From Lachnospiraceae bacterium (lineage in GTDB: Bacteria > Bacillota > Clostridia > Lachnospirales > Lachnospiraceae): a stretch of DNA of 52,657 nucleotides. Position numbers and translations under genes: made by a program. The stretch spans positions 1-52,657 of the forward strand of contig JAILGE010000007.1 of the NCBI GenBank assembly GCA_024697065.1, written 5' to 3'. The notes under the pieces are model-generated. The model was not told the origin of the DNA, did no database searches, and was given only the letters and a program-made list of their open reading frames with translations. This document shows positions 1-52,657 of the stretch, in pieces (position 1 is the stretch's first letter; each line of letters opens with the position of its first letter).

Positions 1-13
1 CGGATTTTATACC

Positions 14-27
14 TTTTGCCGGCAAAA
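14..27. other. Perfect 14-bp palindrome in the leading intergenic region
   Basis: The sequence TTTTGCCGGCAAAA is self-complementary. It is followed at about 36-59 by two closely spaced copies of ATGCCGATWWA. No U-tract follows, so it is not an obvious terminator. It could be an operator for the phosphatase gene at 111 or the end of an upstream unit outside the window. The rest of 1-110 shows nothing clear. Confidence 0.3.
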
Positions 28-110
28 ATATGCAAATATATGCCGATTTATGCCGATAAACAGAAATAAGAAAATAAGGAAAAACCAAGGAAATACGGGG
101 TATTTAGGGA

Positions 111-578
111 ATGATAAAGGTACTTTTCATCTGCCACGGCAATATCTGCCGTTCTCCCATGGCAGAATTGATGATGAAAAAAAGAATAAAGGAACTGGGG
201 CTTGAAGAGGAGTTTTATATTTCTTCAGCAGCAACAACAACCGAAGAAATCTGGGGAGACAGAGGTAACCCGGTATATCCTCCGGCAAGAGATAAACTTG
301 CGGAACATGGTATATCTAGCGCCGGAAAATATGCAACGCTTTTACTTAAGTCTGACTATGATAAATATGACTATATCATAGGTATGGATGGTGAGAATAA
401 GCGAGGTATGCTCAGGATCTGCGGCGGGGATCCGGAAGGGAAGATATCTCTCCTTATGGATTATACCGACAAACCGCGCCCGGTTGCGGATCCGTGGTAT
501 ACCGGAGACTTTGAGACCACTTACAGAGACATAGATGAAGGATTAAATGGCTTGTTGAAGTTTTTAAAAATCATTTGA
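111..578 (+). CDS. Low-molecular-weight protein tyrosine phosphatase
   Basis: This is a 155-residue cytoplasmic phosphatase of the low-molecular-weight family, which removes phosphate from tyrosine (or arginine) residues through a cysteinyl-phosphate intermediate. The P-loop CHGNICRS gives nucleophile Cys8 and Arg14 (CX5R). The general acid is the Asp of the DPWY motif near residue 128. The length is usual for the family. A ribosome site is not clear: GGGG lies about 10 bases before the ATG. The gene overlaps the 3' end of the convergent kinase gene by 15 bases. In Firmicutes such enzymes often oppose BY-kinases or McsB, but no such partner is in the window, so the substrate is unknown. Confidence 0.9.
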   Translation: MIKVLFICHGNICRSPMAELMMKKRIKELGLEEEFYISSAATTTEEIWGDRGNPVYPPARDKLAEHGISSAGKYATLLLKSDYDKYDYIIGMDGENKRGMLRICGGDPEGKISLLMDYTDKPRPVADPWYTGDFETTYRDIDEGLNGLLKFLKII

Positions 579-1610
579 TAAAGACAACTGATCTTTAAGT
601 CGGATAATGCTATATGCATCGTTTATAAGATCGGTGGCACGTTCTAAACATTCTGAAGGAGTTTTTTTAAAATATGATATTGGAGATATTGCATCTGTCA
701 GATATCTCATGGCAAGTTCACAGTCGACCCGGATTATTCCGGGAATCAGACTGTGAATTTCTTTTTTGGTCAGCAGACCGTCTGTTCCTTTGAGATACTC
801 AGAGGTGATAACCTCTATTGTACGTCTTATCTGATCATCATATAGTTCTTTTTTGCCGTTAATATTCCGAATGAGATCCAGGGATGATCTGACGAGATCA
901 CCGTAATCTGATGCTACGTAGCCCGGGCAGCAGGTATCCAGATCGATGATCGTGGATGAAAATGTGTCGGGGTGTTTGATCAGGATATTTTTGATCGAAG
1001 CGTCTCCGTGGATATTTCGCATGGGAAGATCGGAAGGGAAGACTTCTTTGACTATATTTTCTAACTGCCAAAGTTTTTGAGCCGGGATATCTGTTGTTTC
1101 GCTTGCTGGATTATTTAAGAAAGCGGTATGCCAGAGTTTTGAATAATGATCAGGGTTATGATAGCCGGGGATAGCAGGTTTAAGTGTGCACTTGCTGATA
1201 ATATTTATATATCTGCCGAAAGCAAAGGCACTGATCTTTATCCTGTCGTATAAATCTATTTTATCAGTATCATATTCAGATATGTATGTGTAAAGCCTGT
1301 ATGCATTGTCTCCGCTCTTTAAAATGAGATCTCCTGAAGATGTTTCTATGAATCCGGGAATGGAAATATTGTTATAGTTGGTATCTGAAGAATGATTTTC
1401 AAAACATTTCTTTATTTCATGAATATTCTTCTCAAGAATATTGATATCCTGAAAAACAGACCTGTTTATGCTCTGGAGGATATATTTACCGGATCCTAGG
1501 GAAATAAGGCTTGTATTGTTAATATGACCGCCTGTAAGGATCGATTCCGAAGGTATATCGGATTCAGAAATCCGGATTTTAAAATTATTTAGAATGCTCA
1601 TATGGTCCAT
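564..1610 (-). CDS. APH-family small-molecule phosphotransferase
   Basis: This 348-residue protein has the aminoglycoside/choline/homoserine kinase fold. The Brenner-like motif HGDASIKN (His201-Asn208) supplies the catalytic Asp203 and metal ligand Asn208, and IDLD (Asp223, Asp225) supplies the second metal site. The N-terminal lobe contains a glycine turn (TGGHINNT, near residue 26) and the nucleotide-lysine strand (KYILQ). It has no signal peptide or membrane segment. Such proteins phosphorylate a hydroxyl on a sugar, amino alcohol or amino acid; NahK (N-acetylhexosamine kinase) and homoserine kinase type II are the closest general types, but the substrate cannot be read here. Met4 (1601) is an alternative start and neither start has a strong ribosome site. 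Confidence 0.75.
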   Translation of the reverse strand: MDHMSILNNFKIRISESDIPSESILTGGHINNTSLISLGSGKYILQSINRSVFQDINILEKNIHEIKKCFENHSSDTNYNNISIPGFIETSSGDLILKSGDNAYRLYTYISEYDTDKIDLYDRIKISAFAFGRYINIISKCTLKPAIPGYHNPDHYSKLWHTAFLNNPASETTDIPAQKLWQLENIVKEVFPSDLPMRNIHGDASIKNILIKHPDTFSSTIIDLDTCCPGYVASDYGDLVRSSLDLIRNINGKKELYDDQIRRTIEVITSEYLKGTDGLLTKKEIHSLIPGIIRVDCELAMRYLTDAISPISYFKKTPSECLERATDLINDAYSIIRLKDQLSLSNDF

Positions 1611-1748
1611 ACGACAATTTTACAGATTATGCATATGAAAAACAATGTATTGTCCCTGTGAAAACGCAATCAAAATCCTATGAATATGGTAGAGTAAAAT
1701 AGTAAGCAGTATTGTTTTCATCATTATTCAAAATCAGGAGGAAGTGAA

Positions 1749-3752
1749 ATGGTCATTTATGTTGACGGTATTAAAGGTAGTCAGTGTGAAGCATCAGGTT
1801 TAAAATGTGACGGTTCAAAGGAAAGACCTTTCAAATTGATAAATGATGCTGCAAGGATCGCATCTCCGGGCGATGAAGTTCTTGTTGCGCCGGGAGTTTA
1901 CAGGGAATATGTTGATCCTAAAAATGCGGGTAAAGAGGACAGACGTATTGTTTACAAAAGTGTCGAACCGCTTGGTGCTGTTATTACAGGAGCAGAAGAG
2001 CTTAAGGGGTGGAAGCGATACGACGGAAATGTATGGACTACGGAAGTTTCAAATGAGATCTTTGGAGAATACAATCCCTATACTACATTTGTATACGGTG
2101 ACTGGTATTTTGCAGGAAAGAGCAAGCATACAGGTGCAATATATTTAAACAACAAGATGCTCTATGAAGCCGGCAGCATAGAGGAGTGTATTGAAGCACC
2201 TGTCAGTCCTGTTTCATGGGAACCGGAGGCATCTAAGCTCAGATGGTATGCAGATGTTAAAGAGAATAAGACTGTATTCTATGTAAATTTCGGCACATCA
2301 GATCCAAATGCGGAAAATATAGAATTCAATGTCAGGAGAGAGTGTTTTATGCCGTCTGTGACGGGCATCGGATATATCACGGTAAGCGGATTCGTTGTTA
2401 CTAAAGCTGCTACGACATGGGCTCCGCCGGCTGCTTTTCAGGACTGTATGATCGGTCCGCACTGGTCGAAGGGATGGATCATCGAGGATTGCGAGATATC
2501 AAACAGTAAGTGTTCGGGAATAGGACTTGGAAAGTATCTTGATCCGGATAATGAACACTATTTTACATATAAACATGTAAAAAGTCCGACCCAGATGGAA
2601 CGTGATGCGGTCTGCAAAGGCCAGTATCATGGCTGGCTTAAGGAAAATATCGGTAGTCATATTATCAGACGTAACAATATACATAATTGCGAGCAGGGCG
2701 GTATTATCGGAAGAATGGGATGTGTATTCAGTCTTATAGAGGATAATCATATTCATCATATCAATAATATGATGGAGCTGGGCGGAGCAGAGATATCGGG
2801 TATCAAACTTCATGCTGCTATTGATGTGATAATGAGAAGAAATATCATTCATGACTGCACAATGGGTATCTGGACAGACTGGGAGGCTCAGGGAACACGT
2901 ATTACACAGAATATCCTTTGGAACAATATGAGACCGGATTATGCCCGACAGCTTGAGGGTGGCATGATGTGTCAGGACATCTTCGTTGAAGTAGGTCATG
3001 GACCGACACTTATAGACAACAATATACTTATGTCTGATGTTTCTCTGCGGGTTGCTACACAGGGCGTGGCGATGGTTCATAATCTTATCTGCGGAAGCTT
3101 TACTTCTGTTGGAGAAGGTACCGATAATATCGTTGACGGAATACTCCGACAGCGATATACGCCATATCATATTCCTCATAGAACTGAGGTTATGGGATTT
3201 AATACCATTCTCCATGGGGATAACAGATTCTATAACAATATATTCTTCCAAAAGTGGCCTTCTGAGGGCTACAAGGTATTAAGTGACAGTGATGCCAATG
3301 AAAGCTGGGAAGATAACAGAGTGGTAGGTACAGAGGTTTGGAACGGATATCCTACATATGAGGAGTGGATTTCCATGTTTGACATGGATTCGGATGTACC
3401 TAATATGAGAAAACTTGCTTCCGGTCATTGGTCACATCTTCCGATCTGGTCGGAAGGCAATGCATATCTGGGAGGTGCAAAGCCGTGGGAACATGAAAAG
3501 AACGGCTTTGTTTCTGATGCTGAAGGGATTAAGGCTGAGATAGTGTGGGAAGACGGAAAACCTGTATTGAAAACCAACATTTACGACTTTATTAAGGATT
3601 TTAAGTGTGGGTCGATCGATTCTGATACATTGGGAAAGGCATTTGAACCTGAGCAGAGATTTGAAGATACAGATGGAAGCACTATTGTTTTTGATACGGA
3701 CTGTAACGGGGTTAAGCGAGGCAACACCGTGATCCCCGGACCTTTAGCATAA
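1749..3752 (+). CDS. GH120-family beta-xylosidase, cytoplasmic
   Basis: This 667-residue protein resembles the GH120 beta-xylosidase XylC of Thermoanaerobacterium along its whole length: an N-terminal PGVYREYV start of a right-handed parallel beta-helix, a small inserted domain (about residues 80-200), and the active-site strands. By alignment from memory, Asp377 in TDWEAQG is the nucleophile and Glu414 in IFVEVGHG the acid/base. The loop between them is about 14 residues longer than in XylC. There is no signal peptide, so it should hydrolyse imported xylo-oligosaccharides in the cytoplasm. AGGAGG at 1737-1742 sets the ATG. No xylan transporter or regulator is adjacent, so it is apparently transcribed alone. 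A terminator-like hairpin follows at 3805-3838. Confidence 0.87.
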   Translation: MVIYVDGIKGSQCEASGLKCDGSKERPFKLINDAARIASPGDEVLVAPGVYREYVDPKNAGKEDRRIVYKSVEPLGAVITGAEELKGWKRYDGNVWTTEVSNEIFGEYNPYTTFVYGDWYFAGKSKHTGAIYLNNKMLYEAGSIEECIEAPVSPVSWEPEASKLRWYADVKENKTVFYVNFGTSDPNAENIEFNVRRECFMPSVTGIGYITVSGFVVTKAATTWAPPAAFQDCMIGPHWSKGWIIEDCEISNSKCSGIGLGKYLDPDNEHYFTYKHVKSPTQMERDAVCKGQYHGWLKENIGSHIIRRNNIHNCEQGGIIGRMGCVFSLIEDNHIHHINNMMELGGAEISGIKLHAAIDVIMRRNIIHDCTMGIWTDWEAQGTRITQNILWNNMRPDYARQLEGGMMCQDIFVEVGHGPTLIDNNILMSDVSLRVATQGVAMVHNLICGSFTSVGEGTDNIVDGILRQRYTPYHIPHRTEVMGFNTILHGDNRFYNNIFFQKWPSEGYKVLSDSDANESWEDNRVVGTEVWNGYPTYEEWISMFDMDSDVPNMRKLASGHWSHLPIWSEGNAYLGGAKPWEHEKNGFVSDAEGIKAEIVWEDGKPVLKTNIYDFIKDFKCGSIDSDTLGKAFEPEQRFEDTDGSTIVFDTDCNGVKRGNTVIPGPLA

Positions 3753-3799
3753 CAGCTGAAATACATTCAAGGTTTTACAATGATTAAACGGATATCGGT

Positions 3800-3828
3800 T
3801 TGACAAACAGGCGTAAAAGTGATATTTT
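3800..3828 (+). promoter_or_regulatory. Promoter of the cobalamin riboswitch transcript
   Basis: TTGACA (3800-3805) is followed after 17 bases by TATTTT (3823-3828), and TGA before the hexamer makes an extended -10. Transcription would begin near 3835, just before the riboswitch. The element lies inside the inverted repeat 3805-3838. Confidence 0.6.
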
Positions 3829-3838
3829 ACGCCTGTTT
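3805..3838 (+). repeat. Perfect 14-bp inverted repeat: terminator or operator
   Basis: AAACAGGCGTAAAA (3805-3818) and TTTTACGCCTGTTT (3825-3838) form a perfect stem with a 6-base loop, followed by AGTTTTATT. It may terminate the xylosidase transcript from 53 bases after the stop codon. It also spans the -35/-10 interval of the riboswitch promoter, so a protein-binding operator is an alternative. Confidence 0.6.
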
Positions 3839-3849
3839 AGTTTTATTAT

Positions 3850-4126
3850 CTGTAATAAATGGCGTAGGGTGCCGATCCGCATGAGATCGGGTAAAAGGGA
3901 AGCGGGTGAGAATCCCGCACGAACTCGTCACCGTGATCCGATATGAATATACGTGATATCTGTCTGTAGGATATCAGCCACTGGGAAACCGGGAAGGTGT
4001 ATATTCTGAGATCGGTAAGCCGGGAAACCTGCCTTTCGCAGTACATGGATCTGTGGTGGATCCGGGTCACGAGGGATTGACTGTACGAAATGTAAGGTTC
4101 TTTTGGTGTTCCCTTTTGACTTTTTT
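3850..4126 (+). ncRNA. Cobalamin riboswitch with terminator expression platform
   Basis: The core matches the cobalamin class. TAAAAGGGAA near 3892 is followed by GGTGAGAATCCCGC and the CACCGTGA segment near 3930. The B12 box AGCCGGGAAACCTGCC lies at about 4018-4033. Downstream, GTCACGAGGGA (4066-4076) can pair with TCCCTTTTGAC (4110-4120), an 11-bp stem with one mismatch, followed by six T (4121-4126). That is an intrinsic terminator. The expected logic is that bound adenosylcobalamin favours termination before the cobaltochelatase gene, so this gene is off when the vitamin is plentiful. The exact ends are approximate. Confidence 0.9.
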
Positions 4127-4187
4127 AATATGTTGATAGCGGTTTTATCCGATATCATATTTGTATTATCTTATATAGGAGGAAACT

Positions 4188-5828
4188 ATGAAGAAAAGAG
4201 TGTTAAAAATGGCGACTGTTTTGATGACGGCAGCCATGGTTACAGGCTGTGCAAATCAGCCCAATGTTAACCCTGACGAGCCGGGAGTTTCAGATGCGAA
4301 TGCCTCAGAGGCTTCTGATGTAACTGAAGCGCCTGTGGAAGAAGTTGATGACCAGGCGGCAGCTGATGCGGTTGCGGCACTGATAGATGCTATTTATGTT
4401 CAGACAAGAACAGACGAGACTGATGCACAGTGTCTTGCTGCTAAAGAAGGCTGGGATGCACTTACTGATGCTCAGAAGGAGCTTGTTGAAGGCGAATTTG
4501 CTGATCCTGATTATTTTGGAAGAGATACGGGTGATGCGTCCAGGGATGATGCAGGTAATGCTGATGAGATAGGTGAGAATGAGATCCTTGTAGTAAGCTT
4601 CGGAACCTCATTCAATGATTCAAGAGTCGAGGACATAAATGGTATTGAGAAGGCTATTGCGGATGCTTATCCCGATTGGTCAGTAAGAAGAGCTTTTACA
4701 GCTCAGATAATCATTAACCATGTTCAGGCAAGAGATGGTGAAGTGATCGATAATATGGATCAGGCACTTGCAAGAGCAAAAGCTAACGGTGTTAAGAACC
4801 TTATTATCCAGCCTACACATCTTATGCACGGTGCTGAATATGATGAACTTAAGGATGCTGTTGAAGCTTGCTCCGGAGATTTTGAGAAGGTTGTTATAGC
4901 AGAGCCTTTGCTTGGTGAAGTCGGAAAAGATGCAACTGAGATCAATTCCGATAAGGAAGCAGTTGCCAAGGCTGTTGTTGCTGCTGCTGTAAAGGAGGCG
5001 GGTTTCGAAGATATCGCCGCAGCAGAAGCTGATGGATGTGCATTTGTATTTATGGGACACGGTACCTCTCATACTGCTAAGGTTACATACAGTCAGATGC
5101 AGACACAGTTTGATCAGCTTGGGATAAAGAATGTATTTGTAGGAACTGTTGAGGGAGAACCCGAAGAGACAGCCTGTGATGTGATCATTGATAAAGTAAA
5201 AGAAGCAGGTTACAAGAAGGTTATCCTCAGACCCCTTATGGTTGTTGCGGGTGATCATGCAAACAATGATATGGCAGGAGATGAAGAGGATTCATGGAAG
5301 AGCATGTTTGAGGCTTCAGGTGCTTTCGACAGCGTAGATTGCCAGATTTCCGGCCTTGGAAGAATAGATGATATTCAGGCTATTTATATCGCTCATACTG
5401 CAGCTGCCATCGATGGGGCGGGTGTCACTGTTGAAAAGACAGAGAATGCAGCGGTTTCAGAGCTTAAGGATGGTACATATTCTGTTGATTTTAAGACTGA
5501 CAGCTCAATGTTCAAAGTAAATGAAGTCTGTGAAGGCAAGGGTACCCTTACTGTTAAGGACGGTAAAATGACAGTTCATATCGTTCTTGGATCCAAGAAT
5601 ATAGTAAACCTTTACCCGGGACTTGCTGAAGATGCGCAGAAGGATGGTGCAAGTCTTCTTGAGCCTGTTGTTGAAACAGTTAAATATTCTGATGGAACAA
5701 CTGAGGATGTTAACGCTTTTGATGTTCCTGTAACAGTGATCGGTGAGGATTTCGATCTCGCTCTTATCGGTACCAAGGGAGTATGGTACGATCATAAGGT
5801 AAGCGTATCCGATCCCGTTGCCGAATAA
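4188..5828 (+). CDS. cbiK: Lipoprotein sirohydrochlorin cobaltochelatase (CbiK family) with extra domains
   Basis: This 546-residue protein would insert Co(II) into sirohydrochlorin, the first step of the anaerobic cobalamin route. Residues 1-21 are a lipoprotein signal ending in VTGC (Cys21). An acidic linker is followed by a helical FIVAR-like segment (about 55-110). The CbiK domain spans about 131-410, with the metal-binding histidines His291 (MGHGT) and His357 (GDHAN). A beta-rich domain fills about 425-546. Cytoplasmic CbiK enzymes are near 265 residues, so both flanks are extra. Export to the outer membrane face recalls the periplasmic CbiK of Desulfovibrio. The C-terminal domain resembles the N-terminal domain of the next lipoprotein. 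AGGAGG precedes the ATG. Expression is under the cobalamin riboswitch. The metal and the site of action are inferred. Confidence 0.85.
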   Translation: MKKRVLKMATVLMTAAMVTGCANQPNVNPDEPGVSDANASEASDVTEAPVEEVDDQAAADAVAALIDAIYVQTRTDETDAQCLAAKEGWDALTDAQKELVEGEFADPDYFGRDTGDASRDDAGNADEIGENEILVVSFGTSFNDSRVEDINGIEKAIADAYPDWSVRRAFTAQIIINHVQARDGEVIDNMDQALARAKANGVKNLIIQPTHLMHGAEYDELKDAVEACSGDFEKVVIAEPLLGEVGKDATEINSDKEAVAKAVVAAAVKEAGFEDIAAAEADGCAFVFMGHGTSHTAKVTYSQMQTQFDQLGIKNVFVGTVEGEPEETACDVIIDKVKEAGYKKVILRPLMVVAGDHANNDMAGDEEDSWKSMFEASGAFDSVDCQISGLGRIDDIQAIYIAHTAAAIDGAGVTVEKTENAAVSELKDGTYSVDFKTDSSMFKVNEVCEGKGTLTVKDGKMTVHIVLGSKNIVNLYPGLAEDAQKDGASLLEPVVETVKYSDGTTEDVNAFDVPVTVIGEDFDLALIGTKGVWYDHKVSVSDPVAE

Positions 5829-5847
5829 CAACAGATAGATTAATTCG

Positions 5848-5883
5848 AAGGCGGAACTGCATTTGCAGCATCCGCCTTTTTAA
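5848..5883 (+). terminator. Intrinsic terminator after the cobaltochelatase gene
   Basis: AAGGCGGA (5848-5855) pairs with TCCGCCTT (5871-5878) around a 15-base loop that itself contains CTGCATTTGCAG, and a T-run follows. It separates the riboswitch-controlled gene from the importer and biosynthesis run, which must rely on read-through or another promoter. Confidence 0.75.
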
Positions 5884-5897
5884 TATTCTAAGGTATA

Positions 5898-7484
5898 ATG
5901 ATTATTATGATCAGAAAGAGTCTTTTGATAACGATAACCGTAGGTATGATATTGCTTTCAGGATGCAGTTCGAAGCTGCAGGAACCTGCTGTATCCGCAC
6001 AGGCAGTTGTATCTTCGCAGGATGAAAAGCTGCATGATGGAGAATATAGCATTGAATTATCCCTCGAGGGTGGATCGGGTAAGGCTTCAATAGCCTCTCC
6101 CGCTAAAATCATTGTTAAGAACGGCGAGATGACTGTAGAGATAATCTGGAGCAGCTCCAACTATGATTATATGATCCTTGATGGAACCAAGTATACGGCT
6201 GAGATAAAGGATGAAAAATCCTGCTTTTATATTCCTGTTAAGGCTTCCGATGAATACCTTGATATTAAAGCTGATACTACCGCCATGAGTAAGCCGCATG
6301 AGATCGATTATAAGTTGATCTTCTCATGGGATACGTTTAAGGATGCTTATGGGGGTGTAGTATCATTTGATGTTCCTGATAACGACGGGATGACCCGGAA
6401 TGAGAATCTGTGGTCCCATACTTCAATTAGTTCGGAGTTAAATGATCCGGACAGGATGGATATGGATCGCGCCACGGAATTTGATGTCTGGTATTATGAC
6501 GGCGGATACAGAGAGCTTCGTATCTCCGACGGCACGAGGATACTGGTTGTACCGGAAGGAGGAGAGGTGCCCGGAGATCTTGATGCCGATGTTAAGGTGT
6601 TAAATGATCCGGTGAATGATATTTACATGGTCAGTACTTCCGGAATGGATTATTTCGATAAGACAGACTCCCTTGACAGACTTAAGTTTACAAGTCTTGA
6701 AGCAGGTGACTGGGAATCGGAAAACGTAAATGCAAAAATGTTTAGCGGGGATATCAGATATGCGGGAAAATACAGTGCGCCGGATTATGAGATGCTTAAA
6801 GCTGACGGTTGTCGTCTTGTTATAGAGAATACCATGATCCTTCATTCTCCCGAGGTATCGGAAAAGCTGGAAGAGCTGGGATTTCCTGTTATCATTGATA
6901 TGTCAAGTTACGAGGCGGATCCTTTGGGACGGGCTGAATGGGTAAGATTTTACGGAGCTTTGCTTGGCTGTGAGGATAAAGCTGATGAAGCGTATGAAAA
7001 GCAAAAAACATTCGCAGAACAGGTTATAAGTGAAGTTGAGAGCAGCTACTCTGACACGAAAAAGAATGCTCTTATCTTTTATTTTACCGATAATGGTATG
7101 GTGAATGTGAAAAATTCCTCCGATTATCTTGCCACAATGATAGAGATGTGCGGAGCTGATTATATATATGAGAATAGTGAAGGAAAGAATCCCGGAAGTG
7201 CATCGGCGACAATATCTTCGGAAGATTTTTACTCGCTCGCGTTGAACGCGGATATACTGATATATAATACAACTATAGCAGGAAGTGTTGATTCCAAAGA
7301 GGATCTTTTGGCTGATTACAGTCTTTTGAGCGGGTTTAAGGCATATCAGAATGACGGGATTTACAGAATGAATTCCAATGTATTTCAAAATCCCATGTCT
7401 GCCGGAGAGATAATGGAAGAGATGTATGAGATCATATCAACCGGCGAAGATGATCAGGGGAACTTTTTTGACAGATTAAGATGA
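5898..7484 (+). CDS. Corrinoid/iron-type ABC substrate-binding lipoprotein with N-terminal beta domain
   Basis: This 528-residue lipoprotein has a signal ending in LSGC (Cys23). Residues about 46-145 form a beta-rich domain (DGEYSIEL, VKNGEMTVEI, SSNYDYMILDG) that is repeated at the C-terminus of the preceding cobaltochelatase and is faintly like NEAT haem-binding domains. Residues about 195-528 are a class III binding protein of the BtuF/FhuD type, with two lobes joined by a long helix (about 365-385). Directly downstream are a matching permease and ATPase, so it probably delivers cobalamin, cobinamide or another corrinoid, although a ferric chelate cannot be excluded. The ATG at 5907 is an alternative start; AAGG at 5890-5893 is the only ribosome site. 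Confidence 0.82.
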   Translation: MIIMIRKSLLITITVGMILLSGCSSKLQEPAVSAQAVVSSQDEKLHDGEYSIELSLEGGSGKASIASPAKIIVKNGEMTVEIIWSSSNYDYMILDGTKYTAEIKDEKSCFYIPVKASDEYLDIKADTTAMSKPHEIDYKLIFSWDTFKDAYGGVVSFDVPDNDGMTRNENLWSHTSISSELNDPDRMDMDRATEFDVWYYDGGYRELRISDGTRILVVPEGGEVPGDLDADVKVLNDPVNDIYMVSTSGMDYFDKTDSLDRLKFTSLEAGDWESENVNAKMFSGDIRYAGKYSAPDYEMLKADGCRLVIENTMILHSPEVSEKLEELGFPVIIDMSSYEADPLGRAEWVRFYGALLGCEDKADEAYEKQKTFAEQVISEVESSYSDTKKNALIFYFTDNGMVNVKNSSDYLATMIEMCGADYIYENSEGKNPGSASATISSEDFYSLALNADILIYNTTIAGSVDSKEDLLADYSLLSGFKAYQNDGIYRMNSNVFQNPMSAGEIMEEMYEIISTGEDDQGNFFDRLR

Positions 7485-8515
7485 ACAAAGAGATAAAGAA
7501 AAAAAGCAATTTGTCTTATTTTGTATTATTTATGATACTGGGGATTTTGACTGCAGTCTTTTTTGCCGCGAACATATGCACAGGAAGTGTAAACATCGGG
7601 TTGGACAGTCTGACAGACCTGATCTGCGGCAGAGGCGGCGATGATACGGTAAGGAGCATAATAGTGGATATAAGACTCCCCAGGACTATCGCTGCTTTTT
7701 TTCTTGGAGGTGCACTTGCGCTGTCAGGATATCTTCTTCAGACATATTTATATAATCCGATAGCAGGGCCTTTTATACTAGGTATATCATCCGGAGCAAA
7801 GATGACAGTAGCTGTTGCAATGATGGTATTTATGAATGCAGGTATCAGAATGAATTCTTTTACACTTATCATGGCGGCTTTTGTAGGATCAATGATATCC
7901 ATGTTATTTGTACTGTTCCTTTCGGACAGAGTCGGAAGTATGGCTATGCTTGTCATTAGCGGAATGATGATAGGCTATATCTGTTCTGCCATCACAGATC
8001 TTATAGTAACATTCGCTGATGATGCGAACATCGTAAATCTTCATAACTGGTCGAGAGGAAGTTTCTCAGGAATGAATCATGAAAACGCTGCTGTGATCGC
8101 GGTGGTGATCCCGCTGGCATTTACAGGTGTATTATTACTTGCCAAGCCCATAAGTGCATGGCAGATGGGTGAGTCATACGCTGTAAGTGTCGGGGTAAAT
8201 CTTAAGGCTGTAAGATTCGCGATAGTCATACTTTCAGGCATTTTGTCTGCATGTACGGTGGCATTTGCGGGACCGGTTTCATTTGTGGGAGTTGCGGCAC
8301 CTCATCTTGTCAGAAGGATGTTCGGGACTGTCAGACCGATGGTGATGATACCGGCCTGTTTTATGAGCGGTGCAGTATTCTGTCTGTTTTGCGATCTGCT
8401 GGCAAGAACCGTGATGGCGCCGACAGAACTTGGTATCAGTACGGTTACTGCTGTTTTCGGTGCGCCGGTTGTTCTGGCCGCAGTCATAGAGAGAAGAGCT
8501 TCGAGGATGAGATAA
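7481..8515 (+). CDS. FecCD/BtuC-family ABC permease
   Basis: This 344-residue integral membrane protein carries a single BtuC-like unit with about nine or ten hydrophobic spans. The family motifs are present: RLPRTIAAFFLGG followed by LSGYLLQ near residue 68-90, NPIAGPFILGISSGA, and near the C-terminus GPVSFVGVAAPHLVRRM, the loop that contacts the ATPase. It would work as a homodimer to move corrinoid (or a ferric chelate) across the membrane. Its ATG overlaps the upstream stop in ATGA, indicating translational coupling with the binding lipoprotein. Context in the cobalamin cluster favours a BtuC role over siderophore transport. Confidence 0.88.
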   Translation: MNKEIKKKSNLSYFVLFMILGILTAVFFAANICTGSVNIGLDSLTDLICGRGGDDTVRSIIVDIRLPRTIAAFFLGGALALSGYLLQTYLYNPIAGPFILGISSGAKMTVAVAMMVFMNAGIRMNSFTLIMAAFVGSMISMLFVLFLSDRVGSMAMLVISGMMIGYICSAITDLIVTFADDANIVNLHNWSRGSFSGMNHENAAVIAVVIPLAFTGVLLLAKPISAWQMGESYAVSVGVNLKAVRFAIVILSGILSACTVAFAGPVSFVGVAAPHLVRRMFGTVRPMVMIPACFMSGAVFCLFCDLLARTVMAPTELGISTVTAVFGAPVVLAAVIERRASRMR

Positions 8516-9274
8516 TTGGTTAAGGATACTGTTTTAAAAGTATACGGCCTTGATGCCGGATATGACGGAAAGCTGGTTGTAAGCGGCATCGACTTTCAAT
8601 TGGCGGAAGGTGAGATATTATCTCTTATCGGACCTAACGGTGCAGGTAAATCCACTATTCTAAAGACGATATCGGCACAGCTCGATAAGAAAAGCGGTAG
8701 CGTTTCCTTTAAGGGCAGGGAAGTTTCTCTTATGGAACGCAAGGAGAGAGCAAGGGAGATAGCAGTTGTGCTGACAGGCGGTATAAAGACCGGAATGTTA
8801 AGCTGCAGAGAAGTGGTGGAAAGCGGTCGATATCCTTATACAGGTATCCTTGGCAAACTCTCCGATACGGACAGACAGATAGTTGATGATGCAATGAGAC
8901 TTGCCGGGGCTGATATTTATGCTGAAAGCGATATAGACAGGATAAGTGACGGACAGCGACAAAGAGTACTTCTTGCCTGCGCCATAGCTCAGGAACCTAA
9001 ACTAATACTTCTTGATGAACCGACATCTTTTTTGGATATCAAAGGAAAATATGAATTTATGGATGCGCTGGTCCGCCTTTGCAAAGAAAGAAAAATGTCA
9101 GCGATAATGTCTATACATGAACTTGAACTGGCCGGAAAAGTATCCGACAGGATCTTATGTATAAGGGATAATAAAGCCGACCGCTATGGCACACCTGATG
9201 AAATACTTAAAAATGATTATATTGCCGAACTATTCGGGCTTGATGATGAATTGATGAAAAAATTCAGGGACTGA
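8516..9274 (+). CDS. BtuD/FecE-family ABC transporter ATPase
   Basis: This 252-residue ATPase powers the BtuC-like permease. Walker A is GPNGAGKST (near residue 39), the signature is ISDGQRQR in place of LSGGQ, Walker B is LILLDEP, and the switch histidine is in SIHELE. The TTG start at 8516 directly follows the permease stop; GAGG at 8503-8506 gives suitable spacing, and no ATG lies near the expected N-terminus. The LSGGQ variation to SDGQ is common in the FecE/BtuD group. Together with the two upstream genes it makes a complete importer inside the cobalamin biosynthesis run. Confidence 0.88.
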   Translation: MVKDTVLKVYGLDAGYDGKLVVSGIDFQLAEGEILSLIGPNGAGKSTILKTISAQLDKKSGSVSFKGREVSLMERKERAREIAVVLTGGIKTGMLSCREVVESGRYPYTGILGKLSDTDRQIVDDAMRLAGADIYAESDIDRISDGQRQRVLLACAIAQEPKLILLDEPTSFLDIKGKYEFMDALVRLCKERKMSAIMSIHELELAGKVSDRILCIRDNKADRYGTPDEILKNDYIAELFGLDDELMKKFRD

Positions 9275-9277
9275 TAT

Positions 9278-9931
9278 ATGACAAATAAAATTATTGAGAA
9301 TTTAAAACCGCTTGATATAGAGAAGAGAAGTTTTGAGATCATTTCGGAAGAGCTTGCCGAAATGGGGGTGGTTCTTCCGAAGGATCAGGAGATGATCACC
9401 AAAAGAGTGATCCATGCAAGCGCTGATTTTGAGTATGCGGATACGCTGATATATTCGGATACCGCCATAGAGACTGCTAGAAGGCTGCTTGGGGAAGGCT
9501 GCATCATAGTTACGGATACAAATATGGCGCGTTCCGGTATCAATCTTAAAACGCTGGAAGCATTGGGATGTGAAGCTTTCTGCTTTATGAATGATGAGAA
9601 GATCGCGGAAAGATCAAAAGTAACAGGTGAAACAAGGGCTGCCTTATCTATGGAACATGCCGCGAAAGTTTTTCACGATAAACCTGTTATGATAGTTTCA
9701 GGAAATGCACCTACCGCACTTTTAAAGATCAGGGAATTATACGACAGGGGTGAATACCGTCCGGATCTTGTTATAGGAGTTCCGGTCGGATTTGTAAATG
9801 TGGAAGCGGCCAAGGAACTGATAATGGAGACTGATATCCCTTATATAGTCAACAGAGGACGAAAGGGCGGCAGTAATATTGCCGCAGCTATAGTGAACGC
9901 ATTAATGTACGGGATCTGCAGGAATGTATGA
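9278..9931 (+). CDS. cbiC: Cobalt-precorrin-8 methylmutase CbiC
   Basis: This 217-residue enzyme moves the C11 methyl group to C12, turning cobalt-precorrin-8 into cobyrinate. The conserved catalytic histidine lies in KRVIHASADFEY (near residue 46). Other family blocks are VTDTNMARSG, VSGNAPTAL and the C-terminal GRKGGSNIAAA. The length is normal (about 210). The gene starts three bases after the importer ATPase and ends in an ATGA overlap with cbiD. The reaction is the last ring rearrangement of the corrin core, although the gene comes first among the biosynthetic genes. Confidence 0.93.
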   Translation: MTNKIIENLKPLDIEKRSFEIISEELAEMGVVLPKDQEMITKRVIHASADFEYADTLIYSDTAIETARRLLGEGCIIVTDTNMARSGINLKTLEALGCEAFCFMNDEKIAERSKVTGETRAALSMEHAAKVFHDKPVMIVSGNAPTALLKIRELYDRGEYRPDLVIGVPVGFVNVEAAKELIMETDIPYIVNRGRKGGSNIAAAIVNALMYGICRNV

Positions 9932-11052
9932 GAAACGGATTTACAACAGGAAGTTGTGCTGCTGCAGCTGCTAAGGCGGCTGTGTTTATGCTGCTTTCCG
10001 GAAATGAGAAAAAAACGATCGGTATCAATACACCTGCAGGAGTTCTATTCAGTACTGCAGTCAATAATATTTCTCGGACAGAAGAGAGCGTAACCTGTAG
10101 CGTTACTAAGGATGGCGGAGACGATCCGGATGTGACTACGGGTATGGAGATATTTGTAACAGTTGAGAAAAATGATCAAAATAGCGGGATCGTGATAAAA
10201 GGCGGAAAGGGCGTGGGTGTCGTGACCAGACCCGGCCTTGATCAGCCTGTGGGCGAGGCGGCAATCAATCATGTCCCGAGAGAAATGATAAGAGAAAATG
10301 TGGCTGAGGTTTGCAGTCTCTTTGATCATACGGAAGGTATCACTGTTACGGTATCGGTTCCCGGGGGAGAGGAACTCGCTCTTAAAACATTTAATCCAAG
10401 ACTTGGCATAGAAGGCGGTATTTCCATTATCGGAACGAGCGGTATAGTTGAACCTATGAGCGAAAGCGCTCTTATAGAGACTATATATATAGAACTCAGA
10501 CAACGCAGGGAGATGGGATTTGAGGATATAGTGATAGCACCGGGAAATTACGGACGGGATTTCCTTAAATCATCATACGGTTTTGATGTTGATAAAAGTG
10601 TTAAATGCAGCAATTATATTGGAAAGACACTGGACAGTGTAGCCGGGCTTGGCTTTAAAAGAGTATTGCTCACAGGTCATGTCGGGAAGCTGATAAAGAT
10701 CTCAGGTGGGATAATGAACACTCATTCTGCGGAAGGTGACTGCCGAATGGAATTGATGGCTGCATGGGCATTAAAAGCCGGTGCGGATGCAGAAATGGCA
10801 AACCGTATACTTGACTGTATCTCTACGGAGGCAGCCATAGAAGTAATGAATTCCTATGATAAGAATCTGGTGCCCGGGGCAATGGAAAGAGCTATGGATA
10901 AGATGATATTTCATATGGATCACAGACTGGAAAAAGCTGCGCTCCGGTATGGAAAAGAAAAGCCGCAGATAGAAAGTATCATGTTTGATAATATCAACGG
11001 AAAGCTGGCGGCCAGTGCAGGGGCCGAGGAAATGCTGGCTGTTTTTCTGTAA
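9928..11052 (+). CDS. cbiD: Cobalt-precorrin-5B C1-methyltransferase CbiD
   Basis: This 374-residue protein starts with the family hallmark RNGFTTGSCAAAAAKA. It adds the C1 methyl group of the corrin ring in the anaerobic route, after CbiG has opened the delta-lactone. Later family blocks include GGKGVGVVTRPGL, the IGTSGIVEPMSE segment, and GHVGKLIKISGGIMNTHS. The length is standard. It overlaps cbiC by four bases (ATGA). CbiD is diagnostic of the oxygen-independent pathway, so it fixes the pathway type for the cluster. Confidence 0.94.
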   Translation: MRNGFTTGSCAAAAAKAAVFMLLSGNEKKTIGINTPAGVLFSTAVNNISRTEESVTCSVTKDGGDDPDVTTGMEIFVTVEKNDQNSGIVIKGGKGVGVVTRPGLDQPVGEAAINHVPREMIRENVAEVCSLFDHTEGITVTVSVPGGEELALKTFNPRLGIEGGISIIGTSGIVEPMSESALIETIYIELRQRREMGFEDIVIAPGNYGRDFLKSSYGFDVDKSVKCSNYIGKTLDSVAGLGFKRVLLTGHVGKLIKISGGIMNTHSAEGDCRMELMAAWALKAGADAEMANRILDCISTEAAIEVMNSYDKNLVPGAMERAMDKMIFHMDHRLEKAALRYGKEKPQIESIMFDNINGKLAASAGAEEMLAVFL

Positions 11053-11068
11053 AAACGGGAGATTAGGT

Positions 11069-12829
11069 ATGGTTTATTTTGTCGGAGCGGGTTCCGGAGC
11101 AGAGGATCTGATAACGGTAAGAGGAATGCATCTTCTTGAAAAAGCAGATGTTGTCATATATGCAGGCTCTCTTGTAAATCCGGGGATTCTAAAATATTGC
11201 AAAGATGATTGCGAGATTCATGACAGTTCAAAACTGCATCTCGATGAAGTGATAAATATCATAAAAGAAGCTGAGAGCAAGGGTCTTACTACCGTAAGAC
11301 TTCATACCGGAGAACCCAGTTTGTACGGCGCCGTGAGAGAACAGATGGATGAGCTGGACAGATCGGATATCAGATATGAGAGTTGTCCGGGAGTGACAGC
11401 GGCGTTTGGTGCGGCGGCATCTCTTGATCTGGAATATACTTTGCCCGGAATATCCCAGTCTCTTATCATTACCAGGATGGAAGGGAGAACAGCAGTCCCG
11501 GAGGGAGAAAGTATAGAGAGTTTGGCAGGACACCATTCATCCATGGCGATATATTTAAGCACCGGAATGCTGGAAAGATTAAGTGCCAAACTCATAAGTG
11601 GAGGATATTCGGCCGATACACCTGCGGCTATAGTATATAAAGCTACATGGCCTGATGAGAAAAAGGTTATCTGTACCGTGGGTACATTGGCTGAGAGCGC
11701 TGAGTCCGAGGGGATAAAGAAAACCGCCATAGTCCTTGTGGGAGATGTGATCCGGAAAAAAAATTATGAACGCTCGAAGCTTTATGATCCTGCTTTTACA
11801 ACGGAATTCAGGAAGGGGACAGATCAGACAGATGCCGTTAATACAAAAGACAGGGATGCTGAGGATACTAAAAAGCTCTATGGTGAGGCGGCAGTTATAA
11901 GTTTCACTGACAGAGGGTACGAAGCGGCATGTACCTTGAAAGAAAAGGTCAGAGGCAGCTTCAGTGATATCAGTATAAGCTCGGCGATGAAGAACAGACC
12001 GGATCATGCAGACAGAGATGAGTGGACGGTAAAGCAATTTGAAGACAAGAAGATACTGATCTTTATCGGTGCTGTGGGTATAGCGGTAAGAAGTATCGCA
12101 CCACATATCAAAGATAAGCTTCATGACAGTCCGGTTATAGTACTTGATGAAGAATTAAGATGCGTGATACCGCTTCTTTCCGGGCATATCGGTGGTGCCA
12201 ATGAGATCGCGGGATTGATCGCAAAAAAGACAGGCGCGTATCCTGTCATTACCACAGCTTCGGATCTAAAAGGCGCTTTTGCTTCTGACATGTTTGCGCA
12301 GAACAATTATCTGAAGATCATCAATAAAAACGGTATCGCTGCTGTTACCGGCAAGGCACTTACCGGTGCTGACATAATAGTGAGTGCCGATAAGGGAACA
12401 TTACCTGACGGAAGAGCATTACTTTTTCTTACACCAAAGAAGTATGTGGTGGGCATAGGATGCAGAAAGGGTAAATCTTTCGAAGAACTGGAAGATTTCT
12501 TTATGCAAATGCAAAGAGAGACCGGGATAGAAGATGAAGATATCGCGGCTATAGTCTCTATAAATGACAAGAAGGAAGAAGCGGGGATCATAAGGCTTGC
12601 CCAGTATCACAGGTGCAGATTTATCACTTTTTCCGCGGATGAATTAAAAACTCTGGAGGGGGATTTTAATTCTTCCGAGTTTGTACTCAATACTGTCGGG
12701 GTAGACAATGTATGTGAACGGTCAGCCCTTTACTTTTGCAATAATGTCTGCTCAAACGAAGGAAGGATAATATATCCCAAGCATGCAAAAGACGGCATTA
12801 CCATGGCTGTTGCGGAAAGAGTGATGTGA
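11069..12829 (+). CDS. cbiFG: CbiF-CbiG fusion: cobalt-precorrin-4 C11-methyltransferase and cobalt-precorrin-5A hydrolase
   Basis: This 586-residue protein joins two consecutive enzymes. Residues 1-~250 are a CbiF methyltransferase (FVGAGSGAEDLITVRG, YAGSLVNP, HTGEPSLYGAVREQ, CPGVTAAFGAAA). Residues ~273-586 are CbiG, including FIGAVGIAVRSIAPHI, the SGHIGGANEIA motif and the C-terminal MAVAERVM. CbiF methylates C11; CbiG opens the A-ring lactone and releases acetaldehyde. The acidic linker about 235-270 looks flexible. The start is ATG 11069 behind CGGGAG; a longer reading frame reaches back into cbiD but has no ribosome site. The stop overlaps cbiH in TGATG. Fusion could channel the unstable lactone intermediate. 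Confidence 0.92.
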   Translation: MVYFVGAGSGAEDLITVRGMHLLEKADVVIYAGSLVNPGILKYCKDDCEIHDSSKLHLDEVINIIKEAESKGLTTVRLHTGEPSLYGAVREQMDELDRSDIRYESCPGVTAAFGAAASLDLEYTLPGISQSLIITRMEGRTAVPEGESIESLAGHHSSMAIYLSTGMLERLSAKLISGGYSADTPAAIVYKATWPDEKKVICTVGTLAESAESEGIKKTAIVLVGDVIRKKNYERSKLYDPAFTTEFRKGTDQTDAVNTKDRDAEDTKKLYGEAAVISFTDRGYEAACTLKEKVRGSFSDISISSAMKNRPDHADRDEWTVKQFEDKKILIFIGAVGIAVRSIAPHIKDKLHDSPVIVLDEELRCVIPLLSGHIGGANEIAGLIAKKTGAYPVITTASDLKGAFASDMFAQNNYLKIINKNGIAAVTGKALTGADIIVSADKGTLPDGRALLFLTPKKYVVGIGCRKGKSFEELEDFFMQMQRETGIEDEDIAAIVSINDKKEEAGIIRLAQYHRCRFITFSADELKTLEGDFNSSEFVLNTVGVDNVCERSALYFCNNVCSNEGRIIYPKHAKDGITMAVAERVM

Positions 12830-13560
12830 TGAAAAGGATAGATATTATTGGAATGGGCCCCGGAAGAGAGTCGATGATGACAGGGGATGCCATTAAGGCT
12901 TTGGATGAGGCTGATATTATAGTTGGATACAAGGTTTATCTGGATCAGCTTGGTGAACGGTATTCAAACAAGGAAATGTATGACACCCCCATGAGAAAGG
13001 AACGGGAGAGGTGTCTGTATTGCTTTGAAAAAGCCAAAGAGAACAGACAGGTGGCTCTTATATGCAGTGGAGACGCGGGAGTATACGGCATGGCGTCTCT
13101 CATGTATGAGATAGGAGAATCATATAAAGATATAGAATTGAATGTTATCCCGGGGATCACTGCGGCTTTAAGCGGGGCGGCAATACTGGGTGCTCCGGTC
13201 AATCATGACTTTTGCCTGATCAGCTTAAGTGATGTACTCACACCATGGGAGAAGATAGAAAAGAGATTAAAAGCTGCCGTTGAGGGTGATTTCGTCATTG
13301 TTATCTATAACCCTCAAAGCAGGAGCAGAAAGGGATATATCGGAAGGGCTGCGGATATAATAACCCAATATGGCGGCGGAGCCCGTGTTTGCGGTTATGT
13401 CAGGAATATAGGAAGAGACGGGATGCTTAGCCGGATCTGTAAGATATCAGACCTGGAAAATGAAGATATTGATATGTTTACGACAGTTTTTATAGGTAAT
13501 TCAGATACAAAGATCGTAAACGGAAAGATGGTCACTCCGAGAATTGTACATGAAAGATAA
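12829..13560 (+). CDS. cbiH: Cobalt-precorrin-3 C17-methyltransferase CbiH
   Basis: This 243-residue SAM-dependent enzyme methylates C17 and contracts the ring by forming the delta-lactone. It shows the tetrapyrrole methylase pattern: GMGPGRESMMT at the N-terminus, the SGDAGVYGMASLMYE motif near residue 80, the VIPGITAALSGAAILGAP block and IYNPQSRSRKGY. The ATG is in a TGATG overlap with cbiFG; a GTG three bases earlier is possible. The length fits stand-alone CbiH of about 240 residues, without the C-terminal ferredoxin-like extension seen in some Bacillus relatives. Confidence 0.92.
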   Translation: MKRIDIIGMGPGRESMMTGDAIKALDEADIIVGYKVYLDQLGERYSNKEMYDTPMRKERERCLYCFEKAKENRQVALICSGDAGVYGMASLMYEIGESYKDIELNVIPGITAALSGAAILGAPVNHDFCLISLSDVLTPWEKIEKRLKAAVEGDFVIVIYNPQSRSRKGYIGRAADIITQYGGGARVCGYVRNIGRDGMLSRICKISDLENEDIDMFTTVFIGNSDTKIVNGKMVTPRIVHER

Positions 13561-15022
13561 GGAAAAGATCATATTATTTGCTGGGACTAGCGAGGGCAGG
13601 AGACTGTCCGAAAAGCTGTCATCATACGGTATCAGTCATATAGTTTCGGTCGCTACCGACTATGGGAAGTCTCTGCTGGGTGAAAGTCACTTTGCCAAAG
13701 TGATAGAGGGACGGCTTGATGAACCTGCAATGGAAGAACTGTTTATAAACGAGAAGATTACCGTTGTAGCAGATGCTACTCATCCTTATGCGATCGAGGT
13801 TACGGCAAATCTCAAAAAAGCTGCGGAGAGAACGGGCGTTAAGTACTTACGGCTTGCCAGAGAAAAGTTAAAGATCCCTTCGGGGGCAGAGCTGTTTTTT
13901 GATAATGAAAGCTGTGCCGATCATCTGGAAAATGCATACAGGTCAGGCCTGCTTAAAGGAAATGTGCTCATTACCACAGGCAGCAAGGAGCTTTCTGTTT
14001 ATGCATGCAGGGAAGAACTCAGACATAGATTGTATGTACGTATCATTCCTGATGAGAAGAGCTTTGAGATCTGCAGAAATGCAGAGATAAAAACAGATCA
14101 TATCATAGCAATGCAAGGGCCTTTCTCGGAAGAGTTAAACAGTGCGATCATCCGTGAGTTCGGTATAGATGCGCTGGTAACTAAGGAAAGCGGTACTGCT
14201 GGCGGTTTTGCGGAAAAGATCAGAGCAGCTGTCAATAATGATATAAAGCTTTGTGTTATCGCAAGACCCGATGAAGATGGAATCGGAGAAGATGAGATGT
14301 TCAGGCTTCTTACGGGCATCGAGGGGCTTAAAGATGGTAACGTAAAAGATTGCAGGGGGCACATCTCATTGATCGGTGCGGGACCGTATGAAAAGGATCT
14401 TTTAACGATTAAAGCAGGGAAAATGATAGAAGAGGCCGATTACATTATCGGTGCGGAGAGCATTATCGCCCCTTTTAAAGCACGGATCGGCAAGAAAGCC
14501 GCATACCTTCCCGGAGATATCATTCCTTACATCAAAGATCTGTTGAATGATACAGACGCGGATGAGCTTAATATTGCGGTGCTGTTTTCAGGCGACAGCG
14601 GATTCTTCAGCGGCTGCGGAAAGTGTTATGCGGGATTAGATCAGGCGATCAGATCCGGTGATATAGATGCCGAAATAACTGTGCTCCCCGGTATATCTTC
14701 CGTGTCATATATGTCTTCACTTCTTGGAGTGAGCTATGATACTGCCGGCATACTCTCTGTTCATGGGAGAGACAGGCAAGAGGGGCTGGCAGAGCTTCTA
14801 AAAATCCTTGAAGAGAAGAAAAGATGTTTTATGCTGGTATCAGGTGATGAAGATGTGAGGATTACTGCGGACTACCTGATGAGAAAAGGCTTTAATGACT
14901 GCAGGATTACAGCAGGCTGTTCGCTGTCTGTTGGTGGTAAGGAAGAGATCCGGAAGATGACTGCGGATACGGCGGTAAACTTTTCATCAGAGGGGAAAAT
15001 ACTGCTTTATATCGAATCATAG
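13550..15022 (+). CDS. cbiJE: CbiJ-CbiE fusion: cobalt-precorrin-6A reductase and precorrin-7 C5-methyltransferase
   Basis: This 490-residue protein combines two steps. Residues 1-~255 are the NAD(P)H-dependent reductase CbiJ/CobK, with LFAGTSEGRRL at the N-terminus, DATHPYAIEVT, YLRLAREK, TTGSKEL and VTKESGTAGG. Residues ~266-490 are the C5-methyltransferase CbiE (SLIGAGPYEKDLLT, FSGDSGFFSGC, LPGISSVSYMSSLLG, HGRDRQEGL). CbiT, the C15 partner of CbiE, follows as a separate gene, so here CbiE is fused backward to the reductase rather than forward to CbiT as in CobL. The start ATG 13550 lies inside cbiH (11-base overlap); TTG 13544 is less likely. Confidence 0.92.
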   Translation: MKDKEKIILFAGTSEGRRLSEKLSSYGISHIVSVATDYGKSLLGESHFAKVIEGRLDEPAMEELFINEKITVVADATHPYAIEVTANLKKAAERTGVKYLRLAREKLKIPSGAELFFDNESCADHLENAYRSGLLKGNVLITTGSKELSVYACREELRHRLYVRIIPDEKSFEICRNAEIKTDHIIAMQGPFSEELNSAIIREFGIDALVTKESGTAGGFAEKIRAAVNNDIKLCVIARPDEDGIGEDEMFRLLTGIEGLKDGNVKDCRGHISLIGAGPYEKDLLTIKAGKMIEEADYIIGAESIIAPFKARIGKKAAYLPGDIIPYIKDLLNDTDADELNIAVLFSGDSGFFSGCGKCYAGLDQAIRSGDIDAEITVLPGISSVSYMSSLLGVSYDTAGILSVHGRDRQEGLAELLKILEEKKRCFMLVSGDEDVRITADYLMRKGFNDCRITAGCSLSVGGKEEIRKMTADTAVNFSSEGKILLYIES

Positions 15023-15086
15023 ATCAAAGATAAATCAAGAGATCCGGAGGATGTCGATCCGGAGATTCTCATCGGGGAGATCAAAT

Positions 15087-15692
15087 ATGGATTACAGAAG
15101 ATATTCGGAATATACATCTATACCTGACAGTGAATTCATAAGAGGAAAAGTTCCCATGACTAAGGAGGAAGTGAGGACCGTAACTATTTCCAAACTTCAT
15201 CTTGGCAGTAACAAAGTCTTCTGGGATATAGGAAGCGGCACGGGATCGGTTTCCGTACAGGCAGCCATAATGTATCCGGGACTCAGGATCTGTGCCATCG
15301 AGCATGATCCGGAAGGTATAGAGCTTATCAAAAAGAATATGGATAAGTTTGCAACCGATGGTATCGAAGTCATAGAAGGCGATGCACCTGATTGTTTTGC
15401 GCACATATCCGGAAGAGCCCCGGATGCAGCTTTTATCGGCGGAAGCGGAGGGAAGTTGGAACAAATAATAGAAAAACTCTATGAGTTAAATGATCATATG
15501 CGTATTGCCGTAAATGCGGTTACCACCGAAACGGTGATAGCTATCAATAATATAATGAAACAATATCCAATTAAGGACAGAGATGTTATTCAGATGTATG
15601 TAAGCAGGGAGAGGGAAATCGGAAACCTTCACCTGATGGAGGCCCAGAACCCCGTGTATATAGCAGTATTTGATCTGAACGGAGACCGCTGA
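15087..15692 (+). CDS. cbiT: Cobalt-precorrin-7 C15-methyltransferase (decarboxylating) CbiT
   Basis: This 201-residue Rossmann methyltransferase adds the C15 methyl group and decarboxylates the C12 acetate side chain, paired with the CbiE half of the preceding fusion. The SAM motif is WDIGSGTGSVSVQA, followed by AIEHDPEGIELI and the GGSGGKLE loop. PDSEFIRGKVPMTKEEVR is the usual CbiT N-terminal block. ATG 15087 is chosen because CGGGGAGA lies 7-12 bases upstream. An ATG at 15051 has GGAGG only one base away, too close to function, and would add residues unlike the family. Confidence 0.92.
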   Translation: MDYRRYSEYTSIPDSEFIRGKVPMTKEEVRTVTISKLHLGSNKVFWDIGSGTGSVSVQAAIMYPGLRICAIEHDPEGIELIKKNMDKFATDGIEVIEGDAPDCFAHISGRAPDAAFIGGSGGKLEQIIEKLYELNDHMRIAVNAVTTETVIAINNIMKQYPIKDRDVIQMYVSREREIGNLHLMEAQNPVYIAVFDLNGDR

Positions 15693-17065
15693 TGAGTATG
15701 AAGCGAGTAATGATAGCAGCTGCAGGCAGTAACAGTGGTAAGACCTGCATTAGCTGTGCGTTGATGGCAGCATATAAAGAGGCAGGATTAAACGTATCGG
15801 GTGCCAAGTGTGGCCCGGATTATATCGATCCCATGTTTCATGAAATAGTTCTTGGGATCCCTTCTGTCAATCTGGATCCTTATTTTTCCGAGAAAAAGGA
15901 ACTGAGGTCTCTCACGGCGGCTGCCTGCAGAGAATCGGATATCCTCATCATAGAGGGAGTTATGGGGCTTTATGATGGACTTGGAGGTGTGAAGACCGAA
16001 GCGTCTTCATACGATCTGGCAGTAAAAACGGATACCCCCATAATACTTGTGATCGATGCAAAGGGAGTGGGGATAACTGTCATACAGATCATAAGAGGAA
16101 TACTGTCTGCTGATAAAAAGCATCTTATCAAAGGTATCATCCTCAATAAGGTAAGCAAGAGCTACGCTAATATCATTGCGCCTTTGATAAAGGAACAGAC
16201 CGGGGTTGCGGTATGCGGAACGATGCCATATGATGCATCCTTTGGCATAGAGAGCAGACACCTTGGCCTGAATCTTCCGCATGAAGTAAAAGATCTGAAA
16301 AGTAAGGTGGCCGGAGCAGCAGGTAAGATAAGAGATAATTCTGATCTCGGGATGATATTAAAGATCGCATCCGAAGCAAAAGAGATAAAGGACGGCAATA
16401 AAGATATAGATATACATAACGAAGATGCCGTTTCAAAACCGGTACTTGCTGTTGCAAGAGATGAGGCTTTTTGTTTTTACTACAGAGAAAACTTAAGACT
16501 CTTTGAAAAAAACGGATGCAGGATAGAGTATTTCTCGCCGATACGGGATGAGGGACTTCCTGAAGGGTGCGCGGGGGTATTGCTTGGAGGCGGATATCCC
16601 GAACTCTATCTTCAAGAATTATCTTCCAACCGAAAGATGAAAAACGCCGTGAGAAAAGCTGTATCTTCAGGTATTCCGTTACTTGCAGAGTGCGGAGGAT
16701 TTATGTATCTGCAAAACAGTATAAAACTGAAGGACTGCGGAAGAAAGAAGATGTCCGGGATCTTTGCCGGAGATTGTGAAATGAAAGACAAACTCGTGCG
16801 ATTTGGATATATAGAGCTTACATCAAAGAAAAATACTGCGTATATAAAAAGGGGTGAGAAGATCAAAGCTCATGAATTTCATTATTTTGACTGCACGGAT
16901 AACGGAAGCAGTTTGATCGCAATGAAACCGGTAACAAAAAGAAGCTATGATTGTATAAAGGCTGAAGGTAATATCCTATGCGGATTCCCTCATTTGTATT
17001 ATCCTTCATGTCCGGAACTTGTAAGCCGTTTTACGGAAAAAATGCGTGAATATGCCAATGAATGA
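15692..17065 (+). CDS. cbiA: Cobyrinate a,c-diamide synthase CbiA
   Basis: This 457-residue ATP- and glutamine-dependent enzyme amidates the a and c side chains of cobyrinate. The N-terminal dethiobiotin-synthetase-like domain has the P-loop AAGSNSGKT (near residue 9-17), then KCGPDYIDPMFH and EGVMGLYDG. The C-terminal class I glutaminase domain has GVLLGGGYPELY, the nucleophile Cys in LAECGGFMYL, and the KAHEFHYF histidine. Length and order are typical. The start is in a TGATG overlap with cbiT. In the anaerobic route the substrate already contains cobalt. Confidence 0.94.
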   Translation: MSMKRVMIAAAGSNSGKTCISCALMAAYKEAGLNVSGAKCGPDYIDPMFHEIVLGIPSVNLDPYFSEKKELRSLTAAACRESDILIIEGVMGLYDGLGGVKTEASSYDLAVKTDTPIILVIDAKGVGITVIQIIRGILSADKKHLIKGIILNKVSKSYANIIAPLIKEQTGVAVCGTMPYDASFGIESRHLGLNLPHEVKDLKSKVAGAAGKIRDNSDLGMILKIASEAKEIKDGNKDIDIHNEDAVSKPVLAVARDEAFCFYYRENLRLFEKNGCRIEYFSPIRDEGLPEGCAGVLLGGGYPELYLQELSSNRKMKNAVRKAVSSGIPLLAECGGFMYLQNSIKLKDCGRKKMSGIFAGDCEMKDKLVRFGYIELTSKKNTAYIKRGEKIKAHEFHYFDCTDNGSSLIAMKPVTKRSYDCIKAEGNILCGFPHLYYPSCPELVSRFTEKMREYANE

Positions 17066-18170
17066 TATGTTACACGGTGGAGAGTGGAAAGATAACAAAA
17101 TACAGCTGGATTACAGTGTCAACCTAAATCCTCTTGGAATGCCTGCGGAAGTAAAACGCCTTATCGCAGATGACAGATTTGCTTCACTGACAGAAAGATA
17201 TCCGGATAGGGAATGTGAGGAATTAAGACAGCTTTTGGGGAAGAGATACGGTGTAGATAAAGAAAGCGTTATCTGCGGCAACGGAGCGTCAGAGCTCATT
17301 ATGAATACGATAAAAGCTTTGGCACTGTTGGGTATCAGAAAGGTGATGCTCCCTGTTCCTTCTTTTATCGGATATGAGAGAAGTCTGGAAGCTCCATTTT
17401 GCCAAACATCAATCAAAACCGTATATTACACACTGGAAAGAAAGGACTGTTTTGCTTTTACGGATGCTTTTATCCGTGAACTTGAATCTTTTACCGGTTC
17501 GGACTCTGCAGAGGGAGATAAAGCACTTATACTCTGTAATCCAAATAATCCCACAGGTCAGCTTATGGATAAAGATCTGTCGGATAAGGTGATCAAAATT
17601 TGCTCGGAAAGCGGGATAAGGCTTGTTGTTGATGAATGCTTTCTTGGATTTTGTAACGATGAGAGTAAAAGAACTTTAAAGCATCTTACGAAAAGCATTC
17701 CGAATATCTGTGTGATCGATGCTTTTACAAAGCTTTATTCAATACCGGGCATAAGGCTCGGATTTATGATCTCCGGAGATGGAAAGCTTGTTGATACGGT
17801 AAAAAAACTGCTCCCCGAATGGAACGTTTCCATGCCTGCACAGGAGGTCGGAAAAGAGATATTGCATAAGGTATCGGCCGGGTATATCGAAGAAACGAAA
17901 ATGCTTGTTAACAGAGAACGGGAGTATCTGTGTGATGAACTAACTAAGGCTGGCTTTACGGTTTATCCGGGGGATGCATGCTTCATTCTTTTCAGGACAC
18001 CCGAAAATGATAAGTATCATAATCTTCAGACTGTGCTGGCAGGCAGAGGGATACTAATCAGAAACTGCGGTAATTTTAAAGGGCTTGATAGATACGATCA
18101 CAGGATAGCAGTAAGGGATCGCTGCGATAATGAGATCCTGATAAAGACGATTAATGAATGCCTGGTATGA
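17052..18170 (+). CDS. cobD: L-threonine-O-3-phosphate decarboxylase CobD (Salmonella nomenclature)
   Basis: This protein of about 372 residues is a fold type I PLP enzyme close to histidinol-phosphate aminotransferase. It makes (R)-1-aminopropan-2-ol O-phosphate, the linker for the nucleotide loop. MLHGGEW near the N-terminus, LDYSVNLNPLGMP, CGNGASELI, NPNNPTGQ, VVDECFLGF and the PLP lysine in DAFTKLYSIPGIRLG are all visible; FLGF-type wording and the cluster context separate it from HisC. Three in-frame ATGs (17052, 17058, 17067) and a GTG (17046) lie around the cbiA stop, with no strong ribosome site, so the start is uncertain by a few codons. Confidence 0.9.
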   Translation: MPMNDMLHGGEWKDNKIQLDYSVNLNPLGMPAEVKRLIADDRFASLTERYPDRECEELRQLLGKRYGVDKESVICGNGASELIMNTIKALALLGIRKVMLPVPSFIGYERSLEAPFCQTSIKTVYYTLERKDCFAFTDAFIRELESFTGSDSAEGDKALILCNPNNPTGQLMDKDLSDKVIKICSESGIRLVVDECFLGFCNDESKRTLKHLTKSIPNICVIDAFTKLYSIPGIRLGFMISGDGKLVDTVKKLLPEWNVSMPAQEVGKEILHKVSAGYIEETKMLVNREREYLCDELTKAGFTVYPGDACFILFRTPENDKYHNLQTVLAGRGILIRNCGNFKGLDRYDHRIAVRDRCDNEILIKTINECLV

Positions 18171-18194
18171 TGTGACCGGAGACAGGGAGAGAAA

Positions 18195-19670
18195 ATGGCA
18201 AAGACCATAATGATTCAGGGGACTATGTCCGGGGCGGGAAAAAGTCTTATAACAGCGGGATTATGTCGTGTGTTCATGCAGGACGGGCACAGGACAGCGC
18301 CTTTTAAATCCCAGAATATGGCCCTTAATTCTTTCATAACAAAAGAAGGACTTGAGATGGGCAGAGCACAGGTTATGCAGGCTGAAGCGGCAGGCATAGA
18401 ACCGGAAGTTGCCATGAACCCTATACTTTTGAAGCCTACGAATGATGTGGGATCACAGGTGATAGTTAACGGAGAAGTGCTTGGAAATATGGGGGCGGTG
18501 GAATATTTTGCTTACAAGAAAAAGCTTATTCCCGACATAAAGAAAGCGTTTGCTTCATTGGAAGAAAAGTATGACATCATAGTGATAGAAGGAGCAGGAT
18601 CTCCCGCAGAGATAAACCTTCGTGAAAATGATATCGTGAATATGGGATTGGCGGAGATCACAGACTCTCCTGTACTTCTTGCTGCCGATATCGACAGAGG
18701 CGGTGTTTTTGCGCAGTTGCTTGGAACAGTCGAACTCTTGGCAAAGGAAGAGAGAGCGCGGGTTGAGGGGTTTATCATCAATAAATTCAGAGGTGATAAG
18801 TCTATATTGGATCCGGGAATTAAGATGTTAGAGGAGAGATGCGGCATTCCCGTTGTGGGCACGCTGCCATATTTAAACGTATCATTCGATGATGAGGATT
18901 CTCTTAGTGAAAGGCTCACGGCTAAAGACAGGAGTGACAACAGTTGTATAGATATTGCGGTTATCAGATATCCCAGAATTTCCAATTTTACGGATTTCAA
19001 TGTATTTGAATATATAGAAGGCGTAAATGTAAGATATGTTTCCGGAGTGCCGGAACTGGGTAATCCGGATATCATCTTTTTGCCGGGAAGCAAGAATACA
19101 ATGGCGGATCTTAAGTGGATGAGAGAGTGCGGCCTGGAAGCGGCAGTGATCTCCGCTTCAGGGCGTATCCCTGTGTTTGGAATATGCGGAGGGTATCAGA
19201 TGCTGGGAAGCCGGATAAGCGATCCTGATCATTCCGAACAGGGAGGCGAGATCAGGGGAATGGGATTGCTGCCTCAATCCACGGTTTTACTTAAGAATAA
19301 AACCAGGAAGCAGATCCGGGGGCAGGCGGATTTTCCTGCGGGATTCTTTGGTAGTATAAAGGATATTGATTATTCGGGATATGAGATCCATATGGGAAGG
19401 ACTACCTGTGACAACGGAGAAGAAGCAGAGCTTATAACAGGTAACGGAGAACTTGTATGCGGAAGCTACGTTCACGGGCTTTTTGATGATGGATCCGTAG
19501 CAGAAGATATCGTAAAGCTGCTTGCTAAGAAGAAGGGGATAGGTTTTGAACCGGAAAGCTTTGACTATGCTGCGATTAAAGAGCACAATTATGATCTCCT
19601 GGCGGAAATGATAAGGAAGAATCTGGATATGGAGAAAGTATATGCCATGCTTCGGGAGTCTGCGGTATGA
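18195..19670 (+). CDS. cbiP: Adenosylcobyric acid synthase CbiP (CobQ)
   Basis: This 491-residue enzyme amidates the b, d, e and g side chains of adenosylcobyrinate diamide using glutamine and ATP. The P-loop is GTMSGAGKS (near residue 9), followed by [10 protein letters not shown], the [11 protein letters not shown] block and [14 protein letters not shown]. The glutaminase domain has [12 protein letters not shown], the nucleophile in [11 protein letters not shown] and the histidine in [15 protein letters not shown] precedes the ATG. The stop overlaps cobT in ATGA. Its substrate must first be adenosylated, which points to the adenosyltransferase gene at 23558 on the other strand. Confidence 0.94.
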
Positions 19671-20767
19671 ATGAGAAACCTGATCTGATGCTGAATGGAA
19701 TATTGAACAGAATAAAAGCAGCTGATGCGGAAGCTATGGCTGAAGCAGGAAGATATCTTGATAAACTTGCAAAGCCACCGGGAAGTCTCGGGAAGCTGGA
19801 AGAAATAGCCTGCCGTTATGCGGGGATAACCGGAAAGCTGCATAATGATCCGGGAAAGAAGCGTATAATAGTTCTGTGTGCGGACAATGGCGTGACGGCA
19901 GAGGGGGTATCCAGTGCGCCTGTCAGTGTCACAGCTGCCCAGGCTGTAAATATGACCGGATATCTGACAGGTATGTCTTCCATGGCTCGTGCTTTCGGCC
20001 AGGAAATACAGGTAGTGGATGTAGGTATCGCTACGGAATATAAATGCGATAAGATAATAAACAGAAATATCCGCAAAGGAACCGGCAATATCCTTTATGA
20101 AAAGGCGATGACCGAACAGGAAGTATATGATGCCATCCTCACAGGTATATCACTTGCAGATCGCGCTTCGGCGGATGATGTCAGGCTCATAGGTGTGGGT
20201 GAGATGGGGATAGGAAATACTACTACTTCATCTGCCGTTCTTGCAGCTCTTACCGGGAAAAGTGCCGAAGAGGTAACTGGACGGGGAGGGGGACTTACGG
20301 ATAAAGCATTTGAGCTTAAGAAAAGCGTCATTGACAGAGCTTTGAGATTCCATAAACTGGAAGACGGCTCCGGAAATGTGACAGAGATACTTTCATGCGT
20401 CGGAGGCCTGGATATAGCATCCATGTGCGGTGTTTTTATCGGCGCTGCTTTGAACAGGATACCTGCCGTTATAGACGGCTTCATATCGATCGTTGCGGCG
20501 CTCTGCGCGGTAAGGATCTGCCCTGCGGTAAGAGATTATCTTTTTCCGTCTCATCTGTCCGAAGAAAAGGGATATCTGATCGCCGCAAAGGCGCTGGATC
20601 TGGATCCGTGGCTTTCGCTTGATATGAGACTTGGCGAAGGCAGTGGATGTGTGATAGCATTTTGTATAATAGAAGCTGCCTGTGCGATGATGAACGGAAT
20701 GGGAAGCTTTGAAACTAACGGTATCGATGACGGATACCTTGAAGAGATAAGAAAGAGCGTGAACTGA
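19667..20767 (+). CDS. cobT: Nicotinate-nucleotide:dimethylbenzimidazole phosphoribosyltransferase CobT
   Basis: This 366-residue enzyme activates the lower-ligand base as an alpha-ribazole phosphate. It carries [55 protein letters not shown] and the catalytic Glu324 in RLGEGSG. The length is slightly above the usual 350. No bza or bluB genes for making benzimidazoles are in the window, so the base may be taken up or made elsewhere. The gene overlaps cbiP by four bases. Confidence 0.94.
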
Positions 20768-21754
20768 GTGCTGATATTAATTACCGGCGGATGCAAGAAC
20801 GGAAAGACCGATTATGCCCAAAAGATCGTCTGTGATGCATCTCCAAAAGGGAAGAGAATATATATTGCCGTGATGGTCCCTTCGGATGATGAGGATTTTG
20901 AACGTATAAGGATCCACAGAAAAGACAGAGAAGATCTGGGTTTTGTTACTGCGGAATGCGGTAATATGTTTCATGAATTCTTAAAGGATCCATGCTCGTT
21001 TTTGGACATAGATCCCGGTGAGCTTTCAGAATGCTCATGCCTTCTGGACAGTACCACTGCGCTTCTTATGAATATGATGTTTGTAAAGCCGCTGGAGGAA
21101 AGCCGGGAGAGTTCGTTCAGTACAAGAATACTGGAAGATATATGGGAGCTTGAGAGTAAAGTGAAGCTTCTTGCTGTAATCAGCGACGGTATCTACAGCG
21201 ACAGCGTATTATATGATGAATATACACAGAAATACAGAAGAGCTCTTGCGATGACAGACAGAAAGATCGCGGGCATAGCTGATGAAACTATAGAGATAAC
21301 GGCAGGCAGGGAAGTGAGACACGAGATGACTGTGATAAAAAGACGATCCGATGAAAGTATGTTTGTTACCGGCGGGGCTTTTCAGGGAAAGACCGATTTT
21401 ATTGTCGCGGAGCTGGGCATAAAGAAAGAAGATATTGTCGACTGTTCTAAATATGCCGATCCCAAAACCCTTATCAGGGAAGTCGGTGACCTTGCTGCCG
21501 ATAAAAAAGAAGGAATCTGCATAAAGCATCTTGAGCGATATGTATATGCTTGTTGCATACAACAGACTGATCCCGTAGCGGAATTTCCGAAGGGAACGGT
21601 TTTATGCGGAAATGACATCTTCTGCGGTGTCGTACCTGTAGATGCTACGGAGAGAAAATACAGAGAGGTCTGTGGAAGATACTATCAAAAGATCGCTTCC
21701 AAAATGAGGACCGTCAGAGTTTTCTGCGGTATCGCAACAGAACTGGTGAATTAA
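20768..21754 (+). CDS. cobU: Duplicated CobU-like adenosylcobinamide kinase/guanylyltransferase
   Basis: CobU phosphorylates adenosylcobinamide and transfers GMP to it; typical length is about 180. Here 328 residues hold two CobU-like modules. Module 1 (1-~185) has a P-loop GGCKNGKT (7-14) and the guanylylated His50 in RIRIHRKDR, but its late NEVGxGIVP motif is degenerate (SDGIYSDSVL). Module 2 (~198-328) has a second P-loop GGAFQGKT (202-209) and an intact GNDIFCGVVPVD (281-292) with YREVCGRYYQKIA, but lacks a His50 counterpart and much of the middle. The GTG start follows the cobT stop directly. The protein may act as one composite site or as a complementing oligomer. Confidence 0.8.
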   Translation: MLILITGGCKNGKTDYAQKIVCDASPKGKRIYIAVMVPSDDEDFERIRIHRKDREDLGFVTAECGNMFHEFLKDPCSFLDIDPGELSECSCLLDSTTALLMNMMFVKPLEESRESSFSTRILEDIWELESKVKLLAVISDGIYSDSVLYDEYTQKYRRALAMTDRKIAGIADETIEITAGREVRHEMTVIKRRSDESMFVTGGAFQGKTDFIVAELGIKKEDIVDCSKYADPKTLIREVGDLAADKKEGICIKHLERYVYACCIQQTDPVAEFPKGTVLCGNDIFCGVVPVDATERKYREVCGRYYQKIASKMRTVRVFCGIATELVN

Positions 21755-21755
21755 A

Positions 21756-22541
21756 ATGATCTTCATCAAAGCGCTCTGCATTGCGGTTTCAATGTATTCG
21801 AAGATCCCTGTTTTTCAATTTGAATGGAAAGAAAAAGAGATGCGCTATGCGATCGCTTTTTTTCCTGTTATCGGAGCAGTGATCGGCACGGCAGAGTATC
21901 TTTTTTTCAGAGCGTTATCGACGGTGGACGCGCCTCTTCTCATCACGGTTCCTGTGATGTGCGCCATTCCCCTTATCATAACGGGAGGGATACATCTTGA
22001 CGGCTATATGGATACGTCAGATGCTCTTTCTTCCTATATGGACAGAGAAAAGAGGCTTGAGATCCTGAAGGACCCTCATATAGGTGCATATGCGGTAATA
22101 AGGACTGTCATTTATACGGAGATATTTGTTGCGGCTCTGGCAGCAGTGCTGCATTTTTCACCGGGGATGATCTGCATATGGGCATTTGGTTTTGTCCTTT
22201 CCAGAATGCTCAGTGCGTTGTCGGTGGTGACATTTTCATGTGCCAACAGGGAGGGGACTCTTTATTCTTTTTCAGGTAAGAAGGGCATTGGATCGAACAA
22301 ACCGGCTTTGATCATTATCATCTGTGAGATAATAGCACTGGCTGTCTCCATGATCTTATTTGATCTTAGAAGCTCTTTAATCATCATAGGTTCGGAGTTG
22401 GCGGTATTTATATATTACAGATACAAATCCGCTAAAGTATTCGGCGGCATTACCGGAGATCTGGCGGGGTGGTTTCTGTGTCTTGCCGAGCTTTGGATGA
22501 CTGTCGCTTTAGCTGTGGCGGCTTTGACGGAATTGATTTAG
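21756..22541 (+). CDS. cobS: Adenosylcobinamide-GDP ribazoletransferase CobS
   Basis: This 261-residue polytopic membrane enzyme joins adenosylcobinamide-GDP to alpha-ribazole (phosphate), the closing step of the nucleotide loop. The metal-binding motif GGIHLDGYMDTSDALSS (near residue 76) and PHIGAYAV are family hallmarks, and about six hydrophobic spans are visible. The ATG is one base after the cobU-like stop. A CobC phosphatase, which normally precedes or follows this step, is not seen nearby. Confidence 0.93.
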   Translation: MIFIKALCIAVSMYSKIPVFQFEWKEKEMRYAIAFFPVIGAVIGTAEYLFFRALSTVDAPLLITVPVMCAIPLIITGGIHLDGYMDTSDALSSYMDREKRLEILKDPHIGAYAVIRTVIYTEIFVAALAAVLHFSPGMICIWAFGFVLSRMLSALSVVTFSCANREGTLYSFSGKKGIGSNKPALIIIICEIIALAVSMILFDLRSSLIIIGSELAVFIYYRYKSAKVFGGITGDLAGWFLCLAELWMTVALAVAALTELI

Positions 22542-22552
22542 GAAAAACGGGA

Positions 22553-23581
22553 ATGGAAACGCTTTTTAGCTGGTACGATGTGATCATAAGTGTATATTTC
22601 GGTTTTCTCATTGATTGTATCTTTGGCGACCCGCAGGGTTTTCCTCATCCGGTGAGATTTATAGGCAGGCTTATATCCTTTCTGGAGAAGCTGTTGCTTC
22701 ACGACAGGAATCCCGGATGGCTTAAGCGGATAGCGGGAGGCATACTTGTGCTTTTTGTGCTTGCCGTTACCGGAGGAGTGACCTTCGGTATAGTATTTTC
22801 TTCTTATTATCTCGAATACCGGTTTTTTGAGACCAAATATATTTCGATATTTGTAATGAGTCTGATAAGCGCCAGCTGTATAGCGGCGAGGGATTTGAAT
22901 GACGCTGCCATGAAGGTTTGCAGACCTCTGATCAGAGATAATATACCTGAAGCGCGAGAGGCTGTATCCATGATAGTGGGTCGTGATACGCAATTCCTTG
23001 ACAGGGACGGGATCGCAAGAGCTGCGGTAGAAACCGTTGCAGAGAATACCAATGACGGTGTCATCGCTCCCATTTTGTTTCTTTTTCTCGGGGGACCGGT
23101 TGGCGGAATGCTGTATAAGGCCATCAATACCATGGATTCCATGATAGGATACAGGAATAAAAAATACGGGTATTTTGGGACTGTTGCTGCAAGACTTGAT
23201 GATATTGCAGGATTTATTCCTGCCAGAATGAGTGCTCTTCTTATGGTGCTTGCTGCTTTTATACTCAGATTTGATTCCGCCAACGCATGGAGGATATTCG
23301 TAAGGGACAGGTATAAACATGCAAGTCCCAATTCTGCTCAATGCGAAAGCGTATGTGCCGGAGCTTTGGAACTCAGGCTGGCAGGTGATGCTTATTATTC
23401 CGGGACTCTTGTTAAGAAGGATTATATAGGTGATCCGATCAGGGATATTGCACCGGGAGATATAATCAGGGCATGCAAACTGATGTACGGTACGGTTATT
23501 CTTATGCTTGCTCTGATTGCGGCATTTTTACCGCTGATCCAGAGGATAGATCCGTTTTCAGTATTCTATCCCTTTTCGTGA
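22553..23581 (+). CDS. cbiB: Adenosylcobinamide-phosphate synthase CbiB
   Basis: This 342-residue membrane protein attaches aminopropanol phosphate (made by CobD) to the f side chain of adenosylcobyrate. It has the N-terminal DCIFGDPQGFPHPVRFIG motif, ETVAENTNDGVIAPILF, and NTMDSMIGYRNKKYGYFG. Several hydrophobic spans are present. ATG 22553 is chosen because GGAAAAACGGGA lies just before it; a longer frame starting inside cobS has no support. It is the last gene of the cobalamin run and its 3' end overlaps the convergent adenosyltransferase gene by 24 bases. Confidence 0.93.
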   Translation: METLFSWYDVIISVYFGFLIDCIFGDPQGFPHPVRFIGRLISFLEKLLLHDRNPGWLKRIAGGILVLFVLAVTGGVTFGIVFSSYYLEYRFFETKYISIFVMSLISASCIAARDLNDAAMKVCRPLIRDNIPEAREAVSMIVGRDTQFLDRDGIARAAVETVAENTNDGVIAPILFLFLGGPVGGMLYKAINTMDSMIGYRNKKYGYFGTVAARLDDIAGFIPARMSALLMVLAAFILRFDSANAWRIFVRDRYKHASPNSAQCESVCAGALELRLAGDAYYSGTLVKKDYIGDPIRDIAPGDIIRACKLMYGTVILMLALIAAFLPLIQRIDPFSVFYPFS

Positions 23582-24097
23582 GCTGACGCCTCGTGTAAAG
23601 GGATGTTTTTTGGCACTGATGTGCGAATGGTAATCGGCAGCATCCGTGATGAAAGAGGGCATGTTTCTGCCGGTTAGGATAAGCTCTGTTTTTTCCGGTT
23701 TATTCTTTATAAAATCAATTACTTTTTTTTTATCCAGTAAATTCCTGTTTAAGGCGGCGGCCATCTCATCAAAGATTATCATGCCGAAATCGGATGCATT
23801 TTTTACGGCAAATGCAAAATTCTCATTTGTGATCTTTTTGCATTCTTCCTTTTCTTTATCACTCATGGCAGAATAGAATTTTTCCAGTCCGTCCTGACGT
23901 TTGACGGTGACACCCGATCTTTTCAGAATATCCAGTTCGCCGCTGGGACGTCCTTTCAGAAATTGTACAAAAAGAACACTGCCGCCGTTCCCCGTAAACC
24001 TTACGGCTGCACCGACAGCAGCGGTGGTTTTACCTTTCCCGTCACCGGTATATACCTGGATCAAACCGGTGAATCTGTTGTTATCAGATGATCCCAT
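23558..24097 (-). CDS. cobO: Corrinoid adenosyltransferase, CobA/BtuR (CobO) type
   Basis: This 179-residue enzyme transfers the 5'-deoxyadenosyl group of ATP to the reduced cobalt of corrinoids. The P-loop GDGKGKTTAAVG (near residue 18), FVQFLKGR, the IIFDEMAAALN Walker-like motif and LTGRNMP are typical of the CobA/CobO/BtuR type. The C-terminus is short (SSRKGIEY). CCGGAG precedes the ATG. It is on the opposite strand to the other cobalamin genes and only 15 bases downstream of a carbohydrate-binding lipoprotein gene, so its transcription is probably independent of the riboswitch. Confidence 0.92.
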   Translation of the reverse strand: MGSSDNNRFTGLIQVYTGDGKGKTTAAVGAAVRFTGNGGSVLFVQFLKGRPSGELDILKRSGVTVKRQDGLEKFYSAMSDKEKEECKKITNENFAFAVKNASDFGMIIFDEMAAALNRNLLDKKKVIDFIKNKPEKTELILTGRNMPSFITDAADYHSHISAKKHPFTRGVSSRKGIEY

Positions 24098-24112
24098 TTA
24101 TTCTCCGGATTA

Positions 24113-25426
24113 TTATTCATTATCGGCATCATCGGGCATTTCCTGACCGTCAGGATTATCCGGACCGCCGGGAGCACCTTTGCCGTCAGGCTTATCCGGG
24201 CCGCCCGGACCTCCGGGACCTGCCTGCATGGAATTTACGATCTCCGTGACCTGTTCGCCGTTTACGATGACATTGCCGCCGTTGAGCAGTGCTTCATTAT
24301 CAAAATCAAAAGCAAACCGGGCTGTGATATTGATCTCGCCCCCGTTAACATACAGGCTCCCGTTAACATCTATGGCATCGGTATCTCCGGCACCCATGGT
24401 AATATTTAAGGAACCTCCGTTTATGGTAACGGTAGGGGTGAAGGCTGATGACTTATCCGAAACGTTAATGCCGTCATCGGAAGCTTTGATGGTTACGCTT
24501 CCGCCGTTTTGTTTATATACGGTGGTTTCCATACCTTCGGAAGATGATATATCAAATGAGCCGTCGTCTATGGTGATCCCGGTTACAGCCTGTATACCGT
24601 TGTCTCCCGCGGAAACGGTAAAGGTACCGCCTGAAAAATAAGCTGATCCCTTGGAGGTGTCATCTTTATCTCTGCATCTTATGGCACTTTTGGAACTGGT
24701 GATGTTATATGACCCGTCGCAGATGGAAAGAGAATCTTTTGCTTCTATGCCATTGCCGGAAGTTACGATGGAATAGGTGCCGCCGGTAAATTTAACATCA
24801 TCTTTCCCGGTGATCCCGTTGCCTTTGGCTGAATTAATATTAAGTAAGCCAAGACCGTTTAGTACGATGTCGTCTTTCGCAAATATAACTGCATCGGTAT
24901 TAGTGTCTCCGTCGGTATTGAATTCACCCGTTACTTTGAGACTGTTCTCGGTGTTTTCTCCGGTGGTGATAAAGACTTTTTTGGCAGATACCACATAAAT
25001 GCAGGGGAAATCGTCATTGCTTATATCAGCGTTCTTCAATACGATCTGGACCTTGGCATCTTCGCCTGCGTCGACACGAAGGGTACAGTTTGATGCAGCT
25101 CCGCTAAGGATATACACGCCTTCGGAGTCTGCGGCAAGTGTGGTATTGTCGGCGACTGTGAGTGTCGTTGCTCCTGTTTCATCTGCGGTCTGTTTCAAAT
25201 CTCTTTCGGTGAAGAGATCTTTTTTTTCTGACGAGGCTGTATCGGATGAGCTTACATCGTCAGCGGACTGCGTTATGTCATTTTGTATATCGACTGTTGC
25301 ATTTCCCGATGATATCATCCCATCGGCTGCCTGACTGTCCGGCCCGGATGGGGTACAGCCTGTAGTTAATACACTTAAGATCAATACTGAGATCGCAGCG
25401 ACTGCTGCGTTGTTTCTTTTTTTCAT
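24113..25426 (-). CDS. DUF4353 carbohydrate-binding surface lipoprotein
   Basis: This 437-residue lipoprotein has a signal ending in TTGC (Cys24), then an acidic Ser/Thr-rich linker to about residue 70. Residues ~75-395 are a run of short beta-strand repeats (TGGTYSI, CDGSYNI, SGGTFTV, DDGSFDI, NGGSLNI, NGGEINI) of the kind in Cthe_2159, a calcium-binding beta-helix protein of Clostridium thermocellum that binds polysaccharide. The last ~40 residues are a Gly/Pro/Asp-rich tail (GPGGPGGPDKPDGKG). It probably binds acidic or cellulosic polysaccharide at the cell surface; catalytic activity is unproven for the family. CGGAGG precedes the ATG. Confidence 0.85.
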   Translation of the reverse strand: MKKRNNAAVAAISVLILSVLTTGCTPSGPDSQAADGMISSGNATVDIQNDITQSADDVSSSDTASSEKKDLFTERDLKQTADETGATTLTVADNTTLAADSEGVYILSGAASNCTLRVDAGEDAKVQIVLKNADISNDDFPCIYVVSAKKVFITTGENTENSLKVTGEFNTDGDTNTDAVIFAKDDIVLNGLGLLNINSAKGNGITGKDDVKFTGGTYSIVTSGNGIEAKDSLSICDGSYNITSSKSAIRCRDKDDTSKGSAYFSGGTFTVSAGDNGIQAVTGITIDDGSFDISSSEGMETTVYKQNGGSVTIKASDDGINVSDKSSAFTPTVTINGGSLNITMGAGDTDAIDVNGSLYVNGGEINITARFAFDFDNEALLNGGNVIVNGEQVTEIVNSMQAGPGGPGGPDKPDGKGAPGGPDNPDGQEMPDDADNE

Positions 25427-25453
25427 TTTATACCTCCGATTCTTATGCGCTTA

Positions 25454-25482
25454 AGTATAATCCATTTTGAGGTTAAATTTAA
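25454..25482 (-). promoter_or_regulatory. Possible promoter of the lipoprotein-adenosyltransferase unit
   Basis: On the minus strand TATACT (25454-25459) is a good -10 hexamer located about 28 bases before the ATG. The -35 region, 17 bases further upstream, is weak (TTAAAT). Confidence 0.35.
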
Positions 25483-25555
25483 GTTGGAATGAAAGGGCGG
25501 AAGAGAGTGAGGGATTGATGTCAAAAAAGTTTTTAAAAGTTTTTTAAAAAAGTTC

Positions 25556-25584
25556 TTGACTTATGATATACATAGTGTAATAAT
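25556..25584 (+). promoter_or_regulatory. Promoter of tRNA-Gly
   Basis: TTGACT (25556-25561) is followed by a TG-containing AT-rich -10 region (TAATAA at 25578, or AATAAT at 25579 with a 17-base spacer). Upstream, 25524-25552 is made of A-runs and T-runs like an UP element. Transcription would start a few bases before the tRNA. Confidence 0.6.
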
Positions 25585-25596
25585 AGCATTCGTGCC

Positions 25597-25667
25597 GCGG
25601 GTGTAGTTCAATGGTAGAATGTCAGCCTTCCAAGCTGAATACGGGGGTCCGATTCCCCTCACCCGCT
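25597..25667 (+). tRNA. tRNA-Gly (anticodon UCC)
   Basis: GCGGGTG pairs with CACCCGC as a 7-bp acceptor stem. The D arm (AGTTCAATGGTAGAA) is normal, and the anticodon loop CTTCCAA gives UCC, reading GGA. The T arm is GGGGGTCCGATTCCCC. CCA is not encoded. A strong terminator follows. Confidence 0.95.
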
Positions 25668-25680
25668 TGAACGAACGGCA

Positions 25681-25709
25681 AAGCTTCGGTAATGACCGAA
25701 GCTTTTTTT
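25681..25709 (+). terminator. Intrinsic terminator after tRNA-Gly
   Basis: AAGCTTCGGT (25681-25690) and ACCGAAGCTT (25695-25704) form a perfect 10-bp stem with a 4-base loop, followed by a run of T. Confidence 0.92.
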
Positions 25710-25735
25710 ATGCCTTCAGATATCCTTAAATCCGA

Positions 25736-25790
25736 TTCTTTAATGTTCTTTTAAACTTCCTTTAATCTTCTTTTGAAATTTTGTTATGAT
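25736..25790 (+). promoter_or_regulatory. Direct-repeat activator site and -10 element before the ABC operon
   Basis: Four similar units, TTCTTTAATG, TTCTTTTAAAC, TTCCTTTAATC and TTCTTTTGAAA, begin at 25736, 25746, 25757 and 25768; the last three are spaced exactly 11 bases. TATGAT (25785-25790) sits 6 bases beyond the last unit, and there is no good -35. This is the geometry of an OmpR/PhoB-type response-regulator promoter. The leader to the ATPase gene would be about 105 bases. Confidence 0.45.
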
Positions 25791-25902
25791 TTCATTTTTT
25801 CGGATCGTATTGCTCCGGCACGCTTGTAAAATAATCCTCCGGTGTTATTATGACATAGGACATATTATTTTTATGTAAACGACTGTTATTTGGAGTTACT
25901 GA

Positions 25903-26784
25903 ATGGAAAAACCTGTTATCCGTGTTAAGGATCTTTACAAGATATACAGGATAGGAACGAATAAGGTATATGCATTGAACGGAGTGGATTTCTCTGTTGA
26001 AAAAGGTGAGTTCTGCTGTATAGTAGGCACATCCGGATCGGGTAAATCCACACTTCTCAATATGATGGCGGGACTTGAACCGCCTACCAGAGGCGAGATA
26101 ATTGTTGCAGGGGAGCATATTGAGAAAAAGAATGAATCTGGTCTGGTGCTCTTCAGACAGGCACATGTCGGTTTTATCTTCCAATCATACAATCTTCTCC
26201 CGAATCTGACGGCTCTTGAAAATGTTGCAATGCCGCTTACGTTTCAGGGAGTTCCAAAAGCTGTGAGACTTAAACGTGCAATGAAAATGTTAAGCCTTGT
26301 GGGACTCGGAAAGTATGTCCGCCACAGGCCGGGGCAGATGTCGGGCGGACAGCAGCAAAGAGTGGGCATAGCAAGAGCGCTGGTGGTAAAACCGGAGATT
26401 ATATTTGCTGATGAGCCTACGGGAAATCTGGATTCCAATACGACCATGGATGTGCTGAATCTCATCCGGAAGATAGTTCACGAAGACGGGCAGACGGTGG
26501 TGATGGTAACTCATGATAATAACCTGGCTGCCTATGGGGACAAGATAATCCACATAAAGGATGGGAAGATCACAGAGATAGAAGATAACAGGGAAAAAGC
26601 AAAAGCCAATGCGCTGGCAGGACTGGAAGTCGGAGGGACTCTTGCTGATGTGCCGGCACAGAAGGAGAACAACTTATGCGAACCGAAAAGCGACCCGCAG
26701 AGTAAATCCGAAGACAGAGATCATGATGATAATGACGTTTCCATATGGGATGAGATAGAAAAGATCCAAAAGACAAAAAACTGA
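25903..26784 (+). CDS. MacB/LolD-type ABC transporter ATPase
   Basis: This 293-residue ATPase belongs to the MacB/LolD/FtsE group that works by mechanotransmission with FtsX-type permeases. Walker A is GTSGSGKST (near residue 43), the Q-loop FIFQSYNLLPNLTALENV is typical, the signature is MSGGQQQR, Walker B is IIFADEPTGNLDS and the switch histidine is in MVTHD. About 60 residues beyond the usual end (from GLEVGGT on) form a charged, low-complexity tail ending in a predicted helix (WDEIEKIQK). TGGAG precedes the ATG. It is the first gene of an operon with the accessory protein and permease that follow. Confidence 0.9.
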   Translation: MEKPVIRVKDLYKIYRIGTNKVYALNGVDFSVEKGEFCCIVGTSGSGKSTLLNMMAGLEPPTRGEIIVAGEHIEKKNESGLVLFRQAHVGFIFQSYNLLPNLTALENVAMPLTFQGVPKAVRLKRAMKMLSLVGLGKYVRHRPGQMSGGQQQRVGIARALVVKPEIIFADEPTGNLDSNTTMDVLNLIRKIVHEDGQTVVMVTHDNNLAAYGDKIIHIKDGKITEIEDNREKAKANALAGLEVGGTLADVPAQKENNLCEPKSDPQSKSEDRDHDDNDVSIWDEIEKIQKTKN

Positions 26785-26822
26785 ATAGTTTTAACCGGAG
26801 CATATTTGGCAGGAGAAAGATA

Positions 26823-28625
26823 ATGAAGAAAGATTTAAATTACGATAACAAAAACGGACACAAAGGAAATATATGCGTTTTCGCGGCAAGGTTCATGCTT
26901 GCGGTCCTTGCTGTGGTCATATGCCTAATGATACCGGAACCTGCGGATAAGGCCGGCGCCGTGTCAATATCGGTAAACGGTGATGAAAAGGGCATGATAA
27001 AGAACAGCGACAGAGAAGCTGCCTATGTTGTCCTCATTGAATATATGAACAATCTTAAGCGTAAAGACCTTTCCGCCGCACAAAAGGCTGAGCTTGATGA
27101 GATCATGTATGATGCCAATGTGTTCATCGCCAATACCGAGATGACAGTGAATCAGTTAGGAACCTACGAAGTCATGGTCAAGGAAAGGATGGATTCGGCA
27201 GCATCAAAAACCGTTCCCGGTGCCAACAAGTTTCTTTTCATAGACAATACAAGTGCGATAACCTCTGCAAAATATGATGAGCAGACATCACTCACACTGT
27301 CGGTAGTCAATCTCGGAGACACATCGGTAAGTGATGTGGTGATAACTCCGGTGGTAGATACCAGCAAGAGTAAATGGCCGTTTGTTATACAGACTGCATC
27401 CGATGCACGTGTTATAGATAACATTTCCCCGGCGAAGTCGATAGAACAGTCGGTGGGGCTTGCAAAACAGGAAACATGGTATTTCGTTGTATCTTCGGAT
27501 GCCAAGACAGGTGTCTATCCCATCACATTCCACGCGATCTATTATCGAAACGGAGAGGTGGAAGAGGCTGATCTTAAGACTTATATCAACATAACCGGTA
27601 AGCCCTCCAGCGGAAAGCTTGAGAAAGATGAGGATGAAAAACCCACAGAGGAGCTTAAGACTTCTACCCCCAGGATAATTGTCACGGGATTCACTACGGA
27701 TCCTGCAACTGTAATGGCGGGAGATACGTTCGATCTCACAGTCACGGTCAAAAATACTTCCGATAAGACTGCTGTATCAAATATCCAGTTTGACTTTAAG
27801 GCAGCACAGGAGGGAAATGAAAAAGAGACCACTTACGAAGCCTTCCTTCCCACATCCGGTTCCGCAACTTTATATGTAGACAGGATAGGACCGGGAGAGA
27901 CTACGGATCTTTCCATAGAAATGACGGCGAGAGCGGATCTTACTCAAAAGCCTTATGTAATCAATCTTGATATGGCTTATGAGGATAACAAGCACAATCC
28001 TTATACCGCCCAGAGTAATGTATCGATCCCGGTAAAGCAGGAAGCGAGAGTTGATTCGGGTGATGTGGAGATCACTCCGGAAATGGTCGAAGTGGGACAG
28101 AGCGTGAATGTGATGTTCCCGGTATATAACAAAGGAAAGACCATCCTTTACAACGTCCAGGTGGAATTTGTAAGCGATTCCTTTACCGGAGGAAGCACAT
28201 TCCTGGGTAAGCTGGAGCCCGGTGCCACCGGATCTGTGGATGCGATGCTGGATGCTGTCGCAGCGACTGAGGATGACGGTACCGTAAAAGCTGTCATTTC
28301 CTATGAAGATGAGGCGGGCGTTGTTACTGAAGTGGAAAAGGATCTCACTATATATGTGTCGGATGCGTACGGCGGGGATTCGATGGCCATGCCTGAGATC
28401 GACGAAGACGGTGATGGCATCATGGACGGCATGGACTATGACGGTGACGGTATCATAGATGAATATTATGAGCCGCAGAAAAAGTCATTCTCTATCCCCT
28501 GGTGGATATGGCTTATCGCAGGTTTGTTTGGATTTGCGGTGATCATAGTCGTTATCGTGATCATAGTTGTTTCACGGAAAAAGCGTCTTGCTGCGGAACT
28601 GGCAAAGCTTGATGATGAGGAGTAG
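26823..28625 (+). CDS. Surface-exposed accessory protein of the ABC operon, two membrane anchors
   Basis: This 600-residue protein is not a named family member that I can identify. A signal or membrane segment lies at about 15-35. The large extracellular part has repeated beta-sandwich segments resembling CARDB/COG1361 S-layer-type domains: SLTVVN-type strands near 160-250, PRIIVTGFTTDPATVMAGD near 285, and VEITPEMVEVGQSVNVMF near 415. An Asp-rich calcium-loop pair (DEDGDGIMDG, DYDGDGIIDE) lies just before the C-terminal membrane span (about 562-585), which ends in a basic, then acidic tail. It sits between the ATPase and permease genes and likely forms the extracellular module of that transporter. 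AGGAG precedes the ATG. Confidence 0.75.
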   Translation: MKKDLNYDNKNGHKGNICVFAARFMLAVLAVVICLMIPEPADKAGAVSISVNGDEKGMIKNSDREAAYVVLIEYMNNLKRKDLSAAQKAELDEIMYDANVFIANTEMTVNQLGTYEVMVKERMDSAASKTVPGANKFLFIDNTSAITSAKYDEQTSLTLSVVNLGDTSVSDVVITPVVDTSKSKWPFVIQTASDARVIDNISPAKSIEQSVGLAKQETWYFVVSSDAKTGVYPITFHAIYYRNGEVEEADLKTYINITGKPSSGKLEKDEDEKPTEELKTSTPRIIVTGFTTDPATVMAGDTFDLTVTVKNTSDKTAVSNIQFDFKAAQEGNEKETTYEAFLPTSGSATLYVDRIGPGETTDLSIEMTARADLTQKPYVINLDMAYEDNKHNPYTAQSNVSIPVKQEARVDSGDVEITPEMVEVGQSVNVMFPVYNKGKTILYNVQVEFVSDSFTGGSTFLGKLEPGATGSVDAMLDAVAATEDDGTVKAVISYEDEAGVVTEVEKDLTIYVSDAYGGDSMAMPEIDEDGDGIMDGMDYDGDGIIDEYYEPQKKSFSIPWWIWLIAGLFGFAVIIVVIVIIVVSRKKRLAAELAKLDDEE

Positions 28626-28630
28626 ATAAA

Positions 28631-30019
28631 TTGAGATTATCCGATCTTCTGGGAATGAGTCTCGGAAGCCTGTTTAAAAGAAAAGCAAGGACTATACTGA
28701 CGGTGCTTGGTGTTATCATCGGCACGGTCAGTATAGTTGTTATGGTGAGCCTGGGTATAGGGATGAAGAATTCAATGCTGGAGAGTGTGTCCCAGTACGG
28801 AAGTCTTACGACCGTTGAAGTCCAGCAGCCAAACAGGTATTCCAATGATGGTAAGGAGCGCAGCGATAAGGAAATGGAGAAACTCTTCCTCACTGATGCT
28901 CTGGCTGATGAGATAAGGAGTTATCCTCATGTGGTTGAGGTTTACCCGGCACTCAGGATCCCGGTTATCTTAACCAGCGGACAGTATTATGCTTATGCTG
29001 AACTGGAAGGCCGCGATATCAATTCTTTAAAAGCATCCGGGATGAAGCTTGGAGAAGGAGATTTTCCCAAAGAAGGGGATCCTCTTTCTTTGATCTACGG
29101 AAATATGATCTTGACAGAGTTCAGTAATATCAAAACCGGTTATATGCCTTATTGGGATACGGGACAACTTCCCGATATCGATCTTATGAACGGCGGTGTA
29201 TTCACTGTCTTTGATGTGGACGGATATTTCAGGATGCAGGGTGGTGGCGTTGATGAAAACGGGACTGTGATGAAAGCACCGAAAAAATATGTTATTCCTT
29301 CGGCCGGCATCGTTGAGGGAGGGCCGGAAGATTACAATGCTTTTGCATGGCAGATATATTGTGACCTGGAACCTCTTAAAGCCGAACTCAAGCGGGTCTT
29401 CAGAGGGAAACCAATCCCGGAACAGCCGCTTAAGAAAGGCGACAAGCCTTACAAGGAGATCTTTTATTCTACATTATACGTAGAGACCGACAGCATGGAG
29501 GCCGTGGCCGAAGTCCAGCAGATGCTTCAGAGTCAGGGGTATCAGACTTATTCGGAAGCAGAGTGGATAGAACAGGATATGCAGGTCATGAATATAATCC
29601 AGGCGGTACTTGGGGGCATAGGTGCGGTGGCTCTTTTTGTTGCCGCCATCGGCATCACCAATACGATGATGATGTCTATATATGAGAGGACCAAAGAGAT
29701 AGGTATCATGAAAGTCATAGGATGCAGGATCCGTGATATTCAGGCACTGTTTCTCATAGAGGCCGGATATATCGGATTTATCGGCGGAACGGTAGGCGTG
29801 ATCATAAGTTATATCCTGTCGGCCATTCTCAATAAAGTGGTGGCAGGGTCTTCTCTCGGAGCGGATATGGGGCTTGGAACAGCCGGTATCTCACAGATAC
29901 CTTTGTGGCTCGGGGGAGTTGCCGTTATATTTGCCGTTCTCATCGCCATGATTGCAGGCTTTATCCCTTCGCTTCGCGCCATGAAGCTCAGTCCCCTGGC
30001 GGCTATAAGGGCAGAATAG
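28631..30019 (+). CDS. MacB/FtsX-type ABC permease
   Basis: This 462-residue permease has the MacB topology: one membrane span at about 22-45 (TILTVLGVIIGTVSIVVMVS), an extracellular MacB-PCD region of about 280 residues, then three spans near 335-360, 385-405 and 430-452. TNTMMMSIYERTKEIGIMKVIG is the family hallmark that contacts the ATPase. The TTG start at 28631 is preceded by GAGGAG with 9-base spacing. The substrate is unknown; family members export peptides, lipoproteins or antibiotics, or regulate peptidoglycan hydrolases. Confidence 0.9.
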   Translation: MRLSDLLGMSLGSLFKRKARTILTVLGVIIGTVSIVVMVSLGIGMKNSMLESVSQYGSLTTVEVQQPNRYSNDGKERSDKEMEKLFLTDALADEIRSYPHVVEVYPALRIPVILTSGQYYAYAELEGRDINSLKASGMKLGEGDFPKEGDPLSLIYGNMILTEFSNIKTGYMPYWDTGQLPDIDLMNGGVFTVFDVDGYFRMQGGGVDENGTVMKAPKKYVIPSAGIVEGGPEDYNAFAWQIYCDLEPLKAELKRVFRGKPIPEQPLKKGDKPYKEIFYSTLYVETDSMEAVAEVQQMLQSQGYQTYSEAEWIEQDMQVMNIIQAVLGGIGAVALFVAAIGITNTMMMSIYERTKEIGIMKVIGCRIRDIQALFLIEAGYIGFIGGTVGVIISYILSAILNKVVAGSSLGADMGLGTAGISQIPLWLGGVAVIFAVLIAMIAGFIPSLRAMKLSPLAAIRAE

Positions 30020-30075
30020 CTGAAAAACCTTTATTTTAAAGTAAATGCAGGGTGGTAAAACAGCGCGAATATTTG

Positions 30076-30081
30076 TATAAT
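30076..30081 (+). promoter_or_regulatory. Possible -10 element upstream of the kinase gene
   Basis: A perfect TATAAT lies 103 bases before the kinase ATG in the 164-base gap after the permease gene. The -35 region (TGGTAA at 30053) is poor. No terminator is evident between the two genes, so read-through is also possible. Confidence 0.35.
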
Positions 30082-30183
30082 GATTGTGGCTGATTATGAT
30101 CGGATACCATATATGAAGGGTGGCATCCGTTTAAATATTGGATGCAGGCTCCGCAAGAATGCATTCAAGTTTCAGGGGGAAAA

Positions 30184-32064
30184 ATGGAGCAGTCAGAAAT
30201 AAAGAAAATATGTCTTCGCTGTATGCGTGTGAGTGAAGACCCGGAAGTATGTCCTTTCTGCGGAAGAGAAAAGAGAGGGCAGCAGACCTGGTCTAAGGCT
30301 CTTGCACCGGGGACGATTCTTAACAATAAGATCCTTATCGGCAATATCCTTGGAAAAGGCGGATACGGCATCACTTACATCGGATATGATATGCTGCTTG
30401 AGTACAGAGTAGCGGTCAAGGAATTCTTTCCCGATGAAATGGTAGATCGTTCCGAAGACGGTAATTCGGTATTGGTACTGGATGCGGTCAACAAGGACGA
30501 ATACGATAAGGAAACGAAGGCTTATCTGCGTGAGGCCCGCATTCTTGCGGAATTCTCGAAATTTCCCGGTATCGTTGCCGTGAAAGATTTCTTTTATCAG
30601 AATAATACGGCCTATCTCATCATGGAATATCTTGAGAGCGGCAATCTTCGAAAGTATATCGATTCGCACGGCGGATGGCTTCCGGTCGATGAGGCTCTTG
30701 AAAAGATGGAGCCTGTTATTGCCATACTCGGAAGAGTTCATCAGTCGGGACTTATTCACAGAGATATATCTCCGGACAACATTATGCTTGATGAAGACGG
30801 TGCCATCAAGCTTATAGATTTCGGCGGATCGAGAAAACTGGGATTTGCAAATCAGCAGGTGTTCCTTGGGAAGTGGGGATTTGCACCTCTTGAACAGATG
30901 CTCTCCAAGCTTTCGGAACAGGGACCATGGACGGATATCTATGGAATTTGCGCAACGCTGTATTGCATGATGACCGGTGATATCCCGCAGTCATCTTTCG
31001 AAAGAAATGAGAAGGATGAGCTTATTAATATCGCGGATTACACGATACAGATAGACAAAAAGGTTGCTGCTGCCATCATGAAGGGTTTATCCATGAAGCC
31101 AGAAGACCGTCAGCAGAGCGTTGAAGAACTTTATCACGATCTGTACGGTATCTATCCTGATGAGAAGAATCTCCAGGCACAGGAGAAGATAGGTGAGCAG
31201 CACATTCTGAAAGACAGGAACAATCGTATCTGGTTCGGCGATTATCCCATGAATGAGATCACTGGTGCACAGGTTACCAGCGATCTCATATATGCGGAGT
31301 ATGACAAGGATGATACTGCTGTTATTGACGGTGAAAAATATCTTCGCATGCCGATAGTAAGAGAGACGGTTGCCGAGAAAGAAAGCCTCCTTACCATGAT
31401 GCGAGGAAGCAGGACGGAAACCGAGATCACCGGTTACAGATATTTTAAATTCAATATGCTTTCATGGCGTATCGTTGCGGAACGTGGCAACAGGATAACT
31501 CTTGAGAGCGAATACATAATCGATTACAAGCCCTTTGATCAGGAAAAATATCTCAAGATGAATGACAGAGAGATACTGAGGATCAAGAGCGGTATCTATT
31601 GGGAAAAGAGTAAGATCAGAGAATGGCTCAATTCCGTTTTTGTGAGAAGAGCTTTTTCGGAATCGGACAGAGCCAAGCTCCAGGTTACCAAGGTCAGCAC
31701 TCCTGTATCGGCGCTTTCCGACAGGATCACATATGATAAAGTGTATCTTCCTTCAATAGAAGAGATACGCTATGGTTTTGATGTGGATATTTCCATTGCC
31801 AGGGGCAGCAAAGCCAAAAGCGATCTGGATATGGCACCCTGCTCTCAGTATGTGGCTGCGCTTATGGATGGAAGCATCAGTCATTCCAGTTATGGACTCC
31901 GTTCCAGGGGACATATTGACCAGGATGATTCATATAAATGTGCGGAGAATTATGAGGGCCATGCACTTGTGGATAATAATCTCAGTGAGTGGTTTCTTAA
32001 CAAATCTGTCGGCATAAGACCGGTGATCTGTGTTAATGCTGAAGATATCCATGAGATGACATAG
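30184..32064 (+). CDS. Zinc-ribbon Ser/Thr protein kinase with C-terminal DUF6273 domain
   Basis: This 626-residue kinase begins with a zinc ribbon (Cys10, Cys13, Cys23, Cys26). The Hanks-type kinase domain is at about 50-330: glycine loop GKGGYG (57-62), Lys79 in VAVKE, catalytic HRDISPDN (His192-Asn199), metal-binding DFG at 212-214, and APE-like APLEQM. Residues ~350-626 look like DUF6273, related to formylglycine-generating/lectin-like folds (IWFGDYPM, SWRIVAE, REWLNSVF, SYGLRSRG, GIRPVICVN). There is no membrane span, unlike PrkC/PknB. The ATG at 30184 follows AGGGGGA; an upstream in-frame extension has no ribosome site. A phosphatase gene follows by 12 bases, suggesting a reversible phosphorylation pair. 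Confidence 0.85.
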   Translation: MEQSEIKKICLRCMRVSEDPEVCPFCGREKRGQQTWSKALAPGTILNNKILIGNILGKGGYGITYIGYDMLLEYRVAVKEFFPDEMVDRSEDGNSVLVLDAVNKDEYDKETKAYLREARILAEFSKFPGIVAVKDFFYQNNTAYLIMEYLESGNLRKYIDSHGGWLPVDEALEKMEPVIAILGRVHQSGLIHRDISPDNIMLDEDGAIKLIDFGGSRKLGFANQQVFLGKWGFAPLEQMLSKLSEQGPWTDIYGICATLYCMMTGDIPQSSFERNEKDELINIADYTIQIDKKVAAAIMKGLSMKPEDRQQSVEELYHDLYGIYPDEKNLQAQEKIGEQHILKDRNNRIWFGDYPMNEITGAQVTSDLIYAEYDKDDTAVIDGEKYLRMPIVRETVAEKESLLTMMRGSRTETEITGYRYFKFNMLSWRIVAERGNRITLESEYIIDYKPFDQEKYLKMNDREILRIKSGIYWEKSKIREWLNSVFVRRAFSESDRAKLQVTKVSTPVSALSDRITYDKVYLPSIEEIRYGFDVDISIARGSKAKSDLDMAPCSQYVAALMDGSISHSSYGLRSRGHIDQDDSYKCAENYEGHALVDNNLSEWFLNKSVGIRPVICVNAEDIHEMT

Positions 32065-32076
32065 GCGGGGCGGGGA

Positions 32077-32874
32077 ATGAATATTTACATTTTAAGTGAT
32101 ATACACGGTCACTACGAAGCGTTTATGCGAATGCTCGAACAGATCAAATTCAGTGACAGAGACTTTATGTATATATTAGGTGATGTTATCGACAGAGGCC
32201 CGGATGGAGTTCAGCTGGTACAGTATATTATGGACCGTAGTAATATGGAGCTGTTCTTGGGCAATCATGAGCTGATGATGTTAAATACCATCGAGTATAT
32301 AAGGCAAAAGGAACAGGGGCTGATCAGGGAGGATCCCAATGATGAACGTCTTACTCCTTATGAGCTCTGGGTTCATCCCGCCAACGGCGGTGTTGCTACA
32401 TATAAAGCCTTCTATAAGCAGAACAAGAAAAAACAGAATTCCATGGAACGTTATCTGAAGAGTCTCAGGCTCATCAAGAGAGTCAAGGTGGGAGAGGTTA
32501 CATATCATCTTTCTCATTCATATTCGCTTCAGAAGGAATTCGGACAGGACTTTTTCTATAAAGGTGCCAGCAAGAAGCAGGCCGAGATGATCGTGTGGGA
32601 GAGCCTTTTTGAAAAGAACGGAGATCCCGAGGCTGATAATCAGCCCAAGCCATTTGCATATGCCAACGATACCTATATAGTAGGACATATCTTTACCCAG
32701 CGTTACAATCATCTGGATGAAAACGGCAAGGGCAAGATATTTAAGTCAGACAATTACAGAGGCTACAAGATAATCGATTTGGACTGCGGTATGGCTCTTA
32801 ATTCCAAGTCCAGCAGACTTGGGTGTATGTCACTCAATACAGGTGAGGAATTCTACGTTAACCTTATGCAATAA
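32077..32874 (+). CDS. PPP-family metallophosphoesterase (Ser/Thr protein phosphatase type)
   Basis: This 265-residue enzyme has the PPP signature: SDIHGH (Asp8, His10), GDVIDRGPDG (near 36) and GNHE (near 67), with later metal histidines in LSHSYS and VGHIFTQ. It most resembles bacterial Ser/Thr phosphatases such as PrpA/PrpB and also diadenosine tetraphosphatase (ApaH). The adjacent kinase gene makes protein dephosphorylation the likely job. AGGCGGGGCGGGG precedes the ATG. An insertion between GNHE and LSHSYS (about 75-145) is rich in Lys and Glu. Confidence 0.85.
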   Translation: MNIYILSDIHGHYEAFMRMLEQIKFSDRDFMYILGDVIDRGPDGVQLVQYIMDRSNMELFLGNHELMMLNTIEYIRQKEQGLIREDPNDERLTPYELWVHPANGGVATYKAFYKQNKKKQNSMERYLKSLRLIKRVKVGEVTYHLSHSYSLQKEFGQDFFYKGASKKQAEMIVWESLFEKNGDPEADNQPKPFAYANDTYIVGHIFTQRYNHLDENGKGKIFKSDNYRGYKIIDLDCGMALNSKSSRLGCMSLNTGEEFYVNLMQ

Positions 32875-32904
32875 GGAACAATAACAGGGGAAAGGGATCT
32901 TGAT

Positions 32905-33396
32905 ATGCAGGACAATGAGACAGGAAGAAGTTATATTCCGAAAGGAATGAAGATAAACGGAAATGTTGAGTCGGACGGCGATCTTCTCATCGAAGGAGAG
33001 GTTGACGGAGATGTGGATATCGACGGAACACTGGAACTTGCGGGATCTGTCAGAGGAAAGAAGCTGAAGGTCGGACGGGTGGAGCTTTCCGAGGGTACCA
33101 TTGAGAGCGATATCGAATGTCTGGACTATATAAGCATTGGTCCCGGTGTTACGATCATCGGAGACATCAAGGCTAAGAATGCGGATGTGAACGGCGCCGT
33201 TAAAGGAACGATAGATGTGACTGAGAATATGTCTGTAGGTTCTACTGCCGTCATAAGCGGAGAGGTCCACACAAAGACCATCAACGTGGATCTGGGTGCT
33301 GTCTGCGATATCGATCTCAAAAAGGGATATTCTGATGAAAGAGCGTCCGCTTTCTTCGATGAGTATCTCGGCAGCAGGGCGGATGCCGCTGAATAA
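32905..33396 (+). CDS. Bactofilin-family cytoskeletal protein
   Basis: This 163-residue protein has the bactofilin core of short beta-helix turns (PKGMKINGNVESDGDLLIEG, GDVDIDGTLELAG, EGTIESDIE, GDIKAKNADVNGAVKG, AVISGEVHTKTINVD). Bactofilins self-assemble into non-nucleotide filaments that position cell-wall enzymes or kinases. The core ends near residue 135 and a charged tail follows. GGGGAAAGGG lies before the ATG. It probably shares a transcript with the kinase and phosphatase and may be a target or scaffold for them; that link is inference. Confidence 0.88.
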   Translation: MQDNETGRSYIPKGMKINGNVESDGDLLIEGEVDGDVDIDGTLELAGSVRGKKLKVGRVELSEGTIESDIECLDYISIGPGVTIIGDIKAKNADVNGAVKGTIDVTENMSVGSTAVISGEVHTKTINVDLGAVCDIDLKKGYSDERASAFFDEYLGSRADAAE

Positions 33397-33417
33397 AGAG
33401 AAAAACCAACGGATATA

Positions 33418-33479
33418 AGGGCCTCCGCAAGGCAATGTCATCTTAACTTAATGACATTGCTCCGCAAGGGGGCTTTTTT
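33418..33479 (+). terminator. Intrinsic terminator after the bactofilin gene
   Basis: GCAATGTCAT (33432-33441) and ATGACATTGC (33451-33460) form a 10-bp stem with a 9-base loop. Flanking GCC/GGC pairs and a six-T run (33474-33479) extend it. The sequence CTCCGCAAGG occurs directly repeated on both arms. Confidence 0.8.
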
Positions 33480-33483
33480 ATTG

Positions 33484-33513
33484 TAGACATAAAATGTCCG
33501 ATTGTGTTATAAT
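33484..33513 (+). promoter_or_regulatory. Promoter of the trigger factor-clp run
   Basis: TAGACA (33484-33489), an 18-base spacer and TATAAT (33508-33513), with TG at 33505 making an extended -10. The leader to the trigger factor ATG is about 58 bases. No CtsR- or HrcA-like operator was seen around it. Confidence 0.65.
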
Positions 33514-33577
33514 CTCAAAGTATGTTTGTCGATTATACAAGAATTATCAATTATATTTTCAGGAGGAAAAGTACGAC

Positions 33578-34858
33578 ATGAGTGCAGCAGTAGAAAAGTT
33601 AGAGCACAATATGGCAAAGTTCACCATTGAGGTGCCCGCTGATGAGTTCGAGAAATGTGTAGAGAAGGCTTATCAGAGAAACAAGAATAAGATAAGCATC
33701 CCCGGATTCCGTAAGGGCAAGGTGACCCGTCAGGTTATGGAGAAGATGTACGGTAAGGAAGTCTTCTTTGAGGATGCTGCAAATATTTGTATTCCTGAAG
33801 CTTGGGAAAAGACATATGAGGAGAGTGAAGAGGATATCGTTTCTTCACCCAAGATCGATGTGGTTTCCATTAAGGCAGGTGAGCCCTTCGTATTCACAGC
33901 TGAGGTTGCTCTCAATCCCAAGGCTAAGATCGGACAGTATAAGGGTATCGAAGTTGAGAAGGCTGATACATCCGTAAGCGAAGATGAGATCACTGCTCAG
34001 ATCGATAAAGAGCGTGACAATCAGGCCAGAATGATCACTGTTGACAGAGAGGCAAAGAAGGATGATCAGGCTATCATCGATTTCGAAGGCTTCATTGACG
34101 GTGTTGCATTTGACGGCGGAAAGGGTGAGAACCACGCTCTTACTCTTGGCTCCGGAACATTCATCCCCGGTTTCGAGGATCAGGTCATCGGTCACAAGGC
34201 AGGAGATGAGTTTGATGTAAACGTAACATTCCCCGAGGATTATCAGGCAGATCACTTAAAGGGAAAGCCTGCGGTTTTCAAGTGCAAGCTTCATGAGGTC
34301 AAGGAGAAGGAAGTTCCCGCTCTTGATGATGATTTTGCAGATGATGCCGGATTTGATTCTGTTGATGAATATAAGGCTGATGTTAAGAAGAAGCTTGAAG
34401 AGAAGAAGGCAGCTGATGCCAAGAACAAGAAGGAATCAGCGATCCTTGACAAGCTCATCGCAGAAGCTGAGATGGATATTCCCGAGGCTATGCTTGTAAG
34501 TGCAGCGCGTCAGTCTCTCGAGCAGTTCTCACAGCAGCTTATGATGCAGGGAATGAACATCGACCAGTACTACAAGTTCACAGGCCTTAACGAGAATGCA
34601 ATGATCGAGCAGTCCAAGCCTTCAGCTGAGAAGCGTATCAAGTCCAGACTTGTTATGGAAGCTGTAGCTGATGCAGAAGGCTTCACTGCAACCGATGAAG
34701 ATTACGATAAGGAAATCGCAGATATGGCTTCAAGCTACAATCTTAAGGCAGAAGATCTTAAGACTATGATGAGACCGCGCGATGAGAAGTCTATCCGCAA
34801 GGATATTGTTATCAAGAAGGCTCTTGATTTCGTTATTGAGAATGCGGTTGAGAAATAA
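33578..34858 (+). CDS. tig: Trigger factor
   Basis: This 426-residue ribosome-associated chaperone and peptidyl-prolyl isomerase has the ribosome-binding signature [12 protein letters not shown] (near residue 39), an FKBP-type PPIase domain (about 150-240, [47 protein letters not shown]) and a helical C-terminal arm domain. ATG 33578 is chosen because AGGAGG (33561-33566) is correctly placed; the upstream frame overlaps the promoter. Position before clpP and clpX is conserved in many bacteria. Confidence 0.96.
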
Positions 34859-34872
34859 GGAGGAAACCTGCA

Positions 34873-35505
34873 TTGTATACACCTACATTTAATGAACTGG
34901 TACCTATGGTCGTTGAACAGACGAGCAGAGGAGAACGTTCATACGATATCTATTCCAGACTTTTAAAGGACAGAATCATCTTCCTCGGAAGCGAGGTTAA
35001 TGATGTGACCGCTAATCTTGTGGTTGCACAGATGCTCTTCCTTGAGGCAGAAGATCCGGATAAGGATATACAGTTTTATATCAATTCACCCGGCGGATCT
35101 ATTTCAGCCGGAATGGCTATTTATGATACGATGCATTTCATCAAATGTGATGTATCCACTAACTGTATAGGTCTTGCCGCAAGTATGGGAGCTTTCCTGC
35201 TTGCCGGCGGTACAAAGGGAAAAAGATATGCGCTTCCCAACTCTGAGATACTGATCCATCAGCCTCTGGGAGGAACACAGGGACAGGCTACGGAGATCGA
35301 GATCGCTGCAAAGCATATAATCAGGATCAAGGAAAAGATGAACCGCCTGCTTGCCGAGAACTGCGGCCGCACATATGAGGAAGTTGCGGGAGATACAGAC
35401 CGAGACAACTGGAAGACTGCTGAGGAAGCTAAGGCATACGGACTTATCGATGAAGTCATTTATGAGCGCCCTGCAGTATCCGATGAGGAGAAGAAAAAGA
35501 AATAA
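34873..35505 (+). CDS. clpP: ATP-dependent Clp protease proteolytic subunit ClpP
   Basis: This 210-residue serine peptidase forms the tetradecameric chamber served by ClpX. The catalytic triad is Ser104 (GLAASMGAF), His129 (ILIHQPLGG) and Asp178 (GDTDRDN). [10 protein letters not shown] forms the substrate strand. The TTG start is preceded by AAGGAGG with about 9-base spacing, and no ATG lies near the family start. It is 14 bases behind tig and its stop overlaps clpX in TAATG. Confidence 0.96.
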
Positions 35506-36830
35506 TGGCTAAAACAATGGATCCGAGAAGAGTCAGATGCTCATTCTGCGGAAAGACACAGGATCAGGTTCGAAGGCTTATAGCAGGACCTGAGGGCATT
35601 TATATCTGTGATGAGTGTGTCGAGATATGTGAATCCATAATCAATGATGAGGATGATGAAGATATTCTCGATGATATGGAAAGGGAGCTTAAGGGTTCCG
35701 GCAAAAACGCTGAATTCGATTTTAATCTCCTTAAGCCCGAAGAGATCAAGACTTTTCTCGATGAATATGTGATCGGACAGGATGCAGCCAAGAAGACACT
35801 GGCTGTATCCGTATACAATCACTACAAGAGGATAATGGCACCGAAGGATAAGGATGATGTTGAACTCCAGAAGAGTAACATCATTATGATTGGACCTACA
35901 GGATCCGGAAAGACTTATCTTGCTCAGACGCTTGCCAAGACAATAGGTGTTCCTTTTGCTATCGCTGATGCAACTACTCTTACAGAGGCGGGATATGTCG
36001 GCGAAGATGTTGAGAATATCCTTTTAAAGCTTATCCAGGCTGCTGATTATGATATCGAGAAGGCTCAGTACGGTATCGTTTATATTGATGAGATCGATAA
36101 GATCACCAAAAAGAGCGAGAATGTTTCCATCACCAGAGATGTATCGGGCGAAGGCGTTCAGCAGGCACTCCTTAAGATCATCGAGGGAACCGTGGCCTCT
36201 GTGCCGCCTCAGGGCGGACGTAAGCATCCTCATCAGGAGCTTATACAGATCGATACCACCAATATCCTCTTTATCTGTGGAGGAGCTTTTGACGGTCTCG
36301 AGAAGATAATCGGTGAGAGACTTAATAAGAAGTCCATAGGATTCAAGGCTGATATCACATCAAGAAACGATGCGCAGGCCTCGGAGAATCTTCGCTTTGT
36401 GACTCCACAGGATCTTATCAAATTCGGTTTGATACCCGAGTTTATAGGACGAGTGCCCATCAATGTAACCCTTGAAGGTCTCAACAAAGAAGCGCTTGTA
36501 CGTATACTGACAGAGCCCAAGAATGCTCTTATCAAGCAGTACAGAAAGCTCTTTGAAATGGATGGCGTAGAGCTGGAGTTCGATCCTGAAGCTATCGATA
36601 TGATCGCGGACAAGGCTCTTGAGAGAAAGATCGGTGCAAGAGGTCTTCGTTCTATATTGGAAGATATAATGATGGATGTAATGTATAAGATACCTTCCGA
36701 TGAAACCATAGAAAAATGTACCATTGGTACGGCAGCGGTCGAAGGAACCGGAGCACCGTTAGTAACGCATTCGGAAAAGACTAAAGCCCATCCGATCAAA
36801 AAACAACTGAAAAAAGCAAGTAATAAATAA
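35505..36830 (+). CDS. clpX: ATP-dependent Clp protease ATPase subunit ClpX
   Basis: This 441-residue AAA+ unfoldase begins with the C4 zinc finger (Cys12, Cys15, Cys34, Cys37), then the AAA+ module with Walker A GPTGSGKT (near 125), the pore loop GYVGEDVEN, Walker B YIDEIDK and the ClpP-binding IGF loop region (FIGRVP lies near it). A short basic tail ends the protein. The start overlaps the clpP stop by one base, so the two subunits are translationally coupled. Confidence 0.96.
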
Positions 36831-36833
36831 GAT

Positions 36834-36857
36834 AAAGACCGTTGCGGCGGTCTTTTC
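36834..36857 (+). terminator. Weak terminator or attenuator between clpX and lon
   Basis: AAAGACCG (36834-36841) pairs with CGGTCTTT (36848-36855) with a 6-base loop; the following T-run is short and broken by C. It may only partly end the clp transcript before lon, which begins 22 bases later. Confidence 0.55.
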
Positions 36858-36878
36858 TTAAACTTTTAGGTAAAAGAT

Positions 36879-39335
36879 ATGGCAAAGAGAAAGACGAATA
36901 CAAATAAAGATTCCGGAATGATGTCAGCCGTAAAAGAGCTGCCGGTTGTAACGGTTCGCGACATTGTCCTTTTTCCGGGAATGTCGATGCAGTTCGATCT
37001 TGAGAAGAGAGCTTCCGTGAGAGCTATAGAGGCTGCTATGCTTTCGGATGGAAGGTTTTTTATGATCATGCTTTCCGATGACGGAAAGCAGACGGAATCA
37101 TTCTCTGAGATCTTTACCGAAGAAATGAAAAAGATGATGGATCATACGTCATCCGAGGATCCCGATCCTGAAAGCTTTATAGGTCAGATCGGTATGATAG
37201 CCAAGGTGTCGCAGATGATACGTCTCGACAACAATATGATCAGAGTACAGGTCATAGGTGAGAAGAGAGCTCTGCTTGATACTGTTGATGCGGACTCCGC
37301 ACCTTATGCGACCGGTGTTGCCCTTGATGCCGTAACTATCCCCATTTCCATTTCCGTGGAGAGAGAAGCTCTTCGCAGAGAACTTGTGGTTGCTTTTGAA
37401 AAGCTTGCAAGAGAGACGGGAAATACAACATTCCAGGACGGAAAGCTCAGGAAGATAAAAAATGCCGGAGAACTTGCGGATAAGATCTGCGGAGCAATAG
37501 GTCTTGAAGATTCCGACAGACTCGGTATCCTTCAGACTCTTGATGAAGGTACCAGATGCCGCAGGATGCTGGGTATGCTTTCAAATGAGCTGAGCATTCT
37601 TAGATCAAGGAAGAGCATAGCCGAACAGATATCAAAGCAGGTTGATGAGCATCAAAGAGAATATATTCTCAGAGAGCAGTTAAGTTATATCAAGAGCGAG
37701 CTTAATGATGATACCGATGAAGAATCGGAAATAGATCATTACAAGAAAGCAACAGAAGAACTGGATGCATCGGAAGAAGTTAAAGCGAAGCTTCGTAAAG
37801 CCATTAAGCACCTGGAACAGAACGGCTCCAGCCAGGAGGGCGCTGTAGAACGTGCTTATATCGAAACACTCCTGGAACTCCCATGGGATAAGACTTCGCC
37901 TGATTTTGAAAATATCATAGATATACAAAAAGCACAGGAGATACTGGACAGAGATCATTACGGCCTTAAGGATGTAAAAGAGCGTGTGCTCGAGTATCTT
38001 GCTGTAAGAGCTCTTTCCAAAAAAGGAGACAGTGCGATCCTTTGCCTTATAGGACCGCCCGGAACAGGTAAGACTTCCATAGCACAGTCGGTGGCTGAGG
38101 CGACGAAGAAGCCTTATGTACGTATATGTCTTGGCGGTGTCCGCGATGAGGCTGAGATCCGGGGGCACAGAAAAACATATGTCGGAGCTATGCCCGGAAG
38201 GATAACGGCGGCATTAAGACAGGCTAAGGTCCGTGATCCTCTTATGCTTCTTGATGAGATAGACAAGATGAGCCAGGATTACCGCTCGGATACCGCATCG
38301 GCGATGTTAGAAGTCCTTGATTCGGAACAGAATAAGAACTTCAGGGATCATTATGTGGAGCTTCCGCAGAATCTTTCGGATATACTTTTTATAGCAACGG
38401 CAAATGATGAAGAGAACATTCCCAGACCTTTGCTGGATCGTATGGAAGTTATTGAGATCGCAGGTTATACGGCAAATGAGAAGTTCCATATCGCCAAGGA
38501 ACACCTCATGGGTAAGACCTACGAGAAGACCGGTATCAAGCCGTCCCAGCTTCATATCTCGGACAGTGCGATACGCAGGATAATAGAATGCTATTGCCGT
38601 GAGGCAGGAGTCAGAGAGCTTGAAAGAGAGCTGTCAAAGCTTTGCAGAAAGGCTGCTGTAGAGATATTAAGAGCTAAAAATGCCTCAGGGAAGACAAAGA
38701 AGACTGCTTCTAAACGTATATCCATAACAGCAGATAATCTTGAGAAGTATCTCGGAAAGATAAAATATCCGCCCGAGCAGATGAATAAGAAGAATGATAT
38801 CGGTATCGTGAGAGGCCTGGCATGGACTGCTGTAGGAGGTGCTACTCTTCAGGTGGAAGTGAATATCATGCCCGGTAAGGGAGAACTGTCTCTTACGGGA
38901 CAGTTGGGCGATGTCATGAAAGAATCTGCTATGGCAGCACTTACTTACGTACGGTCCATCTCCCCTGCATTTAATGTTGCGGATGATTTCTTCCAGTCTC
39001 ATGATATACATATACATATTCCGGAAGGCGCGGTACCGAAGGATGGCCCCAGTGCAGGTATTACAATGGCAACTGCTATCCTCTCCGCAGTTACCAGGAA
39101 GAAAGTTAACAGAAAAGTGGCAATGACCGGAGAAATATCTCTGAGAGGTAATGTAATGCCCGTTGGCGGCCTTAAGGAAAAGGTACTTGCCGCCAAGATG
39201 ATGGGTATAAGGACCGTGCTTGTTCCTGCTGAGAACAGACGCAATATAGAAGAGATAGACGAAGAGATAAAGAACGGAATGGATATTATCTTCGTTAAGG
39301 AAATGGAAGAAGTTATAGCAAAGGCATTTGTTTGA
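36879..39335 (+). CDS. lon: ATP-dependent protease Lon (LonA)
   Basis: This 818-residue protease has the LonA order: N-terminal substrate-binding domain (from about residue 20, PVVTVRDIVLFPGM), a coiled-coil region (about 240-310), the AAA+ module (Walker A GPPGTGKTS, Walker B LLDEIDK) and the protease domain with the Ser725/Lys768 dyad (PKDGPSAG, GGLKEK). No signal or membrane span is present, so it is not LonB. A Lys-rich stretch (about 600-615) precedes the protease domain. TTAGGTAA before the ATG is a modest ribosome site. Confidence 0.95.
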   Translation: MAKRKTNTNKDSGMMSAVKELPVVTVRDIVLFPGMSMQFDLEKRASVRAIEAAMLSDGRFFMIMLSDDGKQTESFSEIFTEEMKKMMDHTSSEDPDPESFIGQIGMIAKVSQMIRLDNNMIRVQVIGEKRALLDTVDADSAPYATGVALDAVTIPISISVEREALRRELVVAFEKLARETGNTTFQDGKLRKIKNAGELADKICGAIGLEDSDRLGILQTLDEGTRCRRMLGMLSNELSILRSRKSIAEQISKQVDEHQREYILREQLSYIKSELNDDTDEESEIDHYKKATEELDASEEVKAKLRKAIKHLEQNGSSQEGAVERAYIETLLELPWDKTSPDFENIIDIQKAQEILDRDHYGLKDVKERVLEYLAVRALSKKGDSAILCLIGPPGTGKTSIAQSVAEATKKPYVRICLGGVRDEAEIRGHRKTYVGAMPGRITAALRQAKVRDPLMLLDEIDKMSQDYRSDTASAMLEVLDSEQNKNFRDHYVELPQNLSDILFIATANDEENIPRPLLDRMEVIEIAGYTANEKFHIAKEHLMGKTYEKTGIKPSQLHISDSAIRRIIECYCREAGVRELERELSKLCRKAAVEILRAKNASGKTKKTASKRISITADNLEKYLGKIKYPPEQMNKKNDIGIVRGLAWTAVGGATLQVEVNIMPGKGELSLTGQLGDVMKESAMAALTYVRSISPAFNVADDFFQSHDIHIHIPEGAVPKDGPSAGITMATAILSAVTRKKVNRKVAMTGEISLRGNVMPVGGLKEKVLAAKMMGIRTVLVPAENRRNIEEIDEEIKNGMDIIFVKEMEEVIAKAFV

Positions 39336-39344
39336 CAGACAGCT

Positions 39345-39917
39345 ATGAAGATCAAAAGTGTTAATCTTGAAACGGTATGTGGTATAACCAGCGCGATCCC
39401 GCAGAATATACTTCCGGAATTTGCTTTTGCCGGAAAGAGCAATGTGGGTAAGTCGTCGTTGATAAATGCCCTGGTGCAGAGAAAGGCCCTTGCGAGGACC
39501 AGTTCTGAACCGGGCAAGACCCAGACCATAAATTTTTATAATGTTAACGAAGCCTTCTATCTTGTGGATCTCCCGGGATACGGATATACCAAATCCGGAA
39601 GAGAGACAGCTGCCAAATGGGGGCAGATGGTTGAACGTTATCTTCATCAGTCGCAGCAGTTAAAGACGATATTCCTCTTGATAGATATAAGGCATGAGCC
39701 CGGTGCAAATGATAAGCAGATGTATGACTGGATTGTTTATCAGGGATTCAAGCCGGTGATAATCGCGACCAAATTAGATAAGATAAAGCGAAGCGTTGTT
39801 GAAAAGCATAAGAAAATGCTGAGAACAGGATTGGGAATGGGAGCAGAGGATATACTTATACCATTTTCGGCTGCCACTAAACAGGGCCTGGAAGAGATTT
39901 ATGCGCTTCTGTCGTGA
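39345..39917 (+). CDS. engB: Ribosome biogenesis GTP-binding protein EngB (YsxC/YihA)
   Basis: This 190-residue GTPase helps late 50S subunit assembly. G1 is GKSNVGKSS (near 28), G2 threonine is in PGKTQTINFY, G3 is DLPGYGY, G4 is TKLD and G5 is SAATKQG. The length is normal for the family. It starts 9 bases after lon, the usual gene order in Firmicutes. The ribosome site before the ATG is weak, which suggests coupling to lon. Confidence 0.95.
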   Translation: MKIKSVNLETVCGITSAIPQNILPEFAFAGKSNVGKSSLINALVQRKALARTSSEPGKTQTINFYNVNEAFYLVDLPGYGYTKSGRETAAKWGQMVERYLHQSQQLKTIFLLIDIRHEPGANDKQMYDWIVYQGFKPVIIATKLDKIKRSVVEKHKKMLRTGLGMGAEDILIPFSAATKQGLEEIYALLS

Positions 39918-39934
39918 ATTGGTTTACATAGTTC

Positions 39935-39963
39935 TTGCAGGCACCGCTAAAGAATGATAAAAT
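39935..39963 (+). promoter_or_regulatory. Promoter of the DHH phosphoesterase gene
   Basis: TTGCAG (39935-39940), a 17-base spacer and TAAAAT (39958-39963). TTCTTGC and the GATAAAAT block closely resemble the promoter before hom at 52423-52451. Confidence 0.65.
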
Positions 39964-40008
39964 CAAGTGGGTAGCAATCTACAGGGGGACCCTAAAACGG
40001 AGGGTATG

Positions 40009-40935
40009 ATGAAAAAGCGACTTGTTACAAGAAGTGATTTTGACGGACTGGTATGTGCAATGCTCCTTAAGGAGATCGATCTTATCGATGAGATAAAATT
40101 CGTGCACCCCAAAGATGTTCAGGATGGCAAGATCGAGATCACATCAAATGATATCACTACCAATCTTCCTTTTGATGAGAGAGTCGGCATTGCTTTTGAT
40201 CATCACGAGAGTGAGCTTGAGCGTTGCAAGGATAAGAACTGGCAGGGCAGATTCATAATTGACGGTGATGCCAAGTCTGCAGCCAGGGTTGTATATGATT
40301 ACTACGGCGGCAAGGATAAATTCAAGCGCGTTTCGGATGAGATAATGCTTGCCGTTGATAAGGGTGACAGCGCTGATTTTACAAAGGAAGAGATACTTAA
40401 TCCTTCAGGATGGGTATTGATGAATTTCCTTATGGATGCGAGAACAGGTCTTGGAAGATTCCATTCTTTCAGGATATCCAATTATGATCTTATGATGGAG
40501 CTTATCAGCTACTGTGTTGATCATTCTGTTGAAGATGTTCTCAAACTGCCCGATGTCAAAGAAAGAGTTGATATGTACTTTGAGCAGCAGGAGCTGTTCA
40601 TTGAACAGTTAAAGAAGGTAACAAAGATCCACGACAGAGTTGCAGTTGTAGATCTGAGGAATGAAGATCCCATCTATACAGGTAATCGTTTCATGGTTTA
40701 TGCACTGTGGCCTGAGGTTGAGATGAGCGTTCATGTTGCATGGGGATTCAGAAAGCAGAATACTGCTGTCATGATCGGAAAGTCTATCATCAATAAGGCT
40801 TCCAAGGTCAATATCGGTGAGCTTTGTCTTTCATACGGCGGCGGCGGACATGCCAATGCCGGTACCTGTCAGCTTGCAAATGATGTCGTTGATAAAGAGC
40901 TTCCCACTATCATTGAGAAGCTTAACGGAAGATAA
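40009..40935 (+). CDS. DHH/DHHA1-family phosphoesterase
   Basis: This protein of 308 residues belongs to the DHH superfamily. The metal site includes Asp10 and Asp12 (RSDFDGLVCA) and the DHH triad Asp64-His65-His66; the DHHA1 substrate motif is GGGGHANAGTC near the C-terminus. Relatives cleave short oligonucleotides, cyclic dinucleotide products or polyphosphate; which applies cannot be read here. No membrane span or CBS domain is present. ATG 40009 is favoured by ACGGAGGG at 39997-40004; a GTG at 39967 would lack a ribosome site and lie right at the predicted transcription start. A terminator follows. Confidence 0.83.
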   Translation: MKKRLVTRSDFDGLVCAMLLKEIDLIDEIKFVHPKDVQDGKIEITSNDITTNLPFDERVGIAFDHHESELERCKDKNWQGRFIIDGDAKSAARVVYDYYGGKDKFKRVSDEIMLAVDKGDSADFTKEEILNPSGWVLMNFLMDARTGLGRFHSFRISNYDLMMELISYCVDHSVEDVLKLPDVKERVDMYFEQQELFIEQLKKVTKIHDRVAVVDLRNEDPIYTGNRFMVYALWPEVEMSVHVAWGFRKQNTAVMIGKSIINKASKVNIGELCLSYGGGGHANAGTCQLANDVVDKELPTIIEKLNGR

Positions 40936-40965
40936 TATCACAGGTGAAGTTTATCTTTAATTGCT

Positions 40966-40993
40966 AAGCGTCGGTTTTTACCGGCGCTTTTTA
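40966..40993 (+). terminator. Intrinsic terminator after the DHH gene
   Basis: AAGCGTCGGT (40966-40975 region) pairs with ACCGGCGCTT (40980-40989) with a TTTT loop and one G-U pair, followed by T. Confidence 0.85.
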
Positions 40994-41004
40994 ACCGATT
41001 TAAC

Positions 41005-42771
41005 ATGAAGAATGCTTTTGACAATTTCATGAGTATACTTGCTGAAGCGCTGCTGCATCTTTCTGAATCATTCGGTAATATGCAGGGGCTTTCTTTTTTG
41101 TGTGTAAAGATACTCATTGTTATTACTGTTCTTCTGTTAGTGGGAGCTGTCTTTCTTTCAATATCAAAGAAAGGAGGACACATTTCTTCAGTGCTCACCG
41201 TTATCTTTGCTGCCGGAGCGGTATTGTTATTTTTGATCGCACCGTATTCCGGTATGCTTGTGGTAAGACCGTCGGGAAATCCTGCGGAAGTCATAAATGA
41301 ATTCATGACGGATATCTGTGATCAGGATTATGAAGGCGCACATGCTCTGTGCGGTGATAATGCAGCTTTCGGTACGGAGAGGAACCCTGCAGATGATCTG
41401 GAAGGGATATTCCTTGAAAAACTGAGGAACGGATTCTCGTATCAGCTTATAGGGAATACTTTTATGGACGGCCTTACCGCAAAACAGTATATCAAGGTCA
41501 GATATTTTTATCTTCCGGCAACGGAAAAGGATCTTAAAGAGAGGACACTGGAAATACTTGATGCCATCGTCCAGGACAGTCAGAAGAAAGATGTTTACGA
41601 TGAAAAAAATAATTATCTTCCGGGAATAACGGACGAGGCATATTCACAGGCTGTCCTTCAGACTGTGGGAAATGGCAAGGATTATTTTTACAGGACAGAA
41701 ATGGTGGAAGTGGAGCTGCATTTTGTTGACGGCGTGTGGAAAATGCAGATGAATGACGCATTGAGAAAAGTCTTAAACGGCGGTGTGGACAGTACGGAAT
41801 ATTTTTGCAGCAATGTAAAAAGCAATGCTCTTGAAGATGTTACTTATATACCAAAGATCTATATGATAGATGAAGCTGCACTTGCGGGACCGGTGCCTAA
41901 TAAGGATCTATTCGGAGAAACGACCGATTCGGCGGAAGTACAGGCAGTGGTTGATTCGGCATCCGAGCTGATCGGAGATCATGAGCTTAGGTGGAATCCG
42001 GATATCGAGAGGATAAACGGGACCAAGATCTCTTATTACTGTGATGAGACGATACTTGCCATATCCTGGAGACAGAAGATTGACGGGGAATACTGTAATG
42101 TTTCAGAAGTGATAATCGCCGATCCTTCCCAGCTTAGAAGAAAACTTGCGGGAGATACCTTCGGATATCCGGTACAGCAGCCTGCCACGGCACTTGCGGC
42201 GGAAGCAAATGCCGTATTTGCGCTTAATGCGGATTATTACAAATTCCGTTATAACGGTATATGTGTATATCAGCGAGAGCTTTACAGATGTGAGATGAAA
42301 TCCGTTGACACATGCTATTTCGATGAAGATGGCAATATGCTTTTCTCAAGAGCGGGACAGTTTTCAAGTGAAGATGAGGTCAGAAAATTTATAGACGACA
42401 ATAATGTACTATTCTCAGTATCTTTCGGTCCCATACTTGTGGATGACGGTGAGATATGTGAGACAAAAAGTTACCCTTTGGGAAATATCCATGAAAATTA
42501 TTCGAGATCATCCTTCGGTCAGATAGATGAGCTTCATTATCTCATGGTGACAATAAACAGGACCGGAGGCCATGAAGAAGGCGGAAGGATCGAAAATTCA
42601 GCGATAATAATGCATGACTTCGGATGTGAAAAAGCATATGCTTTAGACGGCGGCCAAACTGCCGAACATATTATGGATAAACATTTTGTAAGTCATGTTG
42701 ACTGGTCCGAAGAGAGAATGGTAAGTGACATCATATATTTTGCCACAGCCATTCCGGACAATCAGGAATAA
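41005..42771 (+). CDS. Membrane protein with phosphodiester-glycosidase (NAGPA)-like domain
   Basis: This 588-residue protein has two N-terminal membrane spans (about 30-52 and 60-80). An extracellular region of about 250 residues without recognisable homology follows; it contains NTF2-like wording (INEFMTDICDQDYEGAHALC). From about residue 390 the sequence matches the NAGPA/DUF2233 fold: AVFALNADYYKF, FGPILVDDGE, and DELHYLMVTINRTGG. NAGPA-fold enzymes cleave sugar-1-phosphodiester bonds and in bacteria are linked to exopolysaccharide or teichoic-acid-type polymers. The catalytic state is untested. It starts 12 bases after the terminator, so its promoter is unclear, and it is followed by an Lgt-like gene. 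Confidence 0.68.
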   Translation: MKNAFDNFMSILAEALLHLSESFGNMQGLSFLCVKILIVITVLLLVGAVFLSISKKGGHISSVLTVIFAAGAVLLFLIAPYSGMLVVRPSGNPAEVINEFMTDICDQDYEGAHALCGDNAAFGTERNPADDLEGIFLEKLRNGFSYQLIGNTFMDGLTAKQYIKVRYFYLPATEKDLKERTLEILDAIVQDSQKKDVYDEKNNYLPGITDEAYSQAVLQTVGNGKDYFYRTEMVEVELHFVDGVWKMQMNDALRKVLNGGVDSTEYFCSNVKSNALEDVTYIPKIYMIDEAALAGPVPNKDLFGETTDSAEVQAVVDSASELIGDHELRWNPDIERINGTKISYYCDETILAISWRQKIDGEYCNVSEVIIADPSQLRRKLAGDTFGYPVQQPATALAAEANAVFALNADYYKFRYNGICVYQRELYRCEMKSVDTCYFDEDGNMLFSRAGQFSSEDEVRKFIDDNNVLFSVSFGPILVDDGEICETKSYPLGNIHENYSRSSFGQIDELHYLMVTINRTGGHEEGGRIENSAIIMHDFGCEKAYALDGGQTAEHIMDKHFVSHVDWSEERMVSDIIYFATAIPDNQE

Positions 42772-42789
42772 GGGAGATAACGCCAAAAA

Positions 42790-44355
42790 GTGGAACCGAC
42801 GGCATTATATATCGGAAATCTCCAGGTAGGATGGAGCTCTTTTATCATCATACTTGCTGCGCTTGTATGGCTTTGCTGTGCATGTTCTCTCGTGGGAATG
42901 GACGGCGGGAGAAAGTATGTCATATGGGTAAGCTTTCCTTTTGCTGTTGTTTTTTCACTCTTTATCGCCAGATTCCTTAACTGGTATTGCCATCCTGAAA
43001 TGTACGGATCACTCAAGGGTGCAATGGCAAGCCTTATGCAAAAAAGTGATGTGGGCGGATTTGAGATGCCGGGAGTACTTGCGGGGATCATTATCGCTGC
43101 CATCATAGCAGGCAGGATAAAAGACTCCGGAGGGACACTTTACCTGCTTGATGTAATGGCACCGGGAACAGCATTGGGAATGGCTCTCCTATATCTTACA
43201 GACCGCTTCGGGATAGGCTGCAGAGGAAAGGTTACATTTGATGCCCCGCCGGTGGATCCGGAGCTGTTTTTGTACGTTTATGACGGAACGTCCTACAGAA
43301 TGGCTCTTTATATGATCCAGTTTATTGTGCTTCTGCTTATATTTGCTCTGACGCTGCTTTTTAGATTTAAGTGGGGTGACAGAGTGCTTATTAACGGCAG
43401 AGGGGAAGGCAGCACGGCGGTATTATTCATGCTCCTGCTTTCGGCGGCTGAAGTACCGTTAGACAGTGCCAGATATGATACCAGTTTTTTGAGATCCAAT
43501 GGTTTTGTCAGCTTTATGCAGATAATATCCGCGCTGGTATTCTTATCGGTCATGGTGATCTGCAGTATCCGGTCGGTTAAGGCCAAAAGGCTCAGAGTAC
43601 TGCATTGGATCATTTGGGTAGTCTTCGCGGCTGCTCTCGGAGGTACGATTTATTGTGAATATCTTGTGCAGCGTCATGGAAGCTGGTATGTTACCTGTTA
43701 CAGTTGGATGAGTGTATGCTGTATAGTAATGGCTGTGGTCTGCATTATCCTGCATATCAGCAATTTCGCCGATGAAGAACATATGCCGGAGGCTGAACCG
43801 GAGGGCGAGGCTGTTGCCGATGCGGCTGATACGGGTGAGGTTGCTACGGTTGAGACCGATAAGGGTGAGGCAGATACGTTTGAGACCGATACCGGTGAGA
43901 CTGTTACAGGTAAAGAGCCTGCTGTGATGGCGACTGATACCGCATCTTTTGATACTAAAGACCTTGTTCTGCTGGATATCAATAACGGTACTGTTCAGAG
44001 ATTCGAAAAGTCGTATCATGAATCGCCGGAAGAAAAAGAATACAGAAAAGCTTTGGCTGAAAGTCTCGGTATCATCAGTGAATATGAAGATGATTATATA
44101 AAAGAGCGTAAAAGAGTTGCCGGTTCCGAAACCTATGCATTCAATACCGAAACGATGAATGATATTAGGCGAAGATACAGTTGCACAGAAACAGATGAAC
44201 CTGCAAAGAAGCGTTCCGTAAGGCAGGATGCAGAGGAAGAAAAAGCTGTTGTATTGCAGGAAAGCAGAAGGCCTGCACCCAGAACAACATTTCCGACAAA
44301 TATATCAGTATATACCAGGGATAAGAGAACATGGAAGAAGAGAAGAAAACGTTAA
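42790..44355 (+). CDS. Lgt-like polytopic membrane protein with acidic cytoplasmic tail
   Basis: This 521-residue protein has about seven hydrophobic spans in residues 15-320, arranged as in prolipoprotein diacylglyceryl transferase: an [13 protein letters not shown] segment, [19 protein letters not shown], and [18 protein letters not shown]. The hallmark RIGNFxNGE of true Lgt is absent ([10 protein letters not shown] stands in its place), so lipoprotein modification is doubtful. Residues ~330-390 are a Thr/Glu/Asp-rich imperfect repeat (TGE, ETDKGE, ETDTGE), and the rest is charged. The GTG start has AGGGAG about 13 bases upstream. Its 3' end overlaps mnmG by 25 bases. Function is not established. 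Confidence 0.6.
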
Positions 44356-46412
44356 CAGATAAAAACAGGATACATGAGAAAGTGGATGTATGCGTGGTCG
44401 GAGCGGGACATGCCGGATGCGAAGCTGCTCTTGCATGCAGCAGACTCGGACTTGAGACGGTAATTTTTACCGTAAGCGTGGATTCCATAGCTCTTATGCC
44501 CTGTAATCCCAATGTGGGCGGATCCTCTAAGGGCCATCTGGTATGTGAGCTTGATGCGCTGGGAGGAGAAATGAGCCGCAATATCGATAAGACTTTCATC
44601 CAGTCCAAGATGCTTAATGTTTCAAAAGGACCGGCGGTTCACTCTCTCAGAGCTCAGGCTGACAAACAGGAATACAGCAAGCGAATGAGGAAGACTCTTG
44701 AATCGCAGGAACACCTGACAATAAAGCAGGCAGAGGTGTGCGAGATTGTCACAGACAGTGATACGGAGTTTCTCGTATCCCGCGGTATTGAAGTTAAGCC
44801 GCAGGAAAAAGCAAAGATCATGGGAGTCCGCACCCAGACCGGAGCTTTTTACGAATGCAGAGCGGTGATAATATGCAGCGGAACGTATCTCAGAGCAAGG
44901 TGTCTTACAGGAGAATCTATTGTCTATACAGGACCGGGAGGATTGCAGGCTGCAAATCATCTGACTGCATCACTTGAATGTCACGGTGTCAGATTACGCA
45001 GATTTAAAACAGGTACTCCTGCCAGAATAGATAAGAAGAGCATAGATTTCTCCAAGACAGAGCCTCAGCATGGTGATGAAACGGTAACGCCATTTTCCAG
45101 AGCGACAGATCCAAAAAGTGTTCAGATCGCGCAGGATGATTGTTATCTGACATATACCAACGAAGAAACACATAAGATCATAAGAGCCAATCTGGACAGA
45201 TCTCCGATCTATGCCGGGATCATAGAAGGGACAGGTCCCAGATATTGCCCGTCCATAGAAGATAAAGTTGTAAAATTCGCCGATAAGGACAGACATCAGG
45301 TATTCATTGAACCTGAAGGAAGATATACGGATGAGATGTATATCGACGGAATGAGTTCATCTCTTCCGGAAGATGTTCAGCTTGCAATGTACAGGACAGT
45401 CCCGGGACTTGAGAATTGCAGGATAGTCAGAAATGCCTATGCCATAGAATATGACTGCCTGTGTCCGGGACAGTTAAAGCTTTCTTTGGAATTAAAAGAG
45501 ATAGAAGGAGTATATTGCGCGGGACAGTTCAACGGAAGCAGCGGATATGAAGAGGCTGCGGTCCAGGGGCTTATGGCGGGTATAAATGCATCGAGAGCTT
45601 TGCTTGGAATGGAACCGCTTATTTTAGACAGATCTGAAGCATATATAGGCGTGCTTATCGATGATCTTGTGACCAAAGAAAACAGGGAACCGTACAGGAT
45701 GATGACATCAAGAGCGGAATACAGACTGCTGTTACGTCAGGATAATGCGGATCTCAGGCTTCGCAGATACGGATATGAGACCGGACTTGTAAGCGACGCA
45801 CAGAATGAATATGTTTCATGTAAGCGATCCATCATAGAAAAAGAAGCGCAGCGTATGCGTGAGACCTATGTGGGAGCTGCCAGAAAAATCTGCGAGTACC
45901 TTGAATCTGTAGGCTCAAGCGATGTTAAGAAGAGTACTTCTCTTGCGGAACTCATATGCAGACCGGAGCTGGATTATTACAAGATCGCAGGTATAGATGA
46001 AGGCAGAGCGGAAGCGTATAAGGAATATGAAGCGGAATTTGAAGCAGCTCTTTCCAAAGCCGGTGATGGGGAGAAAGAGTTGAACGATCCTGATCGCAGC
46101 GACTATGATGTGATATCGCTCAAGACCAGAGAAAAGTTCTTCAGGGAAGTATCCGAACAGGTTAATATAAGCGTACGCTATGAAGGATATATCAGGCGCC
46201 AGGAACAGCAGGTGGCCCGCTTTAAGAAGATGGAGAGCAGACGGCTTCCGGAAGATACCGATTATGATCAGATATCAAGCCTGAGACTTGAAGCCAGACA
46301 AAAGCTTAAGCTCATGAAGCCGGCCAATCTGGGACAGGCCTCCCGTATTGACGGAGTCAGCCCTGCGGATATAAATGTATTGCTGATATGGCTTGAGAGC
46401 AGAAAAAAATAA
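44331..46412 (+). CDS. mnmG: tRNA uridine-5-carboxymethylaminomethyl modification enzyme MnmG (GidA)
   Basis: With MnmE this FAD enzyme makes the cmnm5 group at the wobble uridine of several tRNAs. The 693 residues include the FAD site [10 protein letters not shown] (near 24), [15 protein letters not shown], the Cys-containing [38 protein letters not shown] and the C-terminal helical domain ending in [13 protein letters not shown]. It is about 60 residues longer than the E. coli enzyme, through an N-terminal charged lead ([13 protein letters not shown]) and an insertion near 560-600. It is not next to mnmE or rsmG here. The start lies inside the preceding gene. Confidence 0.95.
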
Positions 46413-46414
46413 GA

Positions 46415-46457
46415 TAAAAAATGCGGATGCCGACTTAACGGTATCCGCATTTTTTTA
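46415..46457. terminator. Bidirectional terminator between mnmG and hflC
   Basis: AAAAAATGCGGATGCCG pairs with CGGTATCCGCATTTTTT around a 6-base loop. A-runs and T-runs on both sides suit both convergent transcripts. Confidence 0.9.
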
Positions 46458-46490
46458 TCCGTTATTCCGGATCCTTTGCTGTATAGATTA

Positions 46491-47510
46491 TCAGTAATTC
46501 CTGTAGAAGATCTGTGCTATAGGCGAGTCGGCGCTTAGAACGACCGTTTTATCTTCGCTGTTTTCCATGGCTGTCTTCAGCGCATCAAGTGATCTGACAT
46601 AGGAATAGAATGCTGCTTTGTCAGGATCCGCGTAAGCTTCTGAAAGGATCTCCATATATTGAGCTTCGCCTTCCGCACGGGTTATGGCTGCCTGTGATTC
46701 TGCCGTTGACTTGAGTATTGATGTCTCGCGGTCGGTGGTATTAATGATCATCTGAGCCTCTTCTTCACCTTCTGCGGTGTACTGTGCGGCGATATTCTCT
46801 CGTTCAGAGATCATACGTGTATATACAGCTTCTTTGTTCGCATCGGGCAGATCGAGCTTCTTTACGTCTACGGTATCTATCACTATTCCGTACTGGGTTT
46901 CCTTCTCGTCGATCTGAGCCATGATGAGTTCGGTAAGGGACTTGATCTCAACGGATTCGGGTTTCTCAAGTTCCATATCGTTGGAGGATACGGATTCATC
47001 GGGAGAAAGGGCTGCCTGCGTGATATCAAGCTTGCCGTCACGTGACTGTATCACTTCGTTTTGTGTCATTGAAGAGATGACAACCTTTGTGGCGTTGTAT
47101 ACCGTTGTATTTATTCTTGCTTCAGCATTCTGTGTGGAACCGTTTAAGGAATGAACGAATAAAAGCGGATCAGTGATATGCCAGAGCACATATGAATCGA
47201 CTATCATGGTCTTCTTGTCTGAGGTGATGACATCCGATTCGGGAAGGTCGTAGATGAGCATCTTGTGCGGAAGAGGACTTGCCGAATCGATTAAGGGGAT
47301 CTTGAAGGAAAGTCCAGGTTCTGTAGTCACATTCACAACTTCTCCGAATCTTCTGATCAGCTGATATTCGTCGGGTTTAGTGATGACCAGAGAAGAAAGA
47401 AGTGTTGCAAGCACGATTATTACCGCTATCACAGCTATGATAGTACGTACGATACCGGCACCGTTGATCGGATTGTCGTTTATGATATTATCATTTGCAT
47501 TCTTATTCAT
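46491..47510 (-). CDS. hflC: HflC-like SPFH/prohibitin-family membrane protein
   Basis: This 339-residue protein has an N-terminal membrane span (about 22-45), an SPFH domain (ITKPDEYQLIRRFGEV, PGLSFKIPLID, VDSYVLWHITDP) and a long Ala/Glu-rich coiled coil (ENIAAQYTAEGEEEAQMI). With HflK it forms a ring that encloses FtsH in proteobacteria. The ATG 47510 follows AGGGAGG; the longer frame from 47624 runs into hflK and is rejected. An inserted Ser/Glu-rich loop (about 150-180) is unusual. The gene starts 13 bases after hflK. FtsH is not in the window. Confidence 0.88.
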   Translation of the reverse strand: MNKNANDNIINDNPINGAGIVRTIIAVIAVIIVLATLLSSLVITKPDEYQLIRRFGEVVNVTTEPGLSFKIPLIDSASPLPHKMLIYDLPESDVITSDKKTMIVDSYVLWHITDPLLFVHSLNGSTQNAEARINTTVYNATKVVISSMTQNEVIQSRDGKLDITQAALSPDESVSSNDMELEKPESVEIKSLTELIMAQIDEKETQYGIVIDTVDVKKLDLPDANKEAVYTRMISERENIAAQYTAEGEEEAQMIINTTDRETSILKSTAESQAAITRAEGEAQYMEILSEAYADPDKAAFYSYVRSLDALKTAMENSEDKTVVLSADSPIAQIFYRNY

Positions 47511-47523
47511 TTTTGATCCTCCC

Positions 47524-48492
47524 TTATTCATCGGCAGCGGCCGCAACCGTAGCCGTTTTGGTATCGCTTCCTGTAAAAGCGTCGATAGGCATGATGGTCT
47601 CAATGCTTCCGGAGTCGGACTCAATGATAACCTTCATATCGGGAAGGACATCTTCCATGGTCTCATAGAACATACGCTGTCTGGTCACTTCAGGGAACTT
47701 CTGATACTCTTCATATTCTGAGAGGAATCTGGATGCCTGACCTGTTGCTTCATTGATACGCTGCTGCTTGTCGGCTTCGGCTTCCTGGATTATGCGGTCT
47801 GCCTCGGCGTTTGCAGCGGGGATCTGTTCGTTACGGTATTTATTTGCATTATTTACCGCAGTTTCTTTACCCTGTTTTGCGGTTTCAACCGCTTTGAATG
47901 CTTCGGAGATCTCAACTGTGGGCGGTTCCGCATCCTGCATGGAAATGGCTACCAGCTGTATACCGAGATCGTATTTATCAAGCTTTTCAGTGATCATCGT
48001 GAAGATGTTTGACTGGATCTCGTTTTTACCGGTGGTGAGAACGGAATCCACGGTATATGAACCGATGGTGGTACGTATGCTGTTTTGAACAACATTACGG
48101 AGTATGAGTTCGGGATCCTGTGAGTTAAAGAGTGACTTGACGGGATCGGTGACACGATACTCAACATAGAAATCCACAGAGATGAAATTGTAATCCGATG
48201 TTATCATCATGCTGTCAGGCGTAGAGGTATAAACCGTTCCCTCTGCCGTATTGTCGGATGTGGTATAACCGACGTCAAAGCCCTTGATGGTTGTATCCAC
48301 TTTTCTTACTGTCTGTATAAAAGGTATCTTGAAATGCAGACCGGGAGCGGAAGTGCCGGTAGGTTTTCCGAATGTTAAGACCACTCCTACTTGTGATTCG
48401 CTGACCGTATAGATCCCTGCAGGAAGTATCGTGGCAAGAAGTATAAAGAATACGATTGCCGCGATGATCAGCCGACTGTTTGTTTTTTTCAT
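47524..48492 (-). CDS. hflK: HflK-like SPFH/prohibitin-family membrane protein
   Basis: This 322-residue partner of HflC has a membrane span at about 8-28, an SPFH domain (YTVSESQVGVVLTFGKP, PGLHFKIPFIQ, DFYVEYRVTDP), an Ala/Glu/Gln coiled coil (NAEADRIIQEAEADKQQ) and the C-terminal FYETMEDVLPDMKVIIES block that is typical of HflK. It lacks the glycine-rich N-terminus of proteobacterial HflK. GAGGAGG precedes the ATG; the frame upstream from 48591 has no ribosome site. The two genes are one operon. The likely role is control of membrane proteolysis or membrane organisation. Confidence 0.88.
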   Translation of the reverse strand: MKKTNSRLIIAAIVFFILLATILPAGIYTVSESQVGVVLTFGKPTGTSAPGLHFKIPFIQTVRKVDTTIKGFDVGYTTSDNTAEGTVYTSTPDSMMITSDYNFISVDFYVEYRVTDPVKSLFNSQDPELILRNVVQNSIRTTIGSYTVDSVLTTGKNEIQSNIFTMITEKLDKYDLGIQLVAISMQDAEPPTVEISEAFKAVETAKQGKETAVNNANKYRNEQIPAANAEADRIIQEAEADKQQRINEATGQASRFLSEYEEYQKFPEVTRQRMFYETMEDVLPDMKVIIESDSGSIETIMPIDAFTGSDTKTATVAAAADE

Positions 48493-48545
48493 AGTTCTCC
48501 TCCTCAAATAAACTGATAGTACATGCTCTGAGCACATACTTGAAT

Positions 48546-48554
48546 ATGATAACA
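48546..48554 (-). promoter_or_regulatory. Extended -10 element for the hflK-hflC operon
   Basis: Read on the minus strand, TGTTATCAT is an extended -10 (TGn plus TATCAT) about 55 bases before the hflK ATG. The -35 is weak (TTTCAT with a 16-base spacer). Confidence 0.4.
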
Positions 48555-48597
48555 TTTTTGTGAAAAAATGAAAGACCGTCGTCAGAATCACACTGTA

Positions 48598-48626
48598 TGG
48601 AATTGAAGGACGGTTTGTGCTAATAT
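48598..48626 (+). promoter_or_regulatory. Promoter of glnS
   Basis: TAATAT (48621-48626) is preceded by TGC, an extended -10, with a weak -35 (TGGAAT) 17 bases upstream. It implies a start near 48633, downstream of the ATG at 48625, so that ATG is not used. Confidence 0.45.
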
Positions 48627-48672
48627 GATTAGAGTTTTAAATATATTTTCAGGAAGGTTTCAAATTTTGGCC

Positions 48673-50358
48673 ATGGAAGAAAAAAAGTCAAGAAATTTTA
48701 TTGAAGTGGAGATTGACAAGGATCTTGCGGAAGGTGTATATGATACGGTTCATACCAGATTTCCGCCGGAACCCAACGGCTATCTTCATATAGGACATGC
48801 AAAATCGATCATTCTCAATTACGGACTTTCCAGGGAGTACGGCGGAAAGTTCAATATGCGTTTTGATGATACAAATCCTACAAAAGAAAAGCCCGAATTC
48901 GTAGAGGCCATCAAGGAAGACATAAAGTGGCTTGGTGCCGACTGGGAAGACAGACTGTTTTTTGCATCCGATTATTTTGATCAGATGTATGAAGCTGCAG
49001 TTAAGCTCATAAAGAAGGGCAAGGCATATATTTCCGATCTTTCTGCCGACGAGATCAGGGAATACAGAGGAACACTTACCGAACCCGGCAAGAACGATCC
49101 TTCCAGAGACCGCTCTGTGGAAGAGAATCTTCAGATCTTTGAAGAAATGAAGAACGGAAAATATCCCGATGGAAGCAAGGTCCTCAGGGCTAAGATCGAT
49201 ATGTCCAGTGCCAATATCAATATGAGAGACCCGGTTATCTACAGAGTGGCACATATGACACATCACAATACGGGAGACAAGTGGTGCATCTATCCCATGT
49301 ATGATTTTGCTCATCCTATTGAGGATGCCATCGAGGGGATCACTCATTCCATCTGTACATTGGAGTTCGAAGACCACAGGCCTCTTTATAACTGGGTAGT
49401 TGAAGAGCTCGAATATCCTCATCCTCCCAGACAGATAGAGTTTGCAAAGATGTATCTTACAGGTGTTGTCACAGGTAAGCGTTATATCAAGAAGCTTGTT
49501 GAGGACGGAGTGGTTGACGGTTGGGATGATCCCAGACTTGTATCCATCGCAGCACTCAGACGCAGAGGGTATACACCTGCATCAATCCGTAATTTTGTGG
49601 AGCTTTCCGGCGTCAGCAAGGCTAATTCTTCCTGCGATATGGCGATGCTTGAGTATTGCGTGCGTGAGGACTTAAAGCTTTCAAAGCCCCGCGTAATGGC
49701 GGTTTTGGATCCGGTTAAGCTTGTGATAGATAATTATCCCGAAGGACAGACCGAAGAGATTGAAGCTGTCAATAATCCGGAGAATGAAGAGCTCGGAACA
49801 AGAAAGCTTACTTTTGGAAGAGAGCTTTACATTGAGAGGAACGACTTTATGGAAGAGCCTCCTAAGAAATATTACAGACTCTATCCGGGAAATGAAGTCA
49901 GACTCATGAATGCTTATTTTGTAACCTGTACTTCTTTTGAGAAAGACGAGAACGGTAACATCACTGTTATTCACTGCACATACGATCCGGAAACAAAGCA
50001 GGATGGAAGAGAAGTACCCAGAAAGGTAAAGGGAACCATCCACTGGGTTTATGCGGGAAGCGCTTTTAAAGCAACCGTCAGATTGTATGAGAGTCTTATA
50101 GAAGAGGGTAAGGAAGTATATGATGAAGCGACAGGGGAGATGAATCTCAATCCGAATTCACTCAGGGTGCTTACGGATTGCTACCTTGAAGCCTCTCTTA
50201 AGGATGCAAAGCCTTTCGATTCATTCCAGTTTGTAAGAAACGGGTTCTTTACGGCGGACTTCAGGGATTCTAAGCCCGGTGCACCCGTATTTAACAGAGT
50301 GGTGGGCCTTAAGAGCTCCTTTAAACTTCCGACTGACAACGCCGGTGCAAATGCTTAA
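48673..50358 (+). CDS. glnS: Glutaminyl-tRNA synthetase
   Basis: This 561-residue class I synthetase charges tRNA-Gln with glutamine. The HIGH motif is in [14 protein letters not shown], then [26 protein letters not shown] and the [20 protein letters not shown] block. The KMSKS loop is changed to [11 protein letters not shown]. The C-terminal anticodon-binding beta-barrels are complete. AGGAAGG lies 15 bases before this ATG; a TTG at 48667 has better spacing and would add only two residues. Direct GlnRS in a Firmicute replaces or supplements the GatCAB transamidation route. Confidence 0.94.
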
Positions 50359-50382
50359 TATTTTTCAGAGAGGAATGATTGT

Positions 50383-51258
50383 ATGGGATTATTGGACGGA
50401 CTCAGTTCATTAGGCTTTGGTGAGACAGAAAAGATCTCGCTTTTTGAGGAAGAGAAAAAGGAACCTGCAAAAAAGAAGCCTGTTGAAGAGAAGAAGCCGG
50501 AGATAAAGGAAGAGGATTTTTTATACGACAAAAGTTTCGAATGTCCGGTATGTTCACATTCCTTTAAGCAGCGTGCTGTCAGAAGTAACCAGGCGAGGCT
50601 TTTAAAAGAGGATATGGATCTGCGCCCGGTTTATAACGGGATCGATGTCAACAAATATGATGTCGTTGCCTGCCCGCAGTGCGGTTATGCATCGTTGACC
50701 AGATTTCACGGATCATTGGCAAAGCCCTTCAGGGATCTGATCAGACAGAATATTTCAACCAAGTTCACGTCACTTCCTCCTACCGGAGCAGTGATGAGTT
50801 ATGAGGATGCATTTACCAGATACAAGTTATCTCTTCTCAATGCGGTTGTAAGAAAAGGAAAGAACAGTGAAAAAGCCTTTATCTGTTTAAAGACTGCATG
50901 GCTGCTCAGAAGCATGCAGGAAAGTGTCGTGGCTGATGAGAAGCTTTCGACAGATGAGAAAAAAGAAAAGGTAAAGCAGCTTAAGGCACAGGAGATCGAA
51001 TATTTAAGAAATGCCCACGAGGGATTTGTTAAGGCAAGGACTAATGAGACACCGCCTTATGCCGGCGGAATGAATACCGTTACGATGGATTATCTCATCG
51101 GTGCGATTGCCTGCGAAGCGGGCGTAGCATACAGAGATGCCGCAAGGGTTCTTGAAGAGGTGGCGATCAATCCTCAGGCCGGAAAGCATATAAAGGATAA
51201 TGCGGTTGAGCTTATAGCAATACTGAAGCAGAAGCTGAACGAACAGAATCCTGAATGA
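50383..51258 (+). CDS. DUF2225 zinc-binding cytoplasmic protein
   Basis: This 291-residue protein has a charged Lys/Glu/Pro lead (about 20-45), then two CxxC pairs (FECPVCSHSF near 53 and VACPQCGYAS near 95) that form the metal site of DUF2225. The remaining helical part (about 110-290) has TPR-like wording (EKAFICLKTAWLLRS, EYLRNAHEGFVKA). The family's function is unknown. It follows glnS by 24 bases behind AGAGAGGAATG, so it may share its transcript. A strong terminator follows. Confidence 0.83.
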   Translation: MGLLDGLSSLGFGETEKISLFEEEKKEPAKKKPVEEKKPEIKEEDFLYDKSFECPVCSHSFKQRAVRSNQARLLKEDMDLRPVYNGIDVNKYDVVACPQCGYASLTRFHGSLAKPFRDLIRQNISTKFTSLPPTGAVMSYEDAFTRYKLSLLNAVVRKGKNSEKAFICLKTAWLLRSMQESVVADEKLSTDEKKEKVKQLKAQEIEYLRNAHEGFVKARTNETPPYAGGMNTVTMDYLIGAIACEAGVAYRDAARVLEEVAINPQAGKHIKDNAVELIAILKQKLNEQNPE

Positions 51259-51280
51259 AAAAATATAATAATAGAGTAAT

Positions 51281-51316
51281 AAAAAAGCGGAGCTCACAAT
51301 GAACTCCGCTTTTTTA
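51281..51316. terminator. Intrinsic terminator after the DUF2225 gene
   Basis: AAAAAAGCGGAG (51281-51292) pairs with CTCCGCTTTTTT (51304-51315) around an 11-base loop. The symmetry of A- and T-runs would also end the convergent small gene at 51361. Confidence 0.92.
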
Positions 51317-51360
51317 TGCTTTTAAGGAATGCCTTTTCGGATGTTTATTCCGTATACCAA

Positions 51361-51654
51361 TCAGTCCTTATCGGAATCGTTATCGTTGAAGAAATCCTCG
51401 CTGGTCCCGCCTGTTGCGGAAGATTCTACATCTGCAGCATCATCACCCTTGATGACCTCTGTGTCGTCATCGGATGAAGCGCTGTCCAGATTCAGATAAC
51501 TGCGCTCGATATCATCGTCATCATCGTCAAGATCATCGAAATCATCGAGATCCTTTAAATCCTTATCTCTTGTCTGAAGATAGTGATAAACACCTGCTGC
51601 AGCTATGCCGGCGATAGCACCGATTACAAGAAACTTGCCTAATTTTTTTGCCAT
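51361..51654 (-). CDS. Small single-span membrane protein with acidic tail
   Basis: This 97-residue protein begins MAKKLGKF, has one membrane span (about 8-26, VIGAIAGIAAAGVYHYL) and then a very acidic Asp/Ser-rich tail (DLDDFDDLDDDDDD near 37). No named family is recognised. The basic N-terminus suggests the tail faces outside or, by positive-inside logic, an N-in topology. GAAAGGAG is well placed before the ATG. It is divergent from the TetR gene, sharing a 134-base intergenic region, and may be a target of that regulator. Confidence 0.75.
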   Translation of the reverse strand: MAKKLGKFLVIGAIAGIAAAGVYHYLQTRDKDLKDLDDFDDLDDDDDDIERSYLNLDSASSDDDTEVIKGDDAADVESSATGGTSEDFFNDNDSDKD

Positions 51655-51710
51655 GATATGTGATTCTCCTTTCAGAAAAAATAATTCAGATCTGAGACTT
51701 ATGTCATTGC

Positions 51711-51738
51711 ATAATATTTTAATATAATGTGCGTTAAA
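51711..51738 (-). promoter_or_regulatory. Possible promoter of the small membrane protein gene
   Basis: On the minus strand TTTAAC (51733-51738) and TATTAT (51711-51716) are separated by 16 bases, giving a leader of about 50 bases. Confidence 0.35.
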
Positions 51739-51752
51739 AGAAAAGGGATGTA

Positions 51753-51781
51753 TTTAATTTTCCAAATCGATATGGTAATAT
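51753..51781 (+). promoter_or_regulatory. Promoter of the TetR gene, leaderless arrangement
   Basis: TAATAT (51776-51781) preceded by TGG is an extended -10, with TTTAAT 17 bases upstream. The predicted transcription start coincides with the ATG at 51789, and there is no ribosome site. Confidence 0.45.
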
Positions 51782-51788
51782 TCCTCTT

Positions 51789-52391
51789 ATGAATGAGAAG
51801 TTCTATACCCTGAAAAAAGAAAAACAGGATGTCATGATAAACGGTGCGATGCAGATCTTTGCATTGTACGGATATCATCATGCAAGTACGGATGATATGG
51901 TAAAGGCTTCCGGAGTCAGCAAAGGTCTGTGGTTTCATTATTTTGATACCAAGGCGGGACTGTATTCCTTTGTGGCTTCATATGCACTTAAGTATGCTAT
52001 GCTCGAGTACTCGATGCTTACTGTTGAGCAGGGGGAGGATTATTTCCTGGTCAGGATGAAGTTCGAGATATGCAAGATGAAGATGATCGATAAATATCCG
52101 TACCTTCCTCTTTTTATCTGCGGGATACTCAAGGAAGAAGATCCGGATGTGGAGGAGAGCATAAGGGAAGTAAGGAACCGTTATGTTGATACATGTCAGG
52201 AGATGATGTTAAAAGCGGATTACAGCGGACTCAGGAGATGTGAGGATTATGTCCTGCTTACGGATATGCTTGATTACACCATAGAAGCCCTGATGCAGGA
52301 CGGATATCACGGCTCATCTTTTTCCAAGGAACGCTACCTTATGCAGGTTCAGAAGCATATTGATGCGTTAAAAACACTGATTTACAGGTGA
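51789..52391 (+). CDS. TetR/AcrR-family transcriptional regulator
   Basis: This 200-residue regulator has the N-terminal TetR helix-turn-helix (AMQIFALYGYHHASTDDMVKASGVSKGLWFHYFDTKAGLYSF, described here in parts: helix 1 near 18-26, recognition helix at SKGLWFHYF near 47). The C-terminal ligand domain (about 65-200) is helical with no recognised ligand class. TetR proteins usually repress neighbouring or own genes; the divergent small membrane protein is a candidate target. The ATG has no ribosome site and sits at the predicted transcription start. Confidence 0.88.
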   Translation: MNEKFYTLKKEKQDVMINGAMQIFALYGYHHASTDDMVKASGVSKGLWFHYFDTKAGLYSFVASYALKYAMLEYSMLTVEQGEDYFLVRMKFEICKMKMIDKYPYLPLFICGILKEEDPDVEESIREVRNRYVDTCQEMMLKADYSGLRRCEDYVLLTDMLDYTIEALMQDGYHGSSFSKERYLMQVQKHIDALKTLIYR

Positions 52392-52422
52392 AAGGGTATG
52401 CAATTACTGTGAAATATTGTTC

Positions 52423-52451
52423 TTGCGTGCCCTTTTTGTGTGTGATAAAAT
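52423..52451 (+). promoter_or_regulatory. Promoter of hom
   Basis: TTGCGT (52423-52428), a 17-base spacer and TAAAAT (52446-52451) with TGA in front, an extended -10. The leader is about 67 bases; no riboswitch or T-box fits in it. Confidence 0.65.
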
Positions 52452-52524
52452 TTTTAACATTGTTTGCTGTTTTTTTTGCAGACGACCGATTCTAACTAAT
52501 TTTGAAGGAAAGCAGGATAATAAT

Positions 52525-52657
52525 ATGGTTAAGGCAGCAGTCCTCGGATACGGAACAGTAGGAAGCGGAATAGTTGAAGTTATTGAGAAGAATGCGGATG
52601 TTATCGCCGCGCATGGCGTTGATATGCATGTAAAATACATTCTCGACCTCAGAGACT
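52525..52657 (+). CDS. hom: Homoserine dehydrogenase, N-terminal part (cut by window end)
   Basis: The first 44 codons read MVKAAVLGYGTVGSGIVEV and continue to YILDLRD. The Rossmann NAD(P) motif GYGTVGSG is typical of homoserine dehydrogenase, which reduces aspartate semialdehyde to homoserine for threonine and methionine synthesis. The rest lies beyond the window. The ATG follows GAAGGAAAGCAGGA. Confidence 0.82.
   Translation, partial: MVKAAVLGYGTVGSGIVEVIEKNADVIAAHGVDMHVKYILDLRD

Follow-up and report, generated by a model that had tools for sequence, protein, structure and literature searches.

A cobalamin riboswitch in the window (the whole stretch of DNA that was analysed, 52,657 nucleotides) heads an operon that opens with a CbiK-family chelatase and continues through an importer into cbi and cob genes. 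The features were placed as follows, with the supporting match in brackets where one was recorded.

3850..4050, forward strand: cobalamin riboswitch (RF00174) heading the operon (87.5 bits, E 2.7e-20)
4188..5828, forward strand: ORF of the CbiK-family chelatase, 546 aa
4188..4250, forward strand: predicted lipoprotein signal of the exported CbiK, with lipobox and Cys21 (motif rule)
4344..4541, forward strand: conserved, partly helical segment, residues ~53-118 of the CbiK protein
4584..5411, forward strand: CbiK chelatase domain, with His211, Glu217, His291 and His357
5457..5825, forward strand: NEAT-like domain 1, fused to CbiK here and an adjacent ORF of its own in many relatives
5898..7484, forward strand: lipoprotein comprising NEAT-like domain 2 (residues 43-140, E 4.1e-4) and a class III binding protein (Peripla_BP_2, E 5.4e-24), with a structure model and fold matches
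7481..8515, forward strand: FecCD-type permease (E 1.9e-73)
8516..9274, forward strand: ABC ATPase of the importer (E 4.4e-29)
9278..9931, forward strand: CbiC (E 1.3e-70)
9928..11052, forward strand: CbiD (TIGR00312, E 3.3e-126)
11069..12829, forward strand: CbiF-CbiG fusion (profile match)
12826..13560, forward strand: CbiH (profile match)
13544..15022, forward strand: CbiJ-CbiE fusion (profile match)
15051..15692, forward strand: CbiT (profile match)
15692..17065, forward strand: CbiA (profile match)
17046..18170, forward strand: CobD-like protein, threonine-phosphate decarboxylase (best match TIGR01140, below cut-off)
18195..19670, forward strand: CbiP, cobyric acid synthase (profile match)
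19667..20767, forward strand: CobT (over cut-off)
20768..21754, forward strand: CobU-like protein (E 1.1e-20, below cut-off)
21756..22541, forward strand: CobS-like protein (E 7.7e-30, below cut-off)
22469..23581, forward strand: CbiB (TIGR00380, over cut-off)
23558..24097, reverse strand: CobA-type adenosyltransferase (E 4.2e-39, below cut-off)

The CbiK ORF is preceded by a Shine-Dalgarno-like AGGAGG, and its product was matched by the CbiK profile (PF06180) over residues 133-408 with an E value of 1.2e-72 and 244.8 bits against a curated cut-off of 26.2. His291, His357 and Glu217 align with His145, His207 and Glu89 of Salmonella CbiK (1qgo), which we take to be the known active site of that enzyme, and the three residues were invariant in all 93 exported and all 73 cytosolic CbiK copies compared, so that the original prediction of a CbiK-type chelatase with both metal histidines was borne out. 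The NCBIfam equivalog model for sirohydrochlorin cobaltochelatase (NF047852) gave 191.7 bits, which does not reach its cut-off of 400, and by that model the protein is classed as a relative and not as an equivalog. Export was called from motif evidence using a lipobox rule, which recognized MKKRVLKMATVLMTAAMVTG-C with the cysteine at position 21, in agreement with the lipoprotein signal first proposed. Judged from its sequence, the 546-aa protein is a real chelatase that carries an export motif, and it is very probably active as a chelatase.

The segment between the signal and the chelatase domain (residues ~53-118) is partly helical in the structure model and ends, within its subclass, in ADPDYFGRDTGDASKDDP. 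It had been described as FIVAR-like, a label that was not retained because the Pfam profile search listed no FIVAR match at E<=1, a range in which HMMER's filters discard most hits weaker than about 0.1. The extra beta domain that had been predicted was recovered at residues ~425-545, where strands predominate in the model and where a weak match to the NEAT profile (PF05031) was obtained (15.4 bits, E 0.026). Strands also predominate in NEAT-like domain 2 in the model of the 5898..7484 lipoprotein; this domain scored 21.2 bits, and the gathering cut-off is 32.8. Among 25 relatives carrying both NEAT-like domains, 20 matched PF05031 at E<=0.01, the best at 1.1e-7 (member 1: 25.5 bits). A profile search of the double-NEAT alignment against solved structures placed its top NEAT chains at E values of 0.064 and 0.076, which are not significant, and the Foldseek and VIA-align lists, being taken up by hits to the chelatase domain or the binding protein, listed no NEAT chain and do not constitute counter-evidence to a NEAT fold. 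The usual haem-ligand motif of NEAT domains, YxxxY, was not kept in NEAT-like domain 1 in the alignment of relatives. From their profile scores, both domains are designated NEAT-like only.

Homologues with the same fusion were found in 21 other genomes of different genera at 60-71% identity over the full length or most of it (some matches begin at query residue 44-55), and the fusion is therefore more than chance. The named relatives among the 80 loci returned were, by title, mostly Lachnospiraceae and other Clostridia, many of them from rumen or gut, with rumen Butyrivibrio isolates among them, together with two Treponema-type MAGs; the nearest of these 80 was Lachnospiraceae bacterium XPB1003 at 86%, records very near the source genome possibly having been excluded. 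Going by these titles, the family surveyed below is probably Lachnospiraceae. The closest solved structures to CbiK include FetB of Porphyromonas gingivalis, labelled heme-binding, which is presumably the same protein as IhtB. The binding protein at 5898..7484 matches Lmo2184 and, weakly, IsdE.

The source genome (2.69 Mb in 44 contigs, 99.84% complete) contains a single CbiK, the exported one at 4188-5828. A search for a second, cytoplasmic CbiK or CbiX, as the original prediction had advised, yielded neither; the CbiX search returned just the exported CbiK gene itself, and a hidden second chelatase was rejected as a candidate. HemC (porphobilinogen deaminase) was absent at E<=1 in a search that was positive in 12 of 14 control genomes, and HemB was not found either. 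The five TP-methylase genes of the genome were assigned to CbiL (TIGR01467, 175.5 bits against a cut-off of 163.25), an RsmI-type 16S rRNA methyltransferase, and CbiF, CbiH and CbiE of the operon. SUMT (uroporphyrinogen methyltransferase) was not found over cut-off, the best TIGR01469 match being 7.4e-46, and matches near 1e-45 were not accepted as SUMT because CbiF scores at that level. The genome thus has the gene content by which tetrapyrrole precursor salvagers are recognized, with CbiL to CbiP present and HemB, HemC and SUMT absent, these three being the upstream enzymes that the search covered. Since CbiL and the later enzymes are present, cobalt-sirohydrochlorin could be processed, and with the three upstream enzymes absent a source of sirohydrochlorin was not found. 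The argument that a sole chelatase should be a cytoplasmic one, which had been raised against export, does not simply apply, because no cytosolic precursor synthesis was found that would feed the chelatase.

A survey was performed on 298 genomes of the family, representing 280 genera. CbiK was detected in 176 of these, HemC in 134, relatives of the exported CbiK in 172, and CbiD in 175. SUMT over cut-off was present in 140 genomes, comprising all 134 with HemC and six without it. For CbiX, 13 matches were obtained at E<=1e-6, of which 12 lay inside CbiK matches and the thirteenth was a 288-codon frame in a genome (G062) with one CbiK of unlisted coordinates. The export class was assigned per genome by reading the N terminus of the fetched CbiK. 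The N terminus of a cytosolic copy lies close to the domain or is preceded by a stretch of ~295 residues resembling an ABC ATPase. That of an exported copy carries a lipobox, with a plain signal peptide instead in a few cases, and the exported copies divide into a long-core group, which includes the 546-aa CbiK, and a short-core one. Where the rule had given 'none' or 'SP/TM?', six genomes were called exported by eye (G064, G088, G104, G171, G220, G262), and five genomes with HemC were counted as exported by similarity alone (G024, G174, G175, G193, G218), the G174 call being based on a fragment at a contig edge.

CbiD without HemC was found in 56 of the 298 genomes, 49 with CbiK and 7 without. 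The 49 divide into 46 with the exported form only, two with the cytosolic form only (G051, G127) and one unclassified (G006). Genomes with HemC, CbiD and CbiK numbered 118: a cytosolic copy was present in 70, the exported form was the only one in 18, and 30 were incompletely classified, so that cytosolic CbiK occurs in 70 of the 88 classified. Across the classified genomes with CbiD, exported-only CbiK was therefore counted in 46 without and 18 with HemC, and cytosolic CbiK in 2 without and 70 with HemC (Fisher p 1.1e-18). HemB was detected in 0 of 48 HemC-negative versus 7 of 12 HemC-positive genomes tested. The gene tree of the 93 exported CbiK proteins has low resolution, 8 of its 90 inner branches being starred. 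HemC state has to change 23 times on it, with at least 4 of the changes on well-supported branches, and the HemC pattern is accordingly scattered. An independent-pairs test of a second CbiK against HemC on this tree comprised four pairs on well-supported branches, with an average of 1.9 pointing the same way and 0 the opposite way; it was underpowered and not significant.

Cobalt import was assessed by a PF01891 (CbiM) search in 80 of 118 intended genomes, namely 40 exported-only without HemC, 12 exported-only with HemC, and 28 with a cytosolic copy (two of the last, G187 and G265, classed solely from ORF length). Matches numbered 34 and fell into two sizes, 15 short ORFs of 249-317 codons and 19 long ones of 333-388. 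The kind was assigned by ORF length, and 20 of the 34 sequences were fetched as a check: MHIMEGYLP stood near the start of the matched domain in 7 of 7 short and 0 of 13 long sequences, and among six scanned for the PDGLE domain it was present in four long ones and absent from two short ones. We take the short kind to be the cobalt CbiM and the long kind to be nickel-type. The short kind, of stand-alone size, was present in 15 of 28 genomes with cytosolic CbiK versus 0 of 52 exported-only genomes (p 5.6e-9), which indicates that cobalt import accompanies the cytosolic and not the exported chelatase. The long kind occurred in 10 of 40 exported-only genomes without HemC, 3 of 12 with HemC, and 6 of 28 with a cytosolic copy.

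The gene neighbourhood of the exported CbiK was compared in those of the 93 genomes for which a large stretch had been fetched (78, of which 76 contain CbiD). The order CbiK, NEAT-like domain 1, NEAT-like domain 2, binding protein, permease, ATPase recurs, and the gene boundaries shift within it: CbiK is fused to the first NEAT-like domain and the second to the binding protein in the source genome, the two NEAT-like domains form one gene between separate CbiK and binding-protein genes in many relatives, and all parts are separate in others. Such shifting of fusions within a constant order suggests a joint function of the parts, and hand-over between them would be a further step that we infer. 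Both NEAT-like domains, the binding protein and FecCD were found within 6 kb downstream of exported CbiK at 35 of 46 HemC-negative and 17 of 30 HemC-positive loci; in the 11 HemC-negative loci where the set was incomplete within 6 kb, the binding protein or permease was missing in 8. A NEAT-like or binding-protein homologue was found at 1 of 73 cytosolic CbiK loci, most of which were covered with 1.5 kb flanks only, and that one stretch also carries an exported cassette. The chelatase, considered by itself in the original prediction, is one component of a chelatase-relay-importer cassette that is found across the family. Genes of the cbi group lay within the fetched stretch, which was short in some cases, at 29 of 46 HemC-negative versus 6 of 30 HemC-positive exported loci, as one would expect of a cassette that serves for optional salvage beside de novo synthesis. 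An RF00174 element precedes 28 of the 30 exported-CbiK loci searched and all four named relatives examined, and the riboswitch-led loci include HemC-positive ones without a cbi gene in the fetched stretch.

We put the probability at roughly two in three that the source organism salvages tetrapyrrole precursors and carries out cobalt insertion on the outside of the cell. CbiK, held by its lipid anchor at the external side of the membrane, would bind sirohydrochlorin or a close relative shed by other organisms and would insert Co2+ into it, and the resulting cobalt-sirohydrochlorin would pass from NEAT-like domain 1 to NEAT-like domain 2, from there to the binding protein, and into the cell by way of the FecCD/ABC importer. 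Cytoplasmic CbiL would methylate the imported compound, the other enzymes of the cbi/cob operon would convert it to a cobamide, and the cobalamin riboswitch would turn the unit off when cobamide is ample. Conjectural in this mechanism are what the enzyme binds, which way the reaction runs, the relay, and what is imported. The mechanism would explain why the chelatase is exported and is the only one present, why the upstream enzymes and CbiM are absent, and why a riboswitch and an importer belong to the unit. Among the roles first offered for the protein, metal loading on external tetrapyrroles is well supported by the absence of HemB, HemC and SUMT, the presence of CbiL and the later pathway, and the association of export with HemC absence across the family; a role in haem scavenging is less probable for a unit that stands under a cobalamin riboswitch and inside a cbi operon. 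Taken together, the gene content, neighbourhood and distribution make a strong comparative-genomic case for a salvage system.

Surface metallation does not account for the 18 exported-only genomes with HemC, nor for the 7 genomes with CbiD that lack both HemC and CbiK. The hem loci of 15 of these 18 were inspected, and a SirC-type gene was found in 11 and a sulphite-reductase-like gene in 4, which suggests that the hem genes there may serve sirohaem. The two genomes with CbiD and cytosolic CbiK but without HemC count against the mechanism, as do the 30 incompletely classified genomes with HemC, the 11 HemC-negative loci with an incomplete cassette, the underpowered pairs test, the NF047852 score, the sub-threshold scores of both NEAT-like domains and the YxxxY motif not kept in the first of them.

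The combination of FecCD, ABC ATPase and class III binding protein with a cobalamin riboswitch is typical of B12 uptake, and the importer could accordingly be an ordinary one for corrinoids (B12 or cobinamide), with the exported CbiK and NEAT-like domains capturing corrinoid or cobalt without catalysis. All these components are present, and at 24 of the 30 HemC-positive exported loci the fetched stretch is free of cbi genes. We nevertheless consider this reading unlikely: the chelatase residues are conserved in all 93 exported copies compared, which speaks against it, and it does not explain why 46 of 49 genomes retain corrin-ring genes with neither a known precursor source nor a cytosolic chelatase.

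Somewhat less likely still is that the exported CbiK is a haem-binding or demetallating protein and the cassette an Isd-like system for haem or iron, a role put forward for IhtB of P. gingivalis. The closest solved structures include the heme-binding-labelled FetB, the cassette has NEAT-like domains and a binding protein that matches Lmo2184 and IsdE, removal of iron from haem has been suggested for IhtB (in the available parts of PMC10913741 and PMC6460266), and FetB is said in a 2026 review to put Mn into protoporphyrin (PMC13402209, in excerpt). Against this, IhtB is reportedly outside Fur control (PMC10913741, as excerpted), and disruption of a cobalt chelatase gene of Bacteroides fragilis reportedly had no effect on haem-iron use (unpublished data mentioned in the accessible text of PMC6460266). 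A haem system also fits poorly with a cobalamin riboswitch at 28 of 30 exported loci, with cbi genes in the same stretch at 29 of 46 HemC-negative loci, and with an exported copy as the sole CbiK in 46 genomes that have CbiD and lack HemC. A link with the absence of HemC or CbiM is not predicted by it.

Chelatases of the CbiK class are best known for metal insertion, and it is improbable that the enzyme instead strips iron from plant or microbial sirohaem, a plausible ring source, and adds cobalt or frees sirohydrochlorin for import. This reading differs from surface metallation of shed sirohydrochlorin mainly in the source of the ring, and the CbiK-like FetB is said to swap metals in porphyrins (PMC13402209, partial text).

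Beyond the source organism, the chances appear even that a vitamin pathway split by the membrane operates in many gut and rumen members of the family, with cobalt inserted at the surface into foreign rings (perhaps from sirohaem) and imported in ring-bound form, and that Porphyromonas Iht/FetB could be the same device. If so, many family members would have discarded everything before sirohydrochlorin, cobalt would enter already within a tetrapyrrole and make a dedicated cobalt importer unnecessary, and Iht/FetB could explain how the corrin pathway of Porphyromonas is fed. Salvage of B12 precursors is predicted in many bacteria; a surface chelatase, NEAT-like relay and importer under a cobalamin riboswitch would be a candidate system for the uptake of late ring precursors, with sirohydrochlorin or its cobalt form as the predicted metabolite traded in rumen and gut. 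A cbi operon together with a 'sirohydrochlorin cobaltochelatase' may lead to genomes being mis-scored as de novo B12 makers, and an alternative reading becomes available for surface CbiK-like proteins described as haem proteins.

Gram-positive bacteria take up haem through Isd-type relays of surface NEAT domains, a class III binding protein and a FecCD importer. The source cassette shares the NEAT-like surface domains, class III binding protein and FecCD importer with this relay and differs from it in the cobalamin riboswitch, in the chelatase at its head, and in NEAT matches that are below the curated cut-off. Desulfovibrio vulgaris likewise has an exported (periplasmic) CbiK, CbiKP (PDB 2xvx, 2xvz), whose solved chain, unlike the source protein, is without a NEAT-like domain; the second CbiK of that species is cytosolic, and we know of no link between CbiKP and loss of uroporphyrinogen synthesis. 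The presence of two CbiK proteins in D. vulgaris is stated in the title of Lobo 2008 (cited in PMC12654859, available in part).

The salvager class of Shelton et al. 2018 (PMC6461909), mostly Firmicutes that kept the corrin pathway and lost the upstream steps, is one that the source genome fits; its verified phenotype is dependence on 5-aminolevulinate, and the available sections name no uptake system or exported chelatase, unlike the system described here. Exported CbiK was not found in the accessible part of a 2021 cobalt review (PMC7689651), and HmuS is described in the available text of PMC13227078 as a CobN-type protein without similarity to CbiK. No paper joining CbiK with a NEAT domain was found in the open-licence literature, nor was exported CbiK found described there in combination with precursor salvage, an absence that is weak in that literature; exported CbiK and precursor salvagers are each known separately.

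The nearest known parallel is the Iht system of P. gingivalis (PDB 9b86), in which IhtB/FetB is likewise a CbiK-like lipoprotein accompanied by a binding protein, permease and ATPase (IhtC-E; PMC10913741, in part), in an organism that reportedly lacks the steps to precorrin-2 (PMC6461909, in the sections available). It differs from the source system in being Gram-negative with a TonB-dependent receptor, the chain matched in 9b86 is the CbiK domain alone, and the published reading is of a haem/iron or Mn-porphyrin system. IhtB/FetB is a precedent for a surface CbiK acting on rings from outside the cell, and may be the same device.

Within the family survey of 298 genomes, G006, G105, G155 and G273 contained genes for the uroporphyrinogen methyltransferase SUMT and lacked the porphobilinogen deaminase HemC. 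The fetched stretches carrying SUMT in these HemC-negative genomes were as follows:

G006: stretch L236
G105: stretch L234
G155: stretch L235
G273: stretch L237

A SirC-like domain and SUMT shared one open frame, in a CysG-like arrangement, in all four genomes, and a sulphite-reductase-like gene was located within the fetched stretch of G155 and of G273. Sirohaem in these four genomes is perhaps made from uroporphyrinogen taken from outside.

The earlier enzyme HemB was absent from five of the 12 HemC-positive genomes tested (G117, G126, G160, G237 and G270), which look like porphobilinogen salvagers. No CbiK was detected at 1e-10 in genomes G031, G077, G109, G121, G173, G246 and G266, which encode the corrin-pathway protein CbiD and lack HemC.

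One open frame was recorded in the window upstream of the riboswitch, outside the chelatase finding:

1749-3752, + strand: glycoside hydrolase 120 insertion domain with beta-helix repeats

Several CbiK domains occurred in longer chains. The single 577-codon open frame at G066:C2:39285-40928 was matched by both HemC and CbiK and is a HemC-CbiK fusion. The cytosolic CbiK at L161:607-2268 (G019) was preceded by approximately 295 residues resembling an ABC ATPase, in which Walker-type motifs were seen, and a stretch of this ABC-ATPase-like kind also preceded cytosolic CbiK in L025, L164, L169, L183 and others. Judged from its sequence, the L161-type chain perhaps joins a putative cobalt-importer ATPase and the chelatase in one polypeptide. 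A single 946-codon open frame in L053/L133 (G192) contained the CbiK domain twice, together with NEAT1, and NEAT1 preceded CbiK within one open frame in L085 (G141), reversing the usual order.
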